A DNA stretch of 64,000 nt from Megalobrama amblycephala (taxonomy: Eukaryota; Chordata; Actinopteri; Cypriniformes; Xenocyprididae): positions 2,454,754 to 2,518,753 of the forward strand of contig NC_063062.1 of assembly GCF_018812025.1 (NCBI RefSeq). Reading direction: 5' to 3'. Shown piece after piece: positions 1 to 64,000 of this stretch (position 1 is the first letter of the stretch; each line of letters begins with the position of its first letter). The notes beneath the pieces were generated by a model. It was not told where the DNA came from, did not search any database, and saw only the letters and a program-made list of their open reading frames with translations. The position numbers and the translations under genes were made by a program.

Positions 1-1446
1 GATCCAAATGCACCGCCTACCTTTGTGCGGCAATACAGAATTCCACTCACTGCTTTTGACTCCATTCAGGAAATTATTGATTCCCTGTTAGAGAAAAAGA
101 TCATACGTGAATGCAATTCCACCTACAATTCTCCAGTTTGGCCTGTTTTAAAGCCAAGTGGAAAGTGGCGTTTAACTGTTGATTACCGGCAACTCAACAA
201 ACAGGTTCCCCTGTCACGTTGGCCTATGATACATCTTGACCAAGAGTTAGCAAAGGTTACTACAGCTAAATATTTCTCCACAGTTGACGTTGCAAATGGA
301 TTCTGGACAATGAAGGTAGACCCAGCAGATCAGTATAAGCTAGCATTTTCTTTTGGAGGTAGACAGTTCACCTGGAACAGGTGCCCATTTGGCTATTCAA
401 ACTCTCCTGCAGAGTTTAATATATTTCTACACAAGGCAATGGGTGATGCAGCTACGTGTGGAAACCTGATCTATGTTGATGATATCCTTATGCGTAGCCA
501 GACATGGTCAGACCATCTAACTGAGATACGACATGTTCTCACCCAGCTCATTGAGGCAGGTGCTAAATTGTCATTATCCAAAGGACAGTGGTGTAGAACA
601 AAAGTGGAGTACGTAGGACTGACTGTTGGTCCTGAAGGTATTCAACCTCAGTCTAGTAGAATAGAAGCAGTAAAGAATATTAAACCTCCCACAAATATCT
701 CTGAACTGCGTAGCTTCCTGGGAGTATGCAATTATTCCCGTCAGTTTATAGAAGATTATGCAGATATCGCCAGACCACTGCATGAACTGCTACAGAAAGG
801 TAGAGAATTTAGCTGGGAGGAAAGTCAGGCACAGGCTATGAAAGAACTGAAGGACAGGTTGTGCACGGCCCCATGCCTAGCCTATCCTGACAAAGACAAA
901 GAGTTTTTCCTTCAGGCTGATTTTTCAGAGCACTGCCTCAGTGCAGCACTCTCCCAAAAGCACGACCAGGATAAGCGGGTTGTAGCCTATGCTAGTAGGG
1001 CACTGAGTAGTGTAGAGATTAAGTTCTCAGACTGTGAGAAAGCCTTACTTTCTACAGTGTGGGCAATTGAACACTTTTGTAGCTATATTGGGGGTCAGAA
1101 AGTCATTGTTGAGACATGTCATCAACCTGTCCAGTTCCTCAATAGCCAAAGACTCAGGGAAGGTAGAGTTTCAAACAGTCGCATTGCCACATGGATGATG
1201 GCCTTGCAAGGATATGAGGTGGAGGTGAGATATGCACAGAACAATAAAATGGCATTAGGCCATGGACTAGCTATGTGCCAGCATTGCGTTGATGGAGAAT
1301 ACACTCAAGAAGCCAACACAGTAATCACCACACCCTCACTGACATCAAGCCATCACTACTATGATGAAAATGTCTGTGCAGGCCTTCCTAAGGCCTACAT
1401 TGCATTGATGGGTATCACCATGAACAACACATACAGGCTGGAGTAG
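1..1446 (+). pseudogene. Endogenous retrovirus copy A: pol, reverse transcriptase and tether region
   Basis: The frame is already open at base 1, so the 5' part of pol (protease) and gag lie outside the window. Reverse transcriptase motifs are in order: a motif A segment reading STVDVANGFW, a CPFGYSNSPAEF segment, and the catalytic YVDD at 472-483. RT is followed by a region with DFSEHCLSAALSQ and YASRALSS segments, which corresponds to the degenerate RNase H (tether or connection) domain of retroviruses. The frame is lost near 1385-1390, where the true RNase H starts in another frame. It is roughly two-thirds identical to provirus B at 46.3-46.7 kb by eye, so it is an older or separate lineage of the same family. 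It is a non-functional relic, lying in what should be a dvl2 intron if upstream dvl2 exons are beyond the window. Confidence 0.88.
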
Positions 1447-1677
1447 GATTAGTCTGGGAGGCTGACACCCCCTGTGGTGCACAGCAGTTCTGTTTAGGCC
1501 CTAAATCTAGTCAGTATGCAGAAATCGCCGCTGCACTCATAACTTTGCAACAAGCAGCAAAGTATGGGATCAGAGATTTGGTAATCTGTTCTGATTCAAA
1601 CTATGCCAGGCACAGCTTTGTTTCTAACCTCCCTCATTGGAAACAGAATAGCATGAAAAATGCCAGAGGAAAGGAAG
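1390..1677 (+). pseudogene. Copy A pol: N-terminal part of the second (active-type) RNase H domain
   Basis: In the frame shifted relative to the RT segment, the translation gives an IDG start, an [10 protein letters not shown] strand, [10 protein letters not shown] (second acidic residue) and CSDSNYA (third acidic residue). These are the ordered acidic motifs of RNase H. The domain therefore follows a separate degenerate tether domain, which is the double RNase H layout of retroviruses rather than the single domain of ordinary Ty3/gypsy elements. The domain is cut at 1677 by the TTAA-flanked insertion and resumes after 3213. Confidence 0.75.
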
Positions 1678-3213
1678 TTAACCCTCTGGAGTCTGAGGCT
1701 GATTTGGGGCCTGGAGAAGTTTTGACATGCCCTGACATTTGTGCTTTTTTCAGTTGTTCATAAACATATTAATGACACAAGTGTCATTACACTGTATTCA
1801 GCACAAACTAGGCTACCATAATATGTGAGGAACATGTGTGTACATGTTTGTGTTTTTGAAGGAATAACGTTTATGCGTGGTTACTGAAAAAACAAAAAAC
1901 TTAAGTCACTGATATAAGGCCAATAAAAGTATATTAAATCTGTGTTCACAAGACTTTTGGGTATTGAAGGTTGTAGACTAGAGTTTTTGCTTCAAAATTA
2001 TGTAAAAATTATGCTGACTACTCTTTCATTTATAACAATATACTGATTTAGTTTTTGTAAGACACTTTTTGCCAAGAAACACGGTATGCGAGGAGGCGTG
2101 AATCTCCATGAATAATGGCTCATTCTCACCTGTGAAGACAAAAGAATTGAATAGTAATGACCTGAAAAGACTTGCATATTAATGAGGCATTTCAGTCAGG
2201 TAGGCTGTGAAAAAAAACTTCTGTGATGTCTCAAGCTCATCATGGTATATGAAACACACAGAAAAATTTTATTACAATATAAAATAATGGTTTTATATTA
2301 TACTTTAAAATATAATGTATTTCTGTGATGCAAAGAGTCTGAATATAGGCTTTTAGTTTAAAAGCATGCACATTTGGAGAAATATAGGATTCTCATATGT
2401 TTATGTCAATTTTCTATACAGAGGAGTTATTTTTTATTTAATATTCATTGTTATCTCTATGAGCGCTGGTGTTTGCAATTCATACTGCAGCCGGAGGGCG
2501 CTCTGTGCATTTTAGTCCACAAATTCACCTAAGAAGAAGACGATATTCCATGAATGGTGTTTACCAATTCATACTACAGCCGGAGGGCGCTAAAGAAACA
2601 AAAACTCACTTAAAACTTATCAATAGAAGAAAACAAACAGGAATTTACTGAATGTCTTCCAGAGATCGCTAACCATGGCTTTTTCATCCAGATAAACAAT
2701 TTTCAAGGCAATAAATACACGATTGAGATGATGAATGCATGTGTTGTCTCTGAATTTGCCTGTGAATAGCGCTGGCTCCGTGGGTGTGGCCGCATTAGTG
2801 GGTAATGAGCTGAATCACGGACTTCTGACATGGCTCTCTTTTCATACAGATTACATAAACACAGAATGTTTAAAACCTGACATTTCAACGTTTTGTTAGA
2901 CATAAGTATGAATTTTTTGTGATTAGTATTCACTAAGTTACACTACATTTTCTGAGAACTATCAGATTGGACTTCGTTCAGAGGGAGATGAGAGATCACG
3001 CATCATGTTAGTTTTCTTTATTTTACAAAAAGCACAACATTTTGTTTTTACTCTGAGTGTATACAAATAAAAGGAGATATTCTATAGTTTCAATTGATGT
3101 ATTACTTATGTCTCTATGACAAAAAATGACAGAGTATTTTAAGTCTGTTTTGCTGCAATGTGAAAAAAAACCTGCAAAACGCGCCGGCGCGTTTTTAGAC
3201 CTCAGAGTGTTAA
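1678..3213. mobile_element. TTAA-flanked piggyBac-like non-autonomous element, copy 1
   Basis: TTAA occurs at 1678-1681 and 3210-3213, giving a 1528-bp insert. The ends are loosely inverted: the left begins CCCTCTGGAGTCTGAGG and the right, reversed, begins CACTCTGAGGTC. TTAA duplication with terminal CCCT-type repeats is characteristic of piggyBac-like transposons. No transposase is encoded. A second copy lies at 15706-17218 and matches along its length. A palindrome AACGCGCCGGCGCGTT sits just inside the right end. The insertion interrupts the RNase H reading frame of retrovirus copy A, which continues immediately after the right TTAA. Confidence 0.85.
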
Positions 3214-3676
3214 GCATAAGGAACTGTTTCTTGCCTGTGACAAACTTGTATATCAGACCGTGTACTGGAAGAAGGTAAAAGGGCATTCACAAGCACCTGG
3301 GCCAGACAAAACAGGCAACGATGAAGCTGATAGGTTAGCCAAAGCAGGCGCCATAGCAGGCTCTCCCTGGCAGTTCCAGGAGGAGTGGCTTCCAACAGAG
3401 TCAACTCCTGTAAGTGTTAATGTTGTCACACGTAGGCAAGCAAAGGAGGCAGTGACAACCCTTAATGACACCCCTCAGACTGTAGTGATAGGCAGGCAGC
3501 TATCAGATACTGACCTTATTGCCATGCAAAAACAAGACCCTGTGATCAGCACTATGTACCTATTCATTTCTAACCCAGTAGAGCATCCGATAACTGAGCA
3601 AAATCTGACAGAGTCAAGTGACCTGAAAACACTGTATCTTATCAGACACCATCTGAAGTTAGAAAGGGTTTGCTAG
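3214..3676 (+). pseudogene. Copy A pol: end of RNase H and start of integrase
   Basis: This segment contains [10 protein letters not shown] and [11 protein letters not shown], the C-terminal RNase H motifs including the last catalytic aspartate. A linker and the beginning of the integrase N-terminal region follow. The frame stops at 3676, whereas the homologous protein continues from about 3658 in another frame, so there is a frameshift near 3663. The homologous stretch in provirus B is 46858-47240. Confidence 0.8.
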
Positions 3677-4836
3677 TGTACACTGCTGATGATAATTCAC
3701 CACCTCGATGGGTGGTCCCCACAGCACACAGGGGGATTATGCTTCTGCATGCCCATGATGAACCTTGTGGAGGCCACCGGGGGGTGAAGGCAACGCATGA
3801 GACCCTTCGTCAGTTAGCCTACTGGCCACAGATGAAACAAGACATTGCCGTCTACATCCAGGGTTGTCTAGTTTGTTGTCAGTTTCAACCGGCTAACCCC
3901 CCTCACAGAGCCCCTCTTCAGAAGGCAGGAATAACATTTCCCTGGTCCAACATTCAGATGGATTGGATCGGTCCTGTAGTTACATCCTCCAGAGGTAACA
4001 AATACCTCTTTAATGTGACCTGTGCATTTACAAAGTGGGTGGAATGTCTCCCAGACCGAAATGACACAGCAGAGACAACAGCTATCTTGCTGATTAATCA
4101 TGTGTTTAGCCGGTGGGGGCTACCCCTCTCTGTAGATTCAGATCGAGGTACTCATTTTACAGCCACTGTAATGACTGAACTGTGGAAAATGTTGGGAGTT
4201 CAGGCAAAACTTCACATTTCATTTCACCCTCGGGCATCGGGACAGGTTGAGAGGTCAAACCGCCATATTGTAGGGATGTTGAGGAAGTACATTTCAGCTA
4301 ATGGAAAAGACTGGGATGTAAAACTACCCCTGGTCTTAATGGCAATTAGGTCCACACCTCATAACTCTACAGGTGTCACACCTTTTGAAATGCTGACAGG
4401 GTGGCAGATGACACTCCCCCTGCATCTCCTCTACCAACCTGAAGATGTCAGTGTAGCCAGCGCATATACTGCCCACCAGTATGTGGCAGACCTGAGGGCT
4501 CACCTCAGGCAGACATTCGCATGGGCACAAGAGCATCTGGAGCAAAGTGCTGAGGGCAGGAAAGCATACTACGATCAAAAGGCTAGCTCTACAGAATATC
4601 AGGTGGGAGACAAGGTGATGTATTTTAACTTCACAAAACCAGTGGGTGTTCCAAAAAAGTTTCTCCCAAACTGGTCTGGTCCTCATAAAATTGTAGGAAA
4701 ACTATCACCAGTAGCATACCGCATCAAAATCTCAAAAGGGAAAAGATCCCCTGTGTACAAGTGGGTCCACTTCAACCAGATTAAGCCTTACAAACCCCAG
4801 ATGGGAATAAAGGGGGTAGACACCGCTCAGGAGTAA
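3660..4836 (+). pseudogene. Copy A pol: integrase with zinc-binding, DDE and GPY/F-like domains
   Basis: The integrase has an N-terminal HHCC zinc-binding module ([10 protein letters not shown], then CLVC), and a catalytic core with D at 3961 (MDWIGP), D at 4141 (SDRGTHF) and E at 4249 (GQVERSN). The last two are exactly D-x35-E. The C-terminal segment [18 protein letters not shown] corresponds to the GPY/F module found in Ty3/gypsy, gammaretroviral and epsilonretroviral integrases. The domain is open to its natural end at 4836, but the upstream frameshift and insertion disconnect it from RT. It catalyses insertion of retroviral DNA in related active viruses; here it is a relic. Confidence 0.88.
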
Positions 4837-5005
4837 CTCCGGTTAAGGTGTAAGTTCTAAGACAGTGTAGAGAAATCTATACTGTGTCAGGCACTGTGGC
4901 CAGTGCATCTGTGACTAGTTGTTGTGGCTAGTTATAGTGGTATTTGTTAGTTGTACTCTGCTTATAAAGTATTGAAGTGACACCCCATATTTGTGCAATT
5001 TCAGA
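4837..5005 (+). promoter_or_regulatory. Copy A pol-env spacer with probable env splice acceptor
   Basis: This short non-coding spacer ends in a T-rich tract followed by an AG at 5003-5004, one base before an ATG at 5006 that opens env. A splice acceptor directly ahead of the env start is the usual way retroviruses express env from a spliced subgenomic RNA. The assignment is based on the motif only. Confidence 0.45.
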
Positions 5006-5728
5006 ATGAACCTGCTGAGCCTAATCATAGTGATCTGCGTACTCAATGCAGTACAGCCCTTGGAAATTGTGGAATCAGGTCCTCCTACTGGCATTATACT
5101 TCAGGATGCACCTGGAATTTTAGTGACTGACTGTTACGTGCACACTCAGAGAGTCTTTGTTCGGCTTGACCCCGCTGACGCGTACAAAAAGCATGTGGCT
5201 GGATGGGGAAGGGTCCCCTGGCATGTCGTCCAATGGAGCAAGGACATCATAGGACATGCCCAGTTAGACACAATTCATATGCTTAAACAGCTACAAAAAG
5301 TCACCATAACACAGGAAGAATTAAGAGGAGTTAGACGCCCAAAGCGCTTCCTTGGTACACTACTGACAGCAGCATCAGTCCTAGGCTCACTCTTCTCAGT
5401 GGGTACTTCAACAGTTAACAGCATTAGCATATCCACATTGAAAAAACATGTGGAAGGGTTAAAAAGAGAAATGCCTGAGATACAAGAGAAAATGTATGTT
5501 CAGCAGAAGCAGCTGCAGCTGTTAGACAGAACTTTGGAGGGCACAATCCTCACTGTAAACCTACACACAGCCCTTTTGAATTATACAGTCCACAGTATAG
5601 GCAAGATAGTGGATGTTATACAACATGATTATGCCCATGTACAAAAGGTTCAAGTACTAATGCAAGATTTGCTGAGAGAGGTCAGCTCTGTTGTCGACAG
5701 TTTGGCAGGCAGACTTAATTGCCTCTAA
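5006..5728 (+). pseudogene. Copy A env-like glycoprotein, N-terminal half only
   Basis: The ATG at 5006 is preferred over upstream non-ATG starts because it begins a hydrophobic signal peptide (LLSLIIVICVLNAV). The product has a basic furin-type cleavage site, RRPKR, near residue 117. A hydrophobic glycine- and serine-rich stretch (FLGTLLTAASVLGSLFSVG) follows, as expected for a fusion peptide, and then a heptad-like helical region. This is the layout of a class I viral fusion protein. No membrane anchor is present: the frame runs about five codons into an antisense L1 fragment and stops at 5728. Provirus B preserves only the complementary C-terminal part of env. The copy is truncated and non-functional. 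Confidence 0.7.
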
Positions 5729-7050
5729 CACTTCCTCCTTTGTAATGGGCCTATTCAGATAGACAAGGAATTTCATTCTTATTTAGAAAGAATTACATGA
5801 GTCAGCCGAGAAAGTAGTCTCAGACGAATATAGCTTTTGATAAAACTGTCTCATAATATTATTGATTTGTTTTGAATCATAAGTTGTACTTCCCTTGCCG
5901 TCTTTGAGTGATGAAATCACGCTTGCTTCATTCCTACCTCTGGCCAAACGTGCTAATAAGCGGCCTGGCTTATTGGCCTATTCGTAAAGCCTCTGCCTTG
6001 CAAATAGCATTGAGGTCTCTGCCTTTCTAGATTTAAGGCTGAACGAGCTGCATCTAATTCTTTCCTCAAGTCGTGTGAGGGGGAATTATTAAATTTATTC
6101 TCTAAATCTTTCACAAGTTGTTCTAACTCGAGTTTCCAGAAGACTCTTTTTCCGTGCTGCAGAATATTATTGACCCCCTAATATAGGTCTTTGCTGTCTC
6201 CCAAAGGAGAGATGGATCAGTATCAGGCTTCTTATTGGTATCCATAAAAAATAACCACTCTTTTCCAAGAGACTCCAATAATTTAAGGTTGCTGAGCAAT
6301 GATGATTGTAATCGCCAATGACGAGAAGCAGGGTTAGGGTAAGGTGGAGAGATGACAGTAGAGACAGAGTTATGATCAGATATAGTGCATATGCCTATAA
6401 CACAGTTCTTCACTCTGTCCATAATCTGTCTGGACACAAACACGTAGTCTATCCTAGAGGATGTCCTATGCGGGTGTGAAAAAAAGTCTCTAACTTTAGG
6501 ATTTATGATTCCCCATGCATCAAGCAGGCCCAAATCTTCACAAAGGTGTTTTAATTTAACTGCCTGCCTAGCTGTTGCATGTTTGTGTGGATTAAGGTCT
6601 AAACTAGGATCAGCGCACAATTAAAGTCTCTTCCCGCAATTATGTTATTAACAGAAAATTACGATATATTGGCAATTATTTCTGGGGAAAAAAAAGGTTC
6701 AAATGTGTTAGGGGTATACATGCTTCCAATAAGGATTCTCTCCCCAAAAAGATGGCCCAAGACAAGAATGTAATGACCTCCTGCATCTATTATCATATTC
6801 TCAAACCTAAAATTTAACTTTTACTGAATTAAAATTGCCACTCCCCTACTGTGAGAATTAAAAGAAGAACTGAAAACCTGACTGACCCATCCTCGTCTGA
6901 GCTTCATGTGTTCTGTCTTGGTCAAATGGGTTTCCTGTAGAAAAGCAATCTGAGCTTGTTCCCTTTTAAGATAAGAAATTTTTTTTTTTGTCACTTAATT
7001 ACATGGTTAACCCCTTTGACGTATAATGACACAATTTTAATATCACTCAT
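5713..7050 (-). pseudogene. L1-type LINE ORF2 fragment (AP endonuclease to start of RT)
   Basis: On the minus strand ORF2 starts near 7050 (MSDIKIVSL). The fragment contains an AP-type endonuclease with FLQETHLT near 6930, a degenerate NCAL segment near 6605, SRIDYVFVS near 6450 and ISDHNSVS near 6390. The most intact open piece is 6620-6123. Towards 5713 it reaches the linker before RT (YLNRPITKEEV). Several frameshifts and stops break it. The fragment retains the 5' end of ORF2 but lacks RT and the 3' tail. That is the reverse of the usual 5' truncation of LINEs, so a later deletion removed the L1 3' part together with the env 3' part. Confidence 0.8.
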
Positions 7051-7872
7051 GACCTACCCCAATAAGTGATAAGAATAGTTTGAAAAGAGGTGATGCAAAA
7101 ACTTGAGAAAATGAGATCCAGGCAGTCCAACAATGATTATGTCAGAGATTAAATTTGAAAAAAGAATAACAAAATTATTAATTAAAAATTATAGAGACAA
7201 ACAAATTCATTAAGTAATTAATAGTTAATGAAATCTAGAGTATTGTAAAATTCAGAGTATTGTATCTAATAGATAAAGATCAGAATATACACGGCAGTTT
7301 AGGGAGTTTTGGATCGCATAAATAATAGAAGAAACAAACAAAAACATGGCGAAGGAGTACAGTCAATTGCGATGATTTTTTTATAAGACTTGGGAGGAGG
7401 CTAAGTGAGACTCGCATTTCGCATTTGGTGTGTGCATCTGTATAATGTGTCCGTGCGGTAAATGTATGTGTGCTGATGCGTGCGTATGTAGTATATGTAT
7501 GTGTGTATGAAAAAAAAATTCTAATACCAAGTGTCACAAAATACCAAGTGTCACAAAATGACTTGTATATATGTAATATAGTTGAAATTTCAAGTTTGAA
7601 GTGTTAGACTCTTTCGATCATCATTTTTCTCTTTTTTTCTAAATAAAAATCAGAAAATTTATTATTATTATTTTTATTTTCATCTATTTAAATTCTATTT
7701 ACAAACTCACCATATACATTAATGGTCAATAACTGTAATTTATTGAAAGCCAGCTGTTTTCTGAAAAAAAATGACACCTTGCACTTAAAGATAGCACATT
7801 GTTAGAGAATTTTATAATAAAAAAAAACATAATATGTGAAAACAGGCTATTTTAGCTTTAGGTTCTAAAGGG
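7051..7872. other. AT-rich non-coding stretch, possibly L1 inter-ORF sequence
   Basis: No convincing coding sequence is present. It includes a TG-rich tract at 7425-7510 and an 18-bp direct tandem duplication (ATACCAAGTGTCACAAAA) around 7523-7558. A TTAA preceded by TCTAAAGGG at 7873-7876 resembles a TTAA-element end, but I could not find a partner end. Confidence 0.4.
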
Positions 7873-7876
7873 TTAA

Positions 7877-9080
7877 ACACTGGGATTCATCCTTCGCTTA
7901 CGACAAACCCAGAGAAACACGAAATTATTTCTATAGTAATTCAGACACTACTGGAAAAAGACGCAATAGAGGAAATAAATCCACCTGCCACAATGCAGGG
8001 TTTTTTTTCCAGGTACTTCATCATTCCAAAAAAAGACGGAGGGTTCCATCCTATATTGGATTTAAGAGAGCTGAACAAAACACTAAATTTCCTTTCCTTT
8101 CGTATGCTTCAGATGGCAGATGTCATAAGGATGCGTATTTCCATGTTTCAATCACGCCCCATCACTGACGCTTCTATTTTCTACGATTCTATTTCAAAGG
8201 GAAAACATTTCAATTCAAGGTGCTTCCATTCGGTCTATGTTTGGCCCTAAGGATGTTTACAAAAGTTGTTCAGGCCGTCCTTGCTCCCTTACAACAAGAA
8301 GGTATTTGTGTGCTTCCATACCAAGACGATTGGCTATTGTGCGCAGAGAACCCAAGACAACTAACAGAAAATGGGGTCGCCGCCTGTGAAGAGGGAGGTT
8401 GTTACCACAGATGCCAGTCAACAAGGCTGGGGGGGTGTTTGGAAGCAGGTAGGATGAAAGGAGTCTGGAAGGGGAAGCTCAGGTTCCAACATATCAATTA
8501 TCTAGAGCTGAAGGCAGCATTCCTAACACTAAAATATTTTTTGAGCCAGTTGACTCACAAACATATGTTGATACGTTTTAGACAACGTCTCCGATGTATT
8601 CATCATAAATCATCAGGGCGGTACAAGGTCATTAAAGCTCCTTCGGGCTGCGCTCAAACTTTGGTTATTAGCAGATGCCCACCTATTGTCCCTGAGAGCA
8701 AAGGTAATTCATACAGGGGCACACGAATCAGGTGGCAGATGCGTTGTCACAGAGTGTACCTCTGTCAGGAGAGTGGCAACTCCATCCAGAGGTAATATAG
8801 GGGCACACAAATCAGGTGGCAGATGTGTTGTCACAGAGTGTACCTTTGTCAGGAGAGTGGAAACTCCATCCATAGGCAATTCAATTGGTCTGGAACACGT
8901 ATGGAGCAGCAGACGTGGATCTATTTGCAAACAATCAGTCAGCGCAATGTCTGGAATGGTTCTCACTGAGCAGGGAAATGGGCTCACCAGGGAAGGATGC
9001 GATGGCCTACAGTAGGCCAAGTGGTTTCTTATATGCATTCCCTGCAATTCCGATGATTTGGTTAGTTCTCAGTTGCATTT
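7877..9080 (+). pseudogene. DIRS element C: decayed reverse transcriptase, RNase H and methyltransferase-like part
   Basis: The translation shows DIRS-type RT: FSRYFIIPKKDGGFHPILDLRELN at 8005-8085, a degraded middle, and a YQDD in place of the catalytic box near 8320. Further on, VTTDASQQGWGG near 8400 and a NQVADALSQ end mark RNase H. After that, ADVDLFANNQSAQC and LYAFPAIP correspond to the methyltransferase-like region of DIRS elements. Frames change repeatedly, parts of RT are missing, and a tandem duplication lies at 8718-8885. The recombinase part continues at 10640-11260. Confidence 0.72.
8718..8885 (+). repeat. Tandem duplication of about 84 bp in DIRS C RNase H
   Basis: Two adjacent units begin GGGGCACACGAATCAGGTGG and GGGGCACACAAATCAGGTGG and match over about 80 bp with a few substitutions. 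They encode the end of RNase H and the following linker, so this is a local duplication inside the dead element. Confidence 0.8.
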
Positions 9081-9920
9081 GAGTGAAAGGCAATCACCCA
9101 TGCAGGTCCCATAAGGTCTGGCTCCCCCACTGAGCGCTATCACCCCATCTGCACCATGTGCTCTTTACACACATTTCAAAGACACTTAGGAGACAGGCCA
9201 CTAGAACCATACTTTGTCTATAAAATTGGATTCTTTGCCATTAATTAATTGACAACCTCGTCTAAATGAATGAACATGCAGTTCCCCAGTACATCTTGTC
9301 TATTATTACTGTTTGTATGTTGTTCTTTCGTATGTTGTATAGTGTTATGCATGCCTGAAAGTTGGAACTATGAGATAATGTATTTCATCTAGGTGATGTT
9401 TACTATCAAATTACTCCTTGTTTAATGACTCACATGTTGGTGGACATCAAAATATCATAGAATGCATTGTATGTTTGTTATATTTATCAGAGTATAAATT
9501 ATACTCACAAACCTACAAACCCAGGCAAATGAACTCACTTTCAAACAAAGGAGATCCGCCACCAGAGAACTGCACCTTTCTCAAGATTTTAAGGTGTCGA
9601 CTGTCTGGAGAGTTCAAAAGCCCCCTCAAAAATCACACTCAGTTTTTTAGGGGTTTCTAGACTTCTAGTTCTTCACCTTGTTCCTGTTGATACAACGAGG
9701 GCCACTCGGCCCGAGCCGGGCTGGTAGGCCTCCATTTCACTTCAAGCCATGCACAACTGCAGCGACCACAAAAGAGTCAAATTAACAGCGCAAAGTTTGC
9801 CTTCAGATATTGATTACAACTTCCACGCCAGCGGACCAAACCATCAAGGATTTTCTCCTGAGCCTACAGCTAAGGCATTTGCAAGTATTGTTTGAACACT
9901 AAATGACAATTTAGTATTAA
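9081..9920. other. Non-coding stretch between DIRS C halves
   Basis: No coding similarity is visible. It includes a GC-rich segment at 9700-9730 (CTCGGCCCGAGCCGGG). It probably belongs to whatever inserted between the two halves of DIRS C, together with the LTR-like repeat that follows. Confidence 0.3.
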
Positions 9921-10416
9921 GATTGTGAACCCCTTTTAACAAAGGTGCTTTATAGTATTGAAATTGATGGTTCGTCCAGCAATTGTTATTTTACCATTTC
10001 CATTGTTTCATTCCCGGTTCAAATTCATTTTCTGCTCTCTCACTGCGTGAATGGTATGTTTGTGTTTGTTAGTTTAGTTATGTGTTTGTGATTTAGTTAA
10101 ATAAAACTGGTGTGCACACTCTTGCGAGTTGGTTCTGGGCTGCTTATAAAACAAATGTCCCTGATAGCGATTCGATCACAGCTGCGTGCTAAAAAAAAAT
10201 TATGTTCTGTGGCCACGGAAAATATCCTTTCTATAAGAGTTGATAGACCAATACTGATCAATACTGAGTGTTCGCTGGCCGAACAGATTGATTATAATAT
10301 TAATTCAACTTCATCAAGTTAATTTTTGTTAACTGATTAAAATATTTATAATTAATCATAACGAGTTATGACTAATTATTAATATTTCCCCTTTTGAGCT
10401 AATAAATATCGTTACA
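9921..10416 (+). repeat. LTR-like repeat family Y, copy 1
   Basis: This region matches 53457-53960 in inverted orientation, with shared blocks TTTGTTAGTTTAGTTATGTG, an AATAAA signal near 10098, and a terminal GAGTTATGA...CCCCTTT...TTACA. The AATAAA and TTACA end are LTR-like, but I could not fix a 5' boundary or a target duplication, so the class is uncertain. Confidence 0.5.
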
Positions 10417-10639
10417 GCCCTGTGTTGGCCGAACAGACCGTGGTTTCGTTTCCTTCATCTTTTAACAGGTCTGCCAGCCGCCAGCTACCGATCATACTAG
10501 ATCTCCTGACACAATTGAACGGCAGACTACGGCACAATCAACCACAGACTCTGAAATTGTTCTAAATGTTCTATTCTAAATGTTCTGTTCTAAATGCTAA
10601 CTGCTTAAATCCTCCCTGTAGAGTCATGATTCCACAGTA

Positions 10640-11260
10640 GGACCTTAATATTGGTCTTGGAAAAACGCTGTGTCTTTCCGTTTGAACCATTGCCATCAGA
10701 TGATATTAAATGGCTTTCTTTGAAAACCACTTTTTTGATGGCTATTTCATCTGCAAAATGCATCAGTGAGTTACATGCACTCTCTGTGGCCCCTCAAGAT
10801 CCAGAAGATTCCAAAGTGACATAGTGGCCAAACCCGGCTTTTTTTACCCAAGGTATTGTTGAGTAATTATGCTAACAGACCAGTGGTATTATCAGCATTT
10901 CACTTGGTGGACCTCGAGATGTGTCGGGAGCTTTGTCCTGTGAGATCCCTGCGTCTTTAAGTGGATAGGACGGCTTCCTGGAGAACTACTGACCAGTTAT
11001 TTGTTTGTTTTGCAGACTGTAATAAGGGCTTCCCCTTATCAAAGAACAGACTTGCTCATTGGATTACGGAGGTTATTACAAGCTCTCATGTCTCTGCCCA
11101 GAAAGTCCTGCCTAATCCAGCAAGATGTCAATCAACGTGCTCAGTAGCAACATCATGGGCAGAATTACGGGGTGTTCATTTTCACCCTTTATAGACTTAA
11201 TGTGGTCTCTGCTCCTAACATTTGCTCAACAGCAGTACTGGGTAAAAGCGCTCTTTGAAA
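10640..11260 (+). pseudogene. DIRS element C: decayed tyrosine recombinase
   Basis: Pieces in shifting frames match the recombinase of DIRS A: LSLKTTFLMAISSAKCISELHALSV near 10715-10790, CPVRSLRLYVDRTASWRTTDQLFVCF near 10935-11010, and LAHWITEVITSS near 11060. The residues where the HxxR and first catalytic Arg should be are changed (SAKCISEL, CQSTCSVA). It is a dead relic of the enzyme that circularises and integrates DIRS DNA. Confidence 0.7.
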
Positions 11261-11439
11261 GGACATCAACTGAAACTGAGATTGTTGAATAAAAGTTTAA
11301 TATAATTTCATATGTTTCTTTGTTGTTCTTATATTGCATGTTTTGAGTTGTGGTGACTGCTATTTCTGTACATACTAGCCTACAGACTCAGAATATCCTT
11401 TATTTGTAAAAGGAGATACATGGTGATCAAACCCTCGTG

Positions 11440-11766
11440 AAAGATTGGATATTCGTCTTCCACTTTTTTATGCCCTCTGGCGGTCTGTAGCCAAGGAAAT
11501 AGAACATTGGTTACGTATGTAACCGTGGTTCTATGACTCGTGGAAGACCAACAGAGTCCCTGGTCACTTGGGTCAGCGAGAAGACTCAGAGGAAGTGATG
11601 ATGTGTAAGGAGGTATTTATAGACTAACACATCATTAAGGTCACGAGGTGTCAGCCTTATATTAAGTTCTCAACAAGGAAGCGGACAGGAAGATATTTCA
11701 CTCAATTATGCCCTCTGGTGGTCTTCCGCCAGTCATAGAACCACAGTTACATATGTAACCAATGTT
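11440..11766 (+). repeat. DIRS element C terminal inverted and internal complementary repeats
   Basis: Inverted blocks are visible. AACATTGGTTACGTATGTAA at about 11502 pairs with TTACATATGTAACCAATGTT ending at 11766. TATGCCCTCTGGCGGTCT near 11469 matches TATGCCCTCTGGTGGTCT near 11707. Such arrangements of terminal and internal complementary sequences occur at the recombinase-side end of DIRS elements. The end at 11766 is 22 bp before a dvl2 exon. Confidence 0.65.
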
Positions 11767-11788
11767 ATCATTCATTCTGTTTGTACAG

Positions 11789-11965
11789 GTTCTGATGTGG
11801 TAGAGTGGCTTTATCATCACATTGAGGGCTTCCAGGTCAGAAGAGAGGCTCGTAAATATGCTAGTAACCTCCTGAAAGCTGGTTTTATCAGACACACAGT
11901 GAACAAGATCACCTTTTCAGAGCAGTGCTACTATGTGTTTGGAGATTTCAGCGACTGTGAAAACT
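11789..11965 (+). CDS. dvl2: Dishevelled (dvl2-like) exon encoding most of the DEP domain
   Basis: The exon is bounded by an acceptor TTTGTACAG ending at 11788 and a donor GTAAGT from 11966. It encodes [19 protein letters not shown], then [32 protein letters not shown], which is the DEP domain of Dishevelled. This cytoplasmic Wnt-pathway adaptor is recruited to Frizzled through DEP. The first codon is split with the previous exon, which is not in the window. DIX and PDZ domains would lie upstream, beyond base 1. The assignment to dvl2 rather than dvl1 or dvl3 comes from the C-terminal exon. The 3' splice site is unusually close to DIRS-derived sequence, leaving only 22 bp of apparently native intron before the exon. 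Confidence 0.93.
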
Positions 11966-12630
11966 GTAAGTGTGATCAATGTTCGAATGGATCATATGAT
12001 ACTGCTTTTTTGTCAGACCTGCCAACCTGTAAACATTTTGTGATTGTGGTTTAAGACAACTGAAGTAGAGAGTTAAAAATAATAGTGATTAAATATGATG
12101 ATAATGATCAAATTTAATGTACATCCATTGTAAAGCTGCTATTAAAAAAACAAAACAAAAAAAACTTTCATTCCTAGGAGGGATCTTTGTCACCTTTTTC
12201 ACCTCTAATGAGTTTGCTTCCAGAATGTATGATTGTATTATTTTCTTCATAGCTGATTTGCAGTATGTTGGGAAATGACTGCATTCAAATCGAAAGTGCT
12301 GCGAAAGCATGTGAACTAAGTGTTACACTATATAGAGTGGCACACGGATGATATCAAAACCTTTTTTCAATTTACGAGTAAAAAAAAGCCTATGGTAAAC
12401 ATAACTTGACGATACTTTGATATTTTGTTTTATAATATAAACTTTATTTTACTCATAAAACCCCATAAGAAAATTTCAAGGGAAGCAGGGGCAAATTAAT
12501 CTTCTGGGTTTTAACATCATCCCTGCACTACTCTATTGTGGCTCTCAAAATATTTTCCCATGGTAGGCAGGTCTGTCTTATGTTAAATAGATGTTTCCTC
12601 TCTGTCTGCCTCTTCCTTCTCTTCGCACAG
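11966..12630 (+). other. dvl2 intron
   Basis: This intron lies between the DEP exon and the next coding exon. It is bounded by donor GTAAGT at 11966 and acceptor CTTCGCACAG at 12621-12630. I see no gene or repeat in it that I can name. Confidence 0.8.
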
Positions 12631-12849
12631 ATATGGCAAATCTCTTGCTGAATGACAATGATGGTTCCAGTGGAGCATCAGACCAGGACACACTGGGACC
12701 CTTGCCTTTGCCAGGGGCCACACCCTGGCCCCTGATGCACATTTTCCCTTATCAATACCCGCAAACTTACCCCAGCCAACCCCCTCCATACCATGAGCTC
12801 TCCAGTTATAGCTACGCACCAGGAAGTGCTGGCAGTCAACACAGTGAAG
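12631..12849 (+). CDS. dvl2: Dishevelled (dvl2-like) exon after DEP with PPxY and YxxL motifs
   Basis: The exon starts after CTTCGCACAG and ends at a GTGAGA donor (12850). The split codon at its start joins the DEP exon in frame. It encodes [20 protein letters not shown], the conserved Dishevelled segment after DEP, then a proline- and tyrosine-rich stretch with [12 protein letters not shown]. In vertebrate Dvl2 this place carries a PPxY motif for WW-domain ubiquitin ligases and a YHEL motif for the AP-2 adaptor used in Frizzled endocytosis. The end reads GSAGSQHSE and continues in the next exon with a split Gly codon. The exon is intact. Confidence 0.93.
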
Positions 12850-13170
12850 GTGAGAGAGAGCTTTGGATTAGCTTCATTCACCTAGAATATCTAGAATTAA
12901 AGGGCACCTATTATGCAAAATTCACTTTTACATGGTGTTTGACCATAAATGTGTGTTGGCAGTGTGTGAGCAAAACCACCCTAGAATGAGAAAAATCCAC
13001 CCAGTGGTTTTTTTACAATCTCAATAATTCATAAGCACTGTCTCAGAACGCCCTGTTCTAAGATTTCTCTCACTGTGACGTAGAATTGCGCTAAGCCCCA
13101 CCCACGTGGTTTGATTGACAATCTGGTTTTGGCATAGACCCATCCTCCATTGTTTCAACGACAGCCGGTA

Positions 13171-13455
13171 ATGTCTCCTAAGAAACATAAGTGTTCTGTT
13201 GTGGGATGTAATAATGAACATAGTAGTTTTCACTTACTTCCGACATCAGAGCCACTGAAAACGCAGTGGATGGATTTTATTTACGAAGGAAAGGCGCCAG
13301 TCAAAATTCCAAAATACGTTTATGTTTGCACGAATCATTTTTTGACTGACTGTTTTGAGAATGAGGGTCAATTCAAAGCAGGTCTTGCTTCAAAGTTAAT
13401 CCTCAAGTGTGGATCGTTGCCTACTGTTCGCGATCCAACATCACCTCCAGAAGAA
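13171..13455 (+). CDS. THAP zinc-finger domain exon (transposon-associated)
   Basis: The ATG at 13171 opens MSPKKHKCSVVGCNNEHSS, followed by WMDF, YVCTNHFLTDCF and LKCGSLPTV. This is the THAP pattern: C-x4-C (CSVVGC), a central W, C-x2-H (CTNH) and a final xxPxx block (SLPTV). THAP domains bind DNA and are found in P-element-like and other transposases and in host factors derived from them. A consensus donor GTAAGT at 13456 follows, so the open frame to 13479 probably reads into an intron. The sequence is free of stops across the domain. A decayed relative lies at 33885-34075. Confidence 0.7.
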
Positions 13456-13799
13456 GTAAGTGTATTTAATGTTTTTTGAGCAAATAGTCATTTCAGTCGA
13501 TGTCAGCCAATTCAATAACAAATGCGTCTAAAGTTGTTGTCGTCGTCGTAGAATGTCTGTGTATATAATTTAAACCTTGTTTGTATAGTGTGTATCCACA
13601 CGTATATATATATTTTTTAAAGATATTGTATTAAAAACTGTGTATGTTTACTTAGCAAACGTTATCACAGTATTTGTGTTTGTAGTTTCAAAAAATTGCG
13701 CGAACGTTATCACAGTGTGTGTGTGTGTGTGTTGCACATCCATAATTGCAAAGGGGACGCGATTAAAACTCTATAAGTACATAAATGTATCAAATAACC

Positions 13800-13905
13800 A
13801 TTCAGAGACGTCCTGCTCCATTCTCAATTGTGTTTCTTCTGTCGGAGTCTCTTCATCATCTGGGTCTGATTCCGGTTCAAACGTGTACGGCTGAATGCCA
13901 TACAA
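13800..13905 (-). pseudogene. Short acidic coding-like fragment, possibly P2X7-tail-like
   Basis: On the minus strand about 35 codons are open, reading QPYTFEPESDPDDEE then MEQDVSEW. A Tyr-x-Phe-Glu-Pro motif followed by an acidic run and a Trp resembles the P2X7-type intracellular domain that is repeated in many fish genomes, but the cysteine-rich remainder is not visible. It lies convergent to the THAP exon inside the same TIR-bounded element. This is recognition by eye, with low certainty. Confidence 0.35.
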
Positions 13906-14549
13906 AACAGCGGGTCTCTCACTCTCAGCCATTCTGCTTCTACCCTCTGTTTATTGCCATAGGTATGCAAGTTACGCCCTCATCCAAAGGCAGGGCGGGG
14001 ATATGCAGCTCATTTATATTTAAGGTGGTACACACCAAAACAGCTCTTTTTAAAATAGGCCCCAAAAATGACATTTTCAAATGGTTATAATAAATTAACT
14101 GTGGGGTATTTTGTGCTGAAACTTCACAAATACATTCTGGGGACACCCAAGACCAATATTACATCTTGTAAAAAGGGGCATAATAGGTGCCCTTTAATAC
14201 ATTATTATTATAATCTTGTATATTATATAATATACAGTGGGTACGGAAAGTATTCAGACCCCCTTAAATTTTTTCACTCTTTGTTATATTGCAACCATTT
14301 GCTAAAATAATTTAAGTTCATTTTTGCAGATTTATCAAAAAAGAAAAACTGAAATATCACATGGTCCCTAGTATTCAGACCCTTTGCTGTGACACTCATA
14401 TATTTAACTCAGGTGCTGTCCATTTCTTCTGATCATCCTTGAGATGGTTCTACACCTTCATTTGAGTCCAGCTGTGTTTGATTATACTGATTGGACTTAA
14501 TTAGGAAAGCCAGACACCTGTCTATATAAGACCTTACAGCTCACAGTGC

Positions 14550-15590
14550 ATGTCAGAGCAAATGAGAATCATGAGGTCAAAGGAACTGCCTGAAGAGCTC
14601 AGAGACAAAATTGTAGCAAGGCACAGATCTGGCCAAGTTTACAAAAACATTTCTGCTGCACTTAAGGTTCCTAAGAGCACAGTGGCCTCCATAATCCTTA
14701 ACTGGAAGACGTTTGGGATGACCAGAACCCTTCCTAGAGCTGGCTGTCCGGCCAAACTGAGCTATCGGGGGAGAAGAGCCTTGGTGAGAGAGGTAAAGAA
14801 GAACGCAAAGATCACTGTGGCTGAGCTCCAGAGATGCAGTCGGGAGATGGGAGAAAGTTGTAGAAAGTCAACCATCACTGCAGCCCTCCACCAGTTGGGG
14901 CTTTATGGCAGAGTGGCCTGACGGAAGCCTCTCCTCAGTGCAAGACACATGAAAGCCCGCATGGAGTTTGCTAAAAAACACCTGAAGGACTCCAAGATGG
15001 TGAGAAATAAGATTCTCTGGTCTGATGAGACCAAGATAGAACTTTTTGACCTTAATTCTAAGCGGTATGTGTGGAGAAAACCAGGCACTGCTCATCACCT
15101 GTCCAATACAGTCCCAACAGTGAAGCATGGTGGTGGCAGCATCATGCTGTGGGGGTGTTTTTCAGCTGCAGGGACAGGACGACTGGTTGCAATCGAGGGA
15201 AAGATGAATGCGGCCAAGTACAGGGATATCCTGGACGAAAACCTTCTCCAGAGTGCTCAGGACCTCAGACTGGGCCGAAGGTTAACCTTCCAACAAGACA
15301 ATGACCCTAAGCACACAGCTAAAATAATGAAGGAGTGGCTTCACAACAACTCTGTGACTGTTCTTGAATGGCCCAGCCAGAGCCCTGACTTAAACCCAAT
15401 TGAGCATCTCTGGAGAGACCTAAAAATGGCTGTCCACCAATGTGTACCATCCAACCTGACAGAATTGGAGAGGATCTGCAAGGAGGAATGGCAGAGGATC
15501 CCCAAATCCAGGTGTGAAAAACTTGTTGCATCTTTCCCAAAAAGACTCATAGCTGTATTAGAACAAAAGGGTGCTTCTACTAAATACTGA
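14550..15590 (+). pseudogene. Tc1-like transposase with one nonsense codon
   Basis: The ATG at 14550 opens a paired-type helix-turn-helix region (PEELRDKIVARHRSGQ, KVPKSTVASI). The frame meets a single TGA at 14919-14921 and continues in the same frame to 15590. The catalytic core is present: [20 protein letters not shown] and [11 protein letters not shown], with D-x34-E between the last two. The TGA lies in GCC-TGA-CGG, where related elements carry Arg, which fits a C-to-T change at a CpG. Apart from this stop the protein looks complete at about 346 codons. It would catalyse cut-and-paste transposition into TA. Confidence 0.9.
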
Positions 15591-15705
15591 GCAAAGGGTC
15601 TGAATACATAGGACTATGTGATATTTCAGTTTTTCTTTTTTAATAAATCTGCAAAAATGTCAATGATTCTGTGTTTTTCTGTCAATATGGGGTGCTGTGT
15701 GTACA

Positions 15706-17218
15706 TTAACTCTCAGGGGTCTGAGGCTGATTTGGGGCCTGGAGAAGTTTTGACATGCCCTGACATTTGTGCTTTTTTCAGTTGTTCATAAACATATTAA
15801 TGGAAAAAGTGTCATTACACTGTATTCAGCACAAACTAGGCTACAATAATATGTAAGGAACATGTATGTACATGTTTGTATTTTTGAAGGAAAAATGTTT
15901 ATGCATGGTTATTGAAAAAACAAAAAACTTAAGTCACTGAAATAAAGCCAAAAAATATATATTAAATCTGTGTTCACAAGACTTTTGGGTATTGGAGGTT
16001 GTAGACTAGAGTTTTTGCTTCAAAATTATGTAAAAATTATCATTCCTACTCCTTCATATAAAACAATAGAGAGATTTAAATTTTCTAAAACATCTTTGGT
16101 GAAGAAACACAGTATGCGTGGAGGCGTGAATAATCATGAATAATGGATGATTCTCACCTGGGAAGACAAAATAATCCGATAAAGAGCTCTAATGACCTGC
16201 ATAAATAATGAGCTCTTTCAGTCAGGTAGGCTGTGAAAAAACCCTGTTGATCATGTCTCAGCTCATCATAATGTAAATCAAACATACAGAAAAAACTGCA
16301 ATACTGTGAAATATTATTACAATTTAAAATAATGGTATTCTATTATTAAAATATAATGCATTTCTAGGATACAAAGTGTCTGAACAGTTATGTTACCTCT
16401 GTGGCATTTCATATAGGCTTTTAGCTTAAAAGCATGCACATTTGGAGAAATATTGATGGATTCTCATGTTTATGTCAATTTTCTATACAGAGGAGTAATA
16501 TTTATTCAATATTGTTATCACTATGAATGCTGGATACTGTTTTTAATTCATACTTGCAGCTGGAGGGCGCTCTGTGCACCTTTAGTCCACAAATGCCTGA
16601 GCACTAAAGAAGAATAGGCAATCCAGGAAATAACTGAACTAACAGAGGCCAGAGATCGCTAACTATGGCTATTCAAAACACTTTTCAAGACAATAAATAC
16701 ACGATTGAGACGATGAATGCATGTATTGACTGATTTTGCCTCTGAATAGCGCTGGCTCCGTGGGCGTGGCCGCATTAGCGGATAATGAGCTGAATCAAGG
16801 ACTTCTGACATGGCTCTCTTTTCATACAGATTACATAAACACAGAATGTTTGTTTTCGATTTGACTTGTACGATTTAAAACCTGACATTTCAACATTTCT
16901 TTAGACATATGTGTCATTTTTTTTGTCATTAGTATTCATAAGTTACAGTTCATTTTCTGAGAACTATCAGATTGGAGTTCGTTCAGAGGGAGAGGAGAGA
17001 TCACGCATCATGTTAGTTTTCTTTATTTTACAAAAAGCACAACATTGTGTTTTTACTCTGAGTGTACACAAATAAAAGAAGATATTCCACAGATTAAAAT
17101 GGTGTATAGCTCTTAATTGTATGTGCAACATTGACGGAGTATTTTGAGTCTCTTTCACACTAGTTAGAAAGAAACCGCGGTGATCACGCCGGCGTGACCG
17201 CTGACCCGAGGGAGTTAA
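15706..17218. mobile_element. TTAA-flanked piggyBac-like non-autonomous element, copy 2
   Basis: TTAA at 15706-15709 and 17215-17218 bounds a 1505-bp insert that matches copy 1 (1678-3213) almost end to end. The ends begin CTCTCAGGGGTCTGAGG and, reversed, CTCCCTCGGGTCAG. A palindrome TCACGCCGGCGTGA near 17184 occupies the same subterminal position as the palindrome in copy 1. No coding region is visible. It sits in the right inverted repeat of the Tc1 element, so it is younger than that element. Confidence 0.88.
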
Positions 17219-17444
17219 TGAGGAAAAAAAATGAACTTAAATGATTTTAGCAAATGGCTGCAATATAACAAAGAGTGAAAAATTTAAGGAGGTCTGAATA
17301 CTTTCTGTACCCACTGTATAATAATATATTTAGAATCAATAAATTCTTATAAACTGTCAATGAATGAGTCAAAATTATTTCCATGTACTATTTCAGTCTT
17401 AAATCTAGACACAACTTTCCTTTGTTTATTTCTCTCTCTCACAG

Positions 17445-17974
17445 GAAGTCGTAGCAGTGGTTCAACGCGAAGCGAGGGTGAGCGAAGACATGGGGGTAAA
17501 GGAGGTGGGAGCACCAGTGGACGAGATGAAAAATCCCCTGTAGGAGGAGGTGGTGCCGACTCCCGCTCTGGCAATGGCAGTGAATCGGAATACTCTGTTC
17601 GCAGTAGCCGGACACGAGACCACGGTTCCACAACACCAAGTGAGCACAGCCTCAGTCTGAGCCAGCGGCCGCATCACAGAGTTCCGCCCCCTCACCTGGC
17701 TCCATATCCAACTGGTATCCCAATCCCTTATAACCCCATGATGGTCATGATGGTGCCACAGCACCCCCACCCTCATCCAGCCATAACCAGCCCTTTACCC
17801 ACCTTCCCAACTCCGCCTCTTCCATCCTTGCCGCCCACTTTAACACCTGGTGGCCCTCCTGGAGCTCCTCCTACCAGGGATCTAGGATCCGTTCCTCCTG
17901 AGCTTACTGCATCCAGGCAGTCCTTCCATCTGGCTATGGGCAACCCCAGCGAGTTCTTTGTGGATGTTATGTAG
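17445..17974 (+). CDS. dvl2: Dishevelled (dvl2-like) last coding exon
   Basis: The acceptor CTCTCTCACAG ends at 17444 and the stop TAG is 17972-17974. The exon completes [18 protein letters not shown], a serine- and glycine-rich region with [11 protein letters not shown], then a His/Pro-rich stretch containing [10 protein letters not shown]. It ends in [32 protein letters not shown], the conserved Dishevelled C-terminus (given here as adjoining short motifs). The NPMMV segment and LGSVPPEL favour Dvl2 over Dvl1 and Dvl3. The frame joins the 12631-12849 exon across a 4.6-kb intron filled with transposons. It acts in canonical and planar-polarity Wnt signalling in the cytoplasm. Confidence 0.93.
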
Positions 17975-18240
17975 TTGAGTGAAGGTGAGAAATGTTGTTG
18001 GAATGTGAAATGAATCAGAAAACAAAAACAAAAAGCACAAATCTAAAACAACATGAGTTAACAGGATGCTTTGTTCATTTCAGAAAATCAAACACAGCCA
18101 TTACTTCTGCTTGTCCCATGATTATTGTTCCATTCTCTTTGATTCTTCCTGTGTGCGTTTATAAATAAGCGCTCACTGGAACTGGTAATAAGTAACCATT
18201 CATGTGAACTTAATAATATGAATAAAATTCAAGATTTTAT
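17975..18240 (+). other. dvl2 3' untranslated region with possible poly(A) signal
   Basis: This is the sequence after the TAG stop. An AATAAA at 18221-18226 is the first canonical polyadenylation signal and would give a 3' UTR of about 260 bases. Later AT-rich sequence could support longer forms. Confidence 0.5.
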
Positions 18241-19081
18241 TTCCTCCCAGATTATACTCCAAATACAAGGCACGATGGTGGTATTCTATATCTATAGATC
18301 ATTGTCTGGAATATTAAAATCCAGTCGCTACAAAGTTCACAAAGAAATCTGATTTTTGTCTGTGTAGTTATGTGCAGTGCATGTTTGCATTTTCGGTTGA
18401 GCACAATGAAAAGTAATGACCAATATAGCAGTGCATTTAGCAAAAGAGAGTTTTAGAGTAGTGGTACAGTCTTTTCACCGGTGTTGTTTAGAAAGGGTCT
18501 GTGGTACATAATTTTATAGAACAAAAGAATATCATTTTCATCTTTGCTTTGAGATGTATGAAATAAGAATTTTGCCATAGTGTGCGTAGACCATAGTTAA
18601 TTCACAACCTGACCTAGAGTTTTTAGATCGGGTGTTTTCTAAGGCACTGATTGTTTTCTGTTTTGTTGTTTGTTTGTTTTATTGTAACATTTGAGCTGTG
18701 TAATTGCTTTACATTTTTTATTCTGTAAGCTGGATACACAAGTCCAAGTATCTTTAGCTGGACAGTCCATGTACAACACATTTTTTTTAAGCATGTCCCC
18801 TGTGTTTCTCAGTTGGCTCACATTCTTTGTTTAGTATGTGTTTTAGTTCAGGGCCAAATTAATATACCTAATATACCTTCTACTGATCTGAGACAAGTTT
18901 TGGAGTTTAAGATGAATAGAATTCAGAAAGGTAGAAATGCTGTTAAATTGGAATGAGCAGGCAACTTGGAGCCAACAGCCTCAGCTGGAACACATCAACT
19001 GACATTTTTCTATTCTTAAGAGAATGGGGGGTAATTTCAATTTAACATGCAAGCCACTTAATGATGCTGGTTTAAAGAGCG

Positions 19082-19082
<1 letters not shown>
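18241..19082. other. Downstream flank of dvl2
   Basis: AT-rich sequence without a recognisable gene or named repeat; it may be an extended 3' UTR. Confidence 0.3.
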
Positions 19083-19121
<39 letters not shown>

Positions 19122-19122
19122 C
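19083..19122. repeat. (GT)n microsatellite
   Basis: About 19 GT units run uninterrupted after GCGGTTTGT. Confidence 0.95.
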
Positions 19123-19334
19123 TTTTTGACTGGTACGTTTTGGGATGTGCCAAAGTCTAAATTATAGAACATATACCCTTTTGCTGACTTTTTTTTTCAA
19201 ATCCGCGTTTATGTTCTCATCTGACAATCAATGGTTTGCATGAACCAGATTATGTCAAGTTTAGGCTTAAAATCATGAATTGGTGCCTCTACATCAGTGT
19301 TATTCATCTATCATTTCCCTCTGATTTTTGGGAT

Positions 19335-19376
19335 AACTTATGGGTAGGGTTAGGTTTAGGGGTAGGAATAGGGTTA
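19335..19376 (+). repeat. Telomere-like degenerate TTAGGG tract
   Basis: The sequence reads GGGTAGGGTTAGGTTTAGGGG and onward, a degenerate TTAGGG-type run immediately left of the recognisable DIRS B sequence. Confidence 0.5.
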
Positions 19377-19379
19377 AGA

Positions 19380-20048
19380 CTATGCTTTCCCGGGCCGCTG
19401 AGATGGTCGGGCTCGTGTGGAATCCTCCACTGCGTCCCGAACCTTCTCGGCTGGATGATTGGTTTCTCGGTGCAGCCCGTACTGGTTTTCAGCGCCCTGC
19501 CCCGGTGCCATTCTTCCCGGAGGGGCATGAGTTGGTGACCAGATCATGGAAGACACTCTTCAGCGTCTGAAGTAGGTCTGGTCTCTCCTCCGCCTTCACA
19601 ACCCTGGATGGCGGGGAGGCCAAAGGATACTCCATACTGCCACCGACCTTGCTCTCTGGGCAACCAAGGTGACAGCATGCTCCATTGGTCAAGTGATGGC
19701 CACTATAGTGGTCCAGCAGCGCCATCTATGGCTGAACCTGGCCAACATGAGGGAGACTGATAAATATTGGTTCCTGGACTCCCCCATGTCGCAGGTCGGC
19801 CTATTCAGCAAAGTGGTCGAGAGCTTCACAGAAGCAGACGGAGGCGATTAAGCATATCCTGCCCCGCCGCAGTCCCTTCGCCTGCTCGTCGCCGAGGGTG
19901 CCTGCCTGCGTCGTCCTCCACCCCTGCCAAGTCTGCAAAGCAGCAGCCTCCACCTAGCAGACAGCAGGGAGCCAGTCGTGGATGCAGGGCCCAGCCCGCT
20001 CAGTCTGTAGCCAAGCCAGGTAGCAAGCAATGCAGGAAGCAGACCTGA
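19380..20048 (+). pseudogene. DIRS B gag remnant
   Basis: Frames at 19340-19570 give RLDDWFLGAARTGFQRPAPV and FFPEGHELVTRSWKTLFS. Those at 19669-19851 give VVQQRHLWLNLANMRETDKY and SPMSQVGLFSKVVESF, aligning with ATERHLWLNLSDIRERDK and APLSPAGLFGDAV of DIRS A gag. It is 5' truncated and frameshifted. The product would be the structural protein of the retrotransposon particle. Confidence 0.75.
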
Positions 20049-20329
20049 GACGGGCAACCTGGAGGAAAGGAAGACAGCTCTTCGGGAAACGATGCCTGCA
20101 TTGCTCCCTCTCCCGGAGTAGGGCCGGGTGGAGAATGTTTTTTTTCGTTTGGTTTCTGTTCTGCCGCTGGCTCTGTTTCCCAATCCTACAGGTCTCAAGA
20201 GGGTGTGTCTGGCAGTGTGCAATGCTATGCCTCACCACCCTCAGCCCCCTCTCATCTCGCCAGCAGGTGGCAAAGTATGTGTCGAGGCCGCCCTCTCGGT
20301 GCCGTCTCCCACACACCCTATCACCTCGC

Positions 20330-21390
20330 GGAGTCTGACCACACTTCTGGCCAGACTGCCGTCCAAGTCGGGTCCGTCTGCTCCGCCTCGCTGCCCCACG
20401 CCGGGTACGTCTGTGGTGCTGTTGGTTCCACTGGCTTGGAGTCTGGAAGCTTGGTTAATGCTTCCCAGCCAGTCCCGCTGGCTCATCTGCACGATCAGAC
20501 ATGGCTATGCGATTCAGTTCACCTGGCGCCCCCCTGTGTTCAGGGGTGTTGACTACGCTCATGTTTCTGTAAACAATGCCCCTGTGCTTCGGGTGGAGAT
20601 TGCTGTCCTCCTGGTGAAGGACGCAATACAGCCGGTCCCTCCAGCCGCTATGAAGTCAGGGTTCTACAGCCCCTACTTCATTGTACCCAAGAAAGGTGGC
20701 GGGTTACAGCCAATCTTGGATCTGTGAGTCCTGAATCGGTCCTTTCACAGGCTGCCGTTCAAGATGCTAATGCAGAAACGCATTTTCGAATGCATCCGCC
20801 CCCAAGATTGGTTTGCAGTGATCGACATGAAGGACGTGTACTTTCATGTCTCGATTCTGCCTCGACACAGACCCTTTCTACGGTTTGCGTTCAAGGGTCA
20901 GGCATATCAGTACAAAGTCCTACCCTTCAGACTGGCCCTGTCGCCCCGCGTCTTTACCAAGGTTGCGGAGGCGGCCATTGTTCCCCTCAAGGAACAGGAC
21001 GTTCACATTCTCAATTATCTAGATGACTGGCTCATTCTAGCTCACTCACGAGAACAACTATGCAAACACGATCTGGGATCTGGTGTTAGCTCACCTCAGC
21101 CGGTTGGGTCTTTGGGTCAACTGGGACAAGAGCAAACTCGCCCCCAGGCAGAGGATCTCTTATCTCGGTATGGAATTGGACTCTGTCAACCAGGCAGCGC
21201 GCCTCACTGAGGAGTGCGTCCAGTCAGTGTTGAACTGCCTGAGTTCACTCAAGAGCAGGACAGCGGCCCCACTGAAGTTATTTCAGAGGCTCCTAGGGCA
21301 TATGGCATCCACAGCCGCAGTCACGGCACTCAGACTGCTTCATATGAGGCCGTTTCAGCACTGGCTTCACGGCCGAGTCTCGAGATAGGC
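20330..21390 (+). pseudogene. DIRS B reverse transcriptase
   Basis: Conserved DIRS RT blocks are visible: GFYSPYFIVPKKGGGLQPILDL ending at a TGA near 20725, then DWFAVIDMKDVYFHVSI, FAFKGQAYQYKVLPFRLAL, and the catalytic box YLDD at 21016-21027. An LGLWVNWDKSKLAP segment follows in another frame. Changes such as PFR for the expected PFG and several frame changes mark it as dead. It would copy the element RNA in related active elements. Confidence 0.85.
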
Positions 21391-21392
21391 AT

Positions 21393-21730
21393 CCCAGGTG
21401 AAAAAAAAGTAAATTTCTATAATATACTTAAAGTGCTCTATTTTCGTGCACTAATTTTGTACTTAATATACTAAAAATTCATCTTTAATACTTCTTAAGA
21501 TCATCTTAAGAACATCTAAGTGTACTCAACTGTGCTATTTTGAGACAGCATTAAATATGAACTAAAATGTGCTTTTAATATACTCTCTCTGTATTTAAAA
21601 AATTTAGATGTTCTTAAGATGTTCTTAAGAAGTACTAAAGATTGATTTTTAGTATATTAAGTACAAAATTAGTGCACGAAAATAGAGCACTTTAAGTACA
21701 TTATAGAAATGTACTTTTTTTTCACCTGGG
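21393..21730. mobile_element. Hairpin MITE of 338 bp with near-perfect arms
   Basis: CCCAGGTGAAAAAAAAGTA at 21393 and its complement ending at 21730 are the ends of two arms of about 130 bp that pair almost perfectly around a short AT-rich loop near 21530-21595. No coding region is present and the target duplication is not clear. It separates the RT and RNase H coding parts of DIRS B and is therefore younger. Confidence 0.85.
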
Positions 21731-22237
21731 GTGGCAACGTGTCACGTTCTGTGTGGCTATCACACTGAGCTGCCGTCATACCCTCAGTCAGTGGTCGGAT
21801 CCTTCGAACAAGTGTCCAGGCATGCTGTGGTCTCCACAGATGCCTCCACCACAGGGTGGGGAGCCACGTACAACGGTCATGCAGTTTCGAGTCTGTGGAC
21901 GGGGCCTCAACTGCAGTGGCATGTCAATTGCCTCGAGCTGCTAGCAATATGTCTTGTGCTGGGCCGCTTCAAACAGCTGCTACTAGGCAAGTACGTGCTG
22001 GTCCATATGGACAACACTGCGACCGTTGCGTACATCAACCACCAGGGCAGTCTACATTCCCGTCGCATGTCGCAACTCGCCCGCCATCTCCTCTTATGGA
22101 GTAAGAAACATCCAAGGTCACTTCATGCCATTCACATCCCAGGCATACTCAACCATGCAGCCGACGAGTTCTCACGGCAGCCTCTGCTTCTGAGAGAATG
22201 GAGACTCCATCCCCAGGTGGTCCAGCTGATTTGGTAG
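21731..22237 (+). pseudogene. DIRS B RNase H
   Basis: The frame contains VVSTDASTTGWGA (first acidic), WHVNCLELLAI (second), VLVHMDNTATVAYINHQG (third) and a degenerate final motif, NHAADEFSR. The layout is that of DIRS RNase H, directly following RT after removal of the hairpin MITE. The frame ends in a stop after HPQVVQLIW. Confidence 0.82.
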
Positions 22238-22640
22238 CGTTTCAGGGCCACACAGATAGATCTGTTTGCCACTCCGGACACAGCCCATTGCCAGTTGTTT
22301 TACTCCCTGACCGAGGGCATTCTCGGCACAGACGCACTGGCACACGGCTGGACCCAGGGCCTTCTCTTCCCCCAGTGAGCCTGCTCACATAACTCTTGTG
22401 CAAAGTCAGGAGAAAAGGGAGCAGGTCCTGTTAGTGGCGCCCTATTGGCCCACTCAGACCTGGTTTCCAGAACTGATGCTCCTCGCGACAGCACCTCCTT
22501 GGCCCATTCCTCTGAGGAAGGACCTTCTGACTCAGAGATGGGCTACCCTATGGCACCCACGTCCAGACCTCTGGAAACTTCATGTCTGGTCCCTGGACGG
22601 AATGCGGAGGTTCTAGGTGATCTACCCCAGTCGGTTGTAG
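22238..22640 (+). pseudogene. DIRS B methyltransferase-like region
   Basis: In shifting frames the translation gives IDLFATPDTAHCQLFYSLTE, then LVAPYWPTQTWFPELMLL, matching the region between RNase H and recombinase in DIRS A that family descriptions call a DAM-like methyltransferase domain. It is frameshifted and inactive. Confidence 0.6.
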
Positions 22641-23555
22641 ATACCATCACTTCTGCTAGAGCTCCTTCTACGAGGAGCGAACCTCTATGCTCTGAAGTGA
22701 AACCTGTTCGTCGAGTGGTGTTCCTCTCACTGAGAGGACTCCCGAACATGTTCAATCATGTCAGTGCTTTCCTTCCTGCAAGATGGGAAGGAGCGAAGGC
22801 TGTCTCCCTCCACCTTCAAGGTGTATGTTGCCACTATTGCTGCACATCACGACACGGCCGATGGTAAGTCTAGGGAAGCATGACCTAATCGTCAGGTTCC
22901 TGAGGGGAGCAAAGAGACTCCCTCTATACCCTCTTGGGATCTGTCCCTGGTGCTTACTGCTCTCCGGGGTCCTCCCTTCGAGCCTTTGCAGTCAGCTGAG
23001 TTAAAAGTGCTGTCCCTTAAGACAGTACTCCTAATTGCATTGGCCTCCATCAAGAAAGTAGGGCACCTGCATGCATTTTCAGTCAACAAATCATGCCTGG
23101 AATTCGGGCCAGGTGACTCTCATGTTATCTTGAGACCTCGGCCCGGATATGTGCCCAAGGTTCCTACCACTCCCTTCAGAGATCAGGTAGTGAACCTGCA
23201 AGCGCTGCCCTCGGAGGAGGCAGACCCATCCCTGGCTTTGCTCTGTCCCGTCTGCGCTTTGCGTCTGTACGTGGACAGAACTTGAAGCTTTAGGACCTCA
23301 GACCAGCTCTTTGTCTGTTATGGAGGCCTGCAGAAGGGAAAGGCTGTCTCCAAGCAGAGGATGGCCCACTGGATTATGGATGCCATCGCCTTAGCTTATC
23401 AGTCCCAAAGCGTGCCTTGCCCGCTCGGGTTGAGGGCTCACTCCACTAGAGGAGTGACTTCTTCCTGGGCGCTGGCACACGGCGCCTCGCTGACAGAGCT
23501 GCAGGCTGGGCTACACCCAACACGTTCGCTAGATTCTATAGATTTCGTGTAGAAC
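22620..23555 (+). pseudogene. DIRS B tyrosine recombinase
   Basis: Aligned segments include VVDTITSARAPSTR, LSLKTVLLIALASIKKVGHL, RPGYVPKVPTTPF, LCPVCALRLYVDRT, TSDQLFVCYGG and LRAHSTRGVTSSWAL. The HxxR pair (HSTR) is kept, but the first catalytic Arg is replaced (KKVGHL versus KRIGDL in DIRS A). The end is frameshifted before the expected Tyr. Confidence 0.8.
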
Positions 23556-23934
23556 CAGTATCTTCCTGTGTACTGGCCCCTACTGGCCAGTAGCGTGAAG
23601 GGCCTGTTCTAAGTGTCAGATTGCAATGCCACTCCCGCCCCCGGGCCGGATACATGCGTCCGTCTGGCGAACCCTGCTGAGTTCCTCCACCACCCCCTGC
23701 GGCTCAGACATTGTTCAGTCCATATGTGTATTCCCACGTAATTCCCCCCTTCCGGTGGGTCTCCAAAGCGTCCCTTATGGGCTTGCTTTGCCAGTGTTAT
23801 CCAAGTCTTACTGAATGGGTCATGTGAAACAGCAGTAGACTTTCTCAGTGTAAGCTCACTCCCTTCTCCGCCCTGAGGTTGCTGAAGCTTACACTGGGTG
23901 CTGGAAGGGGTCAGTAACTGTGGCGTTTTATTAG

Positions 23935-24292
23935 GGATCCCAATTCGTCAGTTCACTTCTGACGTACGTCGAATGTGACCGACTGAAAGGGAACGTCTCT
24001 GTTATGTATGCAACCCTTGTTCCCTTGAGGAGGGAACGGAGACGTATGTCCTGTCGCCACTGTTCCTGTGCCTCCGCTGAGTGCGGGTTACATGCTCATC
24101 TCCTCAGCGAAAAACAAAGTGTAAGTGCTCCCACTTCCGCATTTATACGTGACGCAAAGCTCGCACACCAATGTCCATTGGCTTGTTTAGTTTACACTCA
24201 AAGGTGATAGGGCTCTCTTGTGATATCCCAATTCGTTGGTTCACTTCTGACGTATGTCTCTGTTCCCTCCTTCAGGGAACCGAGACATACTG
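23935..24292 (+). repeat. DIRS B terminal and internal complementary repeats
   Basis: Blocks TTCACTTCTGACGTACGTCG (near 23955) and TTCACTTCTGACGTATGTCT (near 24240) repeat. GTTCCCTTGAGGAGGGAAC at about 24019 and GTTCCCTCCTTCAGGGAAC at about 24261 form short hairpins. The pattern parallels the ends of DIRS A. Confidence 0.65.
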
Positions 24293-24915
24293 TATTCTTT
24301 GACTCGTGGTTTGCAGTACTGCAGCTGATGGCATGTGATGCTTTTTCTGCTTCATTTCAATTGATGTGTATGGTCTTTTAAATGGTTTGTGATAGCTCTG
24401 GCTGTCTTTGGAATTACCTGGCTTAATCGGTTGCATGGCTCTTTCTCTGCTCAGAATCTCTTTCTGCATAAATTCCATAACTTCTTGGACCTTCCATTCA
24501 TCACTGGTTCCTCTTTGATGACTGTACTGGAGAGCAATGTCATCTAGAATCATCTGTAGAAAAACAGGGCATAACAGGCTGCCATATGCCTCTGAAAGGA
24601 CACCCAGCGATTCTAAGCTACGGACCTGCACTTCACATTCATTGTAAAGTTGTCTCAGGGCAGCGACATCATGTGATTTCTTTACTGGGCAGAGATTCAG
24701 CAACTTGGTCATATGCACATTAATGAGCAGATCCTTTCTTCTGAAACGGTTCTGAAGCAGATCGATCGTGTGATCATAATTGCCATCTGTCATCATCAGT
24801 CCTGCTATTGCCTTTGAAGCAGCGTTGGTTAGATACGTCTTAAAGTAATTAAACTTCTCTGTTTTGCTCAGCGTGTCATTTTTGTGAATAGCGGTTTCAA
24901 ACTGATTCTAAAAGT
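24293..24915 (-). pseudogene. BEL/Pao retrotransposon gag fragment
   Basis: On the minus strand the reading runs from QFETAIHKNDTLSKTEKFNY through AGLMMTDGNYDHTIDLLQNR, HMTKLLNLCPV, LRQLYNECEVQVRSLESLGV and YGSLLCPVFL. This is the conserved gag-type region (DUF1759) of BEL/Pao LTR retrotransposons. It stops where DIRS B terminal sequence begins, so the last codons of the open frame at 24272-24292 are DIRS-derived. No protease or RT follows. It is an isolated fragment. Confidence 0.8.
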
Positions 24916-24939
24916 CTTGCTACAAGCTAGTTTCTTTTT

Positions 24940-25075
24940 CTTAGTTAGACTTTTTGTTTTGTAAAAATTGTTAATTATTACTTTAGGGGCCGCTTAAATG
25001 ACACCTTTCCTACTGAAAACCGAATACCTTTAATGCATTCTTGCCGTTCCGTTACATGTTTAGTCTATAAATTTG
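24940..25075 (-). repeat. Repeat family W fragment
   Basis: On the minus strand this matches 57830-57955: shared text includes GAACGGCAAGAA, GCATTAAA, TTTTCAGT, AAGGTGTCATTTAA and ATAATTAA, then TTTTTACAA. At 57.8 kb the repeat continues into a LINE/SINE-type tail. Confidence 0.6.
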
Positions 25076-25162
25076 CGTGTTTGAGTGTGTATGTGCGCAG
25101 AAGCTTGGTGATATTGATATTGCTTGGTGAAAGTGATATTGCCAAATTACTTGTCTGGTCCG

Positions 25163-25314
25163 TGTAGGACCTTAGGTCATTTATTAGCTCAATTTAATTA
25201 TAACGAGGGGTCATTAAGTTACAGGGAATAAGAATTGAATCAACTGTAAATGATTCACTGTAAATGATTCAGAATTAATATTTAACACTTCATCAATTAT
25301 TCATCCAGCGAAAA
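25163..25314 (-). repeat. Solo LTR 1 of retrovirus family B, left piece
   Basis: The left terminus TGTAGGACCTTAGG resembles the reversed LTR end. The piece matches 30242-30376 and the reversed 3' ends of both provirus B LTRs. It is preceded by TCCG (25159-25162), and the same TCCG follows the right piece at 33465-33468, so the two pieces form one solo LTR with a 4-bp duplication, split by DIRS A. Confidence 0.88.
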
Positions 25315-25545
25315 CGTCTCAGGTTACAGATGTAACCCTGGTTCCCTGAGTAGGGAATGAGACGCTGCTTGGTAACGCATTGGGAACCTTCTGCGTGATG
25401 TTGTCACTGAAGCACTCATGTATCTAGCCAATCGCGAAGCGAGACGTCAGAGACGGGTGACGTCACGGACCAGGAAACTATAAAGCACACTCGGATGCAG
25501 AGCACGCCAGCTTCTAAGTAAGTCTGAAGCAAGCACTTGCAAGTG
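25315..25545. repeat. DIRS A left inverted terminal repeat
   Basis: The block 25366-25520 is the reverse complement of 32289-32445 over about 155 bp with few differences, for example GTAACGCATTGGGAACC pairing with GGTTCCCAATGCGTTAC. The outermost 50 bases (CGTCTCAGGTTACAG onward) are an extension found only on this side and repeated inverted in the internal complementary region. Confidence 0.88.
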
Positions 25546-25559
25546 TGCAGGGGTACGGC

Positions 25560-25676
25560 AAGAGACGCAGTGTCTCGTTCCCTACTCAGGGAACCAGGGT
25601 TACATCTGTAACCTGAGACGTTCCCTTTCGTGGGAACTATCGACGCTGCGTGGTAACGCATTGGGAACGCAATCCC
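25560..25676. repeat. DIRS A internal complementary region
   Basis: Left of the boundary at 25620/25621 the sequence (CCCTGGTTCC-type block ending CCTGAGACG) is the complement of the left terminus at 25315-25364. Right of it, TTCCCTTTCGTGGGAAC and onward is the complement of the right terminus ending at 32464. The two element ends are thus represented head to head, as required by the circular-intermediate model for DIRS replication. Confidence 0.85.
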
Positions 25677-25707
25677 AACTGAGCCGTAGCTCAAGCACTT
25701 GCCAAGG

Positions 25708-28566
25708 TTATCTTGACAGGACAGAAGACCCCGGAGTGGAGCCAACATCAAGGTTATAATATTTAATAAATGTGTGCTGGCATGACCATCCAGCTGCATC
25801 ACATATGTCACTCATGGAGACTCCTGACATCAGAGCTTCTGATGCCGCCATACCCCTGGTAGAATGGGCGCGAACATTCAAGGGAGAGGGCTGTCCGGCC
25901 GCTTCGTATGCAAGTGAGATGGCCTCGACCACCCACTTGCTCATTCTCTGTTTTGATGCTGGGCCCCCTTTTTTAGGGGACCCATAACAGACAAACAACT
26001 GATCTGACTTACGCCACAGGGCAGCTCTGTGGACATAAGTATCCAAAGCCCTTACCGGGCATAACAGATTCAATTTTTCCTGATCCGCAGATTCAAATGG
26101 AGGAGGATAGAAAGACTGAAGCACAATGGGGCCTGGGACATTGGTAGGGACCTTTGGGACATACCCCGGTTTAGGATACAGGAATGCTTTCACCATTCCT
26201 GGAGCAAATTCAAGGAAAGAGGGAGCAACAGAAAGTGCTTGTAAATCTCCTATCCGCTTCAGAGAAGTGATAGCTAATAAAAGAATCGTTTTCAGAGTGA
26301 GGAACCTCTCAGGAACCTCCTCTAATGGTTCAAAGGGAGCCTCAGCTAACCCTTGTAAGACCACAGCCAAGTCCCAGGTTGGCACCCTTGTGCGCACTGG
26401 AGGCCTCAACCTCAGTGTGCCACGGAGGAAGCGTGTGACGAGGGGGTCTCGACCTACCGAGATATTCCCCTCAAGAGGAGCATGATATGCTGAAATTGCT
26501 GCAACATAAACCTTTAAGGTTGAGTGAGATAGGCCCTCCGAGAATTTTTTCTGGAGGAATTTTAGCACAAAGCTAACAGAAGAAAGGCCAGGGTCCGTAT
26601 TATTGTGTCTACACCAGGTAGAAAACAAATTCCATTTGTAGGCATACAGCTTCCTCGTGGCGGGAGCTCTGGAGTTAAGAATGGTCTCCACAACCTCGGT
26701 TGGGAGACCAGCATCTATGAATCTGGCCCCCTCAGAGGCCAGGCCCATAGTTTCAGTCGTTCTGGGCGGGGATGTATAATCATGCCGCCCGCTTGAGACA
26801 GGAGGTCCTGTCTGAGAGGAAGCTCCATTGGGGAGCCGTTGAGTAACGACACTAGGTCTGAGAACCATATCCTGGTTGGCCAGAATGGGGCTACCAGTAT
26901 TAGATTGGCCCCTTCTCGGCGTACTTTTTCCAGAACTCCCGGGAGCAGGGCGATCGGGGGAAATGCGTACAGGCGCAGCCTCGGCCACGTCTGTACCATA
27001 GCATCCAGACCCAGAGGTGCTGGATGTGTTAGGGAGTACCAGAGCGGACACTGGGTTGACTCTCCCGAGGCAAACAGGTCGACTTCCGCTCGACCGAAAT
27101 TTTTCCATAGGAGACTCACCACTTCTGGGTGGAGTCTCCACTCCCCGGGCCTTGGCCCCTGCCTCGACAGGGCATCTGCTCCCACATTTTGATGTCCCGG
27201 GATGTAAGCTGCCCTCAGCGAGAGCAGCTTCCCTTGGGACCACAGGAGGATCTGACGGGCCAAGTAATATAGTCGGCGAGACCGCAGACCCCCCTGATGG
27301 TTTATATATGCAACCACTGCAGTGTTGTCCGTACGAACCAACACATGTTAACCTCTCAGGTCTGGGAGAAAGTGTTTCAGAGCTAGGAACACTGCCATCA
27401 TCTCTAGCCGATTTATGTGCCAAGAGAGCTGATGGTCTTCCCAAAGACCCTGAGCTGAGCGACCACTCATGATCACTCCCCAGCCCGTGAGGGAGGCGTC
27501 CGTCGTAAGCATTACTCGACGAGTAGGGGCCCCCAACACGGGTCCCTGGGACAGGAACCAGGGGTCTTTCCACATGGTCAGAGAACGAAGACATCGTTTT
27601 GAGACTTTGATCATGCGAAAGGGATTTCCCCTCGGGGAGAACCCCCTGGTCCTGAGCCACCACTGTAGGGGCCTCATGTGCAGAAGGCCAAAAGGTATCA
27701 CGTTGGACGCAGCTGCCATCAGACCCAGCAGTTTCTGGAACTGTTTTACAGTGAGTGACTGGCCTAACTTCACCCCTTTCATAGCCATAAGAATGGCACT
27801 CACCCGAGCGGGAGACAAATGTGCCCGCATCGTGGTGGAGTCCCACACTACACCCAGATAGTTGGTGGATTGAGCTGGAACTAGCACACTCTTTTTGGCA
27901 TTGAGCCTCAGCCCAAGCCTCTTCATATGGGACAGAACAGCATCTCGATGCTGAACTGCTAGTTGCTCTGACCGAGCTAGAATCAACCAATCGTCGATAT
28001 AATTCAGTATGCGAATGCCCTGGATCCTCAGCGGAGCCAGAGCTGTGTCCACGCATTTCGTGAATGTGCGGGGTGATAATGATAGGCCGAACGGAAGAAC
28101 CCTGTACTGGTAAGCTTCGCCCCCGAAAGCAAACCTGAGGAACTTCCTGTGAGAAGGATGGATGGACACATGAAAGTAAGCATCTTTCAGGTCTATTGCC
28201 ACAAACCAGTCCTCGGACCTGATCTGTGGTATAATCTGTTTGAGTGTCAGCATCTTGAACTTGAGCTTTTGTATTGAGCGATTTAGCACACGTAAATCTA
28301 TAATAGGTCGTAGACCTCCATCCTTCTTTGGAACAATGAAGTAAAGGCTGTAGAACCCTGACTGATTGCTGGGAGGAGGAACCCTTTCTATAGCTCCTTT
28401 TCGCAAAAGTGTCGCAACTTCTTGTTCCATAACCAGAGACTGCTCGGGGGTTACCACTGTGGGAAGAACCCCGTTGAATCTGGGCGGGCGAGACCCGAAC
28501 TGGATCTTGTAACCCTCTTTTATAGTGAGCAGCACCCATTTTGATATATTCGGAAGAAGTTTCCAT
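25708..28566 (-). CDS. DIRS A tyrosine recombinase ORF, with a long overlap across RT/RNase H
   Basis: The 952-codon frame is open throughout. The recombinase domain is the C-terminal third, beginning near MGLASEGARFIDAGLPTEVV and continuing with RAPATRKLYAYKW. Catalytic residues are visible: Arg in KRIGDLQAL, HxxR in HSTRGMAAS, Trp in AAGWSCQ and the presumed Tyr in IKYYNLD. DIRS recombinases integrate the circular DNA intermediate without target duplication. The N-terminal 600 or so codons overlap RT/RNase H in a different frame and look low in complexity with no known domain. Overlap of the last two ORFs is known in DIRS elements, but this overlap is longer than the domain needs. The true start is unknown. 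Confidence 0.85.
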   Translation of the reverse strand: METSSEYIKMGAAHYKRGLQDPVRVSPAQIQRGSSHSGNPRAVSGYGTRSCDTFAKRSYRKGSSSQQSVRVLQPLLHCSKEGWRSTTYYRFTCAKSLNTKAQVQDADTQTDYTTDQVRGLVCGNRPERCLLSCVHPSFSQEVPQVCFRGRSLPVQGSSVRPIIITPHIHEMRGHSSGSAEDPGHSHTELYRRLVDSSSVRATSSSASRCCSVPYEEAWAEAQCQKECASSSSIHQLSGCSVGLHHDAGTFVSRSGECHSYGYERGEVRPVTHCKTVPETAGSDGSCVQRDTFWPSAHEAPTVVAQDQGVLPEGKSLSHDQSLKTMSSFSDHVERPLVPVPGTRVGGPYSSSNAYDGRLPHGLGSDHEWSLSSGSLGRPSALLAHKSARDDGSVPSSETLSPRPERLTCVGSYGQHCSGCIYKPSGGSAVSPTILLGPSDPPVVPREAALAEGSLHPGTSKCGSRCPVEAGAKARGVETPPRSGESPMEKFRSSGSRPVCLGRVNPVSALVLPNTSSTSGSGCYGTDVAEAAPVRISPDRPAPGSSGKSTPRRGQSNTGSPILANQDMVLRPSVVTQRLPNGASSQTGPPVSSGRHDYTSPPRTTETMGLASEGARFIDAGLPTEVVETILNSRAPATRKLYAYKWNLFSTWCRHNNTDPGLSSVSFVLKFLQKKFSEGLSHSTLKVYVAAISAYHAPLEGNISVGRDPLVTRFLRGTLRLRPPVRTRVPTWDLAVVLQGLAEAPFEPLEEVPERFLTLKTILLLAITSLKRIGDLQALSVAPSFLEFAPGMVKAFLYPKPGYVPKVPTNVPGPIVLQSFYPPPFESADQEKLNLLCPVRALDTYVHRAALWRKSDQLFVCYGSPKKGGPASKQRMSKWVVEAISLAYEAAGQPSPLNVRAHSTRGMAASEALMSGVSMSDICDAAGWSCQHTFIKYYNLDVGSTPGSSVLSR

Positions 28567-29165
28567 TCTACCAGAAAATTTACTAAGGGAACCAGTCTCT
28601 CGAGACTGGCCTCTGGTGTTTTTTGAGCACCTGATTCGACGCTCTGAAGCGGCGCACCGGCAGAGAACAATCGAATCAAGTGGCCGGCCCTCCTCAGAGG
28701 GTCGGTGGAGACCGCTGCGCCCTGACGCACACTGGGTGGCAGGGTTGGCATAACAATCTCCTGAGGGCGCCGAAGGAGGGGGCCGCCCTCATCGGTTCCT
28801 GACCCACAGACATCAGGACCGCTTCGAAGCCTTCCGGGCCAGGATAACGGCGCGCAGGTCCGTTCTGCCCCTAGAAGGCTTCGGCTGAGCGGGCCGACCC
28901 GATCCCCAAGCTCTCTGCGGGGGAGCACGGGCGGCCACGCTGATCTTTTGTTGCGCTCTGTGGTGCACTGAGGAGCTCGTTGACGGCCGAGGCTGATCCC
29001 GCTCATCAGCCTCAGGGGGAGGGATTCTTGGTTTGCGGGGGATGAACCTCTGGAACGCCGCAGATTGTTTCTTAGCCTCCTGGAACCTCTCGACGACTGT
29101 TGTAACGGCGTCGCCGAAGAGGCCCGCAGGAGACAGCGGCGCGTCCATAAGGGAGGCTTTGTCAC
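26715..29165 (-). pseudogene. DIRS A reverse transcriptase, RNase H and methyltransferase-like ORF, one nonsense codon
   Basis: The frame contains FYSLYFIVPKKDGGLRPIID, DWFAIDL-type motif A (WFVAIDLKDAYFHVSI), the YIDD box at 27990-28001, then RNase H motifs LTTDASLTGWG and RLEMMAVFLAL. A single TAA at 27348-27350 interrupts it, after which the same frame resumes with VRTDNTAVVAYINHQGG and GADALSRQG. The C-terminal part VDLFASGESTQ, LYAFPPIALLP and LVAPFWPTRIWF is the methyltransferase-like region of DIRS elements. It overlaps the gag end upstream and the recombinase ORF over most of its length. Apart from the one stop the coding capacity is intact. Confidence 0.88.
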
Positions 29166-30241
29166 GCTCCCTTATGTCCGAGAGGTTCAGCCACAAGTGC
29201 CTCTCCGTAGCCACCAATGCTGCCATAGAGCGGCCGATTTCTTTTGCCGTCTCTTTGGTGGCACGAAGAGCCAGGTCAGTTGCCATCCTGATTTCCTGGA
29301 TGCACTCATACGTGGCCTCCCCGCTATTCTCCACTTCCCCCAGCAGGTCGGCTTGATATGCCTGTAGGAGCGACATGGTATGTAGACATGCCGCTGCCTG
29401 ACCTGCTGCCGCATAAGCCTTGCCCACCAAGCCTGATGTAGTTTTTAATGGCTTGGTGGGCAACGTCGGGGTTTTCAGCGACGATGCAGACTCGGGGGAG
29501 AGATAGCCCGCAAGCGTCTCTTCCACCCGAGGCATCGCCGCATAGCCTTGCTGCTTCAGCCCCACGATGTTACTATACATTGAGGTCTGGGGGCTGAAGA
29601 CGCGATATGATGCCGGCTTCTTCCAAGACCTTGAGACCTCGGTGTGGAGGTCCGGAAAGAAGGGCAAACCCCGACGCTGAGGTAGTGACCGAGCGGGCAG
29701 AAAGCGCTCATCCAGCTTACTCTTTGGTCTAGTATCTGCCCGCTCTGCTGGCCAGTCAATTTTTAATTTGGCCACAGCCCTGGTCACTACCTCCAGGAGC
29801 TCCTCATGTGCTGGGGAAGAGGATGGCGGTTCCTCTTCCCCCACGCTCATCACATCAACCTCCTCAGAGGAAGAGAGATGAAGCGCGGGTGCCTCTCTCT
29901 GGGGGGAAGAAACCGCAGCGCGTGCTTCCGCCGCCTGAGAAGAGGCACTGGGGCTGGCAGGTAAAGGGCGAGATAAGGCTGGGCCCGTCTCAACCCCCTC
30001 TGCCAGCTCCATTTGCGAACCCCACGAATGAAGCCGCCGCTGCGCCTCAGCAACAGCGGGACCCGATCCGTGGGGAACGCCGACCGGAGCACCCTCTTTA
30101 TCGTGAAAGAGTGCCCGGCGTGATCTTAAAACTCTGAGGGTGAGCTTCTCGCAATGAACACAGACAGCCCCCTCGAGAGCTGCCTGTGCATGCTCAACCC
30201 CCAGGCAGACAACACACATCTCGTGAGTGTCCCCATCTGGA
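28813..30241 (-). pseudogene. DIRS A gag, main part
   Basis: The frame opens from the LTR junction with DGDTHEMCVVCLGVEHAQAA, a Cys/His zinc-binding-like start, and includes acidic serine-rich stretches (SSSEEVDVMSVGEEEPPSSS) and conserved segments ATERHLWLNLSDIRERDK and APLSPAGLFGDAV that are also seen in DIRS B. The first 19 codons lie on the far side of solo LTR 2 at 32092-32036. The remainder is open to 28813, about 470 codons. It would form the structural protein of the element, but the LTR insertion separates it from its start codon. Confidence 0.82.
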
Positions 30242-32035
30242 TGTAAGGACTTAGCCTATTTATTAGCTCAATTTAATTGTTACAGGGAATAAGAATTGAA
30301 TCAACTGTAAATGATTCACTGTAAATGATTCAGAATTAATATTTAACACTTCATCAATTATTCGTCCAGCGAAAATTGAGGTTAGAGTATTTTACCAATT
30401 CTGGATAAAATATTATTCTGCGGCCAACAGTAACAATATTTTATTATGATTATTGTTATTATTGTAATTATTATATTATAAGCAAGAGGTAACTTGATCT
30501 TTGAGTTTAAGACAGTAATTTGATACACAGCACAAGAAACTCGTATATGTGAAAATCAAAACAAGATTTATTGACTACTTCTAATGATTACAGGAAACTA
30601 AGGCTAAACACACACACACACACACATACATACATGCACACACATTCGCGGAGTTGATGAGTTATGAAAAGTCCCAAGTTCAGTGCTAACTTAACTCATA
30701 ACCTGAGGAAAATCACAAAAGCAGAGCTTTGGCTTGATTCTTTAGGTTTAAAGGAGTTTCACCAGTTTCCAGCAAGAGAGAGAGAAGTTTGCTTGTACCT
30801 GCGTTTGCTGTGACAGCTGAGGTAATCGGGTTGTTCCGTGACTCGTGTACAGCGGAATCCCGTTCTGGATTGGCTGTCTTTCAGGTGACGTCTTCTCGGG
30901 AAAGCCCTGTGGGTTGCGCGGAAGCTTTGAAGGATGCTGCTGGCTGAGCGTCTGGCTTGAGCGGCTCTCTTCTTGGGAGACTTTGGTCAGATATTTCACG
31001 AAGTGTTTTGGAGTCTGGATGTGACGGCTGTCGAATGATCAGCGGCGCAGCTCGTGGTGTTAGATGGAAAATCAGCCCCGGTCAATCAGTTATCAATGAC
31101 CCATGCGACTTTTCCGCCGTGGTCAAAGTAGCGGTGTTTCGGCTACCGGCTTCTGACCGATTTCGAGCAATTTCTGACCGACTTCTGGCTTCCAGCTTCT
31201 GACTTCTGACATTAGCTTGTTCGGACAGCATAGTTTTAAGGGAGCGATCTTCCAATGAGACGTTACTACGGAGATTAGACACGCCTCGTCTATTGTCTAT
31301 TGATCACATCGCGTGATATCTGCAGAACATTCTCCTGTTTTATTAACAACTTTATAAAGTTTCTTAATATTTTCCTGATACTGAATTTCAATGTTTCATT
31401 CACACAGAATTACAGAGAATTATAAATTCTGCATTTAGAACTCAAACATGACACACTTCTTACACACATATTACTAGACTGACCTAATTAAAACAATGAT
31501 TACAATAATGCATTTGAAGAAAACCCACATATTGAATACATTGAATAGACATGTTAGTAATTACATCATGGCATGTATTATTCTGTATATAGTTAATACT
31601 TTAAGTAATCGACAATTGTCCCTTTTGAGATTCAAGATTGAGTCCTTAAGCATAGTTTAAACTTTGACCGGAGTCACGAGTGACCGGGTCACGATGGACG
31701 GTCAACACAAGGGAGGTATTGATAGGACAGATTCGTCTTTAAATCCGTTGATGGGTATTTTCCTGTTCCGTCCGATAATACAAGAGGGTTTTGTGAGAGA
31801 ATCAATAGATTTAATGTGATCAAATCCACGTGATGGGTTCTGATTAGTTTATTGCTGATGAGCTAAGAAGTCCTTTAGACAGAGTCCTTTGTTAAAAGAA
31901 GTCACGTCATCACTCCGGTTAAGGCTAGGCGTTTCCTGTCAGGAAATGGATCTTTTGGACCAAAATGAAGCTTTGTTCAATCATGCCTCTGGCTGATGAA
32001 GCCATTTGGTAACGTCTGTCGAACGAGTCCCTACA
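30242..32035 (-). repeat. Solo LTR 2 of retrovirus family B, inside DIRS A gag
   Basis: TGTAAGGACTTAGCC at the left and CGAGTCCCTACA at the right are reversed LTR ends. The flanking 4 bases are TGGA on both sides (30238-30241 and 32036-32039). The 1794-bp sequence is nearly identical to the 5' LTR of provirus B (37852-39669). No internal retroviral sequence is present, so it arose by recombination between LTRs. It splits the DIRS gag after codon 19. Confidence 0.93.
30609..30626. repeat. (CA)n microsatellite within solo LTR 2
   Basis: The reversed counterpart, (TG)n, occurs at 39283-39302 and 50536-50552 in the provirus LTRs, so the tract is part of the LTR. Confidence 0.85.
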
Positions 32036-32092
32036 TGGAATAAACCGTGTGCATGGGTGAACACACTTTTTAAATTGTCTGCCTTCCGCCAT
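32036..32092 (-). pseudogene. DIRS A gag, first 19 codons
   Basis: On the minus strand an ATG at 32092 opens MAEGRQFKKCVHPCTRFI. Its cysteines and histidine pair with the CVVC motif on the other side of solo LTR 2 to form a zinc-finger-like gag start. The frame is in register with the main gag part when the LTR and one TGGA copy are ignored. Confidence 0.7.
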
Positions 32093-32108
32093 TTCACTCG
32101 TGTCTTAT

Positions 32109-32112
<4 letters not shown>

Positions 32113-32169
<57 letters not shown>
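32113..32169. repeat. (TA)n microsatellite
   Basis: About 28 uninterrupted TA units, in the DIRS A leader just upstream of the gag start codon. Confidence 0.97.
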
Positions 32170-32172
<3 letters not shown>

Positions 32173-32284
32173 GTGCACAGTAACACTCTTGTCCTCAGAC
32201 GAAGAGATAATGTTTTCCAAAAAATAAGCAGGACAAACAACACCAAATAAGACACACAAGATAACATAGAGCGCTTGCTGAAGA

Positions 32285-32464
32285 CACAGAAGCTGGCGTG
32301 CTCTGCATCTGAGTGTGCTTTATAGTTTCCTGGTCCATGACGTCACCCGTCTCTGACGTCTCGCTTCGCGATTGGCTAGATACATGAGTGCTTCAGTGAC
32401 GACATCACGCAGAAGGTTCCCAATGCGTTACCACGCAGCGTCGATAGTTCCCACGAAAGGGAAC
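32285..32464. repeat. DIRS A right inverted terminal repeat
   Basis: It reads GAAGCTGGCGTGCTCTGCAT through GGTTCCCAATGCGTTACC to CCCACGAAAGGGAAC, the reverse complement of the left terminal block. LTR 1 sequence resumes at 32465 (TGAGGTTAGAG). Confidence 0.88.
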
Positions 32465-33464
32465 TGAGGTTAGAGTATTTTACCAATTCTGGATAAAATA
32501 TTATTCTGCGGCCAACAGTAACAGTATTTTATTATGATTATTATTATTATTATAATTATTATATTATTATAAGCAAGAGGTAACTTGATCTGCGACTTCG
32601 ACCACTTCGACCGACTTTTGACCGATTCCTGACCGATTTCTGACAACTAGCTATTGGGAAAGCATAGTTTTAAAGGAGGAAGTTAGCTCCATCCCCCGAT
32701 GTGTTTCTCCAATGAGACGTTGCTACGGAGCTTAGACACGCCCCGTCTATTGTCCATTGATTGTGATGTCCTTGGAACATAATCATGTTTATCAGTAACT
32801 TCATAAAGTTTCCTAATATTTCTCTGGTACCAAATTTCAATATTCATGCACACTGAATCAAAGAGGATAAAAAACATGACACACTTCTTACACACATATT
32901 ACTTGACTGACCTAATTAAAACAATGATTACAATAATGCATTTGAAGAAAACCCACATATTGAATACATTGAATAGACATGTTAGTAATTACATCATGGC
33001 ATGTATTATTCTGTATATAGTTTAAAATTATCTCTTAATGATGGTCCATTTGAAATTCAAGATTGAGTCTGTAAGCATAAAGTCATTGAACAGCGACCGG
33101 AGTCACAAGTGACCGGGTCAAAATGGATTACTCAACACAAAGGAGGTATAGATAGGACCGATTCGTCTTTAAATCCATTGATGGGTGTTTTCCTGTTCCG
33201 TCCGATAATACAAGAGGGTTTTGTGAGAGAATCAATAGATTTAATGTGATCAGACCCACATGATAGGTTCTGATTAGTTTATTGCTGATGAGCTAAGAAG
33301 TCCTTTAGACAGAGTCCTTTGTTAAAAGAAGTCGCGTCATCACTTCTGTTAAGGCTAGGTGTTTCCTGTCAGGAAATGAATCTTTTGGACCAAATGAAGC
33401 TTTGTTCAATCATGCCTCTGGCTGATAAAGCCATTTGGTAACGTCTGTCGAACGAGTCCCTACA
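32465..33464 (-). repeat. Solo LTR 1 of retrovirus family B, right piece
   Basis: It continues the LTR from TGAGGTTAGAGTATTTTACC to the terminus CGAGTCCCTACA at 33464, followed by the TCCG duplication. Relative to solo LTR 2 and the provirus 5' LTR it is shorter and more diverged, with a reduced U3 repeat block around 32595-32650. Confidence 0.88.
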
Positions 33465-33649
33465 TCCGCATAATACCGAAAAATTAGTTGTGTCTGCAGA
33501 TCTATGCGAACTGGAATAATTTTGATAACGTTTCTGCAAGCATGTGGAAAATGAGCCGTTCAGATTTCGCTCCCCTTGTGATGTAAGAAGGGGATCTTAT
33601 TATAATATTACCACCCCCCATTTTGTTTTCGCAAGCGACAACAGTGTAC

Positions 33650-33805
33650 CAGTAATACTGGTCCTTGAGTGCAGCTCTCCTGCACAGTTTTGCTACAACC
33701 CTGATCAAACACACTTGAATGTCTTCAGGATTATTAAGCTACATGAAGGAAGGTGAGTTGGGTCGGAGCAAAACTCTGCAGGACAGAAGCACTCAAAAAC
33801 GACCG
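33650..33805. repeat. Short interspersed element with inverted ends
   Basis: The left block GTCCTTGAGTGCAGCTCTCC with GCACAGTTTTGCT is mirrored by GAGCAAAACTCTGCAGGACA with GCACTCAA at 33768-33797. It is a small non-coding repeat of the MITE type; the family is not certain. Confidence 0.5.
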
Positions 33806-33884
33806 TCCCTGAGCTTGTGATATGTCTCAGCTATGTAAACTTTATCACTGATCTGTTAACGGCTATAATAGCAAACATATGAGT

Positions 33885-34075
33885 CTCCATAAACTCCTGG
33901 CATCTAAGGACGCAGTGGTGTAATTTTATTTATGAAGGGAACATGTCCAAATAAATTCATATACCAGTATGTGCAAGTCATTTTACACCAGACTGCTTTG
34001 CACACAAGGGTCAGGATTTGCATAGAAGTTGATTCTCAAAGATGGATCGATACCAACTGTTTATGATCCAATTTC
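33885..34075 (+). pseudogene. Decayed THAP domain remnant
   Basis: Across shifting frames the sequence aligns with the THAP exon at 13171-13455: equivalents of the QW..FIYEG segment, C..HF, PDCF and LILKDGSIPTVYDP are readable. Stops and frameshifts abolish coding. No clear inverted repeats remain around it. Confidence 0.55.
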
Positions 34076-34138
34076 ATATATATTTCCTGATGTTTGCAAA
34101 TTGTCTTTCTGAATGTGTTTCGTTAGCATGTTGCTAAT

Positions 34139-34230
34139 AGGGGTGCAATGGATAAACTACGATCCGTTGCACCCCTGATCCATACAAACCAGGCCCCACG
34201 GTTCGGAACGCATGTGATTCGCAGATTAAT
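34139..34230. repeat. hAT-like terminal fragment
   Basis: The sequence AGGGGTGCAATGGAT with CACGGTTCGGAACGCATGTG resembles the ends of fish hAT elements, which typically carry GGTGTAACG and CACGGTTCGG. A related fragment in the other orientation lies near 54565-54625. Low certainty. Confidence 0.35.
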
Positions 34231-34463
34231 TGTATTTAACCATAATATAGTGAAAATTTATTATTTGCATGTTAGTAAGTCTAAACAATTTAATACACTC
34301 AAACGTTTTTAAACAATTCAAATGCAAGAAGAGGCACAATCGCACATTGTTTTTTGTGTGCACACACTCAAGGCATGCACGCTCACAGAGGCGCCTTTCA
34401 GAAGAATCGAGAACACATAATAGAGTGCTATTTCACGACTCCTTGAGGTTGAATGGACACCTA

Positions 34464-34638
34464 TGTGATATCTTTTAGTCACTCCTTGTTAGCTGTTTAG
34501 GCTTAATATGTAGGAAACTGAAGATATAATAAAAACACATCACACCACAAGCTGTTCACTGTCTTGTTCTATTTGTGTCAAAACAAGGATCTCAGTATAC
34601 AGGGCTCCACCTAGTGGTAAGTACCAGCATACATCACA
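34464..34638 (-). repeat. Ty3/gypsy 3' LTR
   Basis: TGTGATATC...CATCACA as written on the + strand, matching 51705-51880 with a few differences. On the minus strand it is preceded by a purine-rich tract (A10 then GGAAGA) at 34639-34655, the polypurine tract. Confidence 0.9.
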
Positions 34639-34781
34639 TCTTCCTTTTTTTTTTAACAACCGTTACACCACTTATTAGAACTTATTACTAAATCTTATTG
34701 TAAATTAGAAAGTCAGTATTGCAATTTAAATCTCCAAAACAAGATGACCGATGAACAGATCTCAGTCTCTACTTTAGTTAA

Positions 34782-37690
34782 CTACTTGCGTACTTCAGCA
34801 AGAATAACGCTTTGGAGATCTAACAACTCTCCAGAACGTGTCACTTTCACAGTTTCTTCAGGAACATCTTCAGGCATTGAAGACATCTTTGCAGGACTTG
34901 GTACAGGCGGCAATGCCTGCTTTGTAGCAACCACATCAGGAACACAGTCATTTGTAACTGGATCAAATGAGTCCCGAAAATGTGAATTTTGGAAACTCAG
35001 CTCTTTCGTTTTGAGCAGGTGTTTTTGATTTCTTCTGTAGGTTTCTCCACCCTGTGTTTGAACCAGGTACGACCTTGGCTTGTCAAGACTTTTCACCACT
35101 ACAGCTGGCTGCCAACGATTCTCAGCTCTCAGTCTCGCCCTTTCTCCTTCACTCAGAGTAGGCAGGTTTTTTGCTCCACGATCATAGTAGAACTTTTGCT
35201 TCAGCTGCCTGTTCTTTAAGCTGTGCTGAACATCTTTTTGCAGTTAGGGTTTACTTGCTGTTGGTAGTCTGGCTTTCAATCTACAGCCCATAAGAAGCTG
35301 TGCAGGAGATAACTTCACTCTTCCTAACAGTGTATTCCTGTACTCAAGAAGAGCGATGTAAGGATCTCCTTTACTTTCTTGCACCTGCTTGAGTAAGTTT
35401 TTGATGGTTTGTACAGTTTTTTCACTTTGACCATTAGACTAAGGATATCTTGGACTTGAAGTTGAATGTTTGAACTCCCAGTTATCTCTGAAGTTGTTGA
35501 ATTGAGCACTGACAAACTGCGGTCCGTTATCTGAAACAACTTCATCTGGAATCCCATGTCTTGCAAAAATTGACTTCAGTGCCGTTATTACATGCTGGCT
35601 TGTTGTCTGTGTCAACTTTGCAATTTCAGGAAATTTCGAAAAGTATTCAACACACAGTAGGTAGTCTGCCTCATTGAAGTGAAAGAGGTCAACTCCTACC
35701 TTTGCCCACACTCTGTCTGGTAAGTCATGACTGACAAGAGGTTCTTTGGTACTGTTCCTTTTAAAAGTATTGCACACAGCACACTTTAACACCACATCTT
35801 CAATTTGTTTGCCCATGCCATGCCAAAACAATACATCTCTTGCTCTCTCTTTACACTTAACGACTCCCAAATGAGCTTCATGAATCCTCTCCAGCATTTC
35901 TGCTTGCAGACTTTGTGGAACGACTAGTCTTGTGTTTTTGAACAGCAGTCCTTCTGAGAGTGTCAGCTCTTCTCTGAATGTACAGTACTTTCTTATTGCA
36001 GCCGGCACATGACTGATTTGTTTAGGCCATCCTATCTTGACTACTGCTATCACCACCTGCAGTTCTCTATCCGCTTCTGTAGCTTTCTTGACAGCTTCAT
36101 GTTTCTCTTCTGAAATCGGTAAACATTCTGACAACTGATGTATTTCCAAGTCACTGTCCAGTAACTGTTCTGGTTCTTCCTCCAGGTAGGCTCTGCTAAG
36201 CGTATCTGCTATTTTCAACTCCTTTCCTGGTTTGTAGGTTATCTGCAGATCATACGGTTGAAGTTTCATCAACATCCTCTGCAGTCGTGTTGGAGCTTTT
36301 TCTAGAGGCTTTTTGAACACTGTCTCCAGTGGCTTGTGATCTGACTGCACTTTTATAGGTTTAGCATAAAGGTATTGGCTGAATTTCTCACACCCATACT
36401 GGCTAAAAGCTCTTTTTCTATCTGAGCATACCTTTTCTGGCAGTCAGTCAGTGATTTCGAACCATACGCTACAGGATGTCCTTCTTGCAAGATGACAGCA
36501 CCTAAACCCTCTGAACTTGCATCTACAGAAAGAGTCACATCCTTGCATTGCTCAGTTGTGATTTCAACATCTGAAAACTCTTTTGCTGTGGAGTTTCCCA
36601 GTGCCATGCCACACCACTTTCCAGAAGCTTCCTCAGTGGCGCACTGATCTCTCTTTGTCTTGTGGCTTAGGCATCTCTACAATTGCTTTGATTTTGTCTT
36701 GGTCTGGCTTCAAACCTTCTCCACTCAGTACATGCCTTATGTACTTTATTTCAGACATTCTGATCTTACATTTTTCCCGATTTAATTTCAGATTTATGCT
36801 CCTGATTCTCTCTAGAAGCCGCCTGAGCCTCTGATCATGCTCTTCCACATTTTCTCCCCATATGAGTATGTTATCCATGATATTCACGACTCCCTCCAGG
36901 TCCTCAAGCCTTTGTGCTTTGCACTTCTGGAAGACTTCTGGGGCTGATGATACCCCAAAAGGTAGCCTCTTAAAACGGTATCTGCTAAAAGGTGTATTAA
37001 ATGTACAAAGCTTGGAACTTGTTTCATGCAACTGAATTTGACAAAACCCATGGTTAGCATCCAATACTGAAAAGACTTTGGCATTTGGCATTTCACTCAC
37101 CACTTCTTCAAATGTCTTGAGTGGAAAGTGTTCTCTTTTTATAGCTTTGTTCAAATCTTTGGGGTCAATGCAGATTCGTAGTTTGTTCGGCTTCACAACA
37201 GTCACCATACTATTGACCCAGTCTGTTTCTCGATCACTCCAATACTTTCCATTCTATTTAGTTCCGTTTTTATTTTATCTTTTAGTGTGACTGGCACTTT
37301 TCTGGGAGGATGTATCACCGGAGACACTGTTGGATCAATCTTGATATGATGCACTCCAGGTATGCACCCCAAACCATTAAAAACATCATCATATTCCTTC
37401 AGAATGTCAGTGTTTTCTTCACAGTCCACTTTGTAGACTCTTTTGACCAGTCCTAACTCACTTGACCTTCCCAGGATAGCAGGTGAGTCTTTCTCTATAA
37501 TATGGAACTCAATCTCAGCTTCATTATCCTTGAACTGGCAGATGAGCTTTACTTTACCCTTCAGCTCCATCTTGTGGCCAGAGTACGCCACTAACACGCA
37601 GTTCGACTTGCACATTGTCGCGGATTTTCCTGCAACTGCTCTGAAGTCTTTATAAGAAATCACGTTGCACTCTGCTCCAGTATCCAGTCT
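34782..37690 (-). pseudogene. Ty3/gypsy pol: protease, RT, RNase H, integrase
   Basis: The minus strand reads, in order: protease RLDTGAECNVISYKDF at 37690-37645; RT at 37208-36633 with VFSVLDANHGFCQIQL and RLPFGVSSAPEVFQ; RNase H with LSVDASSEGLGAVILQ and DCQKRYAQIEKELLA at 36607-36353; DHKPLETVF and IADTLSRA; integrase at 36150-35280 with HLGVVKC then CAVC, VDLFHF, SDNGPQF and SNGQSEKTVQ; and a C-terminal tail to 34782. The RT catalytic box is IMDN where DD is expected. Frameshifts lie near 37690, 37205, 36630, 36350 and 35440. It is a dead copy; the tail contains RSYLVQTQGGETYRRNQKHL. Confidence 0.88.
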
Positions 37691-37851
37691 AAAAGAAAGC
37701 GCTTTTTTGTTTACTTTGAGTTTTTATCCACTTGTCTTTTTCAACAACTGTGGCATCCGTTGCTTTATTAACCTGTCTCTCGGGTTTCTTTTCAGTCTAC
37801 TTCTCTTCAAGGGCACCCACGAACAGTTCTGTGTGATCTTCTTGTTCAATT
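37691..37851 (-). pseudogene. Ty3/gypsy gag-protease linker adjoining the provirus
   Basis: The frame EQEDHTELFVGALEEK followed by VNKATDATVVEKDKWIK leads to the protease. It contains one stop and one frameshift in an A-rich run. The AATT at 37848-37851 is the left copy of the provirus B target duplication. Confidence 0.65.
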
Positions 37852-39669
37852 TGTAGGGACTCGTTCGACAGACGTTACCAAATGGCTCTATCAGCCAGAG
37901 GCATGATTGAACAAAGCGTCATTTGGTCCAAAAGATCCATTTCCTGACAGGAAACACCTAGCCTTGACAGAAGTGATGACGTGACTTCTCTTAACAAAGG
38001 ACTCTGTCTAAAGGACTTCTTAGCTCATCAGCAATAAACTAATCAGAACCCATCACGTGGATCTGATCACATTAAATCTATTGATTCTCTCACAAAACCC
38101 TCTTGTATTATCGGACGGAACAGGAAAAGACCCATCAACGGATTTAAAGACGAATCTGTCCTATCAATACCTCCCTTGTGTTGACCGTCCACCGTGACCC
38201 GGTCACTCGTGACTCCGGTCAAAGTTTAAACTATGCTTAAGGACTCAATCTTGAATCTCAAAAGGGACAATTGTCGATTACTTAAAGTATTAATTATATA
38301 CAGAATAATACATGCCATGATGTAATTACTAACATGTCTATTCAATGTATTCAATATGTGGGTTTTCTTCAAATGCATTATTGTAATCATTGTTTTAATT
38401 AGGTCAGTCTAGTAATATGTGTGTAAGAAGTGTGTCATGTTTGAGTTCTAAATGCAGAATTTATAATTCTGTGTAATTCTGTGTGAATGAAACATTGAAA
38501 TTCAGTATCAGGAAAATATTAAGAAACTTTATAAAGTTGTTAATAAAACAGGAGAATGTTCTGCAGATATCACGCGATGTGATCAATAGACAATAGACGA
38601 GGCGTGTCTAATCTCCGTAGCAACGTCTCATTGGAGGATCACTCCCTTAAAACTATGCTGTCCGAACAAGCTAATGTCAGAAGCTGGAAGTCAGAAATCA
38701 GAAGTCAGGAAATCAGTCAAAGGTCGGCCAGAAGCCGGACTGAAGCACAGTCGTTGAAGCCCGTTAGCCGAAGCACCGCTACTTTGACCACGACGGAAAG
38801 TCGCATGGGTCATTGATAACTGATTGACCGGGGCTGATTTTCCATCTAACACCACGAGCTGCGCCGCTGATCATTCGACAGCCGTCACATCCAGACTCCA
38901 AAACACTTCGTGAAATATCTGACCAAAGTCTCCCAAGAAGAGAGCCGCTCAAGCCAGACGCTCAGCCAGCAGCATCCTTCAAAGCTTCCGCGCAACCCAC
39001 AGGGCTTTCCCGAGAAGACGTCACCTGAAAGACAGCCAATCCAGAACGGGATTCCGCTGTACACGAGTCACGGAACAACCCGATTACCTCAGCTGTCACA
39101 GCAAACGCAGGTACAAGCAAACTTCTCTCTCTCTTGCTGGAAACTGGTGAAACTCCTTTAAACCTAAAGAATCAAGCCAAAGCTCTGCTTTTGTGATTTT
39201 CCTCAGGTTATGAGTTAAGTTAGCACTGAACTTGGGACTTTTCATAACTCATCAACTCCGCGAATGTATGTGTGCATGTATGTATGTGTGTGTGTGTGTG
39301 TGTTTAGCCTTAGTTTCCTGTAATCATTAGAAGTAGTCAATAAATCTTGTTTTGATTTTCACATATACAAGTTTCTTGTGCTGTGTATCAAATTACTGTC
39401 TTAAACTCAAAGATCAAGTTACCTCTTGCTTATAATATAATAATTACAATAATAACAATAATCATAATAAAATATTGTTACTGTTGGCCGCAGAATAATA
39501 TTTTATCCAGAATTGGTAAAATACTCTAACCTCAATTTTCGCTGGACGAATAATTGATGAAGTGTTAAATATTAATTCTGAATCATTTACAGTGAATCAT
39601 TTACAGTTGATTCAATTCTTATTCCCTGTAACAATTAAATTGAGCTAATAAATAGGCTAAGTCCTTACA
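37852..39669 (+). repeat. Provirus B 5' LTR
   Basis: TGTAGGGACTCG to GTCCTTACA, 1818 bp, unusually long. It contains a U3 block of related short repeats with TGACCG and GAAGTCAG-type units around 38680-38790, a (TG)n tract at 39283-39302, and AATAAA near 39340, so R and U5 lie in the last 330 bases. It is nearly identical to solo LTR 2. Confidence 0.93.
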
Positions 39670-40537
39670 TAATGGTGGAGAAAAATTCGTGCAGTTTAAT
39701 CTAATTTGTACACAAAACAAGTAACTTGTGTGATTGTATCTTTTCTTGATCCGGAAGATAGATTAGAAACAGAAACGAGGCTTTTTGATTGTCATAACAA
39801 TGATTGCACATAAGGGGCTGTGGAGGAATGAAATCTGAACTCGAGTTGTTTGTCTGTACGTTTTGTTGTTGTTGTTGTTGTTAAAACTGCAGTAAATGAA
39901 TCTAAGATTGTCTGCCAAGACAAAAGGAAAGTCGCCTGAGAGCGCACCAGGACAGAGTGAGCGTGTTCCTTGCTTTGTCCTTTAAGGCCTTAGCTATAGT
40001 GGATAATATTGCGTGTTCCAATGTTATTTCAACTAAGCTAAAATCCCTGCATGGTCACATTAGAGAGTAGCTACCTAATGTGCCGCCTATATCCGCTCAT
40101 TCGTGAGATGAGATATTAATACTCTAAACACTATACGTGTCTGAGTTTGATTTGAATGGGATTATTTTGAAAATTCTTGATCAAGTATTGTTGCAGTAAA
40201 TCCTGCATGTTGTTGCGTGTCCAGAAACTGACACGAACGATTCAGATCGCCGAGATCTCAGTAATGTTACTATTATTAATTGCAGAAAAATCTGTGGATT
40301 AATGTGCCTCACTCTAACGTGTGGGGGTTGTTCAGCTCGGAAACATGAGAAGCTGAATGGTTCATTGTCATTGAGAACTGCGCCGTCAGTTCAATGATTA
40401 ATGTGATTTTGTATGTTCGTTATCTGTGTGCAAAGAGTATAGAACAAGCGTACTCTTTTGTTGTGCGTCACGGTCACCACAACAGTGACAGCTGTAACCC
40501 GGAAGCCCTAAGAAACCTTTCCCGGGTAACCTTTAAG

Positions 40538-40549
40538 TGCGCATGCGCA
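40538..40549. promoter_or_regulatory. NRF1-type site in provirus leader
   Basis: TGCGCATGCGCA matches the palindromic NRF1 consensus exactly, with GCCATATT (YY1-like) shortly downstream. Such pairs are typical of TATA-less promoters, so this may mark a captured or internal promoter. Confidence 0.45.
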
Positions 40550-41541
40550 GTCTGCCAGCGCCATATTCAACTGTGTGTAAACAAAGCTTAGCACAAGCTG
40601 AGCTAGCTAAATCTAGCACGGTTGCATTACAGTCTATGTAAAGCTAGTAGCATTGCTAAAGGGCTAGTGGCTAGCATAGCATTTTGTGGTCTGAATGCAA
40701 TGTTGCAATGTTGGAATGACTTCTTTCTTACTGAACTGTAATTCACTCTAGTGCTTTCACCTCCCTCTCTGTCTAATTTACACATCTTATCTTTTCTCAT
40801 CTCCTCCCATTTGAGAGAACGTGACAAATGTTAAATTTAATAAACCTGGTTTTTAATATCATTTGTTTGAGAGTTCTCTCCTAAATTTACTCTTGTCAGT
40901 TAAACACTGTTTTGTTTTAGTAATTAGCAATCATCCTGATTACCTTTGAGGACATTTCCTGTTATTTATAATTGCTCTTGTAGATTTTGATGACATCTGG
41001 GAATATGAATTTTTGATTGGAAACTTTAATTCGATTTCAATTTTAATTGAAAATCAAGTTCATAATCAATTTCAGTTTAGCTTTCATATGGTATGGATAT
41101 TTGTGGATTAATTTAATGGTAGTTGCTTACAAACATCTGGCAATTTTAATCATTAACTAATCATTATTGCTTTGAAATTTTAATTTCACTAGTCATTAAT
41201 TAGGATTTGGGCTTCCCTAATTCAGATGATACTTGATTGATTAATTTGATTATAATTGCTCTCAATGTTTAATGCTGAACCCATTACAATTTTAATTCAC
41301 AACTTCCAAATTTGAATTCGAAATTTCATTTAAAATAAAGTTTAGTCTCAGACTTTCACTCCCTCAGTCTCTGATTTAATTCATTTATTTAAAGGAAAAT
41401 TTTGGGGTCTCCCTCAATACTTGGGTCAGTTGACTTCTCCTGCTAGCGCAGTAAGCCAACCCCCTAGGTGTAGCGACTCCCTAGCGCCACCACTCTGTCA
41501 ACCCTGTAATTTTTCCAAATTTTGGGAGCAAAACTTCACTC

Positions 41542-41554
41542 TCTTTCTTCTTCT

Positions 41555-41585
<31 letters not shown>
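41542..41585. repeat. TTC/TC low-complexity run
   Basis: CTTCTTCTTC followed by about 12 CT units. Confidence 0.9.
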
Positions 41586-41589
<4 letters not shown>

Positions 41590-42387
41590 GTCCTCTTCTG
41601 GTTTGACTACTGCTGCTGGTTTTGGATTTGTACCTGTGAAAGTCATAAAAGCAGAGTGTTTGAGAAATATTTAACAAATATTTGGGAAACGGAACACTTC
41701 TTTTAAAATAGTATGACACTCACTTTACCTTCCCTCCTCATCCTGTTATCCTACCCAGCCTAGGCTCGAGCAGGTCAACAAGGAGACTGTTAGGCGTCCA
41801 TAAACCCAGAGCACGTGTCTAGAAACGCTTTAAGTGGTGCATGGTTGTCAATCCTACTAGCTGAGAAACCAATACTGTCATTGTTATTGTTTTTCTTTCG
41901 CCCCGAAGGGAATTTTAATAACAATCACAGTCCTGGTACTTTGAAATCCTTTTCAAAACCCCTGTCTAGAACCATCCTTCTAAAATTAAATTTTACAAAA
42001 CTCATTCTGCAAATAGTGTTAAAGACAAAACTTCATCTTATAGGGAAACTGGAAGCACCCCATTATTATTCTGCTCTTTGCTAAATGCTATTCTGTTTGT
42101 TTCATGCTATTCTTTTCTTCTGCTGTTCTCTAGCTGTGCTACATGTGTGTGCTTACTGATTCTTTCCGCAGAGACTCCGAGTTAGAAGCACATCCACGAG
42201 AGGACCACAGTCGAGAACCAGTCTTACCTGCACATTTACACACTCATTACTCATTCCCATTAACTCACAGTTGACATTGCACACTTACACCTTTGATTTG
42301 CCCTGCTTGTTTGTTTTGTTTTGTTGTGTTTTGTTTTGTTCTTTTCTTCAAGGTCTGTGTCAGTTTCGGGTTTAGATCTCCCTCGCG

Positions 42388-44322
42388 GTGCCAAACATGT
42401 CTCGCACAACAGACCCTGCTGGACACTGGAAGGATCTGGAGACCTGGCTAAGTGTTGTAACAGACAGCCTCCTACCTAAGGCCGCTGAAACACTAAAGCA
42501 TCAGACACAGGACCAGCTGGATGACAACATAGCAAGCCTCATGAAACAGGACCCAAGCCAGAGCTACAGTCACAAAGAACTAGCCAAGATCACCGGCTCC
42601 TTAAGCCACACACTCATCGCCACCCTCAAACTGAGCGACAGGCAAGCCGCCCATCGCCAGCAGGAGCTGACACATGCACAACGGCGCATCGAACAGCTGG
42701 AGCTGGAGGCTCAGGAACGACGAGAAGGGCCTGATGAAGTGGAACAAGGCGCAAAAGAGGAGATCAACAGGCTAAAAGAGACCCTAGCAGCTACTACGCA
42801 AGAAATGGAACGAGGCAGAGCAGACTACGCTGACCTCTCCGACAAGCTACAATACGCAGAACAGCTACTGGAAAAAGCAAAGGCTGACTTCAGAGACAAG
42901 AACAGCCGAATTAAAGCTCTCGAAACTCACCTGAATGAGTCAAGAAATGAGGTCAGCCGCCTAAAACAACAGCTTGACTACATCAAAGAAGAGTCTGACA
43001 GTATTAAAGAGGAACTCAAGCATGCATATGAATTGCGCTGTGAGCCGTCAAGAACACGTCGGACACCGACGTCACCTTTGCCAAGCAGGACCGGCTCCCC
43101 TGTTCCTGGACTGGCACATGATCAGAAGGGGGCAGTGCCAAAACAGTCACCTGCTCCCTCCGAAGAATCCTACCTCCTCACTAAGCTAAAAGAACGTGCT
43201 CCAGCCAGCCACAGATCATCTCATGGCTTGGACCTCAGAGACCTTGACAAGCTTGCTAGAAACATTGGCAAATTCACTCCAAATGTGCCAGGTAGTCCAA
43301 ATGTTCAGAGTTATCTGCAAGATATTGACTTCCATCTGGAGATGAGACCCAATGTCACTGACAAAGATAGACTTTATTTGCTCAGAGCCACATCCAGCTC
43401 TGAAGTGCGCAGCTTCCTGGTCCGGCAGCCTGCCCACACAAAGACTGATTACCACCTGCTCCGAGAAGCTCTCATCAAAGAGTTTGCCGACCCTGAGTCA
43501 GAACGAGGACTAGTGGCTGCCCTGGAAACAAAACAAGGTCGTCACGAAACTCCTCAAGTCTTCTATAGCCGACTAAGGCTAGCATACTTCGGGTCTCGCA
43601 ACGAACAGAGCATGGAGGAGGAATTGAACTTCAAAACTCTCTTCCTGAGAAACCTCCATCCTGGGGTGAGCCACCATCTCGGCGTCCTTGCCTGTCCATG
43701 CACAATGAGTGCTCAACAGTTAAGAGACTTGGCGCACAAAGCCTACTGTAAACAGAAGATGGCCTTAGAAAAGGGCACCAAAACCACCACAGTTCTTGAC
43801 TTCAACACCCAGAGTCGAGGGCTGGCCCTAGAGGGCACCCAGCGTCAAGACCTTGCCAAGCCGACACCCAAAGGGTGGAATGCATCCTCGTCCAACAGAG
43901 AGTGGGACTCCCACACTGGAACTCGACCTAAACTGAGAGACAACCGTTGGGATGGACCACGTGGACAACAACGCTCACCTGGACGTCACTGGGAAAATTC
44001 ATGGAACCAATCAAGACCTCATGAGAGTCATTGGGAGAAAACTTGGAGTCAGCCAAGCTCATTTGGAAACCCTAGAGGGAAAAGCTCATGGGAATCCAAG
44101 GGAAAACGACAAACACACCCTGGAGCAACCAGCCCAAGGAATCGCCGAAAAAACTCACAAAGATTCCAAGCTGACCGAGCTCAAAATGAATCCATACCAG
44201 AACAAAAGACTTCACCTTGTTTCGACTCTCAAGAGCTGATGAAAATGATGATGAAAGAGTTCTTCCAACGAAAGGAGGACGAGCGGAAGTGGGAAGAGAA
44301 AGCGAAACCAGATTCATCCTGA
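42388..44322 (+). CDS. Provirus B gag, long coiled-coil type
   Basis: The 644-codon ORF is intact. The likely ATG is 42397 (MSRTTDPAGH). Residues about 85-215 form a long charged heptad region (LELEAQERREG, EEINRLKETLAAT, HLNESRNEVSRLKQQLDYIK), a predicted coiled coil. Residues about 280-460 resemble a capsid domain (VQSYLQDIDFHLE, DRLYLLRAT, TPQVFYSRLRLAYFG), the last a major-homology-like block. The C-terminus is rich in Arg, Trp and Gly without any CCHC zinc knuckle (WDGPRGQQRSPGRHWENSW). The coiled coil and Arg-rich tail recall spumavirus Gag more than ortho- or epsilonretroviral Gag. It ends in TGA at 44320-44322 with pol directly following in frame. Confidence 0.85.
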   Translation: MPNMSRTTDPAGHWKDLETWLSVVTDSLLPKAAETLKHQTQDQLDDNIASLMKQDPSQSYSHKELAKITGSLSHTLIATLKLSDRQAAHRQQELTHAQRRIEQLELEAQERREGPDEVEQGAKEEINRLKETLAATTQEMERGRADYADLSDKLQYAEQLLEKAKADFRDKNSRIKALETHLNESRNEVSRLKQQLDYIKEESDSIKEELKHAYELRCEPSRTRRTPTSPLPSRTGSPVPGLAHDQKGAVPKQSPAPSEESYLLTKLKERAPASHRSSHGLDLRDLDKLARNIGKFTPNVPGSPNVQSYLQDIDFHLEMRPNVTDKDRLYLLRATSSSEVRSFLVRQPAHTKTDYHLLREALIKEFADPESERGLVAALETKQGRHETPQVFYSRLRLAYFGSRNEQSMEEELNFKTLFLRNLHPGVSHHLGVLACPCTMSAQQLRDLAHKAYCKQKMALEKGTKTTTVLDFNTQSRGLALEGTQRQDLAKPTPKGWNASSSNREWDSHTGTRPKLRDNRWDGPRGQQRSPGRHWENSWNQSRPHESHWEKTWSQPSSFGNPRGKSSWESKGKRQTHPGATSPRNRRKNSQRFQADRAQNESIPEQKTSPCFDSQELMKMMMKEFFQRKEDERKWEEKAKPDSS

Positions 44323-44326
44323 CTAG
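44320..44326 (+). promoter_or_regulatory. Candidate gag-pol stop-codon readthrough signal, TGA-CTAG
   Basis: The gag stop TGA is followed at once by CTAG, and the same frame is open from 44323 through protease. UGA followed by CUA(G) is an established readthrough-promoting context in viral and cellular genes. Gamma- and epsilonretroviruses also make Gag-Pol by stop readthrough, usually of UAG. Confidence 0.65.
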
Positions 44327-46857
44327 CGGCCGGACGAGATGGCAGCGACCACCTGACTCAACACACCTCAGAGAACAGCACCTCATCTCTCTCTCAGAGA
44401 ACCACAAGCACCATAACTTCAAACGGACAAGAAATCCCACCTGAACATCCTGCAAAACAGACAGAAACTGATCCAACACCTGATGGGTCAGATCACAGCA
44501 GTGTCCAACAAACACCTGCTGTGGAAACCACTCCAGTTCCTGAAAGTGCTGTCTTGGTCGTCTGCCACTCCTCCGAAGAAAATGAAATAAATGCTGACAT
44601 CCTACCTCTATCATCCCAAACTCCAGTCCCCCAACTCCTGGGTGATCTCATTGAGAAAGGTATCGCAAGAAAGTTTTACCTCTCCATTATCATCGAACAA
44701 CACATCAAGGTCGAAGCCCTCCTCGACACTGGAGCTGACATCACCCTAATGTCAACAGAACTCCTTGAAGAAGTCCAAAACAGAACAAAGAGGTCTAACG
44801 GAACCTTCAAACTTCAAAGGTGTGAGCTGAACCTCCAAGCATATTCCCACACAGGCCTACAACTAAAACATGTGGCCCCAATTCACCTAACAGTGGGACC
44901 AATGAACCTTGTTCACCCAGTATACGTCTCACCACTCAACACATATCCTCTCCTCATTGGGAAAGACCTGCTTAACCGCTTTGAACCCTTAATAGACTTC
45001 AAACACCTGAAGATGTGGACACAAGTCCGTGAGCCTCTGCCCCTCCAGTCAGTAAACTCCAACGAATTGCAATGTCAAGTCACAGACACCACCCCCCATC
45101 CACTGACTGACGATGCAAGTTCAAAGTCAAGAGCAAGTTCCACTCCAAGCAACAGGAACCAAGACCCATTCCTCTGCTCACTGCAAGCGTCAGACTCAGG
45201 TTCCCTCCGAATCATGACTGCCATAAATGTCCAAGACACACCAGGGCCTGATGCAGCATTAGCCCTGTGGGCTGAAAACTCAGCTATCAGCCTGAAGTTC
45301 TTCAGAACATTGAAGCAGACAAATCAGAGCATACCACACCTCTCAAAGCATAGCCGCTTCCCTCTCAATCCATGGTCAACAACCATGGCTACCTCCAAGA
45401 TCGTCTGTGCTGCAGACATACGATGGAACAACAGACTCTTGAGTCACTACTTCCTGGTTGTCCCCAACCTACCTCATGACATCTACATAGGAGCAGACAT
45501 CATGGTCCGTCTCAACGCCTGCGTTGACACCGTGAATGACGTCATATGGGCTCCCTTGTCACACCAATTGACATCTTCAGTCAACCTCAAGAATCTTCGA
45601 TCTGGTCAAACAATACCAGATGCATGCGCCATGATCAACGAGCAAGAAGCCACAGTCCCCGCTTACAGCAAGAGTGTCAGTGTCCGCCTCAACATGCGAC
45701 CTGGCCAGACCCTTAACAGTAAGCTAGGCTTCTTCCAACCTTCCAGGACCTGCCTAAAACTAGGACTGACCTTGGAAGCCACACCTCTCATAGAAGTGTC
45801 ATCTCGTGCGGTGTATGTGTTGTTCAACAACTGTATGGCCAAAGACATCAATGTGCCAAAAGCCAGTCACCTGGGATGGCTCATCAACCAGGCGTTCCAT
45901 GACTTTGAACTGACAGTTCCTGTCATCGGCCACATACCAGTTGAACTAATGTCAGATGAATGCCACAACACCGTAACTTGCACAAAGCCCCATGAGATCA
46001 TCACCATCACTTCTATTCTGCCGGTGCCTAAAGAAAGTGTCTGCCGATCAGAACTTACAGATGACACTCACCTCGCTGTCTACGCTGTGTCAACACAGAC
46101 TGCAACAGAGTTACCTGTAGAACTGACCGTCAAGACCCACAGTCCCTCGAATGACTCAGAAGAACCCTATGCTGGGTTCAATGCACAAGTCCAACAAATC
46201 CTAAGCGAGGCGGATGCCCTCCACAGTGAGATGGATCGCCAAGGACTTAAAGAAGTTCTGTGCAAATACAAGGACTCCTTCGCAAAGGATTCCCTGGACT
46301 GTGGCCTGACTGATATCCACATGGTGCGCATCCCAACTCACCCAAATGCGCCACCGACATTTGTGCGGCAGTACAAGATTCCAATAGCATCATACGAATC
46401 AGTGCAAGATATCATTGACTCCATGCTACAAAAGAGGGTCATCCGACCCTGCAACAGCACCTACTCCGCCCCGATATGGCCAGTCCTAAAGCCAAACGGC
46501 AAATGGCGGCCCACCATTGACTATCGCAAATTGAACCAGCAAGTTCCCTTATCGCGATGGCCTATGACTCAATTGGACCAAGAGATTCCCAAAATCAAAG
46601 GCTCCACGATCCTATCCACACTGGACGTCGCCTCAGGATTTTGGACAATCCCTGTCCACCCTGATGACCAACACAAGTTGGCGTTCACCTTTGGCAATCG
46701 ACAATTCACCTTCACAAGGTGCCCCTTCGGCTATGCCAACTCCCCAGCTGAATTCAACGGATGGAAACAGAACGGATTCAAGACAGCTAACAACAAGCCT
46801 GTCAAACATCAGGAACTTTTCCAAGCATGCGATGCCATTGTCACCACCAAGACATGA
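44323..46857 (+). pseudogene. Provirus B pol: protease, duplicated protease-like region, truncated RT
   Basis: The frame is open from the gag stop. A retropepsin has ALLDTGADITLMS at 44719-44757 and a C-terminal LLIGKDLLNRF. A second region with IVCAADIRW, FLVVPNLP, then IYIGADIMVRL near 45485 parallels the protease C-terminal half without a DTG. A further 270 residues (RPGQTLNSKLGFFQPSR, SHLGWLINQAFHDFEL) precede RT. RT begins with FVRQYKIPIASYES and runs to CPFGYANSPAEF at 46756, where about 1.2 kb present in copy A is missing in frame: the YVDD box, thumb, tether and most of RNase H. The frame ends at 46857 by a frameshift within RNase H. Confidence 0.88.
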
Positions 46858-48405
46858 TCATCTACTGGAAAAAGGTCCGTGGTCATTCACGCCAACCAAA
46901 CCGATGCCCTTGCCAAAGCAGGTGCATCACATGGAGAGCCTTGGAAATTCCCATCCCTCCCACCCAACCCTTCAGTTGCAGCCATAACCCGCCACCAGCA
47001 CGCCGTTGGTGCGCAAACCCCCGCCTCCTCCCATGTTGAACTCTCACCTCAGTTCACTGCAGATGATCTCCTCACCCTCCAAGCGTCGGATCCAACGCTG
47101 CAAACCATTATCGCTCACATTTCCGACCCAATAACTCATCCCATTTCCACCTCCGACCTATCCAATTCCTCTGATCTCCGCCACCTTCACTCAATCAAGC
47201 ACATGCTGCATCTCAAGGACGGCGTTCTCACATATGTCCCTGAGCCCCTAACTGCGCCAAAGCTTGTAGTTCCTCAGAGCCAAAGGGGGATAATGCTGAC
47301 ACACGCCCACGATGCACCATGCGCTGGACACCATGGCGCCAAGGCCACCTATGAAACGCTCAAACAAGTAGCATATTGGCCTGGCATGCAGCAAGATGTG
47401 ACGGAATATGTAAAAGGATGCCTGGTGTGTTGCCAGTTCCAACCGGCAAACCCAAACCACAGAGCACCACTACAATGGAAAGGAATGACCTTCCCATGGT
47501 CTGACCTCCAAATAGATTGGGTAGGACCCCTGCCACGGTCAACACGGGGTAACAAATACTTCCTCACCGTGGTTTGCGAATTCACAAAGTGGGTAGAGTG
47601 TCTCCCAGCTCCCAACGATACAGCAGAAACAACAGCCTGCCTGTTAATGAACCACATCTTCTCAAGATTTGGACTGCCTCTAAGAGTCAACTCTGACCGA
47701 GGAACCCACTTCACCGCTGAGGTTATGCAGGATGTATGGAAACTCCTGGGCATACAGGCCAAGCTTCACATAAGCCATCATCCAATTTCCTCAGGGCAGG
47801 TCGAACGGGCCAACAAGACAGTGGCAAGCATGTTGAAGAAGTATGTGTCCGCCAACCAAAAGGATTGGGATATCAAGCTCCCTCTGGTACTGACGGCCAT
47901 CAGGGCCACCCCTCACCGGTCTACCGGAGTAGCCCCATTCGAAATGATGACAGGGCGACAAATGACACTACCGCTACACCTGCTGTACCAACCTGGTGAC
48001 ATGAACCTTGTCACCGCCTACACCACTCACCAGTATCTGGAAGAGTTGCATCAGCACCTGAGAGCGACTTTCGCCTTCGCACAACAAAACCTCCAGAGAA
48101 GCGCGGAAGGTCGTAAAGCCTACTACAACAAAAAGGCCTCTTACCAAGAACTCAATGTCGGAGACAAAGTGTGGTACTACAGCTTTGCCCAGCCGAGGCA
48201 GAAAGCTCCCCATCGCCTGTCAAAGAAATTCCTACCTCACTGGACAGGACCACATGAGATTGTGGACAAGCTCTCACCTGTCGCCTACCGAATCAAAATC
48301 AGACAAGGCCGCAACGAGCCTGTCCTTCGATGGGTCCATCGGAACCAGATAAAGAGGCACCAAGGTTCCAACCGACAGGAAAAGGGGGAGGTTCAAACCC
48401 ACTGA
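46858..48405 (+). CDS. Provirus B pol: end of RNase H and complete integrase
   Basis: The frame used from 46879 begins with the last RNase H motif ([10 protein letters not shown]). The integrase follows with an HHCC module ([12 protein letters not shown] then CLVC), catalytic D at 47515 (IDWVGP), D at 47695 (SDRGTHF) and E at 47803 (GQVERANK). Spacing between the last two is D-x35-E. A GPY/F-like module, [18 protein letters not shown], ends the protein. All integrase residues look intact over about 390 codons; only the connection to RT is lost by the upstream deletion and frameshift. It would insert viral DNA with a 4-bp duplication, which matches the duplications seen at the family's three sites. 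Confidence 0.9.
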
Positions 48406-48680
48406 CACAGACCGACAATCCCATACTCTACACCACACTAATGACTTGTCATTTTAGGGAAAGTTTTTGCTTTTATTTTTCTGGTTTTGTTTTACACAAC
48501 ACTTACACACGCTCCTCCACAGCACTGCTAGTGACAACCTCTAGTAGAAAGGAGTTGCCTCACACATGTGACACTCACTTTGCTCTCGTAAACTCAGTGT
48601 CCTTGTGTCTCTTTGTGTTTTCTTGTCTCTCTCCTCATGCTTTCTTTTTCCTCTTTCACTATCATTAGTCTTCCTCCTCA
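48406..48680 (+). other. Provirus B pol-env spacer, env N-terminal half missing
   Basis: This short stretch has no recognisable env N-terminus, cleavage site or fusion peptide, in contrast to copy A. A deletion has removed these parts. Confidence 0.5.
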
Positions 48681-49461
48681 GCTTGCCCATTATCGATTCG
48701 AATAATATTTACAGGCTCAAAGATGTTGTGAATGTTTGATTTTGGCAAGGGAATACCTATGTCAAAGTACACACTCCTGAGGTTGTGGCGTACCACGACA
48801 ACAACAAACAGTTGTACCTGGCCCCAAACCTAAAGATGTGCACGCTCATTAAAGACATTCATTACCTTTGCCCGAGTAAACCATTCGTATTTGATAATAC
48901 CAAGGGCATCTGCGGCCTAGAATCAATTAGACCCGACACGATACTGCCACGCGCATTATCCTGCCTAAACAAACGCTCTGGATCAATGTCCCTAAGGGCT
49001 CGATCCTCCATATCGACGATCTTGCAGTGTATCACGACGATGAGTACCAGGCTGAACTCGAAATCTCACCGTACTTCAAACAGCATTCCTTCGTCCTCGA
49101 TCCAGAATCGGAAGAAAGGATCAGGGAGGAATGAACGCAACTTATTGATCTGACTCCTGTTGATACAGCCTTAGAAGCTATAGCTCGCCTTCCGCCCGCT
49201 GGCGTGCTATTCATTCGGTTTTGGTCTGCTGCTGACACAGCGCTTTGCATCTCTACCATTGTAGGATATATTGTGACCTTGACACTGGCCTTCATCCTGC
49301 ACAAGCGAGTGAACGCCGTGCAAGAGTCTTTTGATAGATGCACGACGGGCGTCCCACGCATTTTTCGACGTGATAGAACTGACCAAGAACCCGAACTCGA
49401 GAACTCAACCAACCTGATTGAAATCACGCCTCCACCTCCTCGTCGAACCACTGACAATTAG
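48681..49461 (+). pseudogene. Provirus B env-like remnant, C-terminal half with membrane anchor
   Basis: One frame reads VVAYHDNNKQLYLAPNLK followed by cysteine-containing segments MCTLIKDIHYLCPS and GICGLES. After frame changes, 49204-49461 gives a hydrophobic span, STIVGYIVTLTLAFIL, a probable transmembrane anchor. A proline-rich cytoplasmic tail, ITPPPPRRTTDN, ends at 49461. The layout fits the ectodomain end, anchor and tail of a viral fusion glycoprotein. The signal peptide, furin site and fusion peptide are absent, so the remnant is non-functional. Confidence 0.6.
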
Positions 49462-49685
49462 ATCAATCGAAGCCACCCAATCACCACTGATCTTAAACAG
49501 TACGCCCCTATGTAGTTGAAGTGTTCCTAACCCGTTTATTCCAAGATACCCAAGTCCTTCACCAGGCCTCAGTCAAGTGGGGGAAGCGTTGTTTGTGTCT
49601 TGTGTTTGTCTGTTCTCTCTCTGCCTCTTGTTCCAGTGCCTGACGACGTTCGCACCAGGAACCTCGCCAAGCAAAAGGGGGACTC
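49462..49685 (+). promoter_or_regulatory. Provirus B 3' untranslated segment with polypurine tract
   Basis: A purine run AAAAGGGGGA at about 49673-49682 lies three bases before the 3' LTR and is the expected plus-strand primer. No coding similarity is seen. Confidence 0.75.
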
Positions 49686-50919
49686 TGTAGGGACTCGTTC
49701 GACAGACGTTACCAAATGGCTCTATCAGCCAGAGGCATGATTGAACAAAGCTTCATTTGGTCCAAAAGATCCATTTCCTGACAGGAAACACCTAGCCTTG
49801 ACAGAAGTGATGACGTGACTTCTCTTAACAAAGGACTCTGTCTAAAGGACTTCTTAGCTCATCAGCAATAAACTAATCAGAACCCATCACGTGGATCTGA
49901 TCACATTAAATCTATTGATTCTCTCACAAAACCCTCTTGTATTATCGGACGGAACAGGAAAAGACCCATCAACGGATTTAAAGACGAATCTGTCCTATCA
50001 ATACCTCCCTTGTGTTGACCGTCCACCGTGACCCGGTCACTCGTGACTCCGGTCAAAGTTTAAACTATGCTTAAGGACTCAATCTTGAATCTCAAAAGGG
50101 ACAATTGTCGATTACTTAAAGTATTAACTATATACAGAATAATACATGCCATGATGTAATTACTAACATGTCTATTCAATGTATTCAATATGTGGGTTTT
50201 CTTCAAATGCATTATTGTAATCATTGTTTTAATTAGGTCAGTCTAGTAATATGTGTGTAAGAAGTGTGTCATGTTTGAGTTCTAAATGCAGAATTTATAA
50301 TTCTGTGTAATTCTGTGTGAATGAAACATTGAAATTCAGTATCAGGAAAATATTAAGAAACTTTATAAAGTTGTTAATAAAACAGGAAACTCCTTTCTGA
50401 AACTCCTTTAAACCTAAAGAATCAAGCCAAAGCTCTGCTTTTGTGATTTTCCTCAGGTTATGAGTTAAGTTAGCACTGAACTTGGGACTTTTCATAACTC
50501 ATCAACTCCGCGAATGTATGTGTGCATGTATGTATGTGTGTGTGTGTGTGTGTTTAGCCTTAGTTTCCTGTAATCATTAGAAGTAGTCAATAAATCTTGT
50601 TTTGATTTTCACATATACAAGTTTCTTGTGCTGTGTATCAAATTACTGTCTTAAACTCAAAGATCAAGTTACCTCTTGCTTATAATATAATAATTACAAT
50701 AATAACAATAATCATAATAAAATATTGTTACTGTTGGCCGCAGAATAATATTTTATCCAGAATTGGTAAAATACTCTAACCTCAATTTTCGCTGGACGAA
50801 TAATTGATGAAGTGTTAAATATTAATTCTGAATCATTTACAGTGAATCATTTACAGTTGATTCAATTCTTATTCCCTGTAACAATTAAATTGAGCTAATA
50901 AATAGGCTAAGTCCTTACA
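49686..50919 (+). repeat. Provirus B 3' LTR, internally deleted
   Basis: It has the same ends as the 5' LTR (TGTAGGGACTCG, GTCCTTACA) but is 1234 bp, 584 bp shorter. The missing block corresponds to 5' LTR positions of about 38556-39140, and the junction reads AAACAGGAAACTCC. LTRs are identical at integration, so this loss or a conversion is later. Confidence 0.93.
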
Positions 50920-50923
50920 AATT

Positions 50924-51705
50924 TCATGAACTTTTTTTACTGTGAACCTTGTTTTGTCTTTATGTTTTTGCATTTTGCACATTCTTTTTTTGGCGACACA
51001 CTTTACATATTTGTCCATATGCAGGACACTTCCTCGGTTCATGCCTGTAACCACATCTGGTACACTCCTCTTCTTTCTTTGACCATGCGTTTTGAGCAGA
51101 ACTATTCTCAGGTGACTTCTTTGTTAGCTTTAGCTTGCTAATTTTATTCACAGTCACTTCTGTTTCTTCATGGAGTGCTTTAATTTGGCTTTTTGTGACT
51201 TCACTCGCTCTGCAGATATCCACAGCTTTGTTTAGATCAAGATTCGGTTCTCTTAAGAGTCGAGCTCTTATTTGATCATTGTTTACACCACACACTATGC
51301 GGTCTCGGATCAGTGATTCAGTCAACTGTGCAAATTCACATTCTTTGGCTTTGTTTTTTAACTCAGTCACATATGCATCAATCAATTCAGTCAGTCCCTG
51401 AGCTCAAGTGAAAAACATGTGCCTTAGATATATTAAATTTTATGCCTGAATTGTTTTTTCAGTATTTCATAATCATTCGCTTCCTCCTCTTCAAAATCCA
51501 TGGTATTAAATACCTTTATCACTTCATCTCCTGCAACATGAAGAAAAGTGGCACATTTTATCTTGCCTGATTTCTCAGATGTTCCGCTTGCAACTAGATA
51601 CAACTCAAATTTCTGTATCCAGGTTTGCCAGTTTTCAGCTGTATTTCCTTCGAAGCTCAGTTCGTTTGGAGGTTTAGCTGGTCCATTGTGAACTTCTGAC
51701 ACCAT
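50924..51705 (-). pseudogene. Ty3/gypsy gag
   Basis: On the minus strand the ATG at 51705-51703 opens MVSEVHNGPAKPPNELSFEG and continues with NWQTWIQKFELYLVAS, typical of gypsy gag. After a break near 51400 it continues with YVTELKNKAKECEFAQL, DRIVCGVNNDQIRARLL and a zinc knuckle, CTRCGYRHEPRKC (C-x2-C-x3-H-x4-C), then a second Cys cluster disrupted by a frameshift. The A of the start codon is the last base of the LTR. The coding sequence is cut at 50923 by the provirus and resumes at 37851. Confidence 0.85.
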
Positions 51706-51880
51706 GTGATATCTTTTAGTCACTCCTTGTTAGCTGTTTAGGCTTAATATGTAGGAAACTGAAGACATAAAAAAAAACACGTCACACCACAAGCTGTTCA
51801 CTGTCTTGTTCTATTTGTGTCAAAACAAGGATCTCAGTATACAGGGCTCCACCTAGTGGTAAGTACCAGCATACATCACA
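51705..51880 (-). repeat. Ty3/gypsy 5' LTR
   Basis: 176 bp matching 34464-34638. On the minus strand it ends ...GATATCACA and is followed by TGGTGTCAGAAG, a primer-binding-site-type sequence overlapping the gag start. Confidence 0.9.
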
Positions 51881-53456
51881 ACCTTGTAGGAACTGTGGAC
51901 GAACCAGACAATTGAATCATTCAGATGATTCTTTTAAACATAATCCTAATTCAGAATCAAGTTCCGACTCCAGCTCGTCTGCGGAGTAAACCCAGGCGGA
52001 TTAATTTTATGACACCCCATGCTCCTGATAACAGGAGGAGTGACAAACCAAATGGTCACCAGGAAGATAAGATTCTTTGATCACCCAGATCAAAGAAACA
52101 GAGAAAACAATGCAGGCCCCATTTGTTCTCTAAAAGATCTAACCTCACAGAAAACTCAACAGAGACTGTTCTACAAATAAAACTGCTTCGAAATTGTTCC
52201 AACAATTTTAATGGACTTATCAAACATCTTTTAACTACATACATTTTGCATTATGTGTCCACAAGTACTACCTGTAAACAGTTAGGCTTTAGAACACTCA
52301 CAATTCATGTAAATATGTTAACTTTTGACTGAATGATTGAAAGTATGCCTTATTTGGACTTGATTTATTTCTTTTCATCTTTCTTAAATCATGGCTTGAA
52401 TGAAATCTGTTTAAAATGTATCATATTCCAGTTAATAGAAATTATGTTAAAATGGCACTCTGCTAAAGCAGAGACAGACCGGGATGTAACTCTTATGTTT
52501 TATTGGGGGCAGAGGAAGGCCCTCTTGAAACAGGACAATGTCGGATTGGCCAAGACTCCTCAGAGGTGTGACAAACAACTAAGTTTAAATGATCATATTG
52601 CAAGATAGTGAACTAGGAGTGGGTTAGTTCTGGTCAAGGAAAACAGAGCAACAGAAGAAAGAACCGGTCAACCATGACCAGAGTACCAAGAACAATGGAG
52701 TAACAAGAAGAACAGACAAGCAGCTCATTTCAAGCCATCCAACTTCCACTCACTTTTCTTTTCTTTCTTTAATTTTCTTTTCCGTTGAAAGTCTCGTGTT
52801 CTAAGTTTCGCACAAAGTTCAACCAACGACTTCTGCCGCTTAAACTTTAACTCCAGCGACAAAGAGACTTCCCTTTAATTTTTCAGCAAGCTCAAACGTG
52901 ATTGGGTTCTACCGAACACAACACGGACCTTGAATACCCTGCGACAACTCATCGACTTGGAAAACTCTTCTCTACACGCCAACGAGGGATATTCACATTC
53001 AAAGTCGACGCAAGCAAGTACCTCCAGATTAAAACTGAACTGGTGCATTTAATGATTCATGGTTCGTTCAGGTCAGATCTTCTGAAAAGCATAACTTTGC
53101 TAGGAATTCATCATATCACACTCTCTCTCTCTCTCCTAAACTCCCTGTTTTCCCTACAACCTACACAAAAAATGATCTCAAAATCCCAGTCTCGACAAGT
53201 ATTCTTGTATATAGTCAGTTATAAAGTCTTAAGTGAACCTTAACAGTTGAGATAACTTGAGAAAGAAATCGGATGTGTTTCATCATATTGGTTCCTTTCA
53301 TTTGTTGACAGCAGCCTAAAAATAACTGCTGTGTCATTAATTGTCAAACAACAAAACAACTTTAGCAATGATTAATCTATATTTAATTTATTCAGTGAAC
53401 ACTATGCATGCAGTGTCTCACAGACATGCCAGGCTCCAACGTCCACCAATCACAGC
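51881..53456. other. Non-coding stretch
   Basis: No gene is recognised. A TC-rich microsatellite-like run is at 53122-53135. The part next to 53457 may be internal sequence of the family Y element, but I cannot support more. Confidence 0.3.
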
Positions 53457-54093
53457 TGTAGCGAATTATCTCAAAGGGGGAATATTAATAATTATTCATA
53501 ACTCAATATGATTATTAATTATGATTAATTATGAATATGTAAATCTGTTAAACAGATTAACTGGATATAGCTACATTAAGAGCTATATCAATTAACCTGT
53601 TGTCCAGTGAACACTCAGTGTTGATTGTTTATTAATTCTAAGAAATGTTCATTTCCAGGTTATGAAAAAATAACATTCTTATTGTACCATGCTACTTAGA
53701 GCATGTAGTCAGGATCTAAATCACTTAAGAGGCAATTTATTAGCAGACGGAGTCAGAACCAAACAGGTATTGTGCACAGTCTTTATTAACTAACTCACAA
53801 ACACATAACTAAACTAACAAACACATAACATAACATACACAAAGGTCACACACATACGTAGGTCAAAATGAGCAATGATAGAGTTGAACCGGAAGAGGTA
53901 CTGTTACTAGAGCTATAGGAAAAAATCAAAGACAATCTGGAAAGGAATCATCAGTTTCTTCAGCAATAGCAAAGATAAATCTTACAAATCAATACTAAAT
54001 CACTGTTCAGTGTTAAAATGTACGATATTTGCAAGATGCCTTTAGGCTGAGGAGCGTCAGATCTACAGGTTGAGGAGAGGTCTTGAGGATTTC
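53457..54093 (-). repeat. LTR-like repeat family Y, copy 2
   Basis: Reversed match to 9921-10416: TGTAGCGAATTATCTC at 53457 mirrors the TTACA end, and ACTAACTCACAAACACATAA near 53790 mirrors the TTAGTTATGTGTTTGTG block. The boundary on the right is unclear. Confidence 0.5.
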
Positions 54094-54145
54094 ATGTCAA
54101 GTCAAGTCAAGTCAAATTTATTTATATAGCAGCTTTACATATTAG
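54094..54145 (-). repeat. SINE/LINE 3' tail, TCAAG-repeat type
   Basis: TCAAGTCAAGTCAAGTCAAA followed by TTTATTTATATAGC is, on the minus strand, GCTATATAAATAAATTTGAC and repeats, a widespread fish retroposon tail. Confidence 0.6.
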
Positions 54146-55003
54146 GAGCACAGAAAAAAGAGAAATGGTTAAAAATAGGTTGTACAAGCAAGCGTGGTAA
54201 TATGTAACATATACAAGATGGTGCTACATTAAGCCAATGTCGGCTGACTCCCAGGGGTGGAAAAAACAAGTTATGTTTTACCAAGTTATCTATTTTTATA
54301 TTAATTATTACATTTCTGTACCTGAATACTGGGCTACTGTTAGACCTAACTATTTGTAACTGTTCTATAATATTGTATGTTTTAATTTGTATATTCTTAT
54401 TTTTACTCTGTTCATTTGTCTTTAATAATGTTTGAGCTTTATTAGTTAGGGGGTTTTGCTGTGGTATCAAAGTGTTCAAGTTATAAATGGGAAGGAAGCT
54501 TACATTTTTCTTAAACAAAAACAACAAACTTTTTTTTTTTTTTGTAATTTATTTATTTGCTGATTGGAAAAATGATCGGAACCGTGAGTTTTGTGATCCG
54601 TTACACCACTAGTTGCTAATGTACTGTTAAATGTGGCTAAAGTTACCATTGTTTCTTACTGTATTCACTGAGACCAGAGCCATGTCATTACTTCCATTTG
54701 TGAGGATTTCAAGGGTACCAAGAGGGGTGCTGGTACCTTCGGATAATTTGTTTTTTTCGTTTTTGTCTTCTAAACGGAAAAACGAAGAAAGCATTTATCA
54801 CATATATGAGAATAAATAAACAAATCTCGAGTCGTTTTTTCATATTTTTATTTTTGTTTTAATCACACTTTGTTCTAATCCACCAAATGGAAAAACAATA
54901 AAACCAGAATGGATAAACAGCTTGAATATTCGATCTCTACATGGGCGGGAATAAAACGCACCTTTCCGCTGATTGGTCAACCAAAGATGAAGCCACGCCA
55001 TCA
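54146..55003. other. AT-rich stretch with hAT-like end
   Basis: No gene is recognised. A poly(T) run of 14 is near 54530. The reversed sequence near 54565-54625 (GGTGTAACGGATCAC with CACGGTTCCGATC) resembles a hAT terminus. Confidence 0.3.
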
Positions 55004-55054
55004 GTTCTTAGCTCCAGAATCAGCTCCTATATCAGCTCCATAGTAGCCTATATG
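55004..55054. repeat. Left arm of a distant 51-bp inverted repeat
   Basis: GTTCTTAGCTCCAGAATCAG through CTCCATAGTAGCCTATA is the exact or near-exact reverse complement of 58436-58488, 3.4 kb away. Confidence 0.85.
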
Positions 55055-55337
55055 GTCACTGTGATTTTACCAAGTAAGACATCCCAATCAACCAATCAGA
55101 TTTGAGGGACAAGTTTACCGTTTATGTCAAGTTTAGGCTTGCAACCAGGATTAGGTGCTTCTACATCAATGTGCTGTCCATGCTGGACAGCGGGGAGAGA
55201 ATGTATCGAATATTTCATCTGGTCTATTTCTCATCAAACAACCAGATTAATGAATGGCTCGACACAAACCCTACAGGCCATAGCTTTCTTCTGCCTACGC
55301 ATTTGCTTGTGGTGGAATTAGTTTATCATATTAAATA

Positions 55338-56503
55338 TTAAACCCTCTATGGTACGCAATATGATATCAATGAGGAAAAAATTATTTGTGTTGTTTTTCC
55401 TGCTTATAATTGTACACTTTAACAATATCAATAAACATTTTCATAATTTTTTTTATTTATTTAATTTTTATAAGTTTGTTGCCTCGAGGCAACATTGTAC
55501 CACAATGGAGAAATTTAAACATTTGGCATTTTCATGTAGAAAAAATAAATATATTTATTGAAAACATCAATTTCTTTAACTAGACACTTAAACAAACAAA
55601 TTTATCTAGTTTTTAATGTATTAAAAGTTTCATATTTAATAAAAAGTAACATTTTATATCCAGCTGTTGCCCTCAGGCAACATTGTACCATAGTGGAATG
55701 CAAGTATTACCGAACCATCATATCTTTATGTTATTATATTAAGTTATCATATCCATCTTCATCCTCATCTCCATCTTCTCTCTCACCCTCACTCACTCCC
55801 TGATGGATTGTCACTATGATTTCATCTTCCTCATTACAGTATGACCCCTCATTAACTCCTCATCCTCACCCTCATCAACTGCCAGTGCTACCAGTGTTTT
55901 ATACCTTTCTGAAGTGCTATAGAAAATGTGCAGATCATAATATATGCAGATATAGTATGTGAATTAGTATTCTTAAGTACATTACAAAATCATTTGAAAA
56001 TGGCAACATATTTAGATAATTCTAACTCTTTTCCTTAAAAATATGATACATTTGTATTGAAACCTATTATGCCTGTATGGCCTTATGCGATTCCATTATG
56101 GTACAATGTTGCCTTGAGGCAACACACAGTTTTTTGTTATTTTCTCTAAAACATTTGATGATATACTGTATAATGTAAATTACTTAAAAATACTTCTTTA
56201 CTTGCCAGTGAAGGTGACTCATATTTTTGTGGGTGATTAAATGGTTACAAACAAGTGAAAAAAGCACGTTTCAATGGAGAAAATATGGAGTCATGTGATA
56301 TGTGCACATGTGCTGAAACAGGACACAAAATGGACCCCTGTTGGTCATGTTTTGGTCTTTTTTGCACTTTATTATTATTGATTAGTATTTGAGTTATTCT
56401 GTCCTGAGATATGCTTGATCAATCAATTTGTGCTTTATTTTATTAAACACAAACTAAAATAGACCATGTTGTCTGGAGGTAACACTGTACCATAGAGGGT
56501 TAA
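55338..56503. mobile_element. TTAA-flanked element with internal palindromic repeats
   Basis: TTAA at 55338-55341 and 56500-56503 flank ends CCCTCTATGGTAC and GTACCATAGAGGG (one extra A on the left). Four copies of a motif with a GTTGCC-xx-GGCAAC palindrome plus ATTGTACCA lie at 55478-55507, 55665-55696, 56093-56124 (inverted) and 56465-56499. No transposase is visible. It is different from the 1.5-kb TTAA family above. Confidence 0.75.
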
Positions 56504-57082
56504 TTAATTTACATTGCATCTGATGTCACATTTGGCACACCGCCTGTTTTATTTAGCTGATCAACTCTTAAAAATCTGTGTGCCAAAAATGTGCGACTCA
56601 CTGAACAGCACAGAGAGAATGTATTTACATTGTAATGAAGTGCAGATCAGCAGTCCTGACTGTTGTTTTGAGCAATACACTGAGTTTATTTCATTAACAC
56701 TGAGTATGTCCCTCAAAACAATGTTTTTTTTTTTCTGCCAGCTAAATTTCTAAAGCAAAGTCACTGATCATTGTGCGACTCGCAACATAAGGCACACAGA
56801 GTAGCCTATAGTAGTTAATTCGTGAATGAATCCGAGTCTTTGAACAAATTTTATTTACTTTTATGTGAGATGGGCCTTTTATTACTGAATGAATCAGCGT
56901 TTCGAGCGAATCGATTGAATAAAATAACTCATTCATTAACACAGTGACTTGCTGCCACCTATTGGCAATATTTCATATTCGTTTCATTTTGTCATTTATT
57001 TCATATTTCTGTATTCAAAGCATTTTGTATAAAACATAACATTAATGTCATTGCATTATTTGCTCTGCTGTGTGAATATATT
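56504..57082. other. Non-coding stretch
   Basis: Moderately AT-rich sequence without a recognised gene or repeat. Confidence 0.3.
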
Positions 57083-57689
57083 TGTGACACTGTCACACAA
57101 AATGCATGTTTTACCGCTCTATTTATTACAATGATTTTATGTATAATGGAGTTTTAATTGGTTTACATGTGTTTTAGTCCATTTTATTCCTCTTAACATT
57201 TTAAGTGTGTATGTCTTTAAGAGATGAATGGTTGGCCTGTCATGTGACCAGTCACATGACAGGAAGCAGGAAAAATATCTGTATAAAGAGAGCAGCATGG
57301 CAACAAACAGAGACTCACTAACAGTCATCTTAACTGGATTGTGGAGTTACCATTTGCGGACTTAACTCTCCAGACACAACTTTTGGACTATCACTACTTG
57401 GACATTTGTATATACACTGGTGGACACTCACATTGGGACTTTTATCAGCACACTAGGATTCTTGAACTGCTTTAGGGTATGGTATTTGGGACTGTATGCT
57501 TTTAACAGACTGAGTTTTCCTGGTTTTATTGTGTTGTTTTAAAGTTCCTGTGAATATTGTAAATACACAATTCTTATTTAACTTTATCACCGTTTTATGT
57601 CTAATTCTTTTAACCACTAACAAACTCACACAGTAAAATCTGACCCCATTTTAAATCATGTGACTCAACCAATTTGGCTGATCGTTACA
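57083..57689 (+). repeat. Solo LTR Z with TATT target duplication
   Basis: It begins TGTGACACTGTCACAC and ends GATCGTTACA, with TATT on both sides (57079-57082 and 57690-57693). A TATA-like TGTATAAAGAG near 57280 is followed by a transcribed-like region. A palindromic TCATGTGACCAGTCACATGA lies near 57241. No internal retroelement sequence adjoins, so it is a solo LTR of unassigned family. Confidence 0.7.
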
Positions 57690-57769
57690 TATTTATGGAC
57701 CTCTCTGAGCAGCGTTAAATTGTGTAAATACATCTAAAAGCAACTTCAGATGCTGCTATGCCACCTCTA

Positions 57770-58105
57770 CAGTGCAAGATGCCTTTGGATGAAACAAAAT
57801 AGTGACAAACTAATTGTATTGACTAAATACAACACGTAAATGAACGGCAAGAACGCATTAAAAGTTTCTGTTCTGTTTTCAGTTAAAAAAGGTGTCATTT
57901 AAGTGTCATTTGAGTTAATAATTAATGATTTTTACAACGAAAGTGATTTAATCAAAACTTTAGCTCGATAAACTTTATCTTAGAGCTGCTGTAAAGCCAA
58001 AACAAACTGTCTATTAATTTTCCTGTTAAAACTGTAAAACTGCTTTGAAACAATTTGTATTGTAAAAAGCGGTATATAAATGAAGATGACTTGTTTTGAC
58101 CCTTG
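57770..58105 (+). repeat. Retroposon tail, repeat family W
   Basis: It ends with TTTGAAACAATTTGTATTGT, AAAAAGCGGTATATAAATGA and AGATGACTTG, the type of 3' tail common to fish SINE/LINE families. The 5' part (57830-57955) matches 24940-25075 in inverted orientation. Confidence 0.55.
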
Positions 58106-58435
58106 AATCGATTCTGCTCTGCGCTTCAGTAGAATAGCTCATTCTTGCCGTGCTGTCCAGTGCGGCGCGCAGCCTCCGGCACACAGATTGAGAGTTGGTC
58201 AGCGGAATAAGAAGGCAAATAAGTGTGCCAAATAGTTTGGCTAGTTGTGAGAGCAGATGCCACGTAAATTATTATTTAATATGATAAATTAGTATTTCAC
58301 GGCACGCAAATATACAGAAGAAAGCTCTGTCTAGGCTCTGCCCTGGCACGGGTTGTGTCGAGCTATTTATTAGTCTGGCTGTTTGATGAGAATGAGATTA
58401 AATGTAATTAATAATTTGTACAAATGTATCAGATA

Positions 58436-58488
58436 GATATAGGCTACTATGGAGCTGATATAGGAGCTGATTCTGGAGCTAAGAACTG
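58436..58488. repeat. Right arm of a distant 51-bp inverted repeat
   Basis: TATAGGCTACTATGGAGCTG through GATTCTGGAGCTAAGAAC, complementary to 55004-55054. Confidence 0.85.
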
Positions 58489-58928
58489 GGGCGCGTTCAA
58501 GCTCAAACCGGTGCGCAACGTTTTGCTACGTTTTCCGGGTTGAACGACATGTTTCCTGGAAACGGTGTGCAACGGGTTTGAGATGCGTTTTCTCTTGTTT
58601 GGTGGGCGTGTCAGAAATGTCAGCCCAATCAGCGGCATGATGTATATAAACCACGCGGTATTAAAGAGACAGCTTGCACAATGAGTATTAATGTAATATA
58701 AAAATACTATACTTATATATTTTGCTGTTGTATTGAGAAGTGACACTTTAATAAACTTTTCTATACTCCTCTGATTATATAATGGTAAATATTACAATAT
58801 CAAAGCACAACAACAGTGATCAGCAATAATGATAAGCCTAATTAATACAAACAATAAAAATTATATAGATCATAACACAGTCTTAAAGGTAAGAAGTGGA
58901 TTATCCTTCACCTGAAATGTTTGTCTTT
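58489..58928. other. Non-coding stretch
   Basis: A GC-richer block with repeated GTGCGCAACG and GTGTGCAACG words (58510-58575) and a TATATAAA at about 58646 is promoter-like or transposon-end-like. No coding region is recognised. Confidence 0.3.
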
Positions 58929-59365
58929 TGTTGTGGCAAAAAATCAACTCCGACTCTACTGCATAAGAGACAAACACGTCCAATTGTCTTTAAAGCTTTT
59001 ATTTCTTGCAAGAAAGGTCAGACAGGTCATACAGAAACACAAGTAGCTGCAGAGTGTAAGACCAAGAATGAAAACTTCCCCTCACTTTTATATCTCTAAC
59101 CTCCAAGGCCGAAGCCTCTGTCCTTTTACCATATTTGGAACATCTCTTAGCAGCTGTAACTTTCCACACATTGTTAGCACAGACATGTTTTTAACATACA
59201 TCTTGCATGTCCCCATACCATATCTTGCTCTTTCTATTTCTAACATCTATGTTAACACTATGTTAAACATTACCACTTAAGCCAACATCATATCATGTTC
59301 CATAAGCATCATATTTCACAAGAATACAGGTTAAAATCATATGAAAAATTAAAATTTCCACAACA
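58929..59365 (-). repeat. 3' LTR of minus-strand endogenous retrovirus D
   Basis: On the minus strand it starts TGTTGTGG and ends CCACAACA, 8-bp inverted ends. An AATAAAAGC signal near 59000 lies close to its 3' end. Immediately upstream (59366-59385) is a purine tract, AAGAAGAGGGAAT, the polypurine tract. Length is 437 bp. The 5' LTR is presumably beyond base 64000. Confidence 0.78.
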
Positions 59366-60539
59366 ATTCCCTCTTCTTATCATTCATTGATAACTAATCA
59401 TTACTTCTACTTCATTTCACATCACACTCTTAAAGGGTTAACCACTATTCATTCATATTCAACTTAAAGTATCTTATACAGTAAATTTAAGTTCTTACGT
59501 CACATTTATGCTCTTCATTTCTGATCTTCATACAAACAACAAATTCAGATACATCACCCAATCATAGAAATCCTTCATTTTACAGACATATAGCATGCAA
59601 ATTTAGGTTCTATAACATCTTATCACAACAGATCCATTTTGTAGCCCACGATGTGTCATTGTCCAACCTCAGTGGTGATTTGGAATTCCTTGAGCTGATT
59701 TCACCTGTACACAAACTTTGGACAGGATAGAAAACATTTCTTTGCAATAGTTCAACATGCCATGTTCACATCAATTCTGTTGATGCCATTCGTTGTTTAG
59801 CCCCTTCTATTCCCAAAAATGTGTTCTTCCAACCTAATTTAAAATTTTCAGGCATATTTTCAGCCATACATTCGTTAGTTACCATCCCCCCTTTTTTTTT
59901 GATGCATTGTTCATCAATTTATCATAGTGGTTGGAGACAAGTTTCTCTAAACAACATTTGCCATCAACACTAAACTAAACACCATCTTTAATTCTTCAAC
60001 CAGATTTTCTCCAGCTTTCTCTGTCTCTGAACATGCTCTGTAAAGAGAAAAATGAAAAATCATGGTTATTTTCAGATGACAGATTACACACAATCTCCTG
60101 TGTCTGCTCCAGCACTCCCTAAAGAAACAGAAACTTTTTTATTATTAGTTTGGGCACAAACAGAAATTCAAACCACAGCACCCCAAAGATCGTCTACCAC
60201 CCCAACCTAACAATGGGCACCTGTGTAGATAGTCACAATTATTTCCACCTTGACTTCGCCCTTGTATTCTGTCATAAAAGCTCCTAACTTCTCACTGTAA
60301 CTCACATTGTCACTCTTTTCAACCCAGTCTGTAGTCTCAACACACTCTCTGACAAACAGGACCACTTTATTATGTTTAGCCCAAAATTTAGTTTTACTGT
60401 TGAATGATTTTCTTTTCTCTGTTTCTCAATTGATATTACAATTCTTTCAGTCAGTCTACCCCTTCCAGTGAGGGTCAAAACTCACTTGCGTATACCAAAT
60501 AGTTAGAGGACAGTAGCCCTGAAACTAAGACTTTACATT
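59366..60539 (-). pseudogene. Retrovirus D, decayed 3' internal region
   Basis: The position between RNase H and the 3' LTR should hold integrase and env. Only a 65-codon open stretch on the minus strand near 60415-60220 (KFWAKHNKVVLFVREC, EKLGAFMTEYKGEVK) stands out, and I do not recognise it. Confidence 0.35.
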
Positions 60540-60730
60540 CCATGGTCACAACTTATCCTTCGCTATTCTGGCCTGTTGTTTTGTCTCTGAAGACAGAGCC
60601 ATCTACAAACAACACGTCCTCACAGTTATCAAATGGTTTATCTAGCAGGTCAAGTCATGGTGTACAGACTTGATCAAGGATAGTCAAACAACAATGATGT
60701 TCCTTCTCATCATCCTTTGTTCTATGAAGG
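60540..60730 (-). pseudogene. Retrovirus D pol: tether end and RNase H start
   Basis: On the minus strand HHCCLTILDQVCTP is followed by LLDKPFDNCEDVLFVDGSVF and RDKTTGQNSEG, then VLVSGLLSS. The LFVDGS block (DGS codons at 60603-60595) with the preceding hydrophilic tether matches retroviral pol of gamma/epsilon type. Stops and frameshifts follow. No RT is recognisable upstream, so most of pol is deleted or eroded. Confidence 0.6.
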
Positions 60731-63700
60731 TTACTGGGCTCTCTGGATAATCTTGTTTACTGCCAGTGTGTCACGTTTCTCTGCCGTCAAGTCTACATTT
60801 TACATTTTACTGACAGTGTTTAAATTCAGACCCCAAGTTGAATTTAGACAAGGGGTTTTAACCCATGGACGGCAATCTTCAATTTCACAATTCCAATTTT
60901 CCATAAATACTTACTTACTAATCCAGAGAGTAATTCAAATCAACATCATAAATGACAAAAGTAGTCATAATTACCATTAGTAGACAGAGCTGGATAAACA
61001 ATCCACTTAAAGCTCGTCCCATGTTCTGTATCGTCTTTTCATCAGATTCAATCAAAATATCTGCTTCTCCAAATTTCTTGTTTCACTTAACCCATCTGTA
61101 ACGATAAAACACTCATTCACACTAGGTTAATGAGATATGCACTCTCTATGGGGATAGAATATTTCCCCAAACTAACACATACAGCACATAAAGTCCAGTC
61201 ACTCTCGCACTCACTCACACTAGACACACATGACTATAAACTGCTCACTTTCAAAGTTGCTTTTGGTGTTAATTCTAAAAACACATCTTTAAACTTCACA
61301 TTGTTCTGTAGATCTTTACTTAGTTTTTTTTTACATGATCTTTTATTCAGTCTCAAAGCATCTCTGTTCATTATAATTCTTTTTCACAAAAGTCAGCTGG
61401 GTTGTTTTGGTTCTAGTCTCATTGCTTTGTTTTGTTTAAACTTTAGCAGACTGATAACAGACAGATAGAGTATCCTTGCCTCTACCCCAGCCGTCTCTCT
61501 CCCTTACAGCACAAATAATCAATTTAGCAGCCTCTCAAGACTGTAACTTAGACCGAATTTAACATCAAATTACTATACATAACCCTTGGTCAAATGTAAA
61601 TGTTTTAACTTTCAAATAAAGAAAACATTATCACCATCTAAAATATGTTATGCTAGCAGCCTTTTTTTTTTTTTTTTTTTTTTTGAGGGTATCTTTAGTT
61701 TAAATGCTGAATGCACTTAACTTTCTCTTGAATCTGCAAAATCAGTCTTCATCTTAACCACCACCATTGCCTTGGAATTATCCTCTGCCATGTCTAATGA
61801 CCTGCAGGAGTAAAAACTATGATAGAGACACATTAGTTCAAAATCACACAGCCTCATGAATTCAGGGATTCATCATAATGCTGAGTCTAAAACTTCTATA
61901 CAGTTCTTGCCAACAGGGCAACCAACATCATGTTACTAAATTTTACTCTGGTCTCCCCAGAAATTACGGACAATCACCTCATGGTCTCAGTCGGCTCTTG
62001 AAAGCTCATTCCCATCAGCTCTATATCAATAATCTCCTTTTCCTCAGGGTCTTGTCCCCTGGCATAGTTGCTTGTCACAATGAAAAACAAGCCCTCTCGG
62101 GAATGCACTTTCTGGTGAGTGGTATAGAGGAGCATTTTTGGGTCAGACTGCTGTTCTTCTCACAGGTCATCCCCCCTTCATGATGCTGCTGGCCTCACAG
62201 TCATCCTGCTCAACTCTCATACCCATCTCACATAAACACCTCCCTCCAGGGTAGATGCCCAGTGGCGGCGGCAACCCCCTGCCTTAGGTTGTCCTCTGTC
62301 TGGCCAAAGAGGATCTTACCCGTCATTGAGAAATCACCTTGTGCACACTGGTACCCGCTCTTTCCCATTCCAGATCTTTGACAGTTTTCTTCAACAGAAT
62401 CAGGTGTTTTCTGGAGCTTAGGGAAGTTGCACTCAAGAGCCACCTGAGCCATTGGACTGCCTAATAGTGTTAAAACATGGAGACGGGTTAATAACAGCAC
62501 TATTTAATCACTAAAATCATTAGGCTGTGCATTCTCTCAGCAGCAACATATCAGTGCTGAGAATATACTCGGTGAATTTAATTCTCACAACTGTCCATTC
62601 AGTGTAATGTTCTGCCACATCTGTACCTGGAGCCATCGGCCCTGCACATGGTGGTGACAAAGATAAGACAAAAAAGTTACTGGTCATAGAAGAAATTCAT
62701 CAAAATATTCACTTCTGTCCTTCAAGGTCTATATTACTAATTTAAAGACCTCTTTACACTCATTGAGTTTTCCTTTAACAAATTTAAAAGTTAATTTCCC
62801 TCTTCATGGCAATCATTCCTTTTAACATCTCTGTGTCCATGATCATCAGCTGAGACACTGTGCTTCACTATAAATAGCTTGTTATCACTTATGACACAAG
62901 CTCAGATAGCAGCTTTTAGGTGACTCCGAGTGAGAGACTCTGAGGATTTCAGGAATGGTACTCTGCCTTTTATAACTTTTAACATCAAACTTTATCTACT
63001 GTCTTTTGACTCTGGCCCAGCTTAAGACTTTGCCAGAAATGACATTGATTTCCAAATAAACAACTGTTTATATTTGTCTTTTACTCACACATAGAGGTTA
63101 CAAATTTCCAGTCAGATTGAGTCTTTGTTACAACTGGCAGTCTCATTTTTTTTTTTCTTTCTGCCATTTAACTTTTGACCATCAAAAACCAAACATTTAG
63201 ACATTAAAGGTCCAAAATCATTTTAGTCATTTTACATTGTGATAGCGATGCGCTAATCACATAAAAACATACTTGAGACTGTTCAACCTTTTTTCCCCAA
63301 AGTGAAACATTCTTTTAGAATTTTCATTTTCACTTTCATAAAATTAATTTTTTTCCTGCTATATTTCCCTTCATCATTGCCACTTATCTCACTATCAAAT
63401 AGTTAGTCTGCAGATGCAAAACATATTATCAATATGGTTTCTACTGTTTTGCAGAACCACAATATTATTTTAATCATATTTCTACTACTTGGTTGGACTG
63501 ACAGCCTTATAGCTGCTTTCTCCTTCAACCATTCTTATATAAATTGTAGTTCTCTAGACATCTAATGTCATGCATCCATTTAATGGATGAATAAACAAAA
63601 CTTTTTTGTAAGTTACGTTCACATCGAACTTCTTCACATGCCGATTCTTTTTGTATCGACTTTCTTTCCCTTCTGTCTGCTTCGTCTAGCCTACAATCTC

Positions 63701-63929
63701 TAGTCTGCTTACATTTCACACACACATTGCTCTCACACAAACACAACATCACCAAATCGCAGTTCTCTTCAACTCATTCCCTTACGACCTTAAGTCTTAT
63801 GACCACTCAACGTTCCCTCTTCTGGGAAATCACAATACTTAACTAACTTTTCTATATCTTACATGCATCTTTGGCCATACAATTTTCACATTTGATAAAA
63901 CACTGGTACATCCTATTTTACAACACCCC
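60731..63929 (-). other. Retrovirus D internal region, mostly unrecognisable
   Basis: It includes a poly(T) run of about 24 at 61661-61684. An open minus-strand stretch at 62500-62228 (PMAQVALECNFPKLQKTPDS) is bounded by an acceptor-like TTTTAACACTATTAG and a donor-like GTAAGATC, possibly a spliced exon. No gene identity can be supported. It is most simply decayed retroviral gag-pol or host non-coding sequence. Confidence 0.3.
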
Positions 63930-63971
63930 CTATCACTTCACTTTTTGCAAGCTTGCTCTGGGATTCCCCAT
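63930..63971 (-). pseudogene. Possible retrovirus D gag start
   Basis: A minus-strand ATG at 63971 opens MGNPRASLQKVK and then stops. An MGN start is a myristoylation signal common at retroviral Gag N-termini, and the position fits upstream of pol on this strand. Evidence is weak because the frame is short. Confidence 0.3.
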
Positions 63972-64000
63972 TTTGACCCTCCCGAGTCGCATGGATTTAG

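Follow-up and report, generated by a model that had tools for sequence, protein, structure and literature searches.

A conserved TGA-CTAG stop between same-frame gag and pol in a BHIKHARI-like retroelement of Megalobrama amblycephala points to Gag-Pol synthesis by stop-codon readthrough

The window, that is, the whole stretch of 64,000 nucleotides of Megalobrama amblycephala DNA analysed here, contains a retroelement on the forward strand that is flanked by the target-site duplication AATT, found at 37848..37851 on the left and at 50920-50923 on the right of the two LTRs. The 5′ LTR (37852..39669) has the form TG...CA; the 3′ LTR (49686..50919) is without a segment of ~590 nt that is present in the 5′ LTR. 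The two LTRs have 2 mismatches in 1,224 aligned nucleotides, which indicates that the element is young. Between them, gag occupies 42397..44322 and is terminated by a TGA; its open reading frame is listed from a GTG at 42388, and its product matches P0001 of Megalobrama amblycephala at 98% identity. An in-frame linker that contains no in-frame ATG extends from the gag stop to the protease (44323..44640). The protease, whose DTGAD motif begins at 44725, and a truncated reverse transcriptase make up the region 44641..46857, whose frame ends with a TGA (46855-46857). An integrase stretch with the Pfam domains Integrase_H2C2 and rve continues the pol frame behind this TGA (46858..48405), and further downstream lies a remnant (48931..49461) that gives no meaningful Pfam match. 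Its position and a membrane-like stretch suggest that it derives from env.

The copy in the window is defective. Its Pol is without ~365-381 residues that are found in two relatives between the SPAEF motif of the reverse transcriptase and the end of RNase H, pol is closed by the TGA mentioned above, and the env-like remnant carries an in-frame TGA at 49132-49134. A structural model of Gag, of low confidence (mean pLDDT 49), has a helical N-terminal region, helices at residues 283-462, and a lone helix at 614-639 just before the stop.

At the end of gag, positions 44320-44322 read TGA and positions 44323-44326 read CTAG, and the putative readthrough site, assigned from the sequence and from the comparison of copies, covers 44320..44326. 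The gag frame has no earlier stop from the ATG at 42397 onwards, and downstream of the TGA it meets no stop for 844 codons, which take in the protease and reach into the reverse transcriptase, while the remaining two frames contain 40 and 41 stops over the same codons. A reading made from the sequence alone had described gag and pol as sharing one frame, separated by a single TGA followed by CTAG, and this description is confirmed. When both strands of the window are considered, only 4 of the 2,846 TGA trinucleotides have CTAG directly behind them, the gag-pol site included, and the occurrence of TGA-CTAG at the gag end is more than chance.

By the homology of its Gag the element is classed as BHIKHARI-like, and it is lokiretrovirus-like rather than a proven lokiretrovirus. 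The window Gag is 62% identical to P0063 (617 aa) and 64% identical to P0057 (593 aa) of Danio rerio, these two being 59.6% identical to each other. The Gag of Bik-1 is given as 617 aa in the published description, with Bik-2 being 60% identical to Bik-1 (PMC10996621), and P0063 and P0057 would fit Bik-1 and Bik-2 by length, start residues, and mutual identity. The zebrafish BHIKHARI elements (Bik-1 and Bik-2/crestin) are presented in the same paper as relatives of lokiretroviruses; the Bik-1 and Bik-2 copies treated there are reported to be without pol, whereas gag is here followed by an in-frame, broken pol (PMC10996621). With the lokiretroviruses and Odin retrotransposons, as they are described in PMC9040795, the present lineage shares a vertebrate host and an env-like stretch; it differs in that the RNase H part has been lost from the window copy. 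A Tether-like RNase H together with a further RNase H, the pair that marks lokiretroviruses, is seen in the relatives P0128 and P0153 and was not found at threshold in a further relative, P0122. Lokiretroviruses are also marked by a reverse transcriptase that groups with Odin as sister to the canonical retroviruses, and by an Env similar to the fusion glycoproteins of Mononegavirales. The solved reverse transcriptases nearest to P0128 by sequence are 7kse/7ksf (158.6 bits), 7o24 (154.2), Ty3 4ol8 (143.1), and 4mh8 (113.1). As to Env, the remnant in the window copy gives no meaningful Pfam match, and an open reading frame of a sister element at the start of the window (4991-5728) gives neither a meaningful Pfam match nor a PDB match.

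The gag end was compared among copies in the same genome. For the window subfamily, 40 copies of 61 candidates were scored, the window among them, and TGA-CTAG is present in 40/40. This conservation alone is weak, because 170 of the 495 seven-nucleotide windows of the same stretch are equally invariant. A second subfamily, found with P0201, has TGA-CTAG in 17/17 aligned copies; 15 of these are in frame up to the motif, while L044 and L058 carry it with the frame broken. The copy of this subfamily that was compared with the window is 40% identical in Gag and 49.5% identical in Pol, has its protease in the gag frame, and is 70% and 63% identical to the window over the 150 nt upstream and downstream of the motif, respectively. 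The underlying search scored 75 of 1,172 candidates and drew on 30 loci, among which are 8 window-subfamily copies with TGA-CTAG that overlap the 40 counted above. The motif is also carried by L057, outside the 17, while at L061 the gag-pol site was not located. In the window subfamily, L063 and L070 retain TGA-CTAG even though their frame is broken before the motif.

Outside the two subfamilies the picture is more varied. One copy of a third family (L062), whose Gag is 62% identical to that of the window, has TAA-CTAG and no pol match in the ~1,050 nt downstream; a DNA search with its junction returned the copy itself plus only copies at 69-72% identity. At five of eight older loci that were fetched (L075-L079), the capsid leads almost directly into the protease in one frame with no stop, the intervening part being missing, and no gag-pol stop of the TGA-CTAG kind was found in L073 or in L074-L081. 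Tracing the sister element at the start of the window further upstream (L032) revealed no gag end, and no DNA of the relatives was found in the viral-contig and genome-contig collections. The sole match of a DNA pattern search (L001) is a chance one, with stops all around it.

The expectation that TGA-CTAG would recur at the gag end of other copies is thus borne out across the two subfamilies. Sense codons, other stop contexts, and separate gag and pol frames had been named as evidence to the contrary. No sense codon or other context stands at the site in the 40 scored and 17 aligned copies, and the protease shares the gag frame in the window and in the second-subfamily copy compared with it; exceptions are the TAA of L062 and the five stopless older loci. 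Both main subfamilies found in this genome thus conserve the stop, though not every relative does.

Protein relatives give a similar view of the gag end. The Gag search produced 251 matches, of which 120 were listed and used. At least 39 of the 120 matches listed terminate at this stop, and among the matches listed the Gags ending here include proteins from Megalobrama, Sinocyclocheilus, Cyprinus, Puntigrus, Garra, and Danio. At least 26 of the 120 matches listed read on with a W at the stop, as counted with a pattern that demanded LA as the next two residues, where P0175 has QA; the Pol search contributed two further W cases. The 37 alignments that cross the junction comprise 28 with W, 4 with R, 2 with E, 1 with S, and 2 with gaps, where the rows other than W are mostly weak or chance alignments and the W rows are mostly near-identical sequences and not independent. 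The best explanation for the W is that TGA was translated as tryptophan by the source, since W also appears at TGA codons that are out of frame: at 43797, 8 relatives end and 3 go on with W, and at 44541 and 44595 W is found in frame-shifted tails. At the aligned site, the gene models P0156 and P0154 have R and C, respectively, either of which a single base change in TGA can give, and in P0166 the gag-pol site is free of a stop.

The sequence behind the stop evolves as a protein-coding one would. In ratios for which each variant was counted once against a reference copy, and not on a tree, the nonsynonymous/synonymous values over 29 other window-subfamily copies are 0.50 for gag, 0.52 for the linker, and 0.47 for the protease, and 25 of the 29 copies have a linker with neither stop nor deletion. 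The corresponding values for the second subfamily are 0.45, 0.73, and 0.25, so its linker is freer. These ratios argue that the linker after the stop is under coding constraint, weaker in the second subfamily.

A stem or pseudoknot downstream of the stop, which had been suggested as something to look for, did not materialize. Folds of the 60, 100, and 200 nt that follow the stop have z values of 0.42, 0.07, and -1.16 against shuffled sequences, none of them above chance. A home-made pseudoknot screen of 90 nt, which is a weak test on one sequence, found 27 of 200 shuffles to be at least as good. The seven nucleotides UGA_CUAG, for their part, are reported to direct efficient readthrough in four mammalian genes, reaching ~31% for OPRL1, while ~1.5% is quoted for UGA-CUA alone (PMC4132726). 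Because UGA_CUAG is known from readthrough genes and no 3′ structure above shuffles is seen here, UGA readthrough driven by a short motif is the best reading of the junction, and we infer that this motif acts without a strong 3′ structure.

The motif and the common frame, both kept in two subfamilies, support the earlier proposal of Gag-Pol expression by UGA readthrough, and it is very probable, on these comparative grounds, that Gag-Pol is produced by programmed readthrough of the UGA_CUAG stop. The RNA of the element would be translated into Gag, with the majority of ribosomes terminating at UGA-CUAG. A minor share of the ribosomes would decode the UGA with a near-cognate tRNA and would stay in frame through the linker of ~100 codons into the protease and the rest of Pol, the outcome being a low, fixed proportion of Gag-Pol.

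It is improbable, in our judgement, that Pol is instead obtained by re-initiation or internal entry 3′ of the gag stop. The Pol of several relatives is listed from a Met in the linker or later, and other copies may have usable starts. However, the earliest in-frame ATG of the window copy is at 44749, beyond the DTGAD motif of the protease, and is preceded by out-of-frame ATGs at 44339 and 44483, which disfavors re-initiation in this copy. Moreover, such a mechanism needs neither a common frame nor TGA-CTAG, yet both are kept in two subfamilies. Splicing or editing that removes the stop from the Gag-Pol messenger is, if anything, slightly less credible. Some gene models, such as P0161 and P0128, do skip the stop, and these may be annotation artefacts; against such a route, the coding constraint spans the entire linker directly behind the stop, and the retained bases form a motif already known for readthrough. 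Finally, that the TGA arose by chance as a nonsense mutation within a formerly fused gag-pol frame, and is carried along in decayed copies, is highly unlikely: the missing stop of P0166, the sense residues of P0156 and P0154, and the defective state of the window copy would fit it, but the sequences already contradict it for both subfamilies, given the same codon with CTAG in every one of the copies counted for each and the Gags of the six genera, among the matches listed, that end here.

Readthrough of the UGA can also be set against known gag-pol systems, and such a comparison shows that a UGA at this junction is less exceptional than the sequence-only reading had suggested, as UGA gag-pol junctions are already known. 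In the elements Tj1, Tosmo1-3, and Tcry1 of fission yeasts, gag is separated from pol by an in-frame TGA whose next three bases are CTA or CTG, and the pol of Tj1 is described as having no AUG and its stop as required for transposition (PMC10085805, PMC4600332). They are fungal elements of the Ty3/gypsy chromovirus type, while the fish element has the full CTAG (PMC10085805, PMC4600332). XtERV-S of Xenopus, like the present element, is a vertebrate endogenous retrovirus with gag, TGA, and pol in one frame, but it is described as a Class III ERV with an ERV-L-like gag (PMC8278194). In Tca2 of Candida albicans a UGA likewise separates gag and pol of the same frame; there a 3′ pseudoknot is considered possible, in contrast to the fish element, and the sequence flanking the UGA is reported as insufficient for readthrough in S. 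cerevisiae (PMC2194720). Murine leukaemia virus has the same arrangement, with a stop between gag and pol of one frame, and differs in using UAG with a 3′ pseudoknot, whereas the fish element has UGA-CUAG and no structure above chance; two epsilonretroviruses in the same survey are reported to show no detected pseudoknot behind their gag stop (PMC3835772, PMC5009743). The cellular readthrough genes and alphaviruses treated in PMC4132726 have the identical seven nucleotides, but these serve cellular extensions or replicase genes and no gag-pol junction.

A broader proposal, which we put forward tentatively and hold to be somewhat less likely than its contrary, is that in a cyprinid BHIKHARI/lokiretrovirus-like lineage the short vertebrate UGA_CUAG signal alone, with no RNA structure to stimulate it, sets the ratio of Gag to Gag-Pol, and that this signal was kept down to 40% protein identity and released on loss of pol. 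The release on pol loss is drawn from a single copy, the TAA-CTAG of L062. In three papers in which lokiretroviruses are named (PMC9040795, PMC10996621, and PMC12440569), the word "readthrough" does not occur in the main text; the junction may nonetheless have been described before.

The readthrough proposed here would constitute a conserved natural case for testing UGA_CUAG recoding where no RNA structure is evident, among vertebrate retroelements of a lineage near the retroviruses. It also suggests how the relatives of BHIKHARI may express Pol. The Gag of BHIKHARI is reported to be necessary in zebrafish embryos (PMC10996621). If the broader proposal is true, the Bik Gags that zebrafish use in development would end at a former recoding stop.

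Departures from the TGA-CTAG arrangement are found in relatives of the main element. In L062, a copy of the third family, TAA replaces TGA ahead of CTAG (L062:3448-3454), the sole such case among the copies seen; no match to pol was obtained downstream of this junction within the stretch of sequence examined. In the five loci L075-L079, which are older relatives from subfamily 2, the protease follows the capsid almost directly and in one frame, the nucleocapsid region, the stop and the linker being absent from all of them.

A second, related element enters the window across its left edge (25-5728). Its reverse transcriptase is 63% identical to the relative P0122, and its integrase is 65% identical to the integrase of the main element; its gag end was sought upstream and not found. 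The ORF at 4991-5728, which contains a basic RRPKR-FLG stretch and found no match in Pfam and PDB searches, looks like an envelope protein. The minus strand carries, at 25708-29165, long ORFs that overlap one another and include stretches resembling reverse transcriptase and recombinase; they may belong to a DIRS-like element. A 141-aa ORF (50960-51385, minus) resembles Ty3/gypsy gag by eye, with no match in a Pfam search.

The main element's family is also represented by a solitary LTR (30241-32036, minus), which is 96.7% identical to the 5′ LTR, has TGGA on either side and is accompanied by additional LTR pieces at 32707-33465. A segment of about 590 nt (38554-39147) is present in both the 5′ LTR and the solitary LTR and is absent from the main element's 3′ LTR, where a deletion or an exchange may thus have taken place later on.
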